Source: a virus. From it: a stretch of DNA of 36,951 bases. Numbering within the stretch: the stretch's first letter is position 1; each line of letters starts with the position of its first letter. This document shows, piece by piece, positions 1-36,951 of the stretch. Below the pieces are notes generated by a model, which saw only the letters and a program-made list of their open reading frames with translations, did not search any database and had not been told where the DNA came from. The stretch is taken from the IMG/VR virus record IMGVR_UViG_3300042090_002661, positions 1 to 36,951 of that record; one strand, written 5' to 3'. Position numbers and translations under genes: made by a program.

Positions 1-334
1 GCGAGTCCAACTGCGAGCCCAACTGCGAGTCCAACTGCGAGTCCAACTGCGAGTACAACCGCGAATGCAACTGCGAGTCCAACTGCGAATGCAACTGCGA
101 GCCCAACCGCGAGCCCAACTGCGAGCCCAACTGCGAGTACAACTGCGAGTACAACTGCGAATGCAACTGCGAGTACAACCGCGAATGCAACTGCGAGTCC
201 AACTGCGAGTACAACTGCGAGTACAACTGCGAGTCCAACTGCGAGCCCAACTGCGAGCCCAACTGCGAGCCCAACTGCGAGTACAACTGCGAGTACAACT
301 GCGAATGCAACTGCGAGTCCAACTGCGAGCCCAC
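1..334. repeat. 12-bp tandem repeat array
   Basis: About 28 near-identical 12-bp units of the form GCGAGtcCAACT. Three bases vary between gtc, gta, gcc and atg, and a few units have ACC for ACT. The unit length is a multiple of three, so copy-number change keeps the minus-strand gene in frame. The array continues past the left edge. Confidence 0.95.
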
Positions 335-574
335 GTTACTCGTACTTAATATCTTCTGCAGAACAACAGCGGCAATAGTCGCTTGCATCGGCGATTCTAC
401 TAAGAAAACTAATGGTTTGGACGAAATGTCTTTTAAAAAAACTTCATATAACCAATGCATCTGGCTTTGTACTTCATCGAAAGAAAGTCTTTTGGTAGAT
501 AATCCTTCTAATAGCCAATTATCTAGGTGTTTAGGAATTTTAAGTTGTTGTTCTTTTGTCAATGTGTTAATCAT
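1..574 (-). CDS. X-S-Q-L tetrapeptide-repeat protein (partial, runs off left edge)
   Basis: Reading leftward from the ATG at 572-574 gives about 80 ordinary residues (start MINTLTKEQQLKIPKHLDNW) followed by about 28 units of four residues, mostly X-S-Q-L with X being D, H, Y or G, sometimes X-S-R-L. The gene is still open at position 1. A purine-rich ribosome site (AAAGGA) lies just upstream and a sigma70-type promoter at 607-635. Tandem S-Q-L or D-Q-V tetrapeptides like these are known next to the uncharacterised DUF6745 domain in bacteria and phages; the domain itself would lie beyond the window, so that link is an inference. The DNA array is a 12-bp repeat in which nearly all variation falls in one codon. 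The opposite strand is also open through the array, but lacks a start signal. Function unknown. Confidence 0.75.
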   Translation of the reverse strand, partial: MINTLTKEQQLKIPKHLDNWLLEGLSTKRLSFDEVQSQMHWLYEVFLKDISSKPLVFLVESPMQATIAAVVLQKILSTSNVGSQLDSQLHSQLYSQLYSQLGSQLGSQLGSQLDSQLYSQLYSQLDSQLHSRLYSQLHSQLYSQLYSQLGSQLGSRLGSQLHSQLDSQLHSRLYSQLDSQLDSQLGSQLDS

Positions 575-606
575 TGGCTATCCTTTCAAATTATTTCACT
601 GAATCT

Positions 607-635
607 ATAATAGCAAACTTATCTTAAAGAATCAA
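607..635 (-). promoter_or_regulatory. sigma70-type promoter for the X-S-Q-L repeat gene
   Basis: On the minus strand TTGATT (635-630), a 17-nt spacer, then TATTAT (612-607). Expected transcription start is near 600, giving a leader of roughly 26 nt that includes the AAAGGA ribosome site before the ATG at 574. Confidence 0.65.
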
Positions 636-731
636 GTAAAATCTGAAAAGGGCTATCAGCAAACGTTCCGCTCCTAAACCGCACTCTCAACACACCGCCC
701 CGATAGCACGATAAATATCGCAACTATCTAT

Positions 732-950
732 TTAATAACAAGTAACGGTACCGTAGTCAGCCGAAGCGGCCGCTGCGGTATCATAACAAAGACCATTGGA
801 CAGTTCATATGGATAACTATGTGGACAACAACCGCCATATAGAGAATTATAACAATATCCGGTGCTACAAAGATTTGTGGTTACCGGGCTATTGGCTGGT
901 CCACATCCTACAAACGCTAGCGTAAATGCTAAAAACATCAATGCTTTCAT
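732..950 (-). CDS. small Cys-rich lipoprotein, hypothetical
   Basis: 72 residues. The N-terminus is a lipoprotein signal peptide: a short basic start (MKAL), a hydrophobic stretch and a lipobox-like LAFVGC ending in the candidate lipidated Cys. The mature part is short and rich in Cys, Tyr and Gly (YCYNSLYGGCCPHSYPYE), suggesting a disulfide-stabilised periplasmic or surface peptide. Two ATG codons are adjacent (953 and 950); the strong AGGAGG at 955-960 is only 1 nt from the first and 4 nt from the second, so 950 is preferred. A structured leader (968-1061) precedes it. A phage lipoprotein acting after infection could be involved in superinfection exclusion, but nothing in the sequence proves this. 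Family not recognised. Confidence 0.7.
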   Translation of the reverse strand: MKALMFLAFTLAFVGCGPANSPVTTNLCSTGYCYNSLYGGCCPHSYPYELSNGLCYDTAAAASADYGTVTCY

Positions 951-967
951 CATACCTCCTAAAATTT

Positions 968-1061
968 AATGGCAGACCGGGCTTGATACCGGCTTCCGTT
1001 GAGCGGACCCAACGACACCTGACGCGTCCAAGATTGCGTGTCCTTCCACGCCGCTGCCATT
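968..1061 (-). promoter_or_regulatory. structured 5' leader of the lipoprotein gene (riboswitch-like)
   Basis: On the minus strand an 8-bp closing stem (AATGGCAG at 1061-1054 with CTGCCATT at 975-968) encloses three hairpins in order: GCGTG/CACGC, CGTTG/CAACG and CCGG/CCGG. The predicted transcription start is at about 1060, so the RNA begins with the closing stem. The stem ends 7 nt before the AGGAGG of the lipoprotein gene. This geometry suits control of translation, but no known riboswitch class is recognised. Confidence 0.5.
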
Positions 1062-1065
1062 TATA

Positions 1066-1095
1066 ACTATATCACAAAATAAAACGGCTTGTCCA
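1066..1095 (-). promoter_or_regulatory. sigma70-type promoter for the lipoprotein leader
   Basis: Minus-strand TGGACA (1095-1090), 18-nt spacer, TATAGT (1071-1066). Its -35 element lies inside the terminator hairpin of the upstream RNA, so the two transcripts are packed back to back. Confidence 0.5.
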
Positions 1096-1118
1096 CTGTT
1101 TTAAGGTGAACAAGCCGT
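1074..1118 (-). terminator. rho-independent terminator
   Basis: Minus-strand stem ACGGCTTGTTCAC / GTGGACAAGCCGT (13 pairs, one G-U) with an 8-nt loop, followed by TTTTATTTT. The only non-Watson-Crick pair is a G-U on the minus strand and would be an A-C mismatch on the plus strand, which supports minus-strand use. It closes the structured RNA at 1127-1261 and the protease operon. Confidence 0.8.
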
Positions 1119-1261
1119 CTCGCGAGAATATCAAAGGGCCTTCCCGGTATTCGCATTCATACAATACTGGGGGATTTGCGAAGCCGTACCGACTAACCTG
1201 CAGAATGCGATCGTCCACCCTTACGGATGCCTGTCGGCCAATTGCAACGCCTTTGATATTT
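1074..1261 (-). ncRNA. candidate structured non-coding RNA with own promoter and terminator
   Basis: On the minus strand 1261-1251 (AATATCAAAGG) pairs perfectly with 1137-1127 (CCTTTGATATT), an 11-bp closing helix. Inside are GCCGAC/GTCGGT, a CATCC-GTAA-GGGTG hairpin with a GNRA-type loop, and CGCATTC (1210-1204) pairing with GAATGCG (1155-1149), which would form a pseudoknot with the first. The terminator follows 9 nt later. A promoter-like TTGAAG-N16-TAAAAT (1295-1268) predicts a start at 1261, exactly the 5' end of the closing helix. No open reading frame of note lies inside. Family not recognised; expected RNA length about 185 nt. Confidence 0.55.
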
Positions 1262-1277
1262 TAAGGTATTTTATATT

Positions 1278-1400
1278 TTACAGTTTTGCCTTCAACCAAG
1301 CCAAAGCTTGAGAAACCGAACCGGGGGCCAAATAACCGAGGGCAACACCCGCAGCCAACGCCACAGGGTGACAAAGCGAACCTAATAGACTTAATAACAT
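1278..1400 (-). CDS. 40-residue predicted membrane peptide
   Basis: Short gene encoding 40 residues beginning MLLSLLGSLCHPVALAAG and ending in WLKAKL. The middle is hydrophobic (VALAAGVALGYLA), consistent with a single membrane-associated helix, and the C-terminus is basic. It starts 4 nt after the stop of the protease-like gene, with a ribosome site (AGAGGA) formed by the last codons of that gene, so translation is probably coupled. It could be a virion or membrane micropeptide; its length is well below usual holins and no family is recognised. The ribosome site, the coupling and the uninterrupted frame support its being real. Confidence 0.6.
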   Translation of the reverse strand: MLLSLLGSLCHPVALAAGVALGYLAPGSVSQALAWLKAKL

Positions 1401-1404
1401 GATT

Positions 1405-2865
1405 TTATTCCTCTTTTAGTGAATCTATGTGTGAATGAATAGATTCTTTTGAACCAGCAGTGGAAGCTGGCAGTTTTACTTGAAAATCTTTACCCTTGGG
1501 ACTTCTAACGGACCAATGCCAGTTGTTAGAGGCGGGTGTAGGAGGGGCAGTCCTGCGATAGATATGCCCTTTGTGCTGTCCCAGAGCTGGATGGTTGGAA
1601 GGCAACCCATGGATATGTTCAGAAGCCATCATGACATCTGTTCCATCAGCTTGTTTGTTCAAATCTTCACTTTTAATATAGTGGCTGGCAAACATCTTAG
1701 AGAGATTCTTTTCCTTTTGGACATCTTTCCTTAAGGCAAGCGTTCTGCCGATAGCATCCACTTCGCCCTCAGCCAAGTGGGGCATTCTTTTCTTCATGTA
1801 CTGGCGAAAGTGTTCTCTTTTATCCCAGGTCTTATAGGCCTGGTCTGCTCTGTCGTACCAATGGGATTTCTCTTTCTTATGCATCTTTTTTCTATCCAAG
1901 GATTCCGGAGCCAATGCGGCACCATCTACTAATTGTCCAGGGGCTGCCATACCAGAACCAGCAGAAATAGCTTTCTCCATCTTCTCTTCTTTTCCTAAGC
2001 CGCCCATGTACTGTTTAGCGTACGCGGTAGCTTTGCTAGGATTAGGAGAACCAGCCACCATCTTAGAGTTATGGTGTACTTCGAAATGGCCCTTGGGATT
2101 TTTTAAAACCTTTACGTCACCATGGGAAGGATGGGAAAAATGTACCCCGGCCCCAGAATTTTCCCTACTCTCGACCTGTAACCGTGGCCTCCATCCGGAC
2201 TTTTCTAATTCTTCATCTTCGCTCATGGCTAACTGACTTCCTATAAAAGCACCGCCACCACTGCCCACATCTTTTCGTAATTCTTGCTTCTTCTCTAAAA
2301 TTTGTATGTACGTTGGTTCGAACGAGAATAATTGCATTTCACCTTTGAAGAGCTCGCCTACATCATTGGGATCAGCTTTTTCTTCTTTTGGAGGAGCCAT
2401 CTCAGCGATGCAGGATTTATTGGCAGGCATGCAAGTGCAAGTAAGTTTTCTGGCAATGGAACGCGTTATGACAGCGCCCTGCTTTTCGAGCTTTGAACCT
2501 TCGATAGAAAATCCAATGATATTGGGTTCTTCTGGGTGTTCCGCGTCATCTTTAAAAAGAGCCGCTATTTCTTTGCTAGAAGGTTTTTTATCATCAAACA
2601 GCCTACCTTTTATGTACAAAAATGGTATTTGGCATTTTTTCCAAAAATACAAGTGATGCGGATTCTGACAATCAGCGGCTGAAAATATTTTATGGGCTTC
2701 TATGATTTTACCCACGATCTGGGATGGAATTTTCGACTCGTGCTCAAAGTTAATTGGGGCGCCTACAAGAGAAGAGATATCTAAACCCAAAATTGAGACA
2801 ATTTCTCCTGAAGTATCAAGAGCTTCGCTAGAACCAATACCGTGAATATGCGTACATTCGTTCAT
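1405..2865 (-). CDS. putative prohead (capsid maturation) protease, S78-like, with long hydrophilic C-terminus
   Basis: 486 residues. Residues 1-160 follow the order of HK97-type prohead proteases: GEIVSILGLDI, then NFEHES with candidate catalytic His42, a FLYIKGRLFDD strand, the IIGFSIEGS motif with candidate nucleophile Ser120, and LTCTCMPANKSC, which resembles the family's closing E-S-L-V-P-x-P-A-N element. Such enzymes trim scaffold and capsid proteins inside the procapsid. Residues 160-486 are Lys/Glu/His/Gly rich and look like a fused core or scaffold region. The start overlaps the stop of the upstream GIY-YIG gene (ATGA), so it is in a minus-strand operon divergent from scaffold and capsid genes at 5980-8522, an unusual arrangement. 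The family call comes from motifs only; a core protein lacking activity is the alternative. Confidence 0.6.
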   Translation of the reverse strand: MNECTHIHGIGSSEALDTSGEIVSILGLDISSLVGAPINFEHESKIPSQIVGKIIEAHKIFSAADCQNPHHLYFWKKCQIPFLYIKGRLFDDKKPSSKEIAALFKDDAEHPEEPNIIGFSIEGSKLEKQGAVITRSIARKLTCTCMPANKSCIAEMAPPKEEKADPNDVGELFKGEMQLFSFEPTYIQILEKKQELRKDVGSGGGAFIGSQLAMSEDEELEKSGWRPRLQVESRENSGAGVHFSHPSHGDVKVLKNPKGHFEVHHNSKMVAGSPNPSKATAYAKQYMGGLGKEEKMEKAISAGSGMAAPGQLVDGAALAPESLDRKKMHKKEKSHWYDRADQAYKTWDKREHFRQYMKKRMPHLAEGEVDAIGRTLALRKDVQKEKNLSKMFASHYIKSEDLNKQADGTDVMMASEHIHGLPSNHPALGQHKGHIYRRTAPPTPASNNWHWSVRSPKGKDFQVKLPASTAGSKESIHSHIDSLKEE

Positions 2866-3578
2866 TTTTTATTTATTACAAACCTGTTTTTCTTGTATGG
2901 AATATTCGTCCTGATGCATCTGCTAAGAGATCTATGATTTTTTCCACCCAAGGATTTTGCTGCAGCGGTTATGCTTGGAAAAGTTTCCCCAGTATTAAGA
3001 TTGGTTACGCTCTTGGCAATCGGAGTGATCTTCCTGTAATAATAGGCTTTTTCTCCTTTAAATCGTTCTGATAGCTTCTTTCTAGTTTCTTGTGTAATTA
3101 TTCTTCCAATCCAAGGATTGGGTATTTCGCCTTTAGCTAACTTTTCCCAAAATAAAGCTTTTCCCAATCTCGCGGCCTCCTTTACTTCTGGTCTATTTTG
3201 AACTTCTTTTTGTCGAATACTATTTTTAAGGCGAGCTTCTGGGGTAGATTTTAATCTGCTTTGAGTTGCAGACCTTCTTTTTAGAGATTCTTCAGTGTGC
3301 TTATATCCAGTAGCGCCTCCTCTCCCACCAGTAGATAGATTTGCTCTTGGATGATGAGTAGCTATCTCTTCTTTTTCCAAATTTAGAGCCTCTTCTTCTG
3401 TTAAATTTTCTTTAATAAATTCAACAACAAAGCCGTGCTTGTTAACTATATTTTTCCACTTTCTATTTCTACCGCAACTAGTATCATAAGCACGTTTGTA
3501 CTTACCTTTTCCTATATAGAAAAGTTCTCCGGTATCGGCAGTTAAGTGTTTGTATACGTAATAAATTCTTATTTCCAT
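2862..3578 (-). CDS. GIY-YIG homing endonuclease
   Basis: 238 residues. The N-terminus is a GIY-YIG nuclease domain: YYVYKHL, then FYIGKGKYKRAYD containing the Y-I-G triad, followed by an EEEALNLEKEEI helix with a conserved acidic residue. The C-terminal half contains helical DNA-binding modules of the NUMOD kind (TGYKHTEESLKRRSA, KSVTNLNTGETFPSITAAA). GIY-YIG homing enzymes cut allelic DNA lacking the insertion and so spread their own gene. It lies between another endonuclease and the protease-like gene and overlaps the latter by ATGA, so all are probably cotranscribed from 5316-5288. A TATAAA lies 2 nt before the ATG without a clear -35. It is more AT-rich than the virion genes, consistent with mobility. 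Confidence 0.9.
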   Translation of the reverse strand: MEIRIYYVYKHLTADTGELFYIGKGKYKRAYDTSCGRNRKWKNIVNKHGFVVEFIKENLTEEEALNLEKEEIATHHPRANLSTGGRGGATGYKHTEESLKRRSATQSRLKSTPEARLKNSIRQKEVQNRPEVKEAARLGKALFWEKLAKGEIPNPWIGRIITQETRKKLSERFKGEKAYYYRKITPIAKSVTNLNTGETFPSITAAAKSLGGKNHRSLSRCIRTNIPYKKNRFVINKK

Positions 3579-3628
3579 ATTTTATAGATCGCAATAGGTT
3601 AATACCTCATAGTCACTATATCATATTG

Positions 3629-5269
3629 TTAGAGATTTATAGCCCAACGTTTTTTACCGCAATTCCAAATTCTATAAAGTTTCAATGACCAGGCCATCTC
3701 CCGTTCCGTTTCCCCAACTGCTCCTCTTTTGAGGAGCATCCGTTTCTGACAGGATTGCTTGGAAATTCTTTTACTTCTGCACACATAGTCATAATCAGGC
3801 CGATGGATTTCCTCCAACGCGAATCCAGTTTTTTCGTAAACATCTCCCGTTGACCAACGATTGTCAGACCAAGATATAAGCTTTAAATAACCCCGATGCT
3901 TGGCATAGAGCAACAGTGCTTTTAGCAGCTTGGATGCTCCTCCAGAAATGGAGTATCCGATCTTAAAAGCCAATCGATTCAAGACGAAAACGCCCTCGTG
4001 GCCCTGCCTATGATGCTTGCTTCCGCTTACTGCTCCTACCAATTCGTTCTCGTAAAATAAGCCAAAACAAACGTCGGTGTTGGTAGAACCTTGAATGTGA
4101 TTCTCATTAAAAAATTTTGCAGCCTCTTTTTTATCTATCATCAAGAGGGTAGTTTTTCTGGCACCTATTCCTATAGTCCTTTTCTTAAAAACAGATAGTA
4201 GAAATCCCTTAACTTGTTCCTTTCTGTGCAGCCATTCATCTTGGAATATAGTTATGAGGCGAAGTCCGTTCTTGTTCGCTTCGATCATTTTCTCATGTGC
4301 CCTTTTATACATGGCTTTTTTTAGAAAATATTCGCTGTGCCATATCAGACCGTTGTACTCTATTCCTAGATTCAATTCAGGGATATAGATATCAATTTCT
4401 ACATGTTTGGTTTTATTGCCCGGCTCATAATAGATTTTCTTCTTGGCGGCGTCGGGGAAAAATTCTCGAACCCATTCTAAAATTTGTAATTCTTCTTTTG
4501 ATACGCCGTGCAACGAGCATTGGGTACACCGACTTTTTTTGGTCACAAAATCGGACATTTTGACCAAATAGACATGCTTATTGGGACATATCAATTCTAT
4601 TTTTTCATGCATGTTGTTGTAGTTCTCGGATAGTAAAGAATAACCTTCCTTCTCTACTGATTTCATTATTTCATTCAGAGTTTTCTTTTTATTGGGAGGG
4701 CCAGAATAACAGATTGAACAGGATTGCGGCTGTTTTCTTTTGGAAGCCCTATTATAGGTGGTATCGTATTTGTGCCCTTTTGAACACAGCACCGCCAAGA
4801 TCTGGCTGGAATTAACGTAATTTTTTGTAATCAGGATCTCGTTCCTGTTTTGAAAAAAAGCATACACTTCTTCATAGGTTAATCGTTGTATTCCCGCGCA
4901 CTTAGAGCATCGATTTTTAGAATTGCGAAAGCCCCCGAAGGTGGTCGCGTAGATATGATTTTTAGGACAGAGCAATTCTATTTTAGATTTATTATTGAGA
5001 TACTCGGTAGATAATAGTTCATATCCCTCCTTCTCTACTGTCTTTTTTACCTCTTCGTAAGTATGGGCTTTATTTCCGGAACATTCTGTACACCTATTTC
5101 CACTATTTTTGAAGCAATAAAATTTGACGTAGTAAGTATGCCCCTTCGGACACAGGGTTTCCAGTGTTGCATGTGCATTGGGATATTCTTTAGAAACAAG
5201 AGTATAGCCGCTTTTTACAAAGACTTCTTTCACTTGTTCTAAAGAATATTTTACATTCGTCATCTTCAT
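3629..5269 (-). CDS. free-standing homing endonuclease with four zinc-ribbon modules, PD-(D/E)XK/EDxHD-type core and GNAT-like C-terminus
   Basis: 546 residues. Residues 8-251 are four tandem modules of about 60 residues, each with C-P-K/N-x-H followed by C-x-x-C (LCPKGH/RCTEC, LCPKNH/RCSKC, LCSKGH/SCSIC, ICPNKH/RCTQC), likely zinc-binding DNA-recognition units. Residues 255-360 are a Vsr-like nuclease core: EIDIYIPELNLGIEYNG, then LRLITIFQDEW. Residues about 375-480 (HIQGSTNTD, NELVGAVSG, SISGGASKLLKALL, SWSDNRWSTGDVYEKTGF) have the strand order and G-G-A-S loop of a GNAT fold, and the end (WNCGKKRWAINL) matches other phage homing endonucleases here. Promoter at 5316-5288. The target gene is probably the neighbouring protease or capsid region; that is inference. 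Confidence 0.85.
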   Translation of the reverse strand: MKMTNVKYSLEQVKEVFVKSGYTLVSKEYPNAHATLETLCPKGHTYYVKFYCFKNSGNRCTECSGNKAHTYEEVKKTVEKEGYELLSTEYLNNKSKIELLCPKNHIYATTFGGFRNSKNRCSKCAGIQRLTYEEVYAFFQNRNEILITKNYVNSSQILAVLCSKGHKYDTTYNRASKRKQPQSCSICYSGPPNKKKTLNEIMKSVEKEGYSLLSENYNNMHEKIELICPNKHVYLVKMSDFVTKKSRCTQCSLHGVSKEELQILEWVREFFPDAAKKKIYYEPGNKTKHVEIDIYIPELNLGIEYNGLIWHSEYFLKKAMYKRAHEKMIEANKNGLRLITIFQDEWLHRKEQVKGFLLSVFKKRTIGIGARKTTLLMIDKKEAAKFFNENHIQGSTNTDVCFGLFYENELVGAVSGSKHHRQGHEGVFVLNRLAFKIGYSISGGASKLLKALLLYAKHRGYLKLISWSDNRWSTGDVYEKTGFALEEIHRPDYDYVCRSKRISKQSCQKRMLLKRGAVGETEREMAWSLKLYRIWNCGKKRWAINL

Positions 5270-5287
5270 TAAGTCACTTCTATAGGC

Positions 5288-5316
5288 ATTATATCATAAT
5301 TCTAAAAAGTTACCAA
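5288..5316 (-). promoter_or_regulatory. sigma70-type promoter for the minus-strand endonuclease/protease operon
   Basis: Minus-strand TTGGTA (5316-5311), 17-nt spacer, TATAAT (5293-5288). The predicted start near 5281 leaves a leader of about 12 nt before the ATG at 5269, with no Shine-Dalgarno-like stretch. Confidence 0.6.
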
Positions 5317-5395
5317 GGAAAATGTTTAAGATAGACATTTCGTATATAAGTACTTGATTTTATGTATTTTTAACTAAGAATAGCAATCCTTTTAG

Positions 5396-5401
5396 TATAA
5401 T
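5396..5401 (+). promoter_or_regulatory. possible -10 element of the capsid operon
   Basis: TATAAT at 5396-5401 in the 206-nt divergent gap, about 70 nt before the gene at 5476. No good -35 hexamer at the usual distance, so it may need an activator or a phage factor. A small hairpin (TTTCTGT/ACAGGAA) lies between it and the start codon. Confidence 0.35.
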
Positions 5402-5475
5402 CAGTAAGTTGGCATTTCTGTGAAAAACAGGAATAAAAGTGTCAGACACACAAGCCCAATAAAAGGAGATTTAAA

Positions 5476-5955
5476 ATGATCTTTTCAAATGCGAAGCCGA
5501 TTGCTCTTCTCAGAGACCTCGGAAATAAGCTTCAGATCCGATTTCAGAACAACAGCGGCGTGAACACGCTGTCCCAGGGATTTTATACCGATGCTCTCGG
5601 AGCAATTTGGCCGTATATCCTTCTGTACAATGCCACTGCTGGCGTTGGAGAAGGCAATCCTGTTATCCTTATTGAGATTTCTTGCGTTAACGCGGTCAGT
5701 GATGACATCTTCGGAAATCCGTTGTACGCGTATGCCCCTGAATTACTCCAGTTCGGATACGAATTGGCTGCTGGCGGAGCCCCTATCCCCTCTCAGTCTG
5801 ACATTCTGACTGCAGAATTTGAATCAATCAGAACTGGCGTTCAATTCCAGCTTAAACAAGTTGCGAATGGAACTGCGGTTACCCCAGCGTCCGTTAATGC
5901 GGCTGTTGCGGTTAGTACTCTCGACGAGCTTTATTGGCCGACGAAAAATCCGTAA
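5476..5955 (+). CDS. hypothetical virion-type protein upstream of scaffold and capsid genes
   Basis: 159 residues, mostly beta-prone and Ala/Gly/Asn rich with no charged low-complexity region (for example LQIRFQNNSG, NPVILIEISCVNAV, ELLQFGYELAAGGAPIP). A clear AAGGAG ribosome site lies 8 nt before the ATG. It is the first gene of the plus-strand run that continues with the scaffold-like protein 24 nt downstream and the capsid protein, so a head role (for example decoration or a minor capsid protein) is the simplest reading. No family is recognised and no catalytic motif is seen. Confidence 0.7.
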   Translation: MIFSNAKPIALLRDLGNKLQIRFQNNSGVNTLSQGFYTDALGAIWPYILLYNATAGVGEGNPVILIEISCVNAVSDDIFGNPLYAYAPELLQFGYELAAGGAPIPSQSDILTAEFESIRTGVQFQLKQVANGTAVTPASVNAAVAVSTLDELYWPTKNP

Positions 5956-5979
5956 TCGGTTATTGTGGAGGTTCAAACC

Positions 5980-7071
5980 ATGCAATATACCGAAACACAG
6001 CTTACAAAGCTTATCGAAGACGTGGAAAAAGAATTCACGGCTCACTTGGCGAAAGCCGAGGAAGCGGCGTTAGCTCCTCTAGCGAAGGCAGAAGAAGGCG
6101 AGAAAAAGCCCGAAGAGAAGCCTGAAGAGAAGGAAGCGAAGCCCGAGCATGAGGCTAAACCGGAATCAGAGATGAAGCCGGAAGCCGAGGCAAAGCCCGA
6201 ACACGAAGCGAAGCCCGAGCATGAAGAGAAGCCGGAAGCGGCTCCTGCTCATGACTACGATGATGAAGATCTTGAGCATCTGCATAAGATGTACATGTCC
6301 ATGTCTGAGGGTGAGCGGAAAGTTCATCATGACGCGATCATGAAATGTGCCATGGCTAAAAGTGGTGATGTGGAAAGCGGAGCTGCTGAAGCGCCTCACG
6401 GTGCAGAAGGCAAGCAAGCGCCCGATAGTCACTCGCATCCGGACGTTCAAAAGTCTGAGCTAAATGCTCACGGCGAAAAAGAAAGTCCTCCCCAACCGAA
6501 AGTGAAGGGAAAGAATATGGATAGCGATAAAGCCAACGGCGGAATCGAAGGACAAGAGCCTAAAAATGCCCTTGGCCCCAAATCTCCTGCCAGCGACGCT
6601 AACGGAGCGAAGATTAACAAATCTGAGCACGATAGACGTAATGGCGGAAAGATCGAAGGTCAGATGCCTAATAACTCGCCTGGTGCAAAATCACCAGCTA
6701 GTAAAGAACAAGGATCAGCAAGTATGGAAAAGTCAGAACAAGGCACAGAAACAGAATTGCTTAAATCAGAACTTGGCGCAGTCAATGCTAAGTATGAGGA
6801 TCTCAAGAAAAATTTTGATGCAGTGGCAGCCTTCTTGACCAAGTTGGTCGAGAAGAAAGCGGCTCCGGCGCAAAAGGCCATCACTTCTCTAGAAGTCATC
6901 GCGAAGAGCGAAGGTTTCGACGAAGGTGAACCTCTTAAAAAGGAAGAGATTCATTCTAAACTGCTCGCTAAATCGCAAGATCCAAGCACGAGCAAGTCTG
7001 ATAGGGACGCGATTAACGCTTTCTATCTGGGCAATGAAGATATTAAAAGGATTAGCCACCTGCTCAAGTAG
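5980..7071 (+). CDS. acidic scaffold/core-like protein with Lys-Pro-Glu repeats
   Basis: 363 residues from the ATG at 5980, chosen because GGAGG at 5967-5971 lies 8 nt before it and overlaps an in-frame GTG at 5965. An N-terminal helix is followed by a (K-P-E-x-E-A) repeat region (residues about 40-90), an E-D-L-E-H-L-H-K-M-Y segment, two copies of a unit of about 37 residues containing IEGQ-x-P-x-N and KSPAS, and a predicted coiled coil (LLKSELGAVNAKYEDLKKNF). Such hydrophilic, helical proteins just upstream of the capsid gene are typically scaffolds or head-core proteins removed by the prohead protease. Five K-S-E tripeptides occur, a motif shared with several other virion-region proteins here. 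Identity as scaffold rests on position and composition. Confidence 0.65.
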   Translation: MQYTETQLTKLIEDVEKEFTAHLAKAEEAALAPLAKAEEGEKKPEEKPEEKEAKPEHEAKPESEMKPEAEAKPEHEAKPEHEEKPEAAPAHDYDDEDLEHLHKMYMSMSEGERKVHHDAIMKCAMAKSGDVESGAAEAPHGAEGKQAPDSHSHPDVQKSELNAHGEKESPPQPKVKGKNMDSDKANGGIEGQEPKNALGPKSPASDANGAKINKSEHDRRNGGKIEGQMPNNSPGAKSPASKEQGSASMEKSEQGTETELLKSELGAVNAKYEDLKKNFDAVAAFLTKLVEKKAAPAQKAITSLEVIAKSEGFDEGEPLKKEEIHSKLLAKSQDPSTSKSDRDAINAFYLGNEDIKRISHLLK

Positions 7072-7100
7072 GCAGTGGAATTTAAAAGGAGAACTATACA

Positions 7101-8522
7101 ATGATTGAACAACTTCAGTCACTTATGAAAGCGCTTGAAGCAGGCAGTTATAATGCTGCTCCAGGACAATTGGCACAGGGCGCCTCGCTGATGGTAGAAG
7201 ATCTATCGCCGGTGATGCACAATGTGACTTTTGATGATAGCCATATTAAGCTGCAAAAGATGCTTCCTTCGAAAGATGTGAAGAGTCAGCTGCATCAATT
7301 CAACCGACAACTCGATTACGGTATCTTCGGTGGTTCCGCTCAGTTTGAAGGTGGAATCGGTGAAGAAGACACCTCTAATTATGTCCGTGCGGTGGTTCCG
7401 ATGGCGTACTACAGTACGACCCGTCGAGTTACCGTCGCTGCGAACATGATCGGCGCGTTTGACGGCGTTAAAGCCGAAGACCGAGCCGCAGCGGATGCCG
7501 CGATGAAGCTCGCTGGCGATATCGAGTTTGACTCCTTCCGGGGACAAGCCGATTTCTCCAACATGGGCGTATTCGATGGTAACCCCCTCGCTGTCGCGAA
7601 GCTCCCTAACATGATTGGATTGGACCAACAGGTTCGTCAATCTGATGGGCAGTTAAACACTCAAGATTTAATGTTCGCTGAGTTCGGATCTAACCAAACC
7701 GTAGTTCTCTCGGTTGGTGGAACCCTCACGCAGAGCGTCATCGAAGATTCTTCGGTCCGTTCGGCGATGAACATGGGCGCCGCAGATCGTTTGGTCCTTG
7801 ACCCGATCAGCTTAAGTGCTTATAACAAAATCGCGTATGCCAAAGAGCGAATTATGCTCGCCGGCAGTGCGCAAGAAGCGACTGGTGCTCACCTACGAAC
7901 GCAGTGGACGTCCAGTGCGGTGGTTTCTCTCGAAGCCTCTCGCTTCCTCTCTGGAAAGACCGCTCCCGCGCGTCCTCGTTCCGGATCGCCGGCTGCGCCG
8001 TCGATTGCGGTTTCGGACCTCGGTGCTGCTGGTTCGTTGCTCCAGACTGGTTCGTACGCTTACTACGTTACCTCGGCGTCTATTCGCGGTGAATCGTATC
8101 CTTCGCTTTCTGCTTCTCAAGCAGTTACGGCGGGAGATAAGGTTCAGATCGTGATTACGGCGAACTCTGGTGGCGGATCGAGCGCTCAGTACTTCAACGT
8201 TTATCGTTCAGACCTGAACGGAACGGCTTCGGTTGCGAAGTTCATCGGTAAAGTTGCGGTTAACGCAGCCGGAACTGGTGCTACCTTTATCGACCTCGGA
8301 AACCGTCAACCTGGGTCTGTTACTGGATATCTCGTGCAAGCCAATACGATGGGCTTCGCTCAGTTGGCTCCGTACTCGAAGTTGAAACTTGCTGTGTCTG
8401 ATCTCAGTCTTCCCGAAGCGCACTTTCGCTTCCTGAGTCTCGCGGCTTATCAACCTCGAAAAAATGTTTTACTCGAAAACATCACCGGTCAATTAGCCCC
8501 GAATAATCCTTCGATTTACTAA
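7101..8522 (+). CDS. major capsid protein with inserted Ig/FN3-like domain
   Basis: 473 residues. Residues 1-285 and 405-473 read as an HK97-fold capsid protein of the phage type with MVEDLSPVMHNVTFDDSHIK near the start, a long central helix region (AAADAAMKLAGDIEFDSF) and a C-terminal beta part. Residues about 285-405 form an inserted Ig/FN3-like beta-sandwich: SYAYYVTSASIRGESYPS, AQYFNVYRSDLNG, GATFIDLGNRQPG. Inserted domains of this kind usually project from the capsid surface. A good AAGGAG ribosome site precedes the ATG. There is no obvious N-terminal delta domain, consistent with a separate scaffold gene upstream. Downstream is a large structured RNA/terminator. Confidence 0.8.
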   Translation: MIEQLQSLMKALEAGSYNAAPGQLAQGASLMVEDLSPVMHNVTFDDSHIKLQKMLPSKDVKSQLHQFNRQLDYGIFGGSAQFEGGIGEEDTSNYVRAVVPMAYYSTTRRVTVAANMIGAFDGVKAEDRAAADAAMKLAGDIEFDSFRGQADFSNMGVFDGNPLAVAKLPNMIGLDQQVRQSDGQLNTQDLMFAEFGSNQTVVLSVGGTLTQSVIEDSSVRSAMNMGAADRLVLDPISLSAYNKIAYAKERIMLAGSAQEATGAHLRTQWTSSAVVSLEASRFLSGKTAPARPRSGSPAAPSIAVSDLGAAGSLLQTGSYAYYVTSASIRGESYPSLSASQAVTAGDKVQIVITANSGGGSSAQYFNVYRSDLNGTASVAKFIGKVAVNAAGTGATFIDLGNRQPGSVTGYLVQANTMGFAQLAPYSKLKLAVSDLSLPEAHFRFLSLAAYQPRKNVLLENITGQLAPNNPSIY

Positions 8523-8556
8523 TCTGTGCCGCAAGGCGTAGTTTAGTTGAATAATT

Positions 8557-8664
8557 AAGGGTCGATACCTCTGGTGCCGTCTCCGCAGGTGGCCCGGCGA
8601 AAGCCGGGCTGACTGTAGGGGTGGCGCCGGGCGCCTAGGCGCTCTGGTATTGGCCCTTTTTATT
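8557..8664 (+). terminator. large hairpin RNA/terminator after the capsid gene
   Basis: Nested pairing: AAGGG (8557-8561) with CCCTT (8654-8658), ATACC (8565-8569) with GGTAT (8646-8650), GGTGCC (8573-8578) with GGCGCC (8623-8628), CTCC with GGGG, GCAG with CTGT, and a perfect GCCCGGC-GAAA-GCCGGGC hairpin (8592-8609). A side palindrome GCGCCTAGGCGC lies at 8631-8642. The structure ends in TTTTTATTTT. It probably terminates the capsid operon, but about 100 nt with several G-U pairs is much more than a terminator needs. Confidence 0.6.
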
Positions 8665-8676
8665 TTCCGCATTAAG

Positions 8677-8705
8677 TTGACAACTGCTAACTTCAATGAT
8701 ATAGT
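8677..8705 (+). promoter_or_regulatory. near-consensus sigma70 promoter of a homing endonuclease gene
   Basis: TTGACA (8677-8682), 17-nt spacer, TATAGT (8700-8705). The predicted start at about 8712 is 3 nt before the ATG at 8715, so the mRNA should be effectively leaderless. No Shine-Dalgarno-like sequence is present. Confidence 0.8.
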
Positions 8706-8714
8706 AATTGAAGT

Positions 8715-10256
8715 ATGGCGAATAGATCAAAAATAATTGGCGAAATAGGGGATTTAGTGATAAGCCTTCACAATGAAGGACACAATCCCACTCAAATATC
8801 TCAGAGACTCCCTTTTGCCACCAGTAAAGACACAATCAAATCATTTTTATTTAAAAATGGACTAACTCCAAATGTTAGACAATCAAGCTTAAAAGCTGAT
8901 ATTTATCGAGCATTCCTAAAAGAAGTACAAGGAGATTCAACCAATTGGAGTGTAAAGAGAAAAAAATATAAAATTTCCTTTGACCTTGCTAAAGATCTAA
9001 TGAAAAAAAACAACATCGTAGTAAGAGATAGGGCGGCAGCTTCTCGAGATAAAAATCTTACTGAAGAAGAAATTCAACGACGGCTCGGAGATAAAACAAG
9101 ATTACTGGACATAGAAGGCGACAAATATCACTTAATGTGTGAAGATGGGCACGCTTATTACAAAAAATCAGCAAAGATAGATCGAGGGTGTCCATACGGG
9201 AAGAGCGGCACCCGAACTGACGTGACGGAAATGGCCAGAGAATTATTAGAAATAGGGTATCAACTGGTCGAAAATACCTTTATTAAAAAAAGAAAAGCGC
9301 TAAAGGCAATACACCTAAAATGTGGAAATGTAAGGGAAAATAGATTTCGTAATTTTTTTGTACAAGAATGTTCCACTTGTAACAATAATGGAGTCTCTAA
9401 AGAAGAAATTTCTTTAAAGAACTGGATAGAATCATTAGGATTTCAAACGGAAAAATATAAATTCAAAGAAAGAATTACGAAGCCCAAAGAAATTGACGTT
9501 TACATACCTTCTTTGAAAATAGGTTTCGAATATTGTGGTATTTGGGATCATTGTGAAGAAAGTAGACACCCGAGAGATAGAGGCTATCACAATGGCAAAC
9601 GATTAGAAGCGGCAAAAGAGGGAATTCGATTGCTTACTATCTATAGCAATGAATGGAAAGACAGGAATTATCAAGTAAAAAGCTTCATAAAGAGCGTTTT
9701 AAATAAAAATATCAGAACATTATACGCTAGACAGTGTACCGCAAAAGAAATAGATAAAGACTATGGTGCAGAATTTCTTAAAGTATATCACATACAAGGA
9801 GAGTGCAATTCCATATTTCATCAAGGATTATTTCTGGGTAATGAACTCGTCGGAGTCATGGCATTTTCGCATCATCACACCGACCCTCACAGTTTAAGTG
9901 TAACAGTAGGTAGGATGTGTTTCAAAGCCGATACTACAATTATCGGTGGCGCCAGTAAAATGCTGGAGCATGCTAAGGACAAAATTAAACAATTAGGATA
10001 TTCCTCTATTAAAACGTGGTCAGACAATAGATGGTCAGAGGGAAAAGTATATGAAAAGATGGGATTTTCTTTGGAAACAGAATCTGGACCAGATTTTGAC
10101 TACGTTAGAGGAAAAAATGTAATCGGTAAGCAATCGCTTAGATTTACAGAAGAAGAAAAAACTTTAGGAATAAGTGAGAAAGAATTGAGAAAAAGCCAGG
10201 GTTACATGAGAATATGGGATTGTGGCCAAAAAACATGGATATTAAATTTAATATAA
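8715..10256 (+). CDS. free-standing homing endonuclease, Vsr-like/EDxHD-type core with GNAT-like C-terminus
   Basis: 513 residues. An N-terminal helix-turn-helix-like part (NEGHNPTQISQRLPFATSKD) is followed by a zinc-ribbon-like module (MCEDGH, and later LKCGN with CSTC), then the nuclease core KEIDVYIPSLKIGFEYCG ... IRLLTIYSNEW. The C-terminal third has the same HIQG, NELVGVMAFSHHH, TIIGGASKMLEHA, SDNRWSEGKVYEKMGF series as the proteins at 3629-5269 and 30609-32054, and ends RIWDCGQKTWILNLI. It stands alone between the capsid gene and an unrelated small gene; the capsid frame is intact, so this is not an intron-encoded enzyme. Its own promoter abuts the start codon. AT-rich relative to the capsid gene. 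Function: self-spreading DNA nicking or cutting. Confidence 0.88.
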   Translation: MANRSKIIGEIGDLVISLHNEGHNPTQISQRLPFATSKDTIKSFLFKNGLTPNVRQSSLKADIYRAFLKEVQGDSTNWSVKRKKYKISFDLAKDLMKKNNIVVRDRAAASRDKNLTEEEIQRRLGDKTRLLDIEGDKYHLMCEDGHAYYKKSAKIDRGCPYGKSGTRTDVTEMARELLEIGYQLVENTFIKKRKALKAIHLKCGNVRENRFRNFFVQECSTCNNNGVSKEEISLKNWIESLGFQTEKYKFKERITKPKEIDVYIPSLKIGFEYCGIWDHCEESRHPRDRGYHNGKRLEAAKEGIRLLTIYSNEWKDRNYQVKSFIKSVLNKNIRTLYARQCTAKEIDKDYGAEFLKVYHIQGECNSIFHQGLFLGNELVGVMAFSHHHTDPHSLSVTVGRMCFKADTTIIGGASKMLEHAKDKIKQLGYSSIKTWSDNRWSEGKVYEKMGFSLETESGPDFDYVRGKNVIGKQSLRFTEEEKTLGISEKELRKSQGYMRIWDCGQKTWILNLI

Positions 10257-10259
10257 TGC

Positions 10260-10288
10260 TTGACTCTCGCCGCCAACCCTGTTATCAT
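10260..10288 (+). promoter_or_regulatory. sigma70-type promoter for the small gene at 10329
   Basis: TTGACT (10260-10265), 17-nt spacer, TATCAT (10283-10288), then an imperfect inverted repeat around the predicted start (GTGAA-aatga-TTCAC at 10296-10310, flanked by TTCAGT/ACTGAA) that could be an operator or a 5' hairpin. Confidence 0.6.
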
Positions 10289-10328
10289 GAGTTCAGTGAA
10301 AATGATTCACTAACTGAAAGGAATTTAT

Positions 10329-10601
10329 ATGTACATGACTCAGGTTCTAGGATATACAGTCTCCGTTTACGAACTGAACGACGAAGCGGTTGAGTTCATG
10401 GAATGGTTCAAAGCCTCAAACTACGTAGACGACTTCAGCGTGGAAATTACCAAAGAAAACGATACAGACGTGGTAGAAGTGGTCCAGTACAATCCCTTCC
10501 TAAGCGCCGATGCTTTACAAGAGATTTATCTCACGGAAACCGGCAAGAACATGGGCGCCCATGTTTGCAAGGATTGCGAAGCAAAGCAGTTAACCAACTA
10601 A
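10329..10601 (+). CDS. small acidic protein, hypothetical
   Basis: 90 residues beginning MYMTQVLGYTVSVYELNDEA, acidic overall, with a mixed alpha/beta pattern and a C-terminal HVCKDCEAK that could be half of a metal-binding pair. AAGGA lies 6 nt before the ATG at 10329; a second in-frame ATG is at 10335. It has its own promoter and stands between a homing endonuclease and the convergent phosphoesterase gene, whose stop codon overlaps its own. Monocistronic genes with strong host-type promoters in phages are often early host-takeover or anti-defence proteins, but nothing in the sequence shows the role. Confidence 0.7.
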   Translation: MYMTQVLGYTVSVYELNDEAVEFMEWFKASNYVDDFSVEITKENDTDVVEVVQYNPFLSADALQEIYLTETGKNMGAHVCKDCEAKQLTN

Positions 10602-11233
10602 TCTAATTCGATGACAATCGGTTCGTTAGTAGGGCGATATTGTTCTGTGCAGATAGAAGCATTTACGAAAGTAATTCCATCGAAATGATGAACACCATAA
10701 GAGTGATGGATATGCCCAAAAACATGCAATTGTGGTCTCACTTGCATTACTCTTTGAAACAAATCCTCGCATCCTACAGCTTCTCCACGTGGCGTTTTAT
10801 CTAAAATCTTAGCTGGCGGCCCGTGGGTTACCAGAACATCGACCTTATCAGGTATCTGAGCCCATTTTTCAGCCAACTTAGGTCCGCGAGGCACGTTAAA
10901 AGCCCAATCACAGAACTCAGGCTGCCACGGAGAACCATAGATGACTAGCCCTTCATGGATCGCCCATTCGTCCTGCAGATACGTAACTCCTACGTCCTTA
11001 CACATCTGTCTTAACAGAGAAGAGTTGTATTCGCCCAGCCAATCGTGATTTCCGGCGACATAAAAGACTGCCTTGAAATTCTTAGCAATTCTCTCAAATT
11101 CTCTTAATTCTTGGGAGATCTCCGTTATCGTTCCCTGGAACGTGAGGTCCCCGGCATGTACCAAAATATCGCCTTCTGGGACAGAGATTTTACGAAGGCG
11201 GCAGTGCGTGTCGCTGATGCACACAATTTTCAT
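10598..11233 (-). CDS. calcineurin-like metallophosphoesterase
   Basis: 211 residues with the full metallophosphoesterase motif series: SDTH (D8, H10), AGD (D29), GNHD (N62, H63), THGPP (H137) and GHIH (H174, H176). These residues bind two metal ions and hydrolyse phosphoester bonds. The length fits the small single-domain group that includes 2',3'-cyclic nucleotide phosphodiesterase-type and YfcE-type enzymes; the substrate cannot be read from sequence. AAGGAG lies 8-9 nt before the ATG. It is on the opposite strand to its neighbours, with a promoter region shared with the gene at 11422. A role in nucleic acid or cyclic-nucleotide turnover during infection is possible. Confidence 0.88.
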   Translation of the reverse strand: MKIVCISDTHCRLRKISVPEGDILVHAGDLTFQGTITEISQELREFERIAKNFKAVFYVAGNHDWLGEYNSSLLRQMCKDVGVTYLQDEWAIHEGLVIYGSPWQPEFCDWAFNVPRGPKLAEKWAQIPDKVDVLVTHGPPAKILDKTPRGEAVGCEDLFQRVMQVRPQLHVFGHIHHSYGVHHFDGITFVNASICTEQYRPTNEPIVIELD

Positions 11234-11257
11234 TTAAGATCTCTCCTTCCTAACTTA

Positions 11258-11286
11258 TTGAATTTATTATAAGTATCGCTTATAGC
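11258..11286 (+). promoter_or_regulatory. possible sigma70-type promoter upstream of the multidomain virion gene
   Basis: TTGAAT (11258-11263), 17-nt spacer, TATAGC (11281-11286). Between it and the gene at 11422 lies a perfect 12-bp palindrome ATGATATATCAT (11338-11349), a possible operator. Confidence 0.4.
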
Positions 11287-11421
11287 CACTATCTTAGTCA
11301 TTTTTCTTTAAAACTCCCAAAATTCCCTTATCTTACGATGATATATCATATAGGCGAGAAGTAAAGCAATCTTTATAGTGAATATTCGTTTTACCATGTA
11401 GGAACCCTTAAGGAGATTTTC

Positions 11422-12993
11422 ATGGCCTTTTCTAACCTAAATATCACTGCCATTCAAGAAGCTATGGCGGATGCGCCGGCGGGAAATTCGCTGGTGAGTG
11501 CCATCCTGAATGGCTGTCCACTTTCCAACCTTACCCTGATCAGACTGCAAGATGTTATGGGTAGCCAGCCGATTGGCAATGACATCAATGCTGCTATCCA
11601 AGGAAAACAAACACTTTCTTTCTTAGATCTTCAAACTATGATTTCTGGATTTGCTAGCGCCCAATTGGCGGCAGATGTTATCTCCAACATTGCGGGCGGA
11701 ATTAGCCCTACGGCATTGAATAGGATTCATACATTGTTCAGTTCAATACCCAATCCTATCCCAGCCTCTCTCACGAATTTGCCAGTCAATGTATCAATGC
11801 CCGCCGGATTCAGCATGGCCGTCGGACCTTTGGGCGGACTCCAACAAATCGCACTCACGTTTCCTGCAGGAAGCGCCTTTCCTGCTTCCGGCCCTGGTAG
11901 CTTTTTTGAAATCCAGAACGTTGGAAATGCCAATAGATACGCTGTTTGGTTCAATGTTCCTGGCGGCGCTACGCCACAAGTTGCCCAAGCCGCCGCTCAG
12001 GCTACCTATACCAGTTTAAGCACGATGACCTCTACGCCAATCTCGGCGACGCTGGATGGACAAACTTTAACTCCCGGTGTTTATAGTGCTGGCGCTCCTC
12101 ATCTCGCAACTTCTGGAGCTGGAACTTTAACTTTTAACGGAGCTGGCGTCTATGTTATCATAGCATCCAGCACTCTCACGACTGGTGCCGGCGGCACGCC
12201 TACTATGACTTTGTCTGGCGGTGCTACTGCAGCAAATATTTATTGGATCGTTGGCTCTTCTGCCACAATCAACAGTGGAACTGCCGGAACTTTCCAAGGT
12301 AACGTCATTGCTCAAGCAAGCGTAACGGACACCTTGGGTGGAACTGTCAATGGCAGCTTGATCGCTTTAACTGGTGCTGTAACTTTAAGTGCAGCTTCCA
12401 TAGTCAACGCGCAGTCGTCTCCGTTGCTAAACGCAGCCGGTCCTTACGGACTTTTGGGAGCTTCTGGAGTAACCAATACTGGTTCTTCTGTTATCAACGG
12501 CGATGTTGGATCTTATCCCACCAACAGTGTAACTGGATTCCCACCTGGAGTAATCAATCCGATTGCTGGTGGAAATACCAATCCCACTCCCGGTGGCTAT
12601 ACTGGAATCGAAGTCAGTATTACCTCTGGCGCTTCTGCCGCAACTGTTGCTGCAGATGTTTATGCGGCCCTTAATGGCAACCTAATCGGTATGAATGAAT
12701 CGGTTAGCGGAGCCGTTGTTGACATTACCATCAATGCCATTCTCTCGCAAGTTAACGGAATCGTCTTCTCGCCTCCGGCTGGGACTTATGCTTCAACACA
12801 AAGCGTAAGCCTATCAGCTGCTCAATGTGGTGTTAGTCTCTATTACACCACAAACGGTTCCACTCCTACTACTAGCAGCACACTGTATACGGGGCCCATC
12901 TCGGTTTCCGCAAGCGAAACAATCAAGGTTTTGGGAGTCAAGAATGGTTTCCAGAATTCAGCCATCGCGAGTGCAGCTTACGTAATTTCGTAA
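11422..12993 (+). CDS. multidomain virion surface protein with inserted permuted DUF3494 module and CHB_HEX_C-type C-terminus
   Basis: 523 residues. Residues 1-110 contain about four degenerate helical repeats (LNITAIQEAM, LTLIRLQDVM, LSFLDLQTMI, ISPTALNRIH). Residues 120-185 and 385-440 form one recurrent phage module (FFEIQNVGNANRYAVWFNVP then YTGIEVSITSGASAATVA) split by an insertion. The insertion, 185-380, is a DUF3494 ice-binding-type beta-solenoid: LDGQTLTPGVYSAG, TLTFNGAGVY, ANIYWIVGSSATI, FQGNVIAQAS, GSLIALTGAVTLS, then LLGASGVTNTGSSVINGDVG and TGFPPG. The last two elements normally open the domain, so the order is circularly permuted. Residues 445-523 match the CHB_HEX_C_1 domain of chitobiases (VSLYYTTNGSTPTTSS). 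No signal peptide. Likely a surface-exposed virion protein binding carbohydrate or cells. Good ribosome site (AAGGAG). Confidence 0.75.
   Translation: MAFSNLNITAIQEAMADAPAGNSLVSAILNGCPLSNLTLIRLQDVMGSQPIGNDINAAIQGKQTLSFLDLQTMISGFASAQLAADVISNIAGGISPTALNRIHTLFSSIPNPIPASLTNLPVNVSMPAGFSMAVGPLGGLQQIALTFPAGSAFPASGPGSFFEIQNVGNANRYAVWFNVPGGATPQVAQAAAQATYTSLSTMTSTPISATLDGQTLTPGVYSAGAPHLATSGAGTLTFNGAGVYVIIASSTLTTGAGGTPTMTLSGGATAANIYWIVGSSATINSGTAGTFQGNVIAQASVTDTLGGTVNGSLIALTGAVTLSAASIVNAQSSPLLNAAGPYGLLGASGVTNTGSSVINGDVGSYPTNSVTGFPPGVINPIAGGNTNPTPGGYTGIEVSITSGASAATVAADVYAALNGNLIGMNESVSGAVVDITINAILSQVNGIVFSPPAGTYASTQSVSLSAAQCGVSLYYTTNGSTPTTSSTLYTGPISVSASETIKVLGVKNGFQNSAIASAAYVIS
11974..12561 (+). repeat. 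DUF3494-module copy 1 (homologous to 27754-28365)
   Basis: DNA encoding the permuted DUF3494 module. It shares long near-identical stretches with the copy inside the sheath gene, including an exact 32-nt match (12124-12155 with 27925-27956). This points to duplication or gene conversion within the phage genome. Confidence 0.8.
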
Positions 12994-13035
12994 TTTAACT
13001 CTCTAGACTGTGTCGAAAGGCACTGATAGAAATTC

Positions 13036-13068
13036 AAGGCCTAGCAGAAATGTTAGGCCTTTTTATTT
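13036..13068 (+). terminator. rho-independent terminator of the 11422 gene
   Basis: AAGGCCTA (13036-13043) pairs with TAGGCCTT (13054-13061), with a loop of about 10 nt, followed by TTTTATTT. The 3' arm also encodes the last codons and the stop of the convergent dNMP-kinase-like gene. Confidence 0.8.
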
Positions 13069-13625
13069 GTCGAAGCTACAAAATCTGCAATATGAACGGC
13101 GATGTGCTCGCTTGGTTTGGAATCCGTATATACAACCCAATAAAATTGGTTCAGGTATCCATCCAAAGCTGTCTCGGAAGGATGATTTTCATTGTCTCGC
13201 CACGCTTCGCATCTTTCTTTTCTAACTTCTACCGGAGCCTCCAGCCTCAGGGTCAATGCTTCGGGGAAGGCCTCCAACTCGTTAGGGAATCTACAATCAT
13301 CGATTATGACAATTCCCTTTGGGTTATTAGACAAATATTGTTGAGCTCGATATTTAGCAATGTCGACCCAAACGTTTTCGCCCAAAGTGTTGCGCCCCCA
13401 TTCCGTGCCAATGAGCTGCAAAAGTGGGCCATCCTTCTTGGTTTTCAATTCTTGGCCATATTTTCGCATCACGTTCCAGATGACATCATGCATCTCATAT
13501 AAAACATCGGCAAACTTAATTAACTTCGGTTCATATCCATCATTGGTCAGGATAGTCGACAAATTCTTAGATAAAGTAGTCTTTCCGCTACCTTGTTTGC
13601 CAGAAATCAAAATCACTTTAACCAT
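13053..13625 (-). CDS. deoxynucleoside monophosphate kinase-like P-loop kinase
   Basis: 190 residues from the ATG at 13625, chosen over an upstream start because GAGGA lies 6 nt before it and the P-loop strand begins right there (MVKVILISGKQGSGKTTLSK). The Walker A motif is GKQGSGKT (residues 9-16). The segment IVIIDDCRFPNELEAF matches the conserved D-x-R-F-P-N-E element of phage dNMP kinases such as T4 gp1, followed by LRLEAPVEVRKERCE and a lid-like NENHPSETALD. These enzymes phosphorylate dNMPs to dNDPs for phage DNA synthesis. It is an isolated metabolic gene on the minus strand between virion genes. The specific substrate cannot be read. Confidence 0.8.
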   Translation of the reverse strand: MVKVILISGKQGSGKTTLSKNLSTILTNDGYEPKLIKFADVLYEMHDVIWNVMRKYGQELKTKKDGPLLQLIGTEWGRNTLGENVWVDIAKYRAQQYLSNNPKGIVIIDDCRFPNELEAFPEALTLRLEAPVEVRKERCEAWRDNENHPSETALDGYLNQFYWVVYTDSKPSEHIAVHIADFVASTNKKA

Positions 13626-13708
13626 TCGATTTTCCTCATCTTTTATGCATCTGCTTGGATTCCCAAGCAATCTTAACACTGATTATACCATTTTCTGGAG
13701 CTAACGCA

Positions 13709-14212
13709 ATGGCTTTGTTAAGTATCAAACCTATTATCAATTATTGTAACATAAACATGTACACTGTGGGCAACCAATGGACGGTAAATGCCGGCGATTC
13801 TCAGATGTTGTACTTCCAAATAATTGATACAAGTCAAGCAGTTCCGAGCAACGGCGCCCTAGGTATTGGATTTTTTTACGGAAATCCCTTTACGGGCGTA
13901 ACTCCCGTTGGAGGTACCGGAACCGGTGTTGCTACGGCTGGCTTGCGTTATTTGGTTGGCATTGGGGCTCAAAATCAGCCCTATAGCGTCCAGGTTACCT
14001 TTCCTTCGATAGATTCCAACCAAGTGCTGACTTTGTATGCTCAACAGGCAGATCCTGCCGATAGCTCAATCTGGGTCGTTTCTGTGCCAGCAAGTCAGGC
14101 GATCGCAGGTGGGAATGTACAGTTTACCATTACTCAGGGCAATACCATCAATCGATTCAGCGTCACCAATGTACTAGATGTAATTTTTAGCGGCAGCGTA
14201 GGGATGTGCTAG
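13709..14212 (+). CDS. hypothetical beta-rich virion protein
   Basis: 167 residues from the ATG at 13709 (GGAG 8 nt upstream; upstream in-frame codons overlap the kinase gene and are unlikely to be translated). The sequence is beta-prone, rich in Gly, Val, Thr and Gln (WTVNAGDSQMLYFQIID, YSVQVTFPSIDSNQVLTLYA), with almost no charged clusters. Its stop is immediately followed by the ATG of the connector-like gene, so it opens the long neck/tail operon. A head-closure, neck or whisker role is plausible from position. No family recognised. Confidence 0.65.
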   Translation: MALLSIKPIINYCNINMYTVGNQWTVNAGDSQMLYFQIIDTSQAVPSNGALGIGFFYGNPFTGVTPVGGTGTGVATAGLRYLVGIGAQNQPYSVQVTFPSIDSNQVLTLYAQQADPADSSIWVVSVPASQAIAGGNVQFTITQGNTINRFSVTNVLDVIFSGSVGMC

Positions 14213-15103
14213 ATGGACGGCAACGGCGGAAACGGAAATAATCGCAACTTTGCTTGGAACAACAATAATGTATCCAACTCAATTTTTCCTGGAAAAAGCT
14301 ACGGTACAGCCATGTACCCTGTGCATGCCCTCACCACTTCTGGACTATTTACCAGGGTAGAGCCCCTTCTCACTCCAGAGCAATTTAAGAGTCGCTTTTT
14401 GAAAGGCATTCCGTTGTTTTTGACCAACGGGGCAACGTACTCGGATGACGACTTGAAGGATCGTATTTATCTTGCTGCTAACGCTGTAGAGTTGGATATC
14501 AAGACTACCCTGACTAGAGAGCAGAGACAAGAGAAGCTTCCGTTCAAACAAGAAGACTACAAAGCGTATATCCATTTGACAGCCGAACAAGGTCCGATTG
14601 TCAGCTTGGAAGAACTCGCAATTGTCAGTGCAGATAAGAATAACATTTTTCAAATTCCTCCCGAGTGGATCGAGACCGCAAATTTCTCAAAAAGGATTAT
14701 CAATGTGATTCCTTTGTTAGCAGCATACGGAGTCAACACCGTACAAGGAGCAGTCGGCAATGCTGGCATAGCCTTTTTGACCGTAATTGATGGACTTAAT
14801 TGGGTTCCTGCGTATTGGTCCGTGAAATATACTAGCGGCATTTCCAATGTAGAAGGTAAAATCCCGACAGTTGTCAATGAATTAGTCGGAGTTGTAGCAG
14901 CCATTGACATCATAAGTGAAATAGCTCAATCATTCATATTAACTAGCCAAGCTCAAAGTCAAGATGGAATTTCGCAAAGCAGTTCGATGCCCGGACCACG
15001 CTTATTTGCCTTACGTATCGAGGAGTTAGAGAAAAAAAGAGCTAGATTAGAGGCTCAAATACGTAATATCTTTAGCTCACGATTTATTCTTGGAAATTTT
15101 TAA
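14213..15103 (+). CDS. putative head-tail connector/adaptor protein
   Basis: 296 residues. After a Gly/Asn-rich N-terminus (GNGGNGNNRNFAWNNNN) there is a helical segment with DDDLKDRIYLAANAVELDI and then EEL ... FQIPPEWIE and WVPAYWSVKYTSGI ... KIPTVVNELVGVVAA. The order of an early helix, a proline-containing strand, a W-x-V-x-Y-T-x-G hairpin and a closing helix is like gp6/HK97-type adaptor proteins that join portal and tail. The C-terminus is a short coiled coil (ALRIEELEKKRARLEAQIRN). The first gene base follows the previous stop directly. A homing endonuclease gene is inserted just after its stop, its promoter lying inside this gene's last codons. The call is by pattern and context. Confidence 0.5.
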   Translation: MDGNGGNGNNRNFAWNNNNVSNSIFPGKSYGTAMYPVHALTTSGLFTRVEPLLTPEQFKSRFLKGIPLFLTNGATYSDDDLKDRIYLAANAVELDIKTTLTREQRQEKLPFKQEDYKAYIHLTAEQGPIVSLEELAIVSADKNNIFQIPPEWIETANFSKRIINVIPLLAAYGVNTVQGAVGNAGIAFLTVIDGLNWVPAYWSVKYTSGISNVEGKIPTVVNELVGVVAAIDIISEIAQSFILTSQAQSQDGISQSSSMPGPRLFALRIEELEKKRARLEAQIRNIFSSRFILGNF

Positions 15104-15117
15104 ATACATGGTATAAT
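15090..15117 (+). promoter_or_regulatory. sigma70-type promoter of a homing endonuclease gene
   Basis: TTGGAA (15090-15095), 16-nt spacer, TATAAT (15112-15117). The predicted start falls at the ATG (15124), so a leaderless mRNA is expected. The -35 lies within the last codons of the connector-like gene. Confidence 0.7.
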
Positions 15118-15123
15118 GACGAT

Positions 15124-16128
15124 ATGAGAAAGTATACTATAGAAGAATTAAAATTAAAATCTAGAGAATATGAGTACAGGGCGGATTTTCTAAAATACGC
15201 AGGCGGCTATTATATGAGCGCCCAAAGACAGGGCATTCTGGATGAAGTCTGCGCTCATATGCCAAAGAATTTATTAATCGGCAGAAAACCTCATAATGCC
15301 AAATGGAATTTTGAATCATTAACGATAGAATGCGCTAAATATGCGAACAGATATCAATTGAGAAAAAATAATCCTTCTGCTTTTAATGCCGCAAAGAGAT
15401 TAAAACTTTTGAACACTTTTTATCCCAAGAAAGACGAATTTAGAAATACACCATATTCAGACGAAGAAATTGCAAAAGAAATAGGCACATACAAAAATAA
15501 AAATGAATTGAAAACAAAAAATCCCTATCTATATCGAATGTTATTGAAACATCCCAATAAATCTCTACTTCTTTCCACACTTCCAGCGGATACTAGAAAG
15601 GGCAAAATTCCCCATAATAAAAAGTGGACGGAGATAACAGTGCCCGCAGAAGCTGCTAAGTACTCCACTAGGATAAGTTTTTTAACACAAGCCCCGGGTG
15701 CCTATGACGCCGCCCTAGATTTAAAAATAATGGACACCTCCTGTGCCCATATGAAAAGGGCGATCAACACATCGAGCCACGAAGAAACACTGTTCAATTT
15801 GATCAAAAAGCAATTCCCTAAGGCTCAAAAATTGAGGGTTAGGAAAAAGAATTTGGTTCCTAATAAGCCGTATATCAATGGTTTTGATTTAGATACTTAC
15901 ATTCCTGAATTGCGCAAGGGTATCGAATTCGATGGTCGTTATTGGCATAGTCCGGAAGGTTTAAAACGATCTAGGGAACATTGGCCTGAAGAAGATATTC
16001 AAAATTATCATCAAATTAAAGATGAATATTTTAAATCTAAAGGTATCGAAATTTTACATATTAGAGAAGAAGATTGGCTCTTAGATCCTGAAAAATGCAT
16101 TTCTCAATGTTTGAAATTTTTAAAGTAA
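15124..16128 (+). CDS. free-standing homing endonuclease with CAHM repeat modules
   Basis: 334 residues. Residues 1-215 are about four modules of 45-55 residues with the pattern of a basic helix, N-P-x-A-Y/F-x-A-A, then a C-A-H-M-like end (DEVCAHMPKN and DTSCAHMKRA; the middle copies have lost the Cys). Similar modules precede the nuclease at 30609-32054, so they are probably DNA-binding units. Residues about 220-334 are a Vsr-like nuclease core: GFDLDTYIPELRKGIEFDG, RYWHS, and GIEILHIREEDWL. It lacks the GNAT-like C-terminal domain seen in three related proteins here. It has its own promoter with no leader, and is AT-rich. It separates the connector-like gene from the 2H phosphoesterase gene. 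Confidence 0.85.
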   Translation: MRKYTIEELKLKSREYEYRADFLKYAGGYYMSAQRQGILDEVCAHMPKNLLIGRKPHNAKWNFESLTIECAKYANRYQLRKNNPSAFNAAKRLKLLNTFYPKKDEFRNTPYSDEEIAKEIGTYKNKNELKTKNPYLYRMLLKHPNKSLLLSTLPADTRKGKIPHNKKWTEITVPAEAAKYSTRISFLTQAPGAYDAALDLKIMDTSCAHMKRAINTSSHEETLFNLIKKQFPKAQKLRVRKKNLVPNKPYINGFDLDTYIPELRKGIEFDGRYWHSPEGLKRSREHWPEEDIQNYHQIKDEYFKSKGIEILHIREEDWLLDPEKCISQCLKFLK

Positions 16129-16131
16129 TTT

Positions 16132-16860
16132 ATGATAGGCGAAGGGGTTCACAACAAATATAAAGAAACTGCTAAAAATGGTGGAGACATTTTGTGGCAC
16201 GTCACTATCAGAGGCAGAAAGGAATTGATGCCTGGAATTCCTTTGCACATGTCCTTAAAAGTGTTCGAAGATAAAAAAGAAATGGACATAGAAGAATTGA
16301 AGCGAAAAGTAAAAGAATTCGACATAAAGACACCCAATCCAAAAGAGTTGAAATTTAGGACGACTATTTTCACCTCTGAAAGGGACGGTCTAAAATATTA
16401 CATGCTCCTAATTGATGGGTCTGACAAGTCATACGGTGAATTCTATGAAAGCTTGAAACACTGCGGTACGGTTTATAAAAAGTTCATGCCACACATCACG
16501 ATTGATAAAGATTTATACGATAGCATCAACAGGGACGGGCTCAAGCCGGAAGAAATAAAATTTGACGATTTGACGATTGAAGCTGGGGCCGGAAATACGG
16601 TTCATGAATTTGAAAAGAGCGAGGACTTTGTTCAGATCTTAAAAGAAGTGGCTTTCTACACGAGCCTAAGAGATTCTTTGGTGATTTCTTTGCCCGATGA
16701 CGCTTTCAGCAATTGGATACAAGACAACCCAAATGCTAGAAAAGAGATAATGGCAAAGCACGAAGAAAGAGTCAGATTTCATTTTGGCGATCAAGAAATC
16801 GCCCAATATGCCTTGGAAAACGGTATTGCAAAGGCATACGAATTGTTGAGGAAAAAATAA
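16132..16860 (+). CDS. 2H phosphoesterase-family protein
   Basis: 242 residues. Two H-x-S/T motifs at family-like spacing, PLHMSLKVF (H39, S41) and FMPHITI (H121, T123), are separated by a strand-helix-strand pattern (FRTTIFTSERDGLKYYMLLI), as in the LigT/2H superfamily. These enzymes hydrolyse 2',3'-cyclic phosphates or cyclic (oligo)nucleotides; phage Acb1 is a 2H enzyme that defeats CBASS. A C-terminal helical part (residues 170-242) is unexplained. The ATG comes 3 nt after the endonuclease stop, with a weak ribosome site. It overlaps the next gene by one base (TAATG) and belongs to the operon containing the cyclase-like gene at 21009. Substrate unknown; tRNA-repair-type activity is the main alternative. 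Confidence 0.65.
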   Translation: MIGEGVHNKYKETAKNGGDILWHVTIRGRKELMPGIPLHMSLKVFEDKKEMDIEELKRKVKEFDIKTPNPKELKFRTTIFTSERDGLKYYMLLIDGSDKSYGEFYESLKHCGTVYKKFMPHITIDKDLYDSINRDGLKPEEIKFDDLTIEAGAGNTVHEFEKSEDFVQILKEVAFYTSLRDSLVISLPDDAFSNWIQDNPNARKEIMAKHEERVRFHFGDQEIAQYALENGIAKAYELLRKK

Positions 16861-17363
16861 TGCAGTTAAAACCTAGCGACATAGAAAGAGTAGAAGAGAT
16901 AGGTTCACTGGACGGAAATAAAGTTTCTCTCTTGCGAACTAAGGGGGGCTTCTGGATAGCCCTCGGAAAGAAAAGAAATAAGAACATCGAGGAAGCATTG
17001 GCTGCTGGTTCGCACCCAGCGATCGTGAAGTATAATCTAGAAAAACAATTTTCTGGCTTCCAACCCGCGATGAATAAATCAGAACACGGAATCGAGCCCA
17101 TCGTGAGCAAACACTCTCATTATCTTGGCGAAGACCAAAGAAAGAGCGGGCACGATATATTCTCGATTCAAACTGGAAACGTGATAGAATTTCAAATTAC
17201 AAAACAGAATTCTGCTTTGGCAACAGTTAACGGCAACATCGACAGTGATAACTTATCTATCAATGATTTGAATATCCCAAAAGAATTTACTAAAGCGATG
17301 GCCGGAGCTACCTTGGAAAAAGCAATTGCGTGCGAAGTAGGACTTAAGTTGTTAAGAAAATAA
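16860..17363 (+). CDS. hypothetical protein
   Basis: 167 residues, TAATG overlap with the preceding gene. The N-terminal half alternates strands and helices (VSLLRTKGGFWIALGKKRNK), followed by AMNKSEHGIEPIVSKHSHYL with clustered His residues, then a beta-prone region and a C-terminal helix. It carries the K-S-E tripeptide common in this gene cluster. No family or catalytic signature is recognised. Tight coupling to genes on both sides implies joint expression with the 2H phosphoesterase and the virion proteins. Confidence 0.65.
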   Translation: MQLKPSDIERVEEIGSLDGNKVSLLRTKGGFWIALGKKRNKNIEEALAAGSHPAIVKYNLEKQFSGFQPAMNKSEHGIEPIVSKHSHYLGEDQRKSGHDIFSIQTGNVIEFQITKQNSALATVNGNIDSDNLSINDLNIPKEFTKAMAGATLEKAIACEVGLKLLRK

Positions 17364-17364
17364 G

Positions 17365-17715
17365 ATGTGTATCCAAATTTACAATTGCGATTCCAGTTCA
17401 AAGTACGATTCTTCCAAACCTCTAGAAGAGCAGCTTAGAAATTCTCAAAAAGTCGTGATCAATTACGATCCGAAGGACCCCGATATGGAAGTCTTTTTGA
17501 GCGAGATGGAAAAGCTGGCTAAAACTGGCGTTAGTTGCAATGTGAGCCTGGATGTCTCCCATAATAATTATATTACTGGAGCAAAGGCAAAAAGGCAAAT
17601 AGAAAGATTAAAAAAAGATTTAGACTTGAACGAGGCGATTAAGATTTTGGTAAATATTCATTCGGAGCTAGACAAAAGATTGGAGAGCATTTCCGTATTT
17701 TGTCGTGAAAGATAA
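17365..17715 (+). CDS. hypothetical protein
   Basis: 116 residues. Starts 1 nt after the previous stop and overlaps the next gene by one base (TAATG). The fold pattern is alpha/beta with a charged C-terminal helical part (AKRQIERLKKDLDLNEAIKI, LVNIHSELDKRLESI) that could form a coiled coil or helical hairpin. No motif identifies a function. Its place between two overlapping genes argues that it is real. Confidence 0.6.
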   Translation: MCIQIYNCDSSSKYDSSKPLEEQLRNSQKVVINYDPKDPDMEVFLSEMEKLAKTGVSCNVSLDVSHNNYITGAKAKRQIERLKKDLDLNEAIKILVNIHSELDKRLESISVFCRER

Positions 17716-18671
17716 TGTCGGCTAGACCCCCTGTTGGATTGCAGATACCCACGATCGTGCCTTTGGCACCGATAGTTCAGGAAAGCTTTGATCTAAACAG
17801 ACTCGATATTTTTGTTACCAGCCTTGGTATCGATGTCATGCATTATCGTGCCATCCCGAGCCCCATAGGACAGAACGATCGAGGCTCTTGGCGCCGAAAT
17901 GATGGGGTTGATACCATTTCCTCGAACGGGATGATCTATAGGTATGCTGGCACTTTTACTGCGACCCTAACGAGCAATGACAGAGATCAAAAACGAGGCC
18001 CATCTGGCGTGATAGACCCTTCTGAAGCGCATCTTGTTATGCCTAGATTCTACAACGCCAACGGCACCGTGGATACCGGGAATCGCATTTATCTGGCACC
18101 TGGCGATAGGATTTACATTGCAGACCCCAATGCAGACGTTAATGTGGCAAATCCTCAAAAGATGGATTATGAGGAAGGCATCGATAATGTACCGATGTTT
18201 CCTATCGTTCAATTATTAGATACCATCGTGGATAGCAGAAATATTCGGTATAATCCGAATGTTGACTACACTATCACTACGGATGGCAACATCAGATGGC
18301 TACCCGGTGGAAATAACCCAGGGATCGATCCCGATACGGGGAAAGGTCGAGTATATTCAATAGTTTATCTTTACAGAGCCTTCTATTATGTAGTTGCACT
18401 GCCCCATGAGCTTCGAATCACCAATGTTACCATCGGCGGTGTCAGGGCGCCGGCCAGAATGCCGATGGAAGCCGTTATCATGAGAGAATATATTTTTCAT
18501 AATCAAAATAAAGGCAGTAAAACTAATCAAAATGTGCCTCCAGTTCCGCAAAGAGTGGACGCTGCGCCTAGAGAGTCTACCGATCCAAATAAATATATTG
18601 TCCACGTAGATATGGGAAATGTCGAAACATTTCCAAACCATGATATAAAGAACAATGGAGACCAATCTTAA
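17715..18671 (+). CDS. putative neck/virion structural protein
   Basis: 318 residues, mixed beta content, Pro/Asn/Gly rich: IFVTSLGIDVMHYRAIPSP, TVDTGNRIYLAPGDRIYIAD, GRVYSIVYLYRAFYYVVALP. There are no transmembrane segments or enzyme motifs. The segment before the end (VPPVPQRVDAAPRESTDPNK) looks like a disordered tail. Position after the connector-like gene and before the tail-completion-type gene suggests a head-to-tail joining or neck role. No family recognised with certainty. Confidence 0.6.
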   Translation: MSARPPVGLQIPTIVPLAPIVQESFDLNRLDIFVTSLGIDVMHYRAIPSPIGQNDRGSWRRNDGVDTISSNGMIYRYAGTFTATLTSNDRDQKRGPSGVIDPSEAHLVMPRFYNANGTVDTGNRIYLAPGDRIYIADPNADVNVANPQKMDYEEGIDNVPMFPIVQLLDTIVDSRNIRYNPNVDYTITTDGNIRWLPGGNNPGIDPDTGKGRVYSIVYLYRAFYYVVALPHELRITNVTIGGVRAPARMPMEAVIMREYIFHNQNKGSKTNQNVPPVPQRVDAAPRESTDPNKYIVHVDMGNVETFPNHDIKNNGDQS

Positions 18672-18698
18672 GTATAATGAATTTAAGGAGTAATTAAG

Positions 18699-19166
18699 AT
18701 GCCAACAAACGTAAGAATAGTACCGGGAAGCAATACTTTAGACCCAGGTGCGATTGTCAATAACCAGTACAATGATGCAGCCGGTTCACAAAAAGTAAGC
18801 GAAGTAGGTAGACATAATTTGCCATTTCCATACATCAGTGGCGGCTCTGTAGCTTATACCACTAATTTGACCACACCTCTTCCTTTGCCAAAAAAAGGTA
18901 TGGGACTTGCAGTGTACAACAATGACACTGCCGTTCATGCCATCACTCTCGGCGAAAGTGCAACATCTCCAGCTTCCGCTCTTGGACCCGGAGTTACAGA
19001 TGTGAATGGTCATGTCGGAGTACCGTGCGCCCCTGCATCTTGGACATACATCTCCACCGGCACCAAAAATTGGGTATTTTCAAATAGCGCGCTTCTTTTG
19101 GTATTTTTGGTCTCTGATAATTCAGAAATTGGAAACCAAATGCCAGCGCAAACCCCTGGCTACTAA
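18699..19166 (+). CDS. hypothetical virion protein
   Basis: 155 residues, nearly all beta-prone and uncharged (KKGMGLAVYNNDTAVHAITL, PCAPASWTYISTGTKNWVFS, ALLLVFLVSDNSEI), resembling a compact beta-sandwich such as a decoration or fibre-associated protein. AAGGAG lies at good distance before the ATG. The following gene is a homing endonuclease, starting 9 nt after its stop. No family recognised. Confidence 0.6.
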   Translation: MPTNVRIVPGSNTLDPGAIVNNQYNDAAGSQKVSEVGRHNLPFPYISGGSVAYTTNLTTPLPLPKKGMGLAVYNNDTAVHAITLGESATSPASALGPGVTDVNGHVGVPCAPASWTYISTGTKNWVFSNSALLLVFLVSDNSEIGNQMPAQTPGY

Positions 19167-19175
19167 GAGTAATTG

Positions 19176-19976
19176 ATGAAGCCGCGTCTATCTAAATCTG
19201 AAATAGATAAACGATTATACGATATCCATAAAGGAGTTGTATTTTCAGATCATTCTACTTTTAAAAGCGTTAATGTTAAAAGTAGACTTGTAGATGTAGT
19301 TCATGGAGAATTCTGGTGTAAATTAAACGATGTATTCAGCAAAAAGGTTGGGCACCCGCAAAGACAATTAGAAAAAACGAAGCAAACGTGGGCAAAAAAA
19401 TACGGCGTCGAAAATATATCTCAAAGTCCTTCTATCAAAAGAAAAAAAATAAGCACTTGTATTAAAAATTTTGGATATGAATTTTCAACTCAATCACCAG
19501 AAGTACAATTAAAAATAAAAGCAAATAATTATCAAAAGTATGGTTTTGAAAGTCCCAACCAAAGCCCGGTGGTAAAAGAGAAAAAGAAGAAAGTTTATTT
19601 AGAAAAATATGGAGTTGCGGCCCCTTCTCAAAACAAAGAAATAGCCTTAAAACAAGCTAAATCTGTCAATTATAGTTTCATAAAATATCACTGGAAAACC
19701 AATGAAGAGCTGGTTTGTCAAGGTTCTTATGAAGTTAAAACAGTCAATTATCTTAATGAAAATCAAATAGAATTTGAATGGCAGCCGCGAGTTTTCAAGA
19801 TGCCAAACGGCAAGACTTATCGTCCAGATCTCTATTTGGTCGATGAAAACAAGTGGATAGAGATAAAAGGTTACATGAGAAAAGACGCCCAAGAAAAATG
19901 GGATTGGTTTAAGACCCAGTTCCCAGGCGCCGAACTTTGGAATAAAGAAAAATTAAAGCATATGGGGATATTATAA
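19176..19976 (+). CDS. homing endonuclease, PD-(D/E)XK type with repeated KYG modules
   Basis: 266 residues from the ATG at 19176 (a TTG lies one codon upstream). Residues about 60-160 contain three or four repeats of the pattern K-x-T/W-x-K-K-Y-G-V-x-N-x-S-Q-S-P-x-I-K (KKYGVENISQSPSIKRKK, QKYGFESPNQSPVVKEKK, EKYGVAAPSQNKEIALKQ), DNA-binding units frequent in phage homing endonucleases. The C-terminal part has a PD-(D/E)XK core: TYRPDLYLVDENKWIEIKGY (D and E-x-K). Unlike other endonucleases here it has no promoter of its own in front and is embedded in the operon, overlapping the next gene by TAATG. Confidence 0.85.
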   Translation: MKPRLSKSEIDKRLYDIHKGVVFSDHSTFKSVNVKSRLVDVVHGEFWCKLNDVFSKKVGHPQRQLEKTKQTWAKKYGVENISQSPSIKRKKISTCIKNFGYEFSTQSPEVQLKIKANNYQKYGFESPNQSPVVKEKKKKVYLEKYGVAAPSQNKEIALKQAKSVNYSFIKYHWKTNEELVCQGSYEVKTVNYLNENQIEFEWQPRVFKMPNGKTYRPDLYLVDENKWIEIKGYMRKDAQEKWDWFKTQFPGAELWNKEKLKHMGIL

Positions 19977-21007
19977 TGTCTTCTAATGCTAATTATTTTC
20001 TAAAGAAAACTTTAGGCGAAGATTTTCTTGATTCTTTGAATAAAAGCGAGCTGTGGAAACCAGGAACTAAGTCAGTCAACAATGTTGATGATATGTGGCA
20101 CGGATTAAAGTTAGTTCCTCGCACCGTAATTGCTTTTTTGGTGAGAGAACTTTCTGGCATGCAAGTTGGAGAAAATAAAAGAGTTGAATTGCCGATGGCC
20201 CCGAATTCTTTTATGATGATTACCAAGCTAGAGAGGGATCAGTTTTCTGGAGATGTAGAGCAAGATAATAAAAAAGTAACTGAATTTAAATTCCGGTCTC
20301 TTCCCGGCGTTGGTCTCGTTATCATGTCTTGCTTTGAGTTGTATCAAGAATATCTTTCAGAAGACGCTCCTGCACAAAATATTTCTACATCGATTTCAGC
20401 ATCTATTCCCGAGCCCGTATCTATTGATGCCGATAGTAGAATTCAACGGTTGATAGATGAGCGTCTAATGCTTCATGATTTAATTGGTCAGGTTGTAGAT
20501 AAAAAGATAATGCACAAAGAAGCCATTCATCAGATGGTGCTTGCCAAACTTACGGATGCAGTAAAATTACTAGATGAGAAGATGGATAGCATCCATAGCA
20601 AAACTGCGGATATTGGTTTTGTGCACGCTGTAGCAAATGATTTAGAAAGAAAAATCTCAGGAATAGCAGAAAAAGCTGCTATGGCCGAAGTAAAAGCAGA
20701 AGTTGCTAAAAGTATCGCCTCTAAGGCGGCTAAAAAACCGAGGCCGCTGCAGACGTTCTTAGAAAAGAAAAAACAAAAAGTTTTCAACATTCCACTCCAT
20801 TTGACCAAAAGTGAGTCGGTCTCATGTCCTGACTGCGGTAAAGAAATTTTTAATTACACCGGGTTCAATGGCTGCATATGCTATGGCTCAGACATGTATA
20901 AAAAAGTAGTCTTGAAGAAGACCGAGCAGGGAATCAAAATTTCGTTTCCAAAATCTTGGGACGAAGAAAATATTACCATGTTATTAGAGGTTTTAAGAAA
21001 ACGGTAA
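19976..21007 (+). CDS. hypothetical protein with C-terminal zinc ribbon
   Basis: 343 residues. The first 130 residues are globular (WHGLKLVPRTVIAFLVRELS, NSFMMITKLERDQFSGDV). Residues about 150-250 are a long helical region with coiled-coil character (RIQRLIDERLMLHDLIGQVV, DAVKLLDEKMDSIHSKTADI), rich in Ala and Lys towards its end. Residues about 280-300 hold a C-P-D-C plus C-I-C pair (SVSCPDCGKEIFNYTGFNGC) that could bind zinc. It ends 1 nt before the cyclase-like gene, so the two are surely cotranslated; both have Cys-pair regions. Contains two K-S-E tripeptides. Function unknown; a virion core protein is possible. Confidence 0.6.
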   Translation: MSSNANYFLKKTLGEDFLDSLNKSELWKPGTKSVNNVDDMWHGLKLVPRTVIAFLVRELSGMQVGENKRVELPMAPNSFMMITKLERDQFSGDVEQDNKKVTEFKFRSLPGVGLVIMSCFELYQEYLSEDAPAQNISTSISASIPEPVSIDADSRIQRLIDERLMLHDLIGQVVDKKIMHKEAIHQMVLAKLTDAVKLLDEKMDSIHSKTADIGFVHAVANDLERKISGIAEKAAMAEVKAEVAKSIASKAAKKPRPLQTFLEKKKQKVFNIPLHLTKSESVSCPDCGKEIFNYTGFNGCICYGSDMYKKVVLKKTEQGIKISFPKSWDEENITMLLEVLRKR

Positions 21008-21008
21008 C

Positions 21009-22949
21009 ATGGATATTCCTAGTGGATTCAAATTTATCTCGTATGACGGAGATTCCGTTGGCAGACGCATCGGCAGAGCTACCATGGCTGATGATCTGGA
21101 TGAGTTGCGACACATCTCTGAGTTAATAAAAGCTGGACACGAGTTAGTCAGGCGTTGGGTGAAAGATAACAATGGTGTCTGGATTAATGGTGGAGGCGAT
21201 GAAGGGGTAGCGGCCATTCCTGGCGACTGTATTGAGAAGTTAGAACAGCTGAGAAAGGATTATGAATACCTAGTTGGGCATACTATTTCTGTGGGCGTTG
21301 GCGATAAACCCTCAGAATCTGGACGCGCGCTTCTTATGGCAAAATTAGCTGGAAAAAATAGAATCGTAAAATTTAGTCGGGCTATTGAGAAAGAAGTTGT
21401 AAAAATTAAGAAACGCGCCAAAAAGGGAGCTTTTAAATCGATGGAAGAGCACAAACTTGCCGAAGCATATTTAAAGAAAGCAGAAAATGACGATCCAAAC
21501 TCCATTGCTAATCAAAAGCCCGAAGCGACTCATGAGAATTGCGAGTGGTGTAATCAAACCGATGGCGTTGATTTAGACCATTGTACTTACTGTCACGATC
21601 AAGAGCGTGAAGAAAAATGCCCATATTGCAGCTATGATAGGCCGGTCGATGAAAAACTAGATTTTCCAGAATTAGCAGAGCAGGATTGCCAATATTGTAA
21701 AGAGAAAGACGCCGAAGAACAAAATGAGTGTAAATACTGCAATGACCCAGGCAAAAATGACATAGACGGTTCTACGCTTCCAGGACAGAGGATAGGTACA
21801 TCTCCTGATTCCACCAACGAAGCGGCCCCCGCAGGTTCCGCCGATGAAAAAGAATTGTATTCCAGAATGGATATGGCTCCCCCCGAGATTGGAAAACCAT
21901 TGCCTCCCGACAAACGGGTGCCCATTGGCCAAAATGCCCCTATGGATGTGGTTCCTAAAACTCCAGAGCAGGAAGATTCCAGATCTACTGAGAAAGATGC
22001 TGACATGGGCGAGCCTCCGGCCATTGATCCAGAAGATAATCATTCCAAAGAAGCTATGCAAGCCATAGCCAAGGAGATCGAGACCGACGGCAACCCTACG
22101 GACAAAGAAGTAAATGCGGTAGATGATGCGGCTATGCCTACGAGTAAAGAAGCAGAAGGCAATATCAGTCGTCCAAGTGGATTTGCACAGAATACTCCGG
22201 GAGATATGGGGGAAGACGGTACCAACCCTCCTACTTCGGATGAACCTGCTGGTGAAGAAGATCCGGATTATTATGGAGTGTTGGAAGCAGGCTTAGATGA
22301 GCATGCGAACGGTATTAAGAAAGAGAAATCCATTCAGATGGTTTCTCAAGCCTTAATGCAATTCAAGGCTGCCAAACAAACGTTAGAAAATATTCGAGAG
22401 CAAGCCCCCGATTTATATTCCGCTTCTATATCAATGCTAAAGGCCATGATTGAGATGGCTGGAATGTTAGGTCTTAATAGTGCCGCGTCCGCTCAGCCAC
22501 AACAGGAGCTGGGAGCAGAACAAGCAGAATTGGTGCCCAATCAACCTGAATCGAACGAGAAGCCGCCTGAAGAACAAAATGATGAATGGCATGATCCATT
22601 TCCTACCCATCCCGATCAAGGTGGCGAGGCTAAGCCTACACATTCTCCTTCCAAGAATAATCCCGCTCCCCACAGAGACATGGGAAGTGCACTTAAAGAT
22701 AGTCCCAAATCAGTTGGTGGCAGTATTGGTCAGCCAGCTGGTAAACTTTCCTCTCAACACACCACGGAACATGTAGCTAGAATTCCTACTCCTCCCGGCG
22801 CGATAAATAGTAAAGGGCAACAGAAGGTGATAGATCCCAAAACCGGCAAAACTCGTTGGATAGATCGCAAAGCTGGAATGGTACAAAGCGCCACTGGAGT
22901 ACCGATAAAATCTCCCAATAGGAATCCTCAAAGTGGATCTCAAAATTAA
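21009..22949 (+). CDS. mCpol/GGDEF-like nucleotide cyclase palm domain fused to CxxC array and disordered virion-type tail
   Basis: 646 residues. Residues 7-123 read as a polymerase-palm cyclase: a first strand with acidic residues FKFISYDGDSVGRRIG (D13, D15), the second catalytic hairpin WINGGGDEGVAAI (G62-G63-D64-E65), TISVGVG (92-98), and the closing helix AKLAGKNRIV (111-120). This is the order and spacing of minimal CRISPR polymerase (mCpol) and GGDEF enzymes, which make cyclic (oligo)nucleotides. Residues 178-244 contain five CxxC pairs (CEWC, CTYC, CPYC, CQYC, CKYC). Residues 250-646 are Pro/Glu/Asp/Asn rich with one helical segment (KSIQMVSQALMQFKAAKQTL) and a basic C-terminus (DPKTGKTRWIDRKAG). 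It sits between virion genes; the next gene starts with GTG inside it. Activity is inferred; a palm fold retained for structure is the alternative. Confidence 0.7.
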   Translation: MDIPSGFKFISYDGDSVGRRIGRATMADDLDELRHISELIKAGHELVRRWVKDNNGVWINGGGDEGVAAIPGDCIEKLEQLRKDYEYLVGHTISVGVGDKPSESGRALLMAKLAGKNRIVKFSRAIEKEVVKIKKRAKKGAFKSMEEHKLAEAYLKKAENDDPNSIANQKPEATHENCEWCNQTDGVDLDHCTYCHDQEREEKCPYCSYDRPVDEKLDFPELAEQDCQYCKEKDAEEQNECKYCNDPGKNDIDGSTLPGQRIGTSPDSTNEAAPAGSADEKELYSRMDMAPPEIGKPLPPDKRVPIGQNAPMDVVPKTPEQEDSRSTEKDADMGEPPAIDPEDNHSKEAMQAIAKEIETDGNPTDKEVNAVDDAAMPTSKEAEGNISRPSGFAQNTPGDMGEDGTNPPTSDEPAGEEDPDYYGVLEAGLDEHANGIKKEKSIQMVSQALMQFKAAKQTLENIREQAPDLYSASISMLKAMIEMAGMLGLNSAASAQPQQELGAEQAELVPNQPESNEKPPEEQNDEWHDPFPTHPDQGGEAKPTHSPSKNNPAPHRDMGSALKDSPKSVGGSIGQPAGKLSSQHTTEHVARIPTPPGAINSKGQQKVIDPKTGKTRWIDRKAGMVQSATGVPIKSPNRNPQSGSQN

Positions 22950-23679
22950 CATAGACGCGGCGGCGTTAGCTAAGGAAATCTCAGAATTTGCCAAGCAAGT
23001 AGAAGCTGACATCAAGAGAGGTGTCGCCAATCTCGCCACTATTACGCATGCCAAGGTAAAAGAGATGGCGGCTACCGAACTCAAATCCTCTAGAGAGGCT
23101 TTCATGAATAGCCTTAGTTTCGAAGAGCTCGCCGATGGTATTTGGATAGTTAGCGTTGACGAAAAAGCTTTATGGGTCGAAGAAGGCATTCCGCCCAATA
23201 CTGATATGAAACCCGCTTTGCTGAAGAATGCGGAAACATCCAAAAGCGGTGGTAAGTATAAAATCATACCTTTTGAGCACAGCAAGGCTCCTTCTCAGAT
23301 GACTCAGTCTGCGAAGAACATCGTGTCTCAGTTAAAAACCGAATTAAAAAAAGCGAATGTTCCGTTTAAAACCATCGAAAGAAACTCTGATGGTTCTCCA
23401 AGATTGGGCAAATTGCATTCACTGAATTTGCCAAGCCAAATTCCTGGCAAAGGTAATACACCCGCACTCCATGGCGTGTCTATTTATCAAACTATGAAAG
23501 GAAACGCTGTCAAAAGAGATATCATGACCTTCAGGACCGTAACAGATGGTCCCGGTAGTCAAGGAAAATGGATTCATCCCGGACTCACCGCAAAGAAATT
23601 TTTGGATAGAGCAGCGTCCTGGGCCGAGTCGGAATTTTTTGAAAAGATTTTACCTGAAATTATGGAAAGGTGGAAATAG
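22933..23679 (+). CDS. tail completion/neck protein, HK97 gp10-like
   Basis: 248 residues from a GTG start overlapping the end of the cyclase-like gene by 17 nt. An N-terminal helix (AALAKEISEFAKQVEADIKR) is followed by KVKEMAATELKSSREAFMNS, the strand pair DGIWIVSVDEKALWVEEGI, and near the C-terminus KWIHPGLTAKKFLDRAA. This pattern, a helix, a beta sandwich with an E-x-G turn, and W-I-H-P-G before a final helix, is typical of HK97-gp10-type proteins that finish the tail at the head end. No ribosome site is strong; translational coupling is likely. A GIY-YIG endonuclease gene ends directly against it on the other strand. Confidence 0.65.
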   Translation: MDLKINIDAAALAKEISEFAKQVEADIKRGVANLATITHAKVKEMAATELKSSREAFMNSLSFEELADGIWIVSVDEKALWVEEGIPPNTDMKPALLKNAETSKSGGKYKIIPFEHSKAPSQMTQSAKNIVSQLKTELKKANVPFKTIERNSDGSPRLGKLHSLNLPSQIPGKGNTPALHGVSIYQTMKGNAVKRDIMTFRTVTDGPGSQGKWIHPGLTAKKFLDRAASWAESEFFEKILPEIMERWK

Positions 23680-24498
23680 TCATTTGACATATTCAAAACA
23701 AAACCCTTTAATACACTTGTATTCTTTATTTCCCTTTCGTTTTATCTTAAGATAATTTCGCAGTGAATTTAAATTTATATTTAAACTTTCTGATGCTTCT
23801 TTTATAGAAGGATAAATAGTACCAGTTTCTAAACATTTTATCGATTTCTGACAACGCTTTTTCCCCTTTCCTGCTGCAGACATTTTCTTTTTAGTCTCTT
23901 CGGATGCTTTCCGGCCTGTCATTGCTATTCTTTGATTTTCTTTTTGTTCATCGCTTCTACTCTTACCTTTCTGCCAATTGCTCATTTTAATTTTTGTTTC
24001 TTGAGTATGTTTTTTGCCAAACCATGCTGATTTTTCTCCCCTCTGAGAGAGCGAGCATTTTATTTTAACAGATTCAGGTTGTTTTGTTCCCAACCTTATT
24101 TGTCTCATTTTCTCCCCGAATCCCGGTGGTTTTTTCTTGCCCTTTCCTGCTGCGGACATTTTCTTTTTAGTCTCTTCGGATATTTTTTGGTTTAAACCTC
24201 CTTCGTGTATATTGTATCCATTATTAATTGAGTCAAAAATTCGTATGATAAATTTTTCTCGTTCGTTCAATTCTTTCTCGTTATTAGCTCTGCACACTGC
24301 TGAAATTTCAAAATTTTCAGGGCCATATTTGTGCATAGCTCTAGTTATGGCCATATCATGTTCCTTGGATGGTCTCGTGGCCTTATATTTATGACCTCTC
24401 CATCTTTCTGATATAGTTCTTATAGTCTGTCCAACATAGAGCTTATCGTTAATTTTACAGACAATCTTATATACGTATCCATATGGCTTACTTTTCAT
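23680..24498 (-). CDS. GIY-YIG homing endonuclease with NUMOD3 repeats
   Basis: 272 residues from the ATG at 24498. This start is preferred to the one at 24516 because the predicted transcription start (about 24510) lies downstream of 24516. The domain begins GYVYKIVCKINDKLYVGQT (the GIY and YIG-equivalent YVG segments), then RWRGHK and a conserved NEREKFIIRIFDS. The C-terminal half contains repeated NUMOD3-type units (SEETKKKMSAAGKGKK twice, HTQETKIKMSNWQKGK) and a NUMOD1-like end (IYPSIKEASESLNINLNSLR). It lies between the tail completion gene and the gene at 24539, on the opposite strand, with a perfect-consensus promoter. Free-standing homing endonuclease. Confidence 0.92.
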   Translation of the reverse strand: MKSKPYGYVYKIVCKINDKLYVGQTIRTISERWRGHKYKATRPSKEHDMAITRAMHKYGPENFEISAVCRANNEKELNEREKFIIRIFDSINNGYNIHEGGLNQKISEETKKKMSAAGKGKKKPPGFGEKMRQIRLGTKQPESVKIKCSLSQRGEKSAWFGKKHTQETKIKMSNWQKGKSRSDEQKENQRIAMTGRKASEETKKKMSAAGKGKKRCQKSIKCLETGTIYPSIKEASESLNINLNSLRNYLKIKRKGNKEYKCIKGFCFEYVK

Positions 24499-24516
24499 AT
24501 TTTTCTCACTGCTCAT

Positions 24517-24545
24517 ATTATAAAGGTTAGGAGGCGTTTTGTCAA
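24517..24545 (-). promoter_or_regulatory. perfect-consensus sigma70 promoter of a GIY-YIG endonuclease
   Basis: Minus-strand TTGACA (24545-24540), exactly 17 nt, TATAAT (24522-24517). The element overlaps the Shine-Dalgarno (AGGAGG, 24529-24534) and the TTG start codon of the opposite-strand gene at 24539. Confidence 0.85.
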
Positions 24546-25540
24546 TCTTTCAAGGCGATGCTATCGTAAAACAGATGATCGATCAAGGAATTGACGACAT
24601 TCGTAAGAATCCATGGCTTATTGACCATATGCTAGAGGATTTTACTGGAAATCCCTATCTAGCTGAAAAATATGGAAAAAAGCAAATAGATGCTTGCCGA
24701 GAGTGGTTAGCCAACAATCAAATCGATGTCTACATGTTTCCGCGTGACGATCGCGACCGTACTCCCTTCATCAGCATCACCATGGGTCAAAGTTCTGAGA
24801 AATTAGACATGCGAACTGAAGGCGATCGCTCTACTGGATACAAAACTTTGTATCCGAACCAAATTGGGCGTCCCATTCCATACATAGTCAAGCCATTTAT
24901 CCCTACAGATTACGATCAGGTTACCGGCGGCATCTCGGTTCCTGATTCGGTGGATTTGAGTCTGATCGCACCCCAAATGATTTTGGTCAATCCAGCGAAT
25001 GGAACTGGCTATATAATTTTGGGTGTCTCCGATGGTCAAATAATGATCGCCCCTAATCAATTCGTGCCGGCCAGCGAGCTCGGGGTTCTTCCACATTATC
25101 AATTCTATCAAGCCAACATCGGGCGCTCATTCTTCGAAGAGAGCTATAATATCGAATGCCACTCCAGTGGTGATATCCAGACTGTTATGTGGCTCTGGTC
25201 CATCGCTGTCTATTCGCTCTTGAGATATAGACAAGGACTTTTAGAAGCTAACGGATTTGCAGAGAGCATCATAAGTTCTGGTCCTCCCATGCTCAACTCT
25301 GCTTGGACCACAGAAGGTGGAGAAAAATTTTACGTAAGAAGCATCGAGTTACGTGGACAGGTTCAAAATTCTTGGATCTCTGCGCCCCACAGATTGATAG
25401 AAAACGTCAGATTGGGGCAGCCCATCAATTGTGATACTTTCGAAGGCGGCATTAAGATCCTAAGCAACCTGAACAGTCCCCCATTTATAGCATCCACCCC
25501 ACAATCGTGGACTACAGCGGAGGATACGGACGAAGAATAG
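24539..25540 (+). CDS. putative tail/neck structural protein
   Basis: 333 residues. The start is taken as TTG because AGGAGG lies 4 nt before it and no in-frame ATG is near; the reading begins MSIFQGDAIVKQMIDQGIDD. The body has mixed strands and helices: NPYLAEKYGKKQIDACREWL, VYMFPRDDRDRTPFISITMG, SGDIQTVMWLWSIAVYSLLR. A helical segment with many aromatic residues (VMWLWSIAVYSLLRYRQGLL) in the C-terminal half is distinctive. Location between a tail completion gene and the sheath suggests a tail terminator or neck component. The family is not recognised with certainty. Confidence 0.6.
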   Translation: MSIFQGDAIVKQMIDQGIDDIRKNPWLIDHMLEDFTGNPYLAEKYGKKQIDACREWLANNQIDVYMFPRDDRDRTPFISITMGQSSEKLDMRTEGDRSTGYKTLYPNQIGRPIPYIVKPFIPTDYDQVTGGISVPDSVDLSLIAPQMILVNPANGTGYIILGVSDGQIMIAPNQFVPASELGVLPHYQFYQANIGRSFFEESYNIECHSSGDIQTVMWLWSIAVYSLLRYRQGLLEANGFAESIISSGPPMLNSAWTTEGGEKFYVRSIELRGQVQNSWISAPHRLIENVRLGQPINCDTFEGGIKILSNLNSPPFIASTPQSWTTAEDTDEE

Positions 25541-25564
25541 AGTTATTCCAATCTTATTAGTGCT

Positions 25565-25990
25565 ATGCCTGGATTTATAAAAACGCCCGCCGATGAGAAA
25601 AAATGGAATGCCATTAAGCATTCCGTCGCCAAACAGCGCGGTAAAAGTGTAGAAGATTTTTCAGATAGGGACTGGGCCACGGTTAATGCGGCCTGGCACA
25701 AATCTGAGTACGACACTATCATGAAATCCATCTTCGGCCTCTCCAACTCTGGCATGGCGGTTAGCGAGAAAGAGCCAGAAGATCTGAACAAAAAAGCATC
25801 TTTGATGCCTAAGTCGCCAACGCTTCATATTCCTTATTCTATGAAGATGCCTAAGCCAAAGAAAATGCCGACTGCGATGGATAAACCTTCTAAGTTTTTT
25901 AAAAACGAGGACTTGGGCAACGTAAAACATCCAAGTGCTTGTAAATTAAAAGATTTTTTAGATAGACATAGGGCCAAGCAACAATCTTAG
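25565..25990 (+). CDS. small basic protein, hypothetical
   Basis: 141 residues. The first 50 residues are helical (ADEKKWNAIKHSVAKQRGKS, DRDWATVNAAWHKSEYD), a pattern often met in phage virion-cluster proteins of unknown role. The rest is Lys/Pro/Met rich and probably disordered (MPKSPTLHIPYSMKMPKPKK). Contains one K-S-E tripeptide. No strong ribosome site; it is close to genes on both sides in the operon. Function unknown. Confidence 0.6.
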   Translation: MPGFIKTPADEKKWNAIKHSVAKQRGKSVEDFSDRDWATVNAAWHKSEYDTIMKSIFGLSNSGMAVSEKEPEDLNKKASLMPKSPTLHIPYSMKMPKPKKMPTAMDKPSKFFKNEDLGNVKHPSACKLKDFLDRHRAKQQS

Positions 25991-26015
25991 AAGAGTATAA
26001 TGGGAGTCCTTTAAT

Positions 26016-26855
26016 ATGTCTGAGAAGCTTTTTACAGCAAAACAAGCAGCAAGCGCCGTACTTGAGAAAGTAGGTGAAATTCTTCAGAAATCTGAACTTC
26101 ATAAAAAATCTGAAGGCCATTTTAGTATGAGTGCTGCCCCTGAAGAACCAGAAGCAGGTCGGGCCAGCCATCCCAGCAAGTGTCCAGAATGCGGTCATCC
26201 ATCTCCCGAGAGCGGCCAGGGCGATACCCTCCCTCGTTCTAAAGCTCAAGAAGATTGGCAGAAATCTGAGAAAGATAGTAAAATTCGCCAACTGCAAAAG
26301 CACGGTTTGAGTCCGGAGCAGATCAAGATACGACTAAAGAAAGAAGAAAAAGATATGGAAAAGCATGGCCTAAGCCCTGCAGAGATGAAAGCCAAGATGG
26401 CTAAAAAAGAAAAAGATTTAGAAAAACATGGACTTGGTCCAGCAGAAATGAAGGCCAAGATGGCCAAGGGCGAGGCCGAGAATTCTAAGAAATTAGGGTA
26501 TAAATTATCGGAAGCCGGCAAGGAAGAAAGACAGCCTGAAGCGTCTGACAATGCCTTCAAAGTTAAAGGCGAGAAAGAAGATAAGTCGTCCCATGATGAA
26601 AGACAGGCAGAGCAAAAAGATCCTCAGCACAATGCCGCAGAACAAAAAGAAGGCAACAACGAGTTAGCCGGTACGACTCCTACGGAAGTTGGCCAAGACG
26701 GCAAGAATAAGCCTGGATACGATGAAATGAAGGGGCATCTGAAGCTAGCAAAATTTATCGGAATGAAGCATTACAAAAGAAGCAAGGCTCTAGAAGGTTC
26801 TCAATCGCAGTCTAGCGCAGAAGCTCAACACGAAGAATCTATCAAAAACAAATAG
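26016..26855 (+). CDS. hydrophilic core-like protein with three tandem 20-residue repeats
   Basis: 279 residues, Lys/Glu rich. The N-terminal 30 residues are helical, then a C-P-E-C pair (SKCPECGHPSPESG) resembling a zinc knuckle, then three tandem units (residues about 90-151) with a K-H-G-L-S/G-P-x-x-x-K core, two of them nearly identical (EKHGLSPAEMKAKMAKK). The remaining part is low-complexity and charged. K-S-E occurs three times. Composition resembles head-core or internal proteins and the scaffold-like protein at 5980. No enzymatic motif is seen. The ribosome site is a modest GGGAG. Confidence 0.6.
   Translation: MSEKLFTAKQAASAVLEKVGEILQKSELHKKSEGHFSMSAAPEEPEAGRASHPSKCPECGHPSPESGQGDTLPRSKAQEDWQKSEKDSKIRQLQKHGLSPEQIKIRLKKEEKDMEKHGLSPAEMKAKMAKKEKDLEKHGLGPAEMKAKMAKGEAENSKKLGYKLSEAGKEERQPEASDNAFKVKGEKEDKSSHDERQAEQKDPQHNAAEQKEGNNELAGTTPTEVGQDGKNKPGYDEMKGHLKLAKFIGMKHYKRSKALEGSQSQSSAEAQHEESIKNK
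26283..26468 (+). repeat. tandem repeat of about 60 bp, three degenerate units
   Basis: Encodes the K-H-G-L repeats of the protein at 26016. The second and third units are nearly the same in protein but differ at many third positions, so the duplication is not recent. Confidence 0.7.
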
Positions 26856-26858
26856 CAC

Positions 26859-27188
26859 ATGGCAAAGAAAGAGTTTAAAAAAGAATTATTTTCAGAAGAA
26901 TCAAAGGTGCCAAAGCTTACTTTAGCCAAAAAAGATTCTAGAAGAGAAATGTCTCTTGAGGAAGCTAAGGCTTACAGGGCATCTTTGTATAAACCTCAAA
27001 AAAGAGCGCTTTCTGAGGCAGAAAGAAGGCAACAGTTTAAATTATTTTGGACCCAAAATCGTAAGAAGTTTGGAAAAAAGAAAGAATTAGAACCCATCCT
27101 GTGGATTCATCTTCAAGCAGCTGGGTATGATCAGCCGGAAAAATTTGAAGATGGAATTCAGCATTTTGGTCTAAAAAGAGTTAAGTAA
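26859..27188 (+). CDS. small basic protein, hypothetical
   Basis: 109 residues, very basic at the start (MAKKEFKKELFSEESKVPKL) with a helical C-terminal half containing FKLFWTQNRKKFGKKKELE and PILWIHLQAAGYDQPEKFED. It begins 3 nt after the previous stop and ends 13 nt before the sheath gene. In related phage layouts a small chaperone or adaptor may precede the sheath, but no family is recognised here. Confidence 0.6.
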   Translation: MAKKEFKKELFSEESKVPKLTLAKKDSRREMSLEEAKAYRASLYKPQKRALSEAERRQQFKLFWTQNRKKFGKKKELEPILWIHLQAAGYDQPEKFEDGIQHFGLKRVK

Positions 27189-27201
27189 AGGAGAAAAGTA
27201 A

Positions 27202-29970
27202 ATGAGTTTACGTTTAATTACACCTTTTGTAAATACTAATATCCCCGGTGCGTATCCCAATGTTGTCGTTCAGAGTCAACCAGTAGGACTCGCTTCTTCT
27301 GGTATCGTTGTTATCATGGGCGAAGCTGACGGCGGACCTGGATATAACCAAGTTGCGCTTTCTAAACAAGTTTTTACGCCCGATCAACTGGCTCTAGTTC
27401 AGCAAGAATATATCGGTGGACAAATCGTTGATTCGTTCACGGCATTGGCTGCTCCTTCTGATGATCCAAATATCACTGGCTCGGCAAATTTAATTTATAT
27501 CGCCAAAACGAATAACGGAACATCTGCTTCATCTGCACTTCCTGGCAGCTACGGAACACTTTCGGATAGTAACTATGGAGTTGATGGAAATTTATATAAC
27601 TATCAAATTTTATCGGTAGACGCCGGCGTTCCTCCCATGCTTTCTGGAAATACGGTGCCGTCATTTGGCTCTGCTCTAGACGGTGCTAGCTTTTCTCTTC
27701 GCTTGAATGGTGGCGCGGTTGATGTAATCACTTTAAGTAGCGGTTCGTCTTCTCCCGTCAGCCCAGCCGAAGCCGCTGCTGGTCAGTCTGCTGCCTCTGC
27801 AGCGTACACAAGCCTGGGAGCGAGAACCCCCTCTTCAGCAATTTCACCTGTCCTCGATGGCCAGACGTTAACTCCTGGTAATTACAATACTGGAGCGGCC
27901 AGCTTAGCTGCTTCTGGTCCTGGGACTTTAACTTTTAACGGAGCTGGCGTCTATGTAATTAAGACTTCTAGCACCCTAGTCACTGGCGCTGGCGGCATTG
28001 CCACCATCGCGCTGACTGGCGGAGCAACCGCTGCAAACATCTACTGGGTGGTTGGCTCTGCGGCCACGATCAACTCCGGCTTCTCTGGAACATTCCAAGG
28101 TAACGTCATCGCTGAAACTAGCATCACGGTCAGCTTGGGCGGAACCGTCAACGGTAGCTTGATCGCATTGAATGGCGCTGTAACCCTGAGTGCTGCCACG
28201 AATGTTAGTGCTCAATCAGCACCTCTACTGAATTATGCAGGAAGTTTTGCTCTCTTGGGTGCTTCTGGAGTAACCAACACCGGTGCTTCCGTAGCCACTG
28301 GAAACGTTGGTTCTAGTCCAACCAATAGTATTGCTGGATTCCCACCCGGCACCATCGTCGGCGCAGCCCACTCCAACATTGCTGAATTAGTCACAGAGCT
28401 GAATCTATTGCTTCCTTCTGGAATCGTGGCATCTGCTGGTTCTTCGATGAACGTGGTTCTTACGATGACCGCCGAAGGTGATCCGTATGCACAGGGGTCT
28501 AGTCAATCATTCGAACTCATTGATTCTACCCTTGGAGATTTGGCCGCTTTAGGACTTTCCGCTGGATTAGTACTTCCTTCGCAATTGCCTGAAGTAGAGC
28601 TCAACATCGTCAGACCTGACATCAACGTCAATCAGTCAATCGACGTGAGCGCGGCTGTCGCCTTAGAAGTTGGATATCAAGGAACGTCTGGTACTATTTC
28701 GGTAAGCGCAACTACTATTAGCACGACTGTCGTTGGTGGAATCGGTGCGAATCTTTCGATTCCCATCAGCCAGTACACGACTATTGCGGAACTAGCGGCT
28801 TTTATCGCCGCACAGCCCGGTTATTCTGCGGTATGCCCTGCGAATGCTCAGCAATTGCCTCCCAGCGTCTTAGATCGAGTTTCTGATGTAGGCATCGCCT
28901 CTTCCGGTGCGGGATTACTTCCTGGACAAATTTGGGATGCAGCGTACCTGTTTGCGCAAGCGGCGGCAACGTCTGCTCTCGTATTTACGGTTGGCGCAGA
29001 CGGGAAAGTAGGATTACCTGCCCCCATGAGTGCCTCGTTATACTTAGCGGGTGGAACGAGGGGCGCTACCCTGGCAGTAGACATCGTCAACATCTTGAAT
29101 CAGATTGGCGGAATCAACTGCAACATGATCGTTCCTCTCTTCTCCGAAGATGCAAGTTTGGATATCGCAGCTGGATTAACAGATCCAGCCAGCACCTACA
29201 CTATCGAAGCGATCAACGCTCTCGTTAAAAGTCACTGTATCCAATACAGCACGCCTGCTCTTAAGAAAAATCGCATCTGCTTACTTTCTTGGCTTGGTAC
29301 TTATGCTTCTGCTGCGGCTGAAGCTCAGAGTCTCGGAAACTATCGATGCTCTCTCACTATGCAACAGGTCAGCCAAGTTAATTCTCAGGGCGTCATACAA
29401 CTATTTCAACCTTGGTATGCTTCTTCGTTGGCTGCTGGTATGCAAGCTGGTGGATTCTATAAATCGATCTGCAACAAAGCCGCTAACCTCATTAGTTTCA
29501 CAGATCCTAGCGGGTTTGATTCGGGAAGCCCTGGCGACGTCGAAGAGGCGTTATCAGCAGGACTCCTGTTCTTATCGCAAGATACAGGAAGAGCCGGGTA
29601 CTGGGTTTCGGACCAAACTACGTACGGATTCGATACCAACTTCGTATACAACAGTATCCAGGCTGTCTATGACTCGGATTTGATTGCTCTTGATCTGGCT
29701 CAAAGTTTCTTTACCCAGTTCGTTGGGCAGTCCTTGGCGGATGTTTCTGCCTCTGCAGCACTTTCTTTCTTGACCCAGAAGATGGATGGTTACTTGAAGC
29801 TGAAACTCATTGGTTCCAGTAGCGATGCCCCGCTCGGATTCAAGAATGCGAGCATCACGATTGACGCCCCAGAGATGGATGTGAAGGTCGAGATTAAGCT
29901 TGCCACCGCAATATACTTCATTCCGATCAACATTAACATTTCCCAGATCATGGGAACTGCGGGCACCTAA
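27202..29970 (+). CDS. tail sheath protein with inserted, circularly permuted DUF3494 module
   Basis: 922 residues, far longer than a typical sheath. The N-terminus (MSLRLITPFVNTNIPGAYPN) and C-terminal part (KNRICLLSWLGTY, FKSICNKAANL-type insertion domain, KLKLIGSSSDAPLGFKNASI, final TAIYFIPINININ-like strand) fit contractile sheath proteins, and the tail tube gene follows 16 nt downstream. Residues 182-388 interrupt a sheath strand-loop-helix (SFSLRLNGGAVDVITL, then SNIAELVTELNLLLP) with a DUF3494 beta-solenoid: LDGQTLTPGNYNTG, TLTFNGAGVY, ANIYWVVGSAATI, FQGNVIAETS, GSLIALNGAVTLS, then LLGASGVTNTGASV and AGFPPGT. The last two normally come first in DUF3494. The module should sit on the outer surface of the sheath. 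Strong ribosome site (AAAGGAG). Confidence 0.88.
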   Translation: MSLRLITPFVNTNIPGAYPNVVVQSQPVGLASSGIVVIMGEADGGPGYNQVALSKQVFTPDQLALVQQEYIGGQIVDSFTALAAPSDDPNITGSANLIYIAKTNNGTSASSALPGSYGTLSDSNYGVDGNLYNYQILSVDAGVPPMLSGNTVPSFGSALDGASFSLRLNGGAVDVITLSSGSSSPVSPAEAAAGQSAASAAYTSLGARTPSSAISPVLDGQTLTPGNYNTGAASLAASGPGTLTFNGAGVYVIKTSSTLVTGAGGIATIALTGGATAANIYWVVGSAATINSGFSGTFQGNVIAETSITVSLGGTVNGSLIALNGAVTLSAATNVSAQSAPLLNYAGSFALLGASGVTNTGASVATGNVGSSPTNSIAGFPPGTIVGAAHSNIAELVTELNLLLPSGIVASAGSSMNVVLTMTAEGDPYAQGSSQSFELIDSTLGDLAALGLSAGLVLPSQLPEVELNIVRPDINVNQSIDVSAAVALEVGYQGTSGTISVSATTISTTVVGGIGANLSIPISQYTTIAELAAFIAAQPGYSAVCPANAQQLPPSVLDRVSDVGIASSGAGLLPGQIWDAAYLFAQAAATSALVFTVGADGKVGLPAPMSASLYLAGGTRGATLAVDIVNILNQIGGINCNMIVPLFSEDASLDIAAGLTDPASTYTIEAINALVKSHCIQYSTPALKKNRICLLSWLGTYASAAAEAQSLGNYRCSLTMQQVSQVNSQGVIQLFQPWYASSLAAGMQAGGFYKSICNKAANLISFTDPSGFDSGSPGDVEEALSAGLLFLSQDTGRAGYWVSDQTTYGFDTNFVYNSIQAVYDSDLIALDLAQSFFTQFVGQSLADVSASAALSFLTQKMDGYLKLKLIGSSSDAPLGFKNASITIDAPEMDVKVEIKLATAIYFIPININISQIMGTAGT
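27754..28365 (+). repeat. DUF3494-module copy 2 (homologous to 11974-12561)
   Basis: In-frame insertion in the sheath gene with near-identical stretches to the copy in the 11422 gene, including the 32-nt exact match at 27925-27956. Both copies have the same permuted order. Confidence 0.8.
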
Positions 29971-29986
29971 TAGGAGATTATAAAAC

Positions 29987-30493
29987 ATGGCTTTAAATCA
30001 AACACCTCAACCTCAGGCAGGGCCTCTCACAGCTAAAACCATCACGGGCGGTAGAACTATCGTTAGCTCTGACGCTCTCGGCGGCGCTGTGGTCGGGATC
30101 TTCGACAGTATTACCATCAATGAAGGCTTGACCCTCGAAGATATCCACACGCTGGGAAAGTTCGGGCCACAAGAGATCGTTGCGACAGCCTACAATGCGG
30201 TTACCGTGAATTGTTCAGGCTTTCGAGTATATGGTAGTGGATTGAAGGCGCTGGGTCAATTCCCGACTCTTCAGGATTTGGTCAATCTTGGCACACTTAC
30301 CTTGACTGTGCAAGATAGACAGAATCCAAGTGGTGCTCCTCTCCAAACTATCATCAGCTGTGTGCCAGAGACGAACAATGTAAATTATAATGCACGAGCA
30401 TCCAGCAAAGTCAATATAACTTATCGTGGAACAGCCTTGACGGATGAATCTACGGTCGGCGATGCAGAGTTAGGGGCAACTACGTATCCGTAA
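29987..30493 (+). CDS. tail tube protein
   Basis: 168 residues, beta-rich with a short N-terminal Pro/Gln segment. It follows the sheath gene by 16 nt with an AGGAGA ribosome site, the usual sheath-tube order of contractile phages. Features such as TVNCSGFRVYGSGLKALGQF, LTLTVQDRQNPSGAPLQTII and KVNITYRGTALTDESTVGDA fit the gp19-like tube fold (two sheets and a C-terminal strand). The tube polymerises inside the sheath. A terminator follows at 30529. Identification rests on order, size and beta pattern. Confidence 0.75.
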   Translation: MALNQTPQPQAGPLTAKTITGGRTIVSSDALGGAVVGIFDSITINEGLTLEDIHTLGKFGPQEIVATAYNAVTVNCSGFRVYGSGLKALGQFPTLQDLVNLGTLTLTVQDRQNPSGAPLQTIISCVPETNNVNYNARASSKVNITYRGTALTDESTVGDAELGATTYP

Positions 30494-30528
30494 TCGTTAA
30501 ACTTTCTCTCATAACACCTCCTAAACTT

Positions 30529-30565
30529 AAGGCCTTCGGAACTATAAATTCTGAAGGCCTTTTGT
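30529..30565 (+). terminator. rho-independent terminator after sheath and tube
   Basis: AAGGCCTTC (30529-30537) pairs with GAAGGCCTT (30553-30561), a perfect 9-bp stem, followed by a short T-rich tract (TTTTGTATTTG). Confidence 0.8.
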
Positions 30566-30573
30566 ATTTGTAC

Positions 30574-30602
30574 TTGCGGTGCGTACATACATATGATATA
30601 TA
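30574..30602 (+). promoter_or_regulatory. sigma70-type promoter of a homing endonuclease gene
   Basis: TTGCGG (30574-30579), 17-nt spacer, TATATA (30597-30602). The predicted start coincides with the ATG at 30609; leaderless mRNA expected. It lies just after the tube terminator, so the endonuclease does not depend on the sheath operon. Confidence 0.6.
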
Positions 30603-30608
30603 TGTAAT

Positions 30609-32054
30609 ATGAGCCGTAAGAGATTAACAAATAAAGAAATTCATGAAGTAGCATTAACTCACCCCGACAGACAACACTTTAGAAAAAATAACCCAAGACA
30701 TTATAGCGCCGCAAAACATAGGGGCATATTAGATCAAGTTTGCGCCCACATGCCCTATTCCCGCAAATATAGGACAAATGAAGACTTAAGAAAAGACGCC
30801 AACCAGTATTCTACGCGGCTAGAATATCAAAAAAAGGATAAAGCTTCTTATTTATGTGCTTGGAAAAGAGGTATTTTAAATGATATTTGTTCACACATGA
30901 AATTCGCTTATAAACACTTTACAGAAGAAGAATTGCGATTGGGAACTTTACCGTACGAAAATAAATATCAACTTAAAATGGAAAATCCTTCTTTATATCA
31001 CGCCCTACAAAGACGACGTAAAATCAATGAAATGTGTGCACATATGGGGCCAGATAGAAATGAACCCTACACGCTCGTGGAATTAAAAGAAAAAGCATCC
31101 ATTGAGGGAACGCGTACAAGCTTTGCCAAAAAAGAAAACGGTGCCTATCAAGTAGCGCTGAACAGAGGGGTTTTAGATGAGATATGCGCTCATATGCCCA
31201 AAAATGTGACCGGTTCGCAAGGCGAAACTGAATTATTGGAATTCCTTCAAACTATAAATCTAAATTTTAAATCTACACATTTTGGTAAAAAATACCAAGT
31301 AGATTGTTATTCTGAATCTCTAAAAATTGGGGTTGAATACAATGGTTTGTATTGGCATTCAAATGAAATTTTAAAAGACAGAAATTACCATCTAGATAAA
31401 ACTAAATATTTTGAATCCAAAGGAATCCGTGTTATACACATATGGGAACACGAATGGCGAGATCGTCAAGAACAAGTCAAAGACTTCCTTAAATCTGCTT
31501 GTGGCGCCAATAAAATTAAAGTAGGGGCCAGAAAATGTGAATTCAAAGAAATTCCCCCCAAGGAATGTAAAGACTTTCTAGATAAAACTCATATACAAGG
31601 TGCTCCGCAAAATTCTCTACTCTCTCTTGGATGTTTTTATAATAGCGAATTAATCGGAGTATGCTCTTTTGGAAGGCATCACCGAAAAACTAAGGTGATT
31701 ACCTTGAATCGCTTTGCATGCTTACCGAACCATACGATAATGGGCTTCTTGTCGAAAGCATCCAAGGTAGCCTTTGAAAAGTTCAAAACTCCCATAATTT
31801 CATGGGCAGATTATTGTAAGTCGCAAGCTAACGGTTATCTAACCGCAGGCTGGCAAATTGAAGAATACCTAAAGCCTGATTATTTTTATTTTGACCCAAA
31901 GTCCCAAAAAACCATTGGAAAACAGTCACGAAAGAAAAAATCCGTTAATACTCCTCTGGGAATGACGGAAAAAGAACATGCTGAATTGGATGGTTTGTTA
32001 AAAATTTATGATTGCGGGAAAATTCGCTTGATTTATAATCCATCAAACTTATGA
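30609..32054 (+). CDS. free-standing homing endonuclease with CAHM modules, Vsr-like core and GNAT-like C-terminus
   Basis: 481 residues. Residues 1-200 are four modules ending in C-A/S-H-M (DQVCAHMPYS, NDICSHMKFA, NEMCAHMGPD, DEICAHMPKN), the same type as in the endonuclease at 15124. The nuclease core (about 205-300) has YQVDCYSESLKIGVEYNG and GIRVIHIWEHEWRDR. Residues about 305-415 (THIQGAPQNS, SELIGVCSFGRHH, GFLSKASKVAFEKF, SQANGYLTAGW) match the GNAT-like part of the proteins at 3629 and 8715, and the end is KIYDCGKIRLIYNP. It thus combines the N-terminal type of one endonuclease with the C-terminal type of others, a sign of domain shuffling. It stands next to a tRNA gene. Confidence 0.88.
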   Translation: MSRKRLTNKEIHEVALTHPDRQHFRKNNPRHYSAAKHRGILDQVCAHMPYSRKYRTNEDLRKDANQYSTRLEYQKKDKASYLCAWKRGILNDICSHMKFAYKHFTEEELRLGTLPYENKYQLKMENPSLYHALQRRRKINEMCAHMGPDRNEPYTLVELKEKASIEGTRTSFAKKENGAYQVALNRGVLDEICAHMPKNVTGSQGETELLEFLQTINLNFKSTHFGKKYQVDCYSESLKIGVEYNGLYWHSNEILKDRNYHLDKTKYFESKGIRVIHIWEHEWRDRQEQVKDFLKSACGANKIKVGARKCEFKEIPPKECKDFLDKTHIQGAPQNSLLSLGCFYNSELIGVCSFGRHHRKTKVITLNRFACLPNHTIMGFLSKASKVAFEKFKTPIISWADYCKSQANGYLTAGWQIEEYLKPDYFYFDPKSQKTIGKQSRKKKSVNTPLGMTEKEHAELDGLLKIYDCGKIRLIYNPSNL

Positions 32055-32079
32055 TATATCTATTGTGTAAATAGGATTT

Positions 32080-32153
32080 TGCGCCTAGCCGAACAAGGTG
32101 GACGGGACTGACTGTTAATCAGTATATGCTTGGTTCGATGCCAAGAGGCGCAG
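32080..32153 (+). tRNA. tRNA-Asn (anticodon GTT)
   Basis: 74 nt with a full cloverleaf: acceptor TGCGCCT/AGGCGCA plus discriminator G, D arm CCG/CGG with AAGGTGG loop, anticodon stem ACTGA/TCAGT with loop CTGTTAA (GTT), T arm CTTGG-TTCGATG-CCAAG. The 3' CCA is not encoded. It lies 25 nt after the endonuclease stop and 34 nt before the next gene. Phage tRNAs support translation of phage codons or replace tRNAs cut by host nucleases. Confidence 0.95.
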
Positions 32154-32187
32154 GTTTAGTAATAAAACTAATCACTTAGGAGTGAAC

Positions 32188-32565
32188 ATGAAATTAGGTA
32201 CCCTAGTCAACCCCAACTTCCAATCGGCCTTTCGAAAACTTTCTGGCCAAGAACTTCCTTTGCGAGCCGCTTTCTTCATCAAAGGTGTTTCCAAACAAGT
32301 TCAAGAAGAAATCAACAAATATGATACTTCCCGCATGGAAGCTCTCAAGCGCTTCGGCAAGACCAAAGAAGATGGCAGTCTCGAAACCGACGAAAAAGGC
32401 AACGTCAGTCTTTCTGACGAAAATATGAAAAGCTTCGTCTCCGAGCTTCAAACACTTCTCGACATCGAAGTTCCGGTAAGTTCCATTAAGATCGGCGACT
32501 TAGGTTCAAAAGTGCAGCTTACCCCTGCGGAAGCAGCTGCTCTCGAAGATCTATTAGTCGAATAA
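32188..32565 (+). CDS. small tail-region protein, DUF1617-like
   Basis: 125 residues from the ATG at 32188; an in-frame GTG at 32182 overlaps the TAGGAG ribosome site and is rejected. The pattern MKLGTLVNPNFQSAFRKLSG, a central helix with EEINKYDTSRMEALKRFGK, then ETDEKGNVSLSDENMKSFV and a closing LTPAEAAALEDLLVE, resembles the DUF1617 group of small phage proteins found near tail genes, thought by some to be tail assembly factors. The comparison is from memory of the pattern. Located directly after the tube gene region, as tail chaperones usually are. No slippery frameshift partner is seen. Confidence 0.6.
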   Translation: MKLGTLVNPNFQSAFRKLSGQELPLRAAFFIKGVSKQVQEEINKYDTSRMEALKRFGKTKEDGSLETDEKGNVSLSDENMKSFVSELQTLLDIEVPVSSIKIGDLGSKVQLTPAEAAALEDLLVE

Positions 32566-32616
32566 CTAGTTGATATTCTAGTCTTTATTTAAATAATCCA
32601 CAAAGTGCAGGAATCT

Positions 32617-32671
32617 TTAAGGTATCCCTATATGGTTAGGGATTTGGTTACACAAGGGTGTAACTCCTTAA
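32617..32671 (+). promoter_or_regulatory. three-way-junction leader before the gene at 32685
   Basis: TTAAGG (32617-32622) pairs with CCTTAA (32666-32671), enclosing two perfect 7-bp hairpins: ATCCCTA/TAGGGAT (32624-32643) and GTTACAC/GTGTAAC (32647-32664). There is no T-run, so it is not a terminator. The ribosome site of the next gene follows within 10 nt. Confidence 0.5.
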
Positions 32672-32684
32672 TAGGATTGGAAAA

Positions 32685-33455
32685 ATGGCCGTAGAGAATA
32701 AGTGGAACTTAGTTCCGCCGCAGCTTTTTACTGCGAACGGAACGCAATTCGGACAAGTTACACTTGCCAACACTGCTGGTTTTTTCACCAAACAATCTGC
32801 TTATCTAACCGCTACCGGTCTTCCGACCTTACCAGTTCAAATAAAAAGAGTCATATCGCCTACTATCCTCATCGTAGGCACAATTAACAACGCTCAGATA
32901 GGCTCGTGGCCCCCTCTAGATATCAGCGCTTACACTGTAGCCAACGGCGCAGCTATAGGCGCCCAAATACAGCCCAAGAATAATGCCGCCATGGACGACA
33001 TCATGAAGGCGGTCTACGAGTCGGACCCTACTGTCGCCCTGCGCGTTGTTTTTACCGATCAATACGGAAATCTTTACAGCGACCAAAATCCACTTCCTGC
33101 CACTTTTACCGGGACTATCACTATCGGTACCGTGGAAATCACTGGTCCTAGTGGCCATCTGTTAGATCCAAACGCTGACGGCAGTTTAAACGTTGACATT
33201 TTGCCCGGTGGGCAGGTAGAAGTTATCGGTTCGAATGGAAATATCCTAGAGCCCAATCCTGACGGTAGCCAAGACGTATTGAATTTGGCTCAACTCGTTC
33301 CTTTTGAATTCAATGAGATAGATTTGACAAATTCGGTGATCGACGGACAGACTGTGCCGACAGTGGTCGTGTACAAACAAGCCAGCGTTACTGTTGCTAC
33401 TTTGACGCTCACTTATGATGGTTCTGCCAATTTACTATCCGTGGTTAGGACGTAA
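32685..33455 (+). CDS. putative tail/baseplate-associated protein
   Basis: 256 residues, beta-rich with few charges. Two related motifs occur in the middle (GPSGHLLDPNADGSLNV and GSNGNILEPNPDGSQDV), a G-x-x-G-x-x-L-D/E-P-N-x-D-G-S-x-N/D-V repeat suggesting a trimeric fibre or spike element. The C-terminal 60 residues (VVYKQASVTVATLTLTYDGS) are beta strands. AGGATTGGA precedes the ATG and a folded leader lies at 32617-32671. The stop overlaps the start of the HNH endonuclease (TAATG). Likely a minor tail fibre or baseplate protein. Confidence 0.6.
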   Translation: MAVENKWNLVPPQLFTANGTQFGQVTLANTAGFFTKQSAYLTATGLPTLPVQIKRVISPTILIVGTINNAQIGSWPPLDISAYTVANGAAIGAQIQPKNNAAMDDIMKAVYESDPTVALRVVFTDQYGNLYSDQNPLPATFTGTITIGTVEITGPSGHLLDPNADGSLNVDILPGGQVEVIGSNGNILEPNPDGSQDVLNLAQLVPFEFNEIDLTNSVIDGQTVPTVVVYKQASVTVATLTLTYDGSANLLSVVRT

Positions 33456-34135
33456 TGGCAAGAATAAATTGGACAAAATATAACTGGTTGATCCCAGTAA
33501 ATCCATTAATTAATAAATCTAAGACTAAATGGATTTGTGCCTGTGGTTCATGTCAATGCGAACGTGTTTTGTCTTATGAACAAGCTTTAAATATAGCTAA
33601 GGGTAATTTTAGCAGAGACTGTCTCGACTGCAAGATCAAAGATGGAAGGTATACTTTTGACTTACGCGGACTTGAGATTGGTCGTTCTGAGAAAAATCAA
33701 GAAAAAGCGATAAAAAATAGACGTGGAGTGAAAAGACCAAATTTTGTTAAGGCTATAGAATATAATCGTTTGTTCTCACCCGAATGTTTCGTGACAGTAG
33801 AGGGTAGAAAGAAACAAAGATCTGCTAAATTGGGGAAAACAGGGTCATTAGCCGGTAGATGGGATGGAGGAAAAACTAAAGAAAATAAATTACTTAGAAG
33901 CAGAGATGACTACAAACAACTTCGTAAATCTGTTTTTGAGAGAGACGACTATACGTGTCAAATTTGTCTGAAAAGAGGCGGCGATCTCGAAATGGATCAC
34001 ATAAAAGAATGGTGCAATTATCCGGAACTCAGATTCAATGCCGAAAACTGTAGGACCCTCTGTAAGCGATGCCATAGGCAGACAGATAATTACGGCGTAA
34101 AAGCTAAACGAAAAAATATATGTCTTACAAAGTAA
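33455..34135 (+). CDS. HNH homing endonuclease
   Basis: 226 residues. The C-terminal half has a standard HNH domain: RDDYTCQICLKRGGDLEMDH, then the Asn segment FNAENCRTLCKRCHRQ, with two Cys pairs (CQIC and CKRC) for zinc. The N-terminal half contains a possible zinc-binding part (WICACGSCQCERV and CLDC) and basic helices for DNA contact. It starts by TAATG overlap with the gene before and ends 16 nt inside the gene after, so it is inserted with minimal disturbance and has no promoter of its own. Free-standing homing endonuclease. Confidence 0.92.
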   Translation: MARINWTKYNWLIPVNPLINKSKTKWICACGSCQCERVLSYEQALNIAKGNFSRDCLDCKIKDGRYTFDLRGLEIGRSEKNQEKAIKNRRGVKRPNFVKAIEYNRLFSPECFVTVEGRKKQRSAKLGKTGSLAGRWDGGKTKENKLLRSRDDYKQLRKSVFERDDYTCQICLKRGGDLEMDHIKEWCNYPELRFNAENCRTLCKRCHRQTDNYGVKAKRKNICLTK

Positions 34136-34446
34136 TTTTAAATCCATTCGAAGGTGCACTTCAATTAGTCAATCAATCTAGCTCTAGCTCTGGCGTTACC
34201 GGTATCCCGCCAACTACTGTTGGTGCTATCGCTACGTGGGCCAATACCACAGCAACCGTAATACAAAATACTTTAACAAATATTCAAGATAGCGGTGCCA
34301 TCGAGGCTCAGGCGTACATAACGAGAAGAAGCGTTGTTGGCGTGGTGACAGTAAACCCAGATGAAACGTGGATATCCCCAAGCATAGAAATTTCTTTAAC
34401 CGGCTCTATAGTACTCGATAGTGACGGCGATATAATCATAGTTTAG
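34120..34446 (+). CDS. small tail-associated protein
   Basis: 108 residues. MSYKVILNPFEGALQLVNQS is a start seen in many phage tail-fibre-region proteins, where the first 15 residues act as an attachment peptide. The middle is Ser/Thr/Val/Ile rich (PPTTVGAIATWANTTATVIQ) and the C-terminus beta-prone (SIEISLTGSIVLDSDGDIII). It overlaps the HNH gene by 16 nt and is followed by the tail fibre gene 15 nt later with AAGGAG. Possibly an adaptor between baseplate and fibre. Confidence 0.65.
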   Translation: MSYKVILNPFEGALQLVNQSSSSSGVTGIPPTTVGAIATWANTTATVIQNTLTNIQDSGAIEAQAYITRRSVVGVVTVNPDETWISPSIEISLTGSIVLDSDGDIIIV

Positions 34447-34461
34447 TTAAGGAGTCTTAAT

Positions 34462-36951
34462 ATGTCTTTTCCAGGTACAATTCAGTTTCCCGCTTTGGCA
34501 GCGACGCCGTCGCCGCCTCCAGTAGGTTCATATCTTCTGTACACAGAAAATGACAACACATTGCGCATGGAAGATTCGAGCGGCAATGTTTACATTTTTG
34601 GTTCCACAGGTTTCATTGAGACGCTGACGGGAGATGTTACTTCTGGACCAGTAGTAAGTGGGTCTGCGACTACTACTGTCAATTCTGTAGGCGGTCAAAC
34701 CGCCGCTGCCATAGCGTACGCAGCCACACAAGTTGCGGCAGCTACCTCTGCGGATACACCAAGTACTCTTGTTTTGAGAGATGCAAGCGGCAACTTCTCA
34801 GCTGGCACCATTACTGCAAATTTGCTCGGAAGTTCTACTTCGTTTACTGGCTCTTTGTCTGGTGATGTAACTGGTACACAAAGCGCTACGATGATTGCTT
34901 CTACTGTTGTTACTGGAAAATTGCTGACTGGATATGTCGCTGGAACCAATACGCCAATCACGGCGACCGATACGATTCTTCAAGCTTTTGAAAATCTACA
35001 AGCTCAAGTTAGTGCTTCATCGGGCGCTGCCATTACGGCTTTGACTGGAGATGTCTCGGCAGTCGGCCCCGGAAGTGCTGTGGCTACTGTCAATTCTGTA
35101 GGCGGTCAAACCGCCGCTGCCATAGCGTACGCAGCCACACAAGTTGCGGCTGCGACATCTTCTAACACGGCATCTACCCTAGTTTTAAGAGATGCGTCTG
35201 GTAATTTCTCTGCAAACATCATAACTGCATCGCTAAATGGAAACGCAACCACATCTACGTCATTTACTGGATCATTATCTGGCGATGTAACTGGTACTCA
35301 ATCGGCAACAAAGGTCGTTGCAATTCAAAATATAGCCGTAAACTCTACGGCGCCCACTGATGCTCAGTTCTTGGTGTATCAGACTGGAATCACTGCTTAT
35401 AAAGCGGTGAGTATGTCTGGCGACGCTACGATGAGTGATGCTGGCGCAATTACTCTTCTAGCGACTGCAGTTACTTCAAAATTACTCACCGGATATGTCA
35501 CCGGAACTAATACTCCTATTAGTGCAACCAACTCAATTTTAACGGCTCTTGAAAATCTACAAGCACAGATAGGCGCGACAGTTGGAGCAGCGATTACTTC
35601 GCTCACAGGCGACGTAACTGCCACTGGTCCAGGAGCTGCCGTCGCCACTGTTGTTGCAATTCAAGGACATGCAGTTTCATCAACTGCACCCACTGACGCT
35701 CAGATCCTAATATGGAATTCTGGTACCAGTAAGTGGACTCCAGAATCAATATCTGGTGATATTTCGATAACAGATCTTGGAGTAGCTAGTTTAATCGCTA
35801 CTACAAACTCAACAATTACCACATTAAGTGCCCTATCCTTGCCGGGTTCTCAAGTCACGGGCAATATTTCTGGCAGCGCAGGGAACGTAACAGGCGTAGT
35901 GGCTGTACTGAATGGTGGTACAGGAGAAACATCTTTTACCGCAAATCAGCCAATTATTGGCGGAACTACTTCAACAGGGCCATTGCAACAGGTGACTACG
36001 GGAACTTCCGGACAGGTACTTCAGTCTAATGGTTCTTCTGCTCCCACTTGGACTACGAATATTTCCGGAAATGCTGCTAATATAACAGCTACCACAAACA
36101 GCACGCTTACCACTCTGACCGCCCTGAGTCTTCCTGGTTCACAAGTAACTGGCAATATTTCCGGCAACGCGGCAAACGTAACAGGCGTAGTAGCTATAGT
36201 AAACGGTGGCACCGGACAAACGACCGCCAATGCAGCTTTCGATGCCTTATCGCCGATGACCACATTAGGCGATATCATATACGAGAACGCTACACCCACG
36301 GCAGCCAGACTTCCTGGAAACACCACTGCCGCTCGTGAATTCTTAACTTCTCAAGGGACAGGTACTTCTGCGAATGCCCCTAGCTGGAGCGCATTAGTTT
36401 CTGGAGATATCCCAAATAATGCGGCCAACACAACGGGAACTGCTGGAAACATCACGGCCACTAGCAATAGCACTCTTACTTCATTACCTAATTTAACCTC
36501 AGCACCCTCATTAACCATCACGGGGACTCAAGTGGGGGGATTTACGCCAGGGAGCGTTATCTTTGCGGGAGCCAGCGGTCAATTATCGCAAGATAATGCC
36601 AATTTTTATTGGAATGATACGACTTTAGCGCTGGGCATCGGAGTTCAACCAGCATCTAATGCAGTTTTGGATATCGTTAATAACTCTGGCGCGACTAAGG
36701 CGATTCAGGTTACAGGATACGGATCTAACGTGGGATTTAGAGGTAGAGAGGCTGGTGGTACTCTAGCAAGTCCCAGCGCCACTACAAGTGGAACGACTTT
36801 AACTTTCTTCAGCGGACGTGGTTACGGAGCAACAGCATTTGCTGTAGCAAGCACTGGCGTCATCAACATCATAGCAGATGCGACATTCACTGACACGTCC
36901 ATGCCTACTCATATAGGATTTAACGTAACTCCGGTAGGTTCCGTGACTTCC
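34462..36951 (+). CDS. tail fibre protein (partial, runs off right edge)
   Basis: 830 codons without a stop to the window end. AAGGAG precedes the ATG. The sequence has few charges and repeats many fibre motifs: LTGDVTATGPGAAVATV, SLSGDVTGTQSAT, LLTGYVAGTNTPI, and V-x-N-G-G-T-G-x-T (GVVAVLNGGTGETSF, GVVAIVNGGTGQTTA), typical of long phage fibres made of triple-stranded beta repeats. The last part (FYWNDTTLALGIGVQPASNA) resembles the region just before a C-terminal knob or an intramolecular chaperone such as peptidase S74, which would lie outside the window. Contains a 67-bp exact direct repeat. Confidence 0.9.
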   Translation, partial: MSFPGTIQFPALAATPSPPPVGSYLLYTENDNTLRMEDSSGNVYIFGSTGFIETLTGDVTSGPVVSGSATTTVNSVGGQTAAAIAYAATQVAAATSADTPSTLVLRDASGNFSAGTITANLLGSSTSFTGSLSGDVTGTQSATMIASTVVTGKLLTGYVAGTNTPITATDTILQAFENLQAQVSASSGAAITALTGDVSAVGPGSAVATVNSVGGQTAAAIAYAATQVAAATSSNTASTLVLRDASGNFSANIITASLNGNATTSTSFTGSLSGDVTGTQSATKVVAIQNIAVNSTAPTDAQFLVYQTGITAYKAVSMSGDATMSDAGAITLLATAVTSKLLTGYVTGTNTPISATNSILTALENLQAQIGATVGAAITSLTGDVTATGPGAAVATVVAIQGHAVSSTAPTDAQILIWNSGTSKWTPESISGDISITDLGVASLIATTNSTITTLSALSLPGSQVTGNISGSAGNVTGVVAVLNGGTGETSFTANQPIIGGTTSTGPLQQVTTGTSGQVLQSNGSSAPTWTTNISGNAANITATTNSTLTTLTALSLPGSQVTGNISGNAANVTGVVAIVNGGTGQTTANAAFDALSPMTTLGDIIYENATPTAARLPGNTTAAREFLTSQGTGTSANAPSWSALVSGDIPNNAANTTGTAGNITATSNSTLTSLPNLTSAPSLTITGTQVGGFTPGSVIFAGASGQLSQDNANFYWNDTTLALGIGVQPASNAVLDIVNNSGATKAIQVTGYGSNVGFRGREAGGTLASPSATTSGTTLTFFSGRGYGATAFAVASTGVINIIADATFTDTSMPTHIGFNVTPVGSVTS
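34673..34739 (+). repeat. 67-bp direct repeat, copy 1
   Basis: Identical to 35084-35150, 411 bp apart (a multiple of three). Encodes TVNSVGGQTAAAIAYAATQV. Confidence 0.9.
35084..35150 (+). repeat. 67-bp direct repeat, copy 2
   Basis: Identical to 34673-34739. Recombination between the copies would delete or duplicate exactly 137 codons in frame. Confidence 0.9.

Follow-up and report, generated by a model that had tools for sequence, protein, structure and literature searches.

The solenoid coils of DUF3494 proteins are ordered b1-b6-b5-b4-b3-b2, an arrangement described as 'unique for DUF3494' (PMC7966756). Most extra domains of contractile tail sheaths are Ig-like; they are located away from the tube and are believed to contribute to adhesion or stability (PMC9230969), and ice-binding-like genes in polar virus contigs have been read as host cryoprotection genes (PMC11515562). 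Here we describe a DUF3494 domain with another chain order, set inside two proteins of one uncultured phage. The window, i.e. the whole stretch of 36,951 nucleotides analysed, is viral and comprises positions 1-36,951 of IMG/VR record IMGVR_UViG_3300042090_002661. Its structural region is of the myovirus type according to profile matches of head and sheath genes, and the features concerned are as follows.

7101-8522: major head protein (phrog_752 match)
10598-11233, minus strand: calcineurin-type phosphoesterase gene adjoining the gene of protein A, named by eye from its sequence
11422-12993, plus strand: protein A, 523 aa, carrying copy A of the module
11971-12573 (approximate), plus strand: insert in protein A, residues 184-384, between NVPGGA and NTNPTPGGYTGIEV
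11983-12561, plus strand: permuted Ice_binding module, copy A (helix, coils corresponding to b2-b6, then the canonical N-terminal segment)
12124-12155, plus strand: 32-nt tract ACTTTAACTTTTAACGGAGCTGGCGTCTATGT in copy A, a candidate short conversion tract
12424-12552, plus strand: segment that is N-terminal in canonical DUF3494 and placed last in protein A, residues 335-377
27202-29970, plus strand: contractile tail sheath, 922 aa, carrying copy B (phrog_279, E=2e-24; fold similar to that of the phi812 sheath)
27742-28368 (approximate), plus strand: insert in the sheath, residues 181-389, between the strand VITLSS and the helix HSNIAELVTELN
27925-27956, plus strand: partner of the 32-nt tract in the sheath copy, an exact match to 12124-12155
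29987-30493: next gene after the sheath, probably the tail tube, judged by position
2862-3578, 3629-5269 and 23680-24516, minus strand, with 8715-10256, 15124-16128, 19173-19976, 30609-32054 and 33455-34135: homing endonuclease-like genes, recognised by eye

The homing endonuclease-like genes (GIY-YIG, HNH and others) look free-standing and are scattered among the structural genes. The left end of the window (1-400) contains a 12-nt tandem repeat with at least 21 copies, and 18-nt repeats at 6133-6257 in the gene at 5965-7071 encode EAKPEHE-type repeats. The gene at 34462-36951, which runs off the window, is large, repetitive and fibre-like; its internal repeats (families D4, D5 and D9) measure about 146 and 48 nt.

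The product of 27202-29970 is a sheath by both sequence and fold in its N- and C-terminal core, since besides the phrog_279 match its AF2 model (mean 77, pTM 0.53) matched the phi812 sheath with a Z of 23.9. Protein A comprises a helical N-terminal domain (residues 1-100 approximately), a recurrent phage domain interrupted by the module, and a C-terminal CHB_HEX_C_1/Fn3-like domain at residues 451-516. Its position among structural genes and its domains suggest that protein A is a virion protein. A short, module-less A-like gene in contig L239 likewise adjoins a phosphoesterase gene, which supports the assignment of the two genes to the same locus. Profile comparison detected no homology between the recipient domains of protein A and the sheath (probability 0.3%, with shallow profiles), so that the preliminary description of this DNA was right, at the sequence level, to call the second carrier an unrelated protein.

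The Ice_binding (DUF3494) profile PF11999 matched both copies (E=8e-30 for copy A and 2e-30 for the sheath copy; 104.5 and 106.6 bits against a curated cut-off of 28.7). In the AF2 models, both modules adopt the β-solenoid with a parallel helix that characterizes DUF3494, with Z of 16-18 over about 150 residues. For the module of protein A, most pLDDT values of the main segment exceeded 90 and those of the last segment were about 70-83; roughly 150 of its residues aligned with the solved members 7bwy (Z 18.0) and 6eio (Z 17.1). Residues 180-341 or so of the sheath model matched ice-binding proteins with Z of about 17. The closest solved relatives, 6eio, 7bwx and 6bg8, are approximately 32-38% identical in the aligned region. 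Some stretches of protein A itself were poorly predicted, and the pTM values (0.44 for the A model, 0.53 for the sheath model) make the placement of domains unreliable. Alignment of the module with 6eio paired residues 23-73 of the latter with module residues 142-192, and residues 106-225 with module residues 18-139. Thus, the b1 segment, which precedes the helix and b2-b6 in the canonical chain, comes last in both window copies. Judged by sequence and modelled fold, both copies are circularly permuted members of DUF3494 (Ice_binding, PF11999). The preliminary description had recognised the permutation and given no family name; the family is named here.

Models of the two DUF3494 segments were further searched over all loci recovered. 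In cellular copies, the N-terminal segment came first wherever it was recognised, some copies showed the main segment alone, and none of the cellular loci recovered showed a permuted copy. Among phage copies, the permutation was confined to sheaths of two divergent groups, protein A (window and L003) and a single very large protein (L014/L103), the remainder being canonical. Two apparent further cases, the cellular L155 and the first copy of phage L128, proved to be tandem canonical copies whose neighbouring segments had been mis-paired; the latter is mislabelled in the main module tree and was excluded from the single-origin AU test described below.

Relatives in which the sites are empty fix the borders of both inserts. 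In the A relatives L084, L086, L021, L015, L229 and L230, the loop is uninterrupted; in the first four, NVSGGS is followed directly by NTDPAPAGFTGIEV. The module had been placed at 11974-12561, which is correct to within a few codons of the borders obtained here, and its reported flanks YAVWFNVPGGAT and YTGIEVSITSG are both present in protein A. The empty site of an example sheath reads VTLSAVPADHADLATLIIELN, and in the window VITLSS is followed by the module and then by HSNIAELVTELN. Both flanks are present in 50 distinct group-1 sheaths, of which 12 contain the module and 38 lack it, and the latter retain the remainder of the protein; the nearest module-less sheath is that of L023 (75-78% identity). 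The sheaths of L008-L013 form a second group, about 30% identical, in which the module has another position, ahead of the recipient domain's first strand. The close relatives are all metagenomic contigs; assembly errors are unlikely for these arrangements, since most of them are common to several contigs from different samples. Other insertions were also observed in these phages: in an 861-aa sheath (L074:4008-6593), a different insertion, some 150 aa long, lies close to the same region, and another portable domain, about 65 aa in length (YTFTVTAANATVGATY...GTGDSTIAYSAFS), occupies varying positions in sheaths and large proteins (residues 116-181 in L057, 198-263 in L046 and L067, and also in L124, L126, L127 and L140).

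Protein A had no relatives by single-sequence search and five by alignment-based search. Its arrangement in L003 is the same as in the window. In L084, L086, L021 and L015, a canonical DUF3494 copy occupies another loop, further along the recurrent domain; in L229 and L230, the recurrent domain is intact and a canonical copy is found at the C-terminus; and in L231-L233, the helical domain is joined directly to a canonical copy. The four copies compared from L229-L233 had bacterial proteins as their best matches (42-57% identity) and on this evidence belong to the cellular lineage. The A-like gene of L239 has no DUF3494, and records of this phage group contain from 0 to 5 copies. These sequence arrangements indicate at least three routes by which the A gene family acquired DUF3494, a recurrence that is difficult to account for without selection.

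The DNA of the two window copies falls short of the near-identity first ascribed to it. Protein A and the sheath share 135 of 184 aligned residues (73%, E=4e-73; A 196-378, sheath 202-385) and 358 of 498 aligned nucleotides (72%), and pairwise comparison of the modules gave 69% nucleotide and 72% amino acid identity, a dS of 1.57 and a dN/dS of 0.13. Among modules generally, dN/dS is about 0.04-0.29, indicating purifying selection, with dS mostly near saturation. The window copies are no more alike to each other than to homologues elsewhere, an outcome that the preliminary description had set as refuting its reading and that here tells against recent exchange: copy A is 83% identical in amino acid sequence to the copy of L003 and 82% to that of L005, to which copy B is also 82% identical. 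In the tree, the phage modules form one clade separate from the cellular copies (best cellular match 51%), and A with L003 (support 99.3/100) lies inside the group-1 sheath cluster (99.1/93). AU tests rejected A and B of the window as sisters (p=0.034), and likewise an origin of copy A in the canonical copy that other A proteins carry (p=0.019). Monophyly of the group-1 sheath copies without A was not rejected (p=0.50), so that transfer from sheath to protein A is favoured but falls short of proof. A single origin of all permuted copies was rejected (p=0.0125, or 0.046 without L103), so either there were several permutation events or copies have recombined and thereby obscured the tree. The identities and the AU test rule out recent duplication or wholesale conversion. 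Movement within one genome, as had been proposed, can on these comparisons be at most an older event, because L003 shares the A arrangement and copy A is nearer to the copies of other phages (82-83%) than to that of its own sheath (72%).

The 32-nt match between the copies is exact, as reported. Across 1,540 pairs of phage modules, the longest identical run had a median of 12, and the A/B run ranked eighth. Permutation of contig labels showed an excess of long runs among same-contig pairs (p=0.0005). When codon pairs were shuffled within classes of equal amino acid pairs, a procedure that keeps codon use and divergence, the A/B tract exceeded expectation (p=0.0047). Tracts with p<0.01 occurred in 5 of 31 same-contig pairs and in 5 of 500 sampled other pairs (Fisher p=1e-4), although modules are shared between pairs and few genomes are represented, so that the pairs are not fully independent. 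Identity is therefore clustered beyond the shuffled expectation and enriched within genomes, and short-tract conversion between A and B is credible from these statistics. Long identical tracts of 51, 45 and 38 nt were also seen between divergent modules of different contigs, namely L012/L017 (same sample), L003/L006 and the window sheath copy/L126; some of these contig pairs may come from one genome.

The reading that we favour, and regard as probable, is that both copies represent a permuted DUF3494 β-solenoid used as a portable, surface-displayed binding domain of the virion, with copy A derived from a sheath-type copy. The canonical chain runs from coil b1 through the long helix to b2-b6, with b6 packed beside b1, and the permuted chain would run helix-b2-b3-b4-b5-b6-b1, forming a single continuous solenoid in which the b1 segment follows b6. 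Given the canonical coil order, the permutation makes spatial neighbours into sequence neighbours, and it should make the discontinuous solenoid continuous, with its termini adjacent to each other. These new ends, at points formerly joined, would lie side by side and suit insertion into a loop without disturbing the host domain. Contractile tails contain a large number of sheath copies per tail. The sheath would have gained the module in a loop that lies beyond its conserved core, and each tail would then carry very many copies. Copy A would have arisen later, when a permuted copy of the sheath type was transferred into protein A, relatives of which have canonical DUF3494 at different sites, and paralogous copies within one genome may exchange short tracts.

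Two rival explanations concern the relation between the copies. Independent gain of the permuted module by protein A and the sheath from outside sources would be compatible with the rejection of a single permutation and with the unrejected monophyly of group-1 sheath copies without A; the position of the A and L003 copies within or beside the group-1 sheath cluster, together with the lack of permuted copies among the cellular loci recovered, makes it unlikely. Ongoing gene conversion, suggested earlier as what keeps the copies alike, is credible for the 32-nt tract (shuffle p=0.005) and in keeping with the enrichment of such tracts in same-genome pairs. As the main cause of the overall likeness it is refuted and very improbable, since A and B are no closer to each other than to modules of other phages, and mean nucleotide identity is 0.663 for same-genome pairs versus 0.652 for others. 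The notion of a portable cassette holds, because several kinds of phage protein carry the domain, relatives have empty sites and A clusters with the sheath copies.

As to function, a surface-binding decoration is the best-supported and most likely role, with ice as one possible ligand. If ice binding has been retained, a virion with its many sheath copies might attach to or tolerate ice in cold habitats. The nearest solved relatives are ice-binding proteins, and the polar virus contigs mentioned above contain ice-binding-like genes (PMC11515562). However, the ice-binding site of the family has no consensus motif (PMC7966756), so that sequence cannot decide, and the family is described as including binders of substrates other than ice (PMC12337378); we consider ice binding doubtful, if conceivable. 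A mainly structural insert, without a ligand and serving as a stiffener or spacer in the sheath and protein A, would agree with the proposal that extra sheath domains are stabilisers (PMC9230969). This is rather less plausible still, because 38 of the 50 distinct related sheaths do without the module and keep the rest of the protein, and because several unrelated proteins carry the domain and the A family recruited it in three ways. Surface binding thus remains our preferred role. An extended version, in which an exchangeable DUF3494 set in two chain orders spans the virion, evolves by permutation, re-insertion and short-tract conversion, and provides an ice- or matrix-binding tail coat, is speculative.

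Searches for a circularly permuted DUF3494, for DUF3494 in a tail sheath and for relevant papers on phage DUF3494 found none in the open-access literature, and tblastn found no module in 50,697 records of named phages even at E 0.1, with a low-complexity filter that may hide weak matches. The nearest sheath in a cultured phage, that of Myxococcus phage Mx1 (41% identity), has no DUF3494 module and an uninterrupted recipient domain. Several sites with empty counterparts provide a good natural case of a domain becoming insertable, and the recurrent uptake of such domains by related phages suggests a reusable surface-binding decoration. The module shares with type 1 ice-binding proteins (6eio, 7bwx and 6bg8) the family, the solenoid-with-helix fold and conserved core segments. 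In contrast to those stand-alone secreted or cell-surface proteins, it is circularly permuted and lies in loops of phage proteins; if our reading is correct, it represents a natural permutation that abolishes the signature chain discontinuity of DUF3494. Like the mostly Ig-like extra domains of sheaths (PMC9230969), it lies between conserved core parts and is absent from relatives, whereas it is a β-solenoid of the ice-binding family whose lineage also occurs on other phage proteins. Promiscuous phage Ig-like domains, as quoted in PMC9230969, are also mobile on diverse structural proteins and thought to be weak surface binders; compared with that account, the module differs in its fold, its circular permutation and its location inside another domain, and promiscuous virion domains would thus extend beyond Ig-like folds. 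PF11999 also occurs in the phage contigs whose ice-binding-like genes were read as auxiliary metabolic genes (PMC11515562). In the present group the domain is built into the tail sheath, which speaks against a role in host cryoprotection, and, if our reading is correct, ice-binding-like genes in viral contigs may encode parts of the particle rather than serve host cryoprotection.

What the first reader, a model, noticed from the sequence alone, without database searches (positions are those of the whole stretch)
16132..22949. 2H phosphoesterase and cyclase-like gene in one phage operon: possible make-and-break nucleotide system
A 2H phosphoesterase (the Acb1 fold, known to degrade CBASS signals) lies about 4 kb upstream of the mCpol-like gene, with almost all genes between them overlapping or nearly so. 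In Panoptes, depletion of the mCpol product releases a toxic effector. A phage that degrades cyclic nucleotides but also supplies an mCpol-like product could evade both CBASS and Panoptes. This pairing is a hypothesis.
Basis: inference. Interest (0 to 1): 0.75.

Follow-up and report, generated by a model that had tools for sequence, protein, structure and literature searches.

The report
Phage head-module nucleotide cutter and cyclase
An uncultured contractile-tailed phage carries, among its head and tail genes, a nucleotide-cutting enzyme and a relative of the bacterial Panoptes alarm-molecule synthase; both look functional and at least the cutter looks like cargo packed inside the head, but relatives gain, lose and swap them separately, so a dedicated make-and-break pair is not shown.

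Summary
ORF 16132-16860 is a 2H phosphoesterase (two HxS/T motifs; predicted fold matches solved 2H enzymes) and ORF 21009-22949 starts with a genuine mCpol palm (PF18182 E 1.5e-13; predicted fold matches Panoptes OptS, Z 18, 1.6 A). They lie 4.1 kb apart in one tightly packed block, between the major capsid gene and the tail sheath gene. All 28 informative relatives found with either gene carry both. A sample drawn with a neighbouring structural gene shows they separate: the palm is ancestral and occurs without 2H, one lineage keeps 2H without the palm, one lost both, and 2H is swapped between lineages without tracking the palm. Relatives show 2H fused to a lytic transglycosylase in a slot that elsewhere holds ART, GNAT or NUDIX domains: a 'polyvalent' protein slot. 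A maturation-protease-like motif, [LMIVF]xK[AS]E, is strongly enriched in scaffold, 2H and other head-module proteins, often at the 2H domain edges, and absent from capsid, neck, sheath and tube proteins. Best reading: two effectors, the 2H and more weakly the palm predicted to be capsid cargo, acting on host nucleotide signalling, with no evidence of a dedicated pair. Polyvalent, head-packaged effectors are known; an mCpol in a phage virion module seems unreported.

The parts
16132..16860 (+). 2H phosphoesterase ORF (242 aa): 2H domain about residues 8-164, then a C-terminal remnant of an SLT transglycosylase domain
   Evidence: both HxS/T motifs; AF2 fold and VIA matches; full-length relatives are 2H-SLT fusions
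16246..16254 (+). 2H motif 1, H39-M-S41
   Evidence: read from the sequence; H39 invariant in 9 aligned relatives; motif present in 29/29 copies
16492..16500 (+). 2H motif 2, H121-I-T123
   Evidence: 82 residues after motif 1
16609..16623 (+). FEKSE (residues 160-164): predicted head-protease site at the end of the 2H domain
   Evidence: motif enrichment and position in relatives
16687..16857 (+). remnant of the SLT domain (about residues 186-242); the stretch holding the catalytic Glu is missing in the window and in L002
   Evidence: alignment; SLT above the Pfam cut-off in three relatives
21009..22949 (+). mCpol-fusion ORF (646 aa): palm, acidic linker with CxxC pairs, conserved helical region and C-terminal tail
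   Evidence: in L100/L149 an ORF with the linker and C-terminal parts remains without the palm
21033..21374 (+). mCpol palm domain (residues 9-122)
   Evidence: PF18182 E 1.5e-13; OptS E 4.6e-16; AF2/VIA Z 18.2
21045..21053 (+). D13-G-D15; D13 aligns with OptS catalytic Asp6
   Evidence: OptS residues from PMC12657218
21192..21203 (+). G62-G63-D64-E65; E65 aligns with OptS catalytic Asp57
   Evidence: ungapped count between the NG and GV landmarks
21471..21485 (+). LKKAE (residues 155-159): predicted head-protease site after the palm
   Evidence: a site at this junction (148-155) is present in 7 of 37 copies including the window
15124..16128 (+). homing-endonuclease-like ORF just upstream of the 2H gene
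   Evidence: weak PF18741 match; no relative at this place in most loci
19173..19976 (+). homing-endonuclease-like ORF inserted between the two genes
   Evidence: phrog_3339 E 1.6e-12, DUF7487; absent from L002
16860..17363 (+). module protein with one conserved predicted protease site (37 of 38 relatives)
17365..17715 (+). small module protein of unknown function
17715..18671 (+). virion structural protein (phrog_1004)
   Evidence: E 2.1e-5
18699..19166 (+). module protein of unknown function
   Evidence: collinear in relatives
19976..21007 (+). module protein with predicted protease sites (28 of 39 relatives)
22933..23679 (+). module protein overlapping the end of the mCpol ORF (phrog_16819)
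   Evidence: E 6.6e-14; overlap 17 b
1405..2865 (-). candidate head maturation protease
   Evidence: phrog_1028 head maturation protease E 7.5e-6
5965..7071 (+). scaffold-position ORF with 7 predicted protease sites (0.23 expected)
   Evidence: position directly before the capsid gene
7101..8522 (+). major capsid protein
   Evidence: phrog_752 E 5.7e-43
14213..15103 (+). neck/tail-module gene used for the unbiased sample
   Evidence: phrog_772 E 5.3e-14
27202..29970 (+). tail sheath
   Evidence: phrog_279 E 1.9e-24; Mx1 match to its annotated tail sheath

Best explanation
These are two separate effector enzymes carried on proteins of a phage virion module, in a lineage distantly related to Myxococcus phage Mx1. 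Shown by sequence and predicted structure: a 2H phosphoesterase and an mCpol cyclase palm, each with its key residues; a slot in which 2H, ART, GNAT and NUDIX domains alternate next to a conserved transglycosylase; independent gain, loss and swapping of 2H and palm. Inferred: the head maturation protease cuts at [LMIVF]xK[AS]E, freeing the 2H domain (and in this phage the palm) inside the capsid; they enter the host with the DNA; 2H then hydrolyses host 3'-5' or 2'-5' linked (cyclic) oligonucleotide signals, while the palm makes a cyclic dinucleotide that disturbs host signalling. They act in parallel; an obligate make-and-break cycle is not implied.
For: Enzymes. Structural module: capsid, sheath and virion PHROG hits and collinearity across relatives. 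Slot logic: 2H-SLT fusions, GNAT-ART-NUDIX-SLT protein of 1479 aa in the same slot of Mx1, NUDIX/GNAT-SLT in others. Carrier logic: in L100, L104 and L149 the palm is missing, and in L100 and L149 an ORF with the C-terminal part of the fusion remains in its place. Protease motif: 13 against 0.85 expected in seven window proteins, none of 1000 shuffles reaching it, variant motifs near background; 136 against 4.6 in scaffolds, 54 against 3.0 in 2H proteins, 0 in major capsid, neck, sheath and tube families; in Mx1, 16 against 1.5 in the head/neck region and 5 against 5.1 in the rest of the genome. 2H sites often lie at the domain edges. Precedent for 2H in injected polyvalent proteins, and the suggestion that GGDEF cyclases there interfere with host signals: PMC5512222. 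Synonymous sites are saturated while proteins stay 85% (2H) and 77% (palm) identical between the window and L002.
Against: No virion proteomics or enzyme assay is known to me for these phages. The motif was noticed in these same sequences before it was tested; Mx1 and the 2H-less slot proteins (15 against 2.3) are only partly independent checks. It is weak in mCpol proteins overall (15 against 4.5; junction site in only 7 of 37). The head protease assignment is a weak match (E 7.5e-6). The metal-ligand position of the palm is Gln in 10 of 31 copies, and the palm is degenerate in Mx1 (29). 2H enzymes also process RNA ends, so a signalling substrate is not proven.
Confidence: 0.55

Rival explanations
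1. One reading: a coupled make-and-break system. 2H destroys CBASS-type signals and the phage mCpol replaces the Panoptes signal, so the phage escapes both defences.
For: Both genes in 28/28 informative relatives found through either gene; in the neck-gene sample 24 of 25 2H-bearing contigs have an intact palm, against 8 of 19 without 2H (Fisher p 9e-5, not corrected for shared ancestry); one clade lost both (L100, L104, L149); OptS makes 2',3'-c-di-AMP and Acb1/Acb2 can trigger Panoptes (PMC12657230, PMC12657218).
Against: The tree needs only 3 changes for 2H and 4 for the palm, so the association rests on very few events; palm without 2H and 2H without palm both occur; 2H is swapped without tracking the palm; the 2H may destroy the product of the palm; no CBASS or Panoptes link was seen.
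Confidence: 0.13
2. 2H is an RNA enzyme (2',3'-cyclic end processing, 2'-5' or RNase activity) used in takeover or RNA repair, unrelated to signalling; mCpol acts on its own.
For: Nearest structures are VP3 2',5'-phosphodiesterase, LigT and cyclic-phosphate enzymes rather than Acb1; Iyer et al. give an RNase role as an equal option for 2H in polyvalent proteins.
Against: No RNA ligase gene was noticed beside it; the slot alternates with ART, GNAT and NUDIX effectors, which fits host manipulation more than RNA repair; 2H enzymes that cut cGAMP are also among the matches.
Confidence: 0.22
3. The palm is a nucleotide-binding or purely structural part of a virion protein and no longer a cyclase.
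For: Degenerate in Mx1, L086, L124 and L132, first Asp replaced by Asn in L087, L098, L130 and L139; Gln in place of Glu65 in 10 of 31; the C-terminal part survives without it.
Against: D13, D15, S37 and GGD64 are invariant in 14 aligned copies from the window clade (105); the window has the full GGDE; domain loss argues against an essential structural role.
Confidence: 0.1

Closest known systems
Polyvalent proteins of phages and conjugative elements (Iyer et al. 2017, PMC5512222)
   Same: Multi-domain proteins encoded beside virion genes, mixing ART, GNAT, NUDIX, 2H and peptidoglycan-cleaving domains, inferred to be injected with the DNA; 2H and GGDEF domains are discussed there as acting on nucleotide signals.
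   Different: mCpol does not occur in that paper's text; here the palm sits on its own carrier protein, and a candidate head-protease motif lies between domains.
Panoptes OptS / mCpol (PF18182)
   Same: Fold (Z 18.2, 1.6 A over 118 residues), first catalytic Asp, conserved Ser at the base-selecting position S30.
   Different: Phage-encoded, fused to a 500-residue C-terminal part, in a virion module; no OptE effector beside it; Glu or Gln in place of Asp57.
Acb1 anti-CBASS nuclease
   Same: 2H superfamily fold and paired HxT/S motifs.
   Different: Structural match weaker than to VP3 or LigT (Z 6.7 against 9.2 and 8.6); no detectable sequence relation; often fused to a transglycosylase in relatives and predicted to be capsid cargo.
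T4 and SPN3US head maturation with packaged ejection proteins
   Same: Head protease cutting after Glu in a short motif, propeptides that target proteins into the prohead (PMC10052503).
   Different: Motif here is [LMIVF]xK[AS]E, predicted only; no proteomics.

Membership tests
2H phosphoesterase superfamily | two HxT/S motifs about 80 residues apart | tested here: met
   29/29 copies, 82-83 residues apart
2H phosphoesterase superfamily | 2H fold | tested here: met
   AF2 model; VIA Z 9.2-8.0 to rotavirus VP3, LigT and cyclic-phosphate enzymes; Foldseek best hit a 2H cGAMP PDE, E 9.6e-4 (72)
Acb1 (anti-CBASS) | detectable sequence kinship to Acb1 | tested here: not met
   tblastn in 50,697 phage records: no match at E<=1; PDB profile search lists no 2H enzyme
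Acb1 (anti-CBASS) | cleavage of cyclic di- and trinucleotides containing adenosine | not testable with these tools
   needs an enzyme assay
mCpol (PF18182) | profile match above the curated cut-off | tested here: met
   51.5 bits against 26.4
mCpol (PF18182) | fold of OptS | tested here: met
   Z 18.2, 1.6 A, 118 residues; next GGDEF 14.1, Cas10 13.2
mCpol (PF18182) | catalytic acids Asp6 and Asp57 of OptS | tested here: inconclusive
   Asp6 = D13 present; position 57 is E65, as in GGDEF enzymes
mCpol (PF18182) | synthesis of a cyclic dinucleotide | not testable with these tools
   needs an enzyme assay
Panoptes defence system | S-2TMbeta effector gene next to the synthase | tested here: not met
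   neighbours are virion-module proteins; no Pfam effector match; one weak PADLOC 2TM hit to ORF 17365, E 0.0067, a 116-aa protein
Polyvalent proteins | several unrelated enzymatic domains in one polypeptide near virion genes | tested here: met
   in relatives and Mx1; the window copy keeps 2H plus a broken SLT tail
Polyvalent proteins | injected into the host with the DNA | not testable with these tools
   indirect support only: protease motif

The most novel reading that the evidence does not exclude
The virion delivers, at the moment of infection, both a phosphodiesterase that clears CBASS-type signals and an mCpol whose differently linked, 2H-resistant product keeps Panoptes-type guards silent: a prefabricated decoy supply carried in the capsid.
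Probability: 0.1. Interest if true: 0.92.

Novelty: new variant of a known kind. Interest (0 to 1): 0.6.

Why it matters
mCpol is known as a bacterial defence synthase (Panoptes); searches of the two founding papers found no mention of a phage mCpol. Finding it conserved in the virion module of an uncultured phage lineage, next to an exchangeable slot for effectors such as 2H, suggests that phages may carry signal-making as well as signal-breaking enzymes into the cell. The predicted cleavage motif gives a cheap proteomic test in a cultured phage (Mx1) of whether polyvalent proteins are cut into single enzymes inside the capsid, which Iyer et al. raised for other peptidases.

Tried and rejected
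Specific pairing from co-occurrence: rejected as a test, since the whole module is collinear. Association of 2H with an intact palm: Fisher p 9e-5, but only 3 and 4 changes on the tree, so not taken as coupling. dN/dS between window and L002: synonymous sites saturated for most genes, no ratio used. Genome contigs for mCpol relatives of this type: none confirmed. Phage records: Mx1 is the only relative found. Relatives of the Mx1 palm in viral contigs by single sequence: none. PDB profile search with the 2H alignment: no informative match. PADLOC 2TM hit to ORF 17365 taken as chance: E 0.0067, five proteins scanned, no membrane segment apparent. Papers on phage-encoded cyclases or anti-Panoptes: none found. 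A domain resembling DUF3293, seen by eye in four slot proteins, got no Pfam match and is not claimed.
Full report
Observation. The window is a 36,951-base virus record, probably a fragment. The seven gaps between successive ORFs from the 2H to the mCpol gene are -1, 1, -1, 27, 6, -1 and 1 bases. One ORF between them, 19173-19976, is homing-endonuclease-like and absent from the closest relative L002. The surroundings are a virion module: major head protein (phrog_752, E 5.7e-43), tail sheath (phrog_279, E 1.9e-24), further virion proteins.

The 2H enzyme. Pfam and PHROGs give no match for the window protein, but both HxS/T motifs are present at the expected spacing, in all 29 copies examined. 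The AF2 model built with nine sequences matches solved 2H enzymes: VIA Z 9.2 to the rotavirus VP3 2',5'-phosphodiesterase, 8.6 to LigT, 7.6 to a Burkholderia phage phosphodiesterase, 6.8 to the penguinpox cGAMP phosphodiesterase and 6.7 to Acb1 (Foldseek's only hit under E 0.001 is the penguinpox enzyme). So it is a 2H enzyme, and calling it Acb1 goes too far. In many relatives the 2H domain is followed by an SLT lytic transglycosylase domain, above the Pfam cut-off in three. The window and L002 have lost the part that holds the catalytic Glu and keep the C-terminal tail.

The mCpol. Residues 9-122 match PF18182 and the OptS crystal sequences; the AF2 model (pLDDT 95) gives Z 18.2 and 1.6 A to OptS, against 14.1 for the best GGDEF and 13.2 for Cas10. 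Asp6 and Asp57 are the catalytic acids of OptS (PMC12657218). D13 corresponds to Asp6; E65 of GGDE corresponds to Asp57, an acid of the kind GGDEF enzymes use there (general knowledge of that family). In 31 viral copies the first Asp and GGD are always present, while the fourth residue is Glu in 21, the window included, and Gln in 10. The remaining 500 residues are an acidic linker with CxxC pairs, a conserved helical region and a conserved tail; a similar tail is seen in Mx1.

Co-occurrence. Searching viral contigs with the palm gave 18 contigs; all 15 that reach far enough upstream hold the 2H gene, and the three that do not are 8.6-12 kb fragments. Searching with the 2H gave 13 more contigs, all with the palm. 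That is 28 of 28. But the whole module is collinear in all of them, so this cannot single out the pair.

An unbiased sample. The neck-module gene (14213-15103), aligned with its Mx1 relative, recovered 71 loci. Among 44 rows with both states known (43 viral contigs and Mx1), 24 have 2H and an intact palm, 1 has 2H without palm (L146; L155 is a near-copy), 8 have an intact palm without 2H, and 11 have neither an intact palm nor 2H. 'Intact' is my reading of the first Asp and the GDE/SDE motif (GGDQ was counted as intact). The tree needs three changes for 2H and four for the palm state. The palm spans the deepest split, down to Mx1, where it is degenerate; 2H is confined to the window's side. 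Some contigs are fragments, so absences are less certain than presences.

2H is swapped. Across 25 phages, 2H pairwise identity follows the other genes with Spearman 0.23, while the eight others score 0.49-0.84 (palm 0.64). The window 2H is 73-74% identical to those of L008 and L009, whose backbones are only 49-50% identical to it. The partial correlation of 2H with the palm, given the backbone, is 0.12. This argues against tight co-evolution.

The slot. Between the neck gene and ORF 16860, relatives carry 2H-SLT, sometimes with further domains; L008 has an extra region (phrog_2563). Mx1 has a 1479-aa protein with GNAT, ART-PolyVal and NUDIX Pfam domains and an SLT-like region; L086 has GNAT and NUDIX with SLT; L097 and L111 have GNAT with SLT. 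This is the pattern of polyvalent proteins (PMC5512222), where 2H domains were proposed as RNases or as breakers of immune nucleotides, and GGDEF cyclases as interfering with host signals.

The carrier of the palm. In L100, L104 and L149 the palm is gone; in L100 and L149 the ORF in its place keeps the CxxC, helical and tail parts. So the palm is a removable N-terminal domain.

A predicted head-protease motif. [LMIVF]xK[AS]E occurs 7 times in the scaffold-position ORF (0.23 expected). In seven window proteins it occurs 13 times against 0.85 expected, reached by none of 1000 shuffles, while changed versions of the motif stay near background. Over relatives: scaffold 136 against 4.6, 2H proteins 54 against 3.0, ORF 16860 40 against 2.1, ORF 19976 42 against 4.2, mCpol 15 against 4.5, and none in major capsid, neck, sheath or tube. 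In 2H proteins sites often sit just before the domain and at its end. In the complete Mx1 genome the head/neck region has 16 against 1.5 expected and the rest 5 against 5.1. ORF 1405-2865 (-) is a weak match to a head maturation protease family (E 7.5e-6), and Mx1 has an annotated prohead protease. Work on SPN3US and T4 shows that such proteases cut after Glu in short motifs and that propeptides target proteins into the prohead (PMC10052503). The motif was noticed before it was tested, and relatives are not independent; Mx1 is the best control. The prediction is strong for the 2H proteins and weak for mCpol in general, though the window mCpol has a site right after the palm.

Mechanism. Most likely both enzymes are effectors carried by virion-module proteins, the 2H freed and packaged in the head, entering with the DNA and acting on host nucleotide signalling in parallel. 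Substrate, product, packaging and injection are inferred. Acb1 does not cut the 2'-5' linkage of 3'2'-cGAMP (PMC9117128), so linkage-based sparing is conceivable; but Acb1 degrades 2'3'-c-di-AMP in vitro (PMC12657230), which is the product of OptS.

Novelty. Polyvalent and head-packaged effectors are known kinds. A phage mCpol in a virion module was not found in the papers searched. New variant of a known kind.

Noticed in passing
OR576727.2 (Mx1) 17173-17904; L086 about 307: Mx1 carries an annotated 'nucleotide cyclase' with an intact GGDEF motif between the prohead protease and capsid genes, although its mCpol palm is degenerate; a similar GGDEF protein is in L086. A second cyclase in a head module of this lineage.
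   Followed up: partly
window 11422-12993: ORF with an ice-binding-like domain (PF11999, E 7.9e-30) and chitobiase C-terminal/Fn3-associated domains, among the virion genes.
   Followed up: no
window 3629-5269, 8715-10256, 15124-16128, 19173-19976, 23680-24516, 30609-32054, 33455-34135: Many homing-endonuclease-like ORFs inserted through the structural module (family matches only for some).
   Followed up: partly
palm of L003, L031-L035, L037, L058, L062, L063: GGDQ in place of GGDE: the metal-ligand position is Gln in one group of copies, all other key residues kept.
   Followed up: partly
L146 about 16528-17900: In L146 the palm is replaced by a different basic N-terminal region on the same kind of C-terminal part.
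   Followed up: no
L164 (locus of G047, same contig as L124): The palm reading frame of this contig holds one in-frame TAG: broken gene, sequencing error or recoding.
   Followed up: no
window 3-602: Start of the contig encodes a low-complexity repeat of NCE units.
   Followed up: no
L005, L006, L009, L022, L029 and Mx1 slot proteins: An alanine-rich hydrophobic stretch resembling a signal peptide lies just before the SLT domain (read).
   Followed up: no

Follow-up and report, generated by a model that had tools for sequence, protein, structure and literature searches.

Why should a tailed phage encode, among its virion genes, a protein that begins with an mCpol domain? Earlier work presented this domain as an enzyme of bacterial defence; the authors of the Panoptes work expected a phage answer to it and knew of none. 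We analysed a 36,951-nucleotide stretch of viral DNA (IMG/VR record IMGVR_UViG_3300042090_002661; hereafter the window), in which the carrier gene at 21009..22949 on the plus strand encodes a protein of 646 aa, with its ATG one base past the stop codon of the upstream neighbour. From N- to C-terminus, the carrier comprises the mCpol domain (residues 9–122; 21033..21374), a CxxC-rich linker (21537..21746) with five CxxC motifs, four of them CxYC, a conserved helical segment (residues about 444–490; 22338..22478) that aligns to residues 221–266 of the Myxococcus phage Mx1 protein, and a tail conserved in the sequence alignment (residues about 566–634; 22704..22910), all on the plus strand.

Residues 9–122 match the Pfam mCpol model PF18182 over all 114 positions (1–114/114) with an E value of 1.5e-13 and 51.5 bits, about twice the curated cut-off of 26.4 bits, and the same model is matched by 31/31 aligned homologues. 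The NCBIfam mCpol model NF033576 scores 38.3 bits, just below its cut-off of 40, and the sole other relevant Pfam match of the window protein, PF22335 (Cas10 palm2), is also just below cut-off. A sequence search of the PDB returned two deposited versions of OptS as the best matches (9mnr, E 1.8e-4; 9nwn, E 3e-4). The AlphaFold2 model of the domain, built from 30 relatives, has a mean pLDDT of 96, and Foldseek ranks six OptS chains (entries 9mnr, 9pd0 and 9nwn) first against the PDB with TM scores of 0.77–0.89, a best E value of 6.8e-9 and an rmsd of about 1.5 Å for the best superposition, followed by GGDEF diguanylate cyclases and then by Cas10 palms. These data make the domain a genuine member of the mCpol family. 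The earlier note on this DNA had read the region as an mCpol/GGDEF-like cyclase domain on the basis of its motifs, and the full-length PF18182 match confirms the mCpol identity; the motifs it listed are all present (DGDSVG at residues 13–18, GGGDE at 61–65, TISVGVG at 92–98 and AKLAGKNRIV at 111–120), and OptS, not a non-polymerase fold, is the top structural match. The domain stands where the note had placed it, with exact bounds of residues 9–122, while the span 21009–21380 that it gave covers just the first fifth of the gene.

As GGDEF structures come next after OptS in the fold ranking, the domain carries a GGGDE motif and GGDEF domains have been reported in polyvalent proteins (PMC5512222), we considered a GGDEF-type diguanylate cyclase that alters host physiology through c-di-GMP. 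No GGDEF Pfam model matches the window protein, however, GGDEF-like matches among the relatives are few and all weak (6/31), OptS is the better match by both sequence and fold, and a serine of the adenine type, S37, is near invariant. A GGDEF identity was ruled out by Pfam and the fold ranking, and we consider this explanation very improbable.

The acidic active site proposed in the earlier note is also found, in that both metal ligands of OptS are matched by acidic residues in the alignment. D13, in the first-strand motif D13-G-D15 (21045..21053, plus strand), aligns with OptS D6, and E65, in the hairpin G61-G-G-D64-E65 (21189..21203, plus strand), aligns with OptS D57. In OptS, D6 and D57 both hold metal ions, and an Asn mutant of either makes no product (PMC12657218). 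The second ligand position is E in the window, not D as in OptS, and GGGDE is nearer to the GGDEF and Cas10 motifs than to the QAADG of KpOptS. S37 (21117..21119, plus strand) corresponds to OptS S30, which contacts adenine and whose S30N mutant shifts the product ratio (PMC12657218); this position is S in 50/55 and T in 5/55 loci. The basic residues K112 and K116 of the AKLAGKN motif (21342..21356, plus strand) probably bind phosphate.

Across 55 non-redundant loci, D15 is present in 54 and D13 in the large majority, D64 in 52, and E65 as E in 46 with Q in six, while K112 is kept in 52/55 and K116 in 49/54. D15, D64, K112, S37 and K116 rank between 4th and 10th of 119 columns by conservation, E65 ranks 20th, and D13 ranks only 26th because of a clade that carries D13N. 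Pairwise dN/dS of the domain is 0.05–0.33, taken only from pairs with unsaturated dS, and the mCpol domain is under purifying selection. One pair of close relatives, L159 and L161, has a pN of 0.41 in the mCpol domain versus 0.21 in the rest of the carrier, which is the reverse of most pairs and may reflect a swap of the domain by recombination.

We then asked how widely the arrangement occurs. IMG/VR scans with a one-sequence query found no relatives and a two-sequence query found one; the family was opened by scans that used the tail sheath or the protein encoded at 17715 as query (64 + 37 loci via the latter). It consists of large, mostly uncultured tailed phages, and about 55 non-redundant phage loci, that of Mx1 included, have an N-terminal mCpol domain at one and the same position of the virion operon. 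This slot is just before the homologue of the gene at 22933 and 4–6 kb upstream of the tail sheath, and among the 37 loci that have the downstream gene and enough upstream DNA, 34 have the domain. It is kept even in phages with only about 28–42% identity to the window, such as Mx1 (OR576727), which is the sole mCpol match among named phage records and encodes the orthologue, the unannotated 468-aa protein WNM70340, at the corresponding position a few genes ahead of its tail sheath. In the window, the carrier is bracketed by two syntenic markers on the plus strand, a virion structural protein (phrog_1004; 17715..18671), which lies between a 2H-phosphoesterase-like gene and the mCpol gene, and the next operon gene (phrog_16819; 22933..23679). 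The tail sheath gene (27202..29970, plus strand; phrog_279, E 1.9e-24), whose product is 42% identical to the Mx1 sheath, identifies the locus as a contractile-tail virion operon. The virion-operon setting claimed from the window alone is therefore a feature of the family, with the same slot throughout and tail sheath and virion genes nearby, and the mCpol domain in these phages is an inherited trait.

The best-known setting of mCpol is Panoptes, so a host Panoptes gene mis-binned into a viral contig, or an assembly artefact, had to be weighed. Against this, the slot is shared by about 55 independent phage contigs and by Mx1, a phage isolate, the ORF is single and continuous, and its adjacent genes are without a Pfam effector match; specifically, no Pfam effector match was found in the flanking genes 19976 and 22933, both of which are conserved with the virion operon. 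The synteny in about 55 phages rules out a chance or assembly artefact, and we regard mis-binning as hardly conceivable. A chance origin of the domain itself is rejected because all the aligned homologues match PF18182, the same-slot loci number 55 and OptS is the top structure. Only one MAG was found to hold such phage contigs, and its mCpol matches adjoin homologues of virion-operon genes.

All catalytic letters are kept in the window and in about 33/59 tree rows, but some members depart from this pattern. In Mx1, L003 and L190, D13 and the GGDE pair are gone, and 13 loci (L173, L174, L175, L177, L179, L181, L182, L186, L192, L195, L197, L199 and L201), which form a mostly coherent clade, have D13N, equivalent to the D6N mutation that inactivates OptS, while retaining D64, E65 and mostly K112/K116. 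To judge from these residues, the D13N clade suggests a nucleotide-binding but non-catalytic form, or the use of another ligand. The linker also varies: CxYC repeats number as many as six within the window's clade, whereas the D13N clade has none and its linker is strongly acidic (D+E as high as 37%). In L135 (= L027), L136 and L142 (= L022), the carrier aligns from about residue 155–177 to 634, without the mCpol domain; the CxxC-rich linker is present also in phages lacking the domain, and the helical segment is retained in L027/L022. The carriers of L219 and L220 have a different N-terminus, and in L219 the carrier orthologue (12318–13700) has an unrelated basic, His/Cys-containing N-terminus in place of mCpol, with the 2H gene kept. 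Given the domain-less carriers and these exceptions, the mCpol domain behaves as a detachable module, usually but not always catalytically complete as far as its letters tell. Its absence from an otherwise kept carrier is as expected for a cargo module.

With sites degenerate or altered in Mx1, L003, L190 and the D13N clade, not every member can be taken to be catalytic; since the domain persists there without the canonical site, it may in part serve a structural purpose or bind ligands. A rival reading takes this further: the mCpol fold would serve as an assembly or nucleotide-binding module of a virion protein, for example by mediating dimerisation or by soaking up cyclic nucleotides of the host, and would synthesise little or nothing. 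The retention of the domain after loss of catalytic letters, D13N throughout a clade, the place of the carrier gene among virion genes and the assembly of mCpol as dimers and tetramers (PMC12657218) are all consistent with it. On the other hand, the catalytic letters are kept together over deep divergence and are among the most conserved columns, and one clade drops the domain and keeps the carrier, so the domain is not needed for assembly there. We therefore regard such repurposing as fairly unlikely.

To place the protein among known systems, we compared it with Panoptes, type III CRISPR and the polyvalent proteins. OptS of Panoptes (9mnr, 9pd0, 9nwn; PMC12657218, PMC12657230) shares with the phage domain its palm fold and domain length and, as predicted by alignment, acidic residues at both metal-ligand positions and the adenine-selecting serine. 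OptS, however, is a stand-alone protein of about 125 aa, whereas the phage mCpol is the N-terminal domain of a 646-aa virion-operon protein, and the phage locus is without an OptE-type effector (S-2TMbeta, CARF/SAVED-2TM). With no stand-alone OptS and no adjacent effector, the phage locus is not a Panoptes system. The palm is likewise homologous to those of Cas10/Csm1 and Cmr2, in line with the PF22335 score, but the phage protein has one palm, sits in a virion locus and is without an HD domain, Zn domain, second palm or crRNA complex; it is not Cas10. We also compared the polyvalent proteins, which lie near virion genes, carry GGDEF and 2H domains and were proposed by Iyer et al. in 2017 to interfere with host nucleotide responses (PMC5512222). 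They too are signalling-enzyme domains encoded among virion genes and are thought to be injected, and the Mx1 operon itself encodes an ART-PolyVal domain. In contrast, mCpol is not among the polyvalent-protein domains of Iyer et al. (PMC5512222), and the window carrier has one recognised enzymatic domain where typical polyvalent proteins have several unrelated ones. As far as position and modularity can indicate, the carrier resembles a polyvalent-type effector.

About 4 kb upstream of the mCpol gene, a 2H-phosphoesterase-like protein is encoded at 16132..16860 (plus strand) with the motifs H39xS and H121xT. H39 and H121 are invariant in eight aligned members, and HxS/T is present at both motifs in every complete match of the locus table. 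Its profile aligns both motifs with PH0099 (1vdx; E 0.012), which we take to be a 2H/LigT-like structure. Foldseek with the AlphaFold2 model places LigT on top, phage anti-CBASS Acb1 (7t27) at rank 7 and eukaryotic Usb1 further down, the three together making up most of the top matches, although all these fold matches are weak (TM 0.3–0.4, maximum 0.41; E ≥ 5e-3). The likeness to LigT and Acb1 lies in the two HxT/S motifs and a putative common fold class; no Acb1 match was found at the sequence level, and in many phages the domain is linked, unlike LigT and Acb1, to a lytic-transglycosylase-like segment (VESSGGK...NH), recognised by inspection and without a Pfam match. Most phages of the window's clade encode this upstream 2H domain.

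The 2H gene is found in 29/59 tree rows. Their mCpol slot is readable, and in 28 of the 29 it holds a domain that is either intact or E65Q; both 2H and mCpol are missing from L135, L136 and L142. Eleven phages with intact mCpol have no 2H detected in the DNA examined, and L219 has 2H without mCpol. A tight functional pairing was rejected: the raw counts are compelling, but when corrected for kinship on the virion-protein tree, the association has only four independent contrasts and is not significant (p 0.5). Cooperation of 2H and mCpol is no more than a lead. In Mx1, the interval between the homologues of 14213 and 17715 encodes a 1,479-aa protein with GNAT, ART-PolyVal and NUDIX domains, as well as a PI3/4-kinase-like protein. 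The stretch upstream of the carrier seems to be a site where polyvalent-type effectors cluster.

Taken with the identity, the active site and the synteny, this setting leads us to propose, with about even confidence, that the carrier is a synthase with which the phage makes adenine cyclic dinucleotides, that it is either packaged or a late product, and that it acts on nucleotide-based immunity of the host. The earlier note had likewise suggested a packaged or late signal synthase that might manipulate host cyclic-nucleotide defence. By homology to OptS, the mCpol, a minimal Cas10-type palm, would dimerise and pair two ATPs, or ATP and another NTP, and would close the pair into a cyclic dinucleotide that contains adenine and is of the same kind as 2',3'-c-di-AMP. 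The rest of the carrier, with its CxxC linker, its helical segment and its C-terminal tail, may anchor the domain in the virion or in a late step of assembly. The most likely use is counter-defence in the style of polyvalent proteins, with a synthase that would either enter the cell along with the virion or be produced there in the course of infection. The product may perturb host immunity that reads cyclic nucleotides, by serving as a decoy, by competition or by holding effectors of the inhibitory type in the off state. In the window's clade, mCpol could act in parallel with the 2H phosphoesterase on the neighbouring operon protein, which could cut host signals. What the analysis establishes is the fold and homology of the domain, its preserved active-site letters, the synteny, the purifying selection, the modularity and the presence of a 2H-like domain nearby; we infer the catalysis, product, packaging, immune target and cooperation with 2H of the phage mCpol.

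The late-gene operon position would also suit a synthase that is not packaged, is expressed late through this position alone and acts inside the cell on the phage's own programme, such as lysis timing or superinfection control, and not on host immunity. This is rather unlikely in our view, as in about 34/37 loci the domain is part of a conserved carrier that shares the virion synteny, and delivery fits the other effector-type domains of the same region better than free late expression does. Within the preferred reading of a synthase directed at host immunity, the boldest version is that a phage that degrades nucleotides gains from supplying decoys against the Panoptes effector. Such supply would be useful because this effector kills once cyclic nucleotides are removed (PMC12657218, PMC12657230). 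The idea, and with it the wider proposal, is weakened by the rarity of Panoptes and CBASS marker genes in the phylum of the MAG, which is not necessarily that of the phage host: no other mCpol was found in 57 other genomes, SMODS is in 2/56 and Cap15 in 1/56. We consider this version improbable.

The literature searched, with most subscription journals and preprints outside its scope, does not mention a phage-borne mCpol; the upstream 2H-phosphoesterase domain in the window's clade and the ART-PolyVal/NUDIX/GNAT protein of Mx1 in that region are also new here. The family represents a lineage that has carried mCpol over deep time, with a site that appears intact by its letters in most members. 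Its natural knock-outs (degenerate, D13N and domain-less) make phage synthesis of immune cyclic nucleotides, and its purpose, directly testable. If the proposal is true, polyvalent-type phage effectors extend from degrading nucleotide signals to making them.

Three further features of the operon were observed. An ice-binding-like DUF3494 domain (PF11999) lies inside the tail sheath at 27202–29970 (residues about 182–333, E 1.8e-30), and a second copy is in a separate ORF (11422–12993) with Fn3-associated domains, which by BLAST also matches the sheath ORFs of L005, L045 and L021. The tripeptide KSE occurs 14 times in seven ORFs for virion-type proteins (e.g. 5965–7071 and 26016–26855), 5.7 times the expectation from composition, and is possibly a prohead-protease or targeting signal. 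Finally, homing-endonuclease-like ORFs interrupt the virion operon at 2862–3578, 3629–5269, 8715–10256, 15124–16128, 19173–19976, 23680–24516 and 30609–32054, assigned by a PHROG homing/HNH match for the last and by mutual similarity or inspection for the others.
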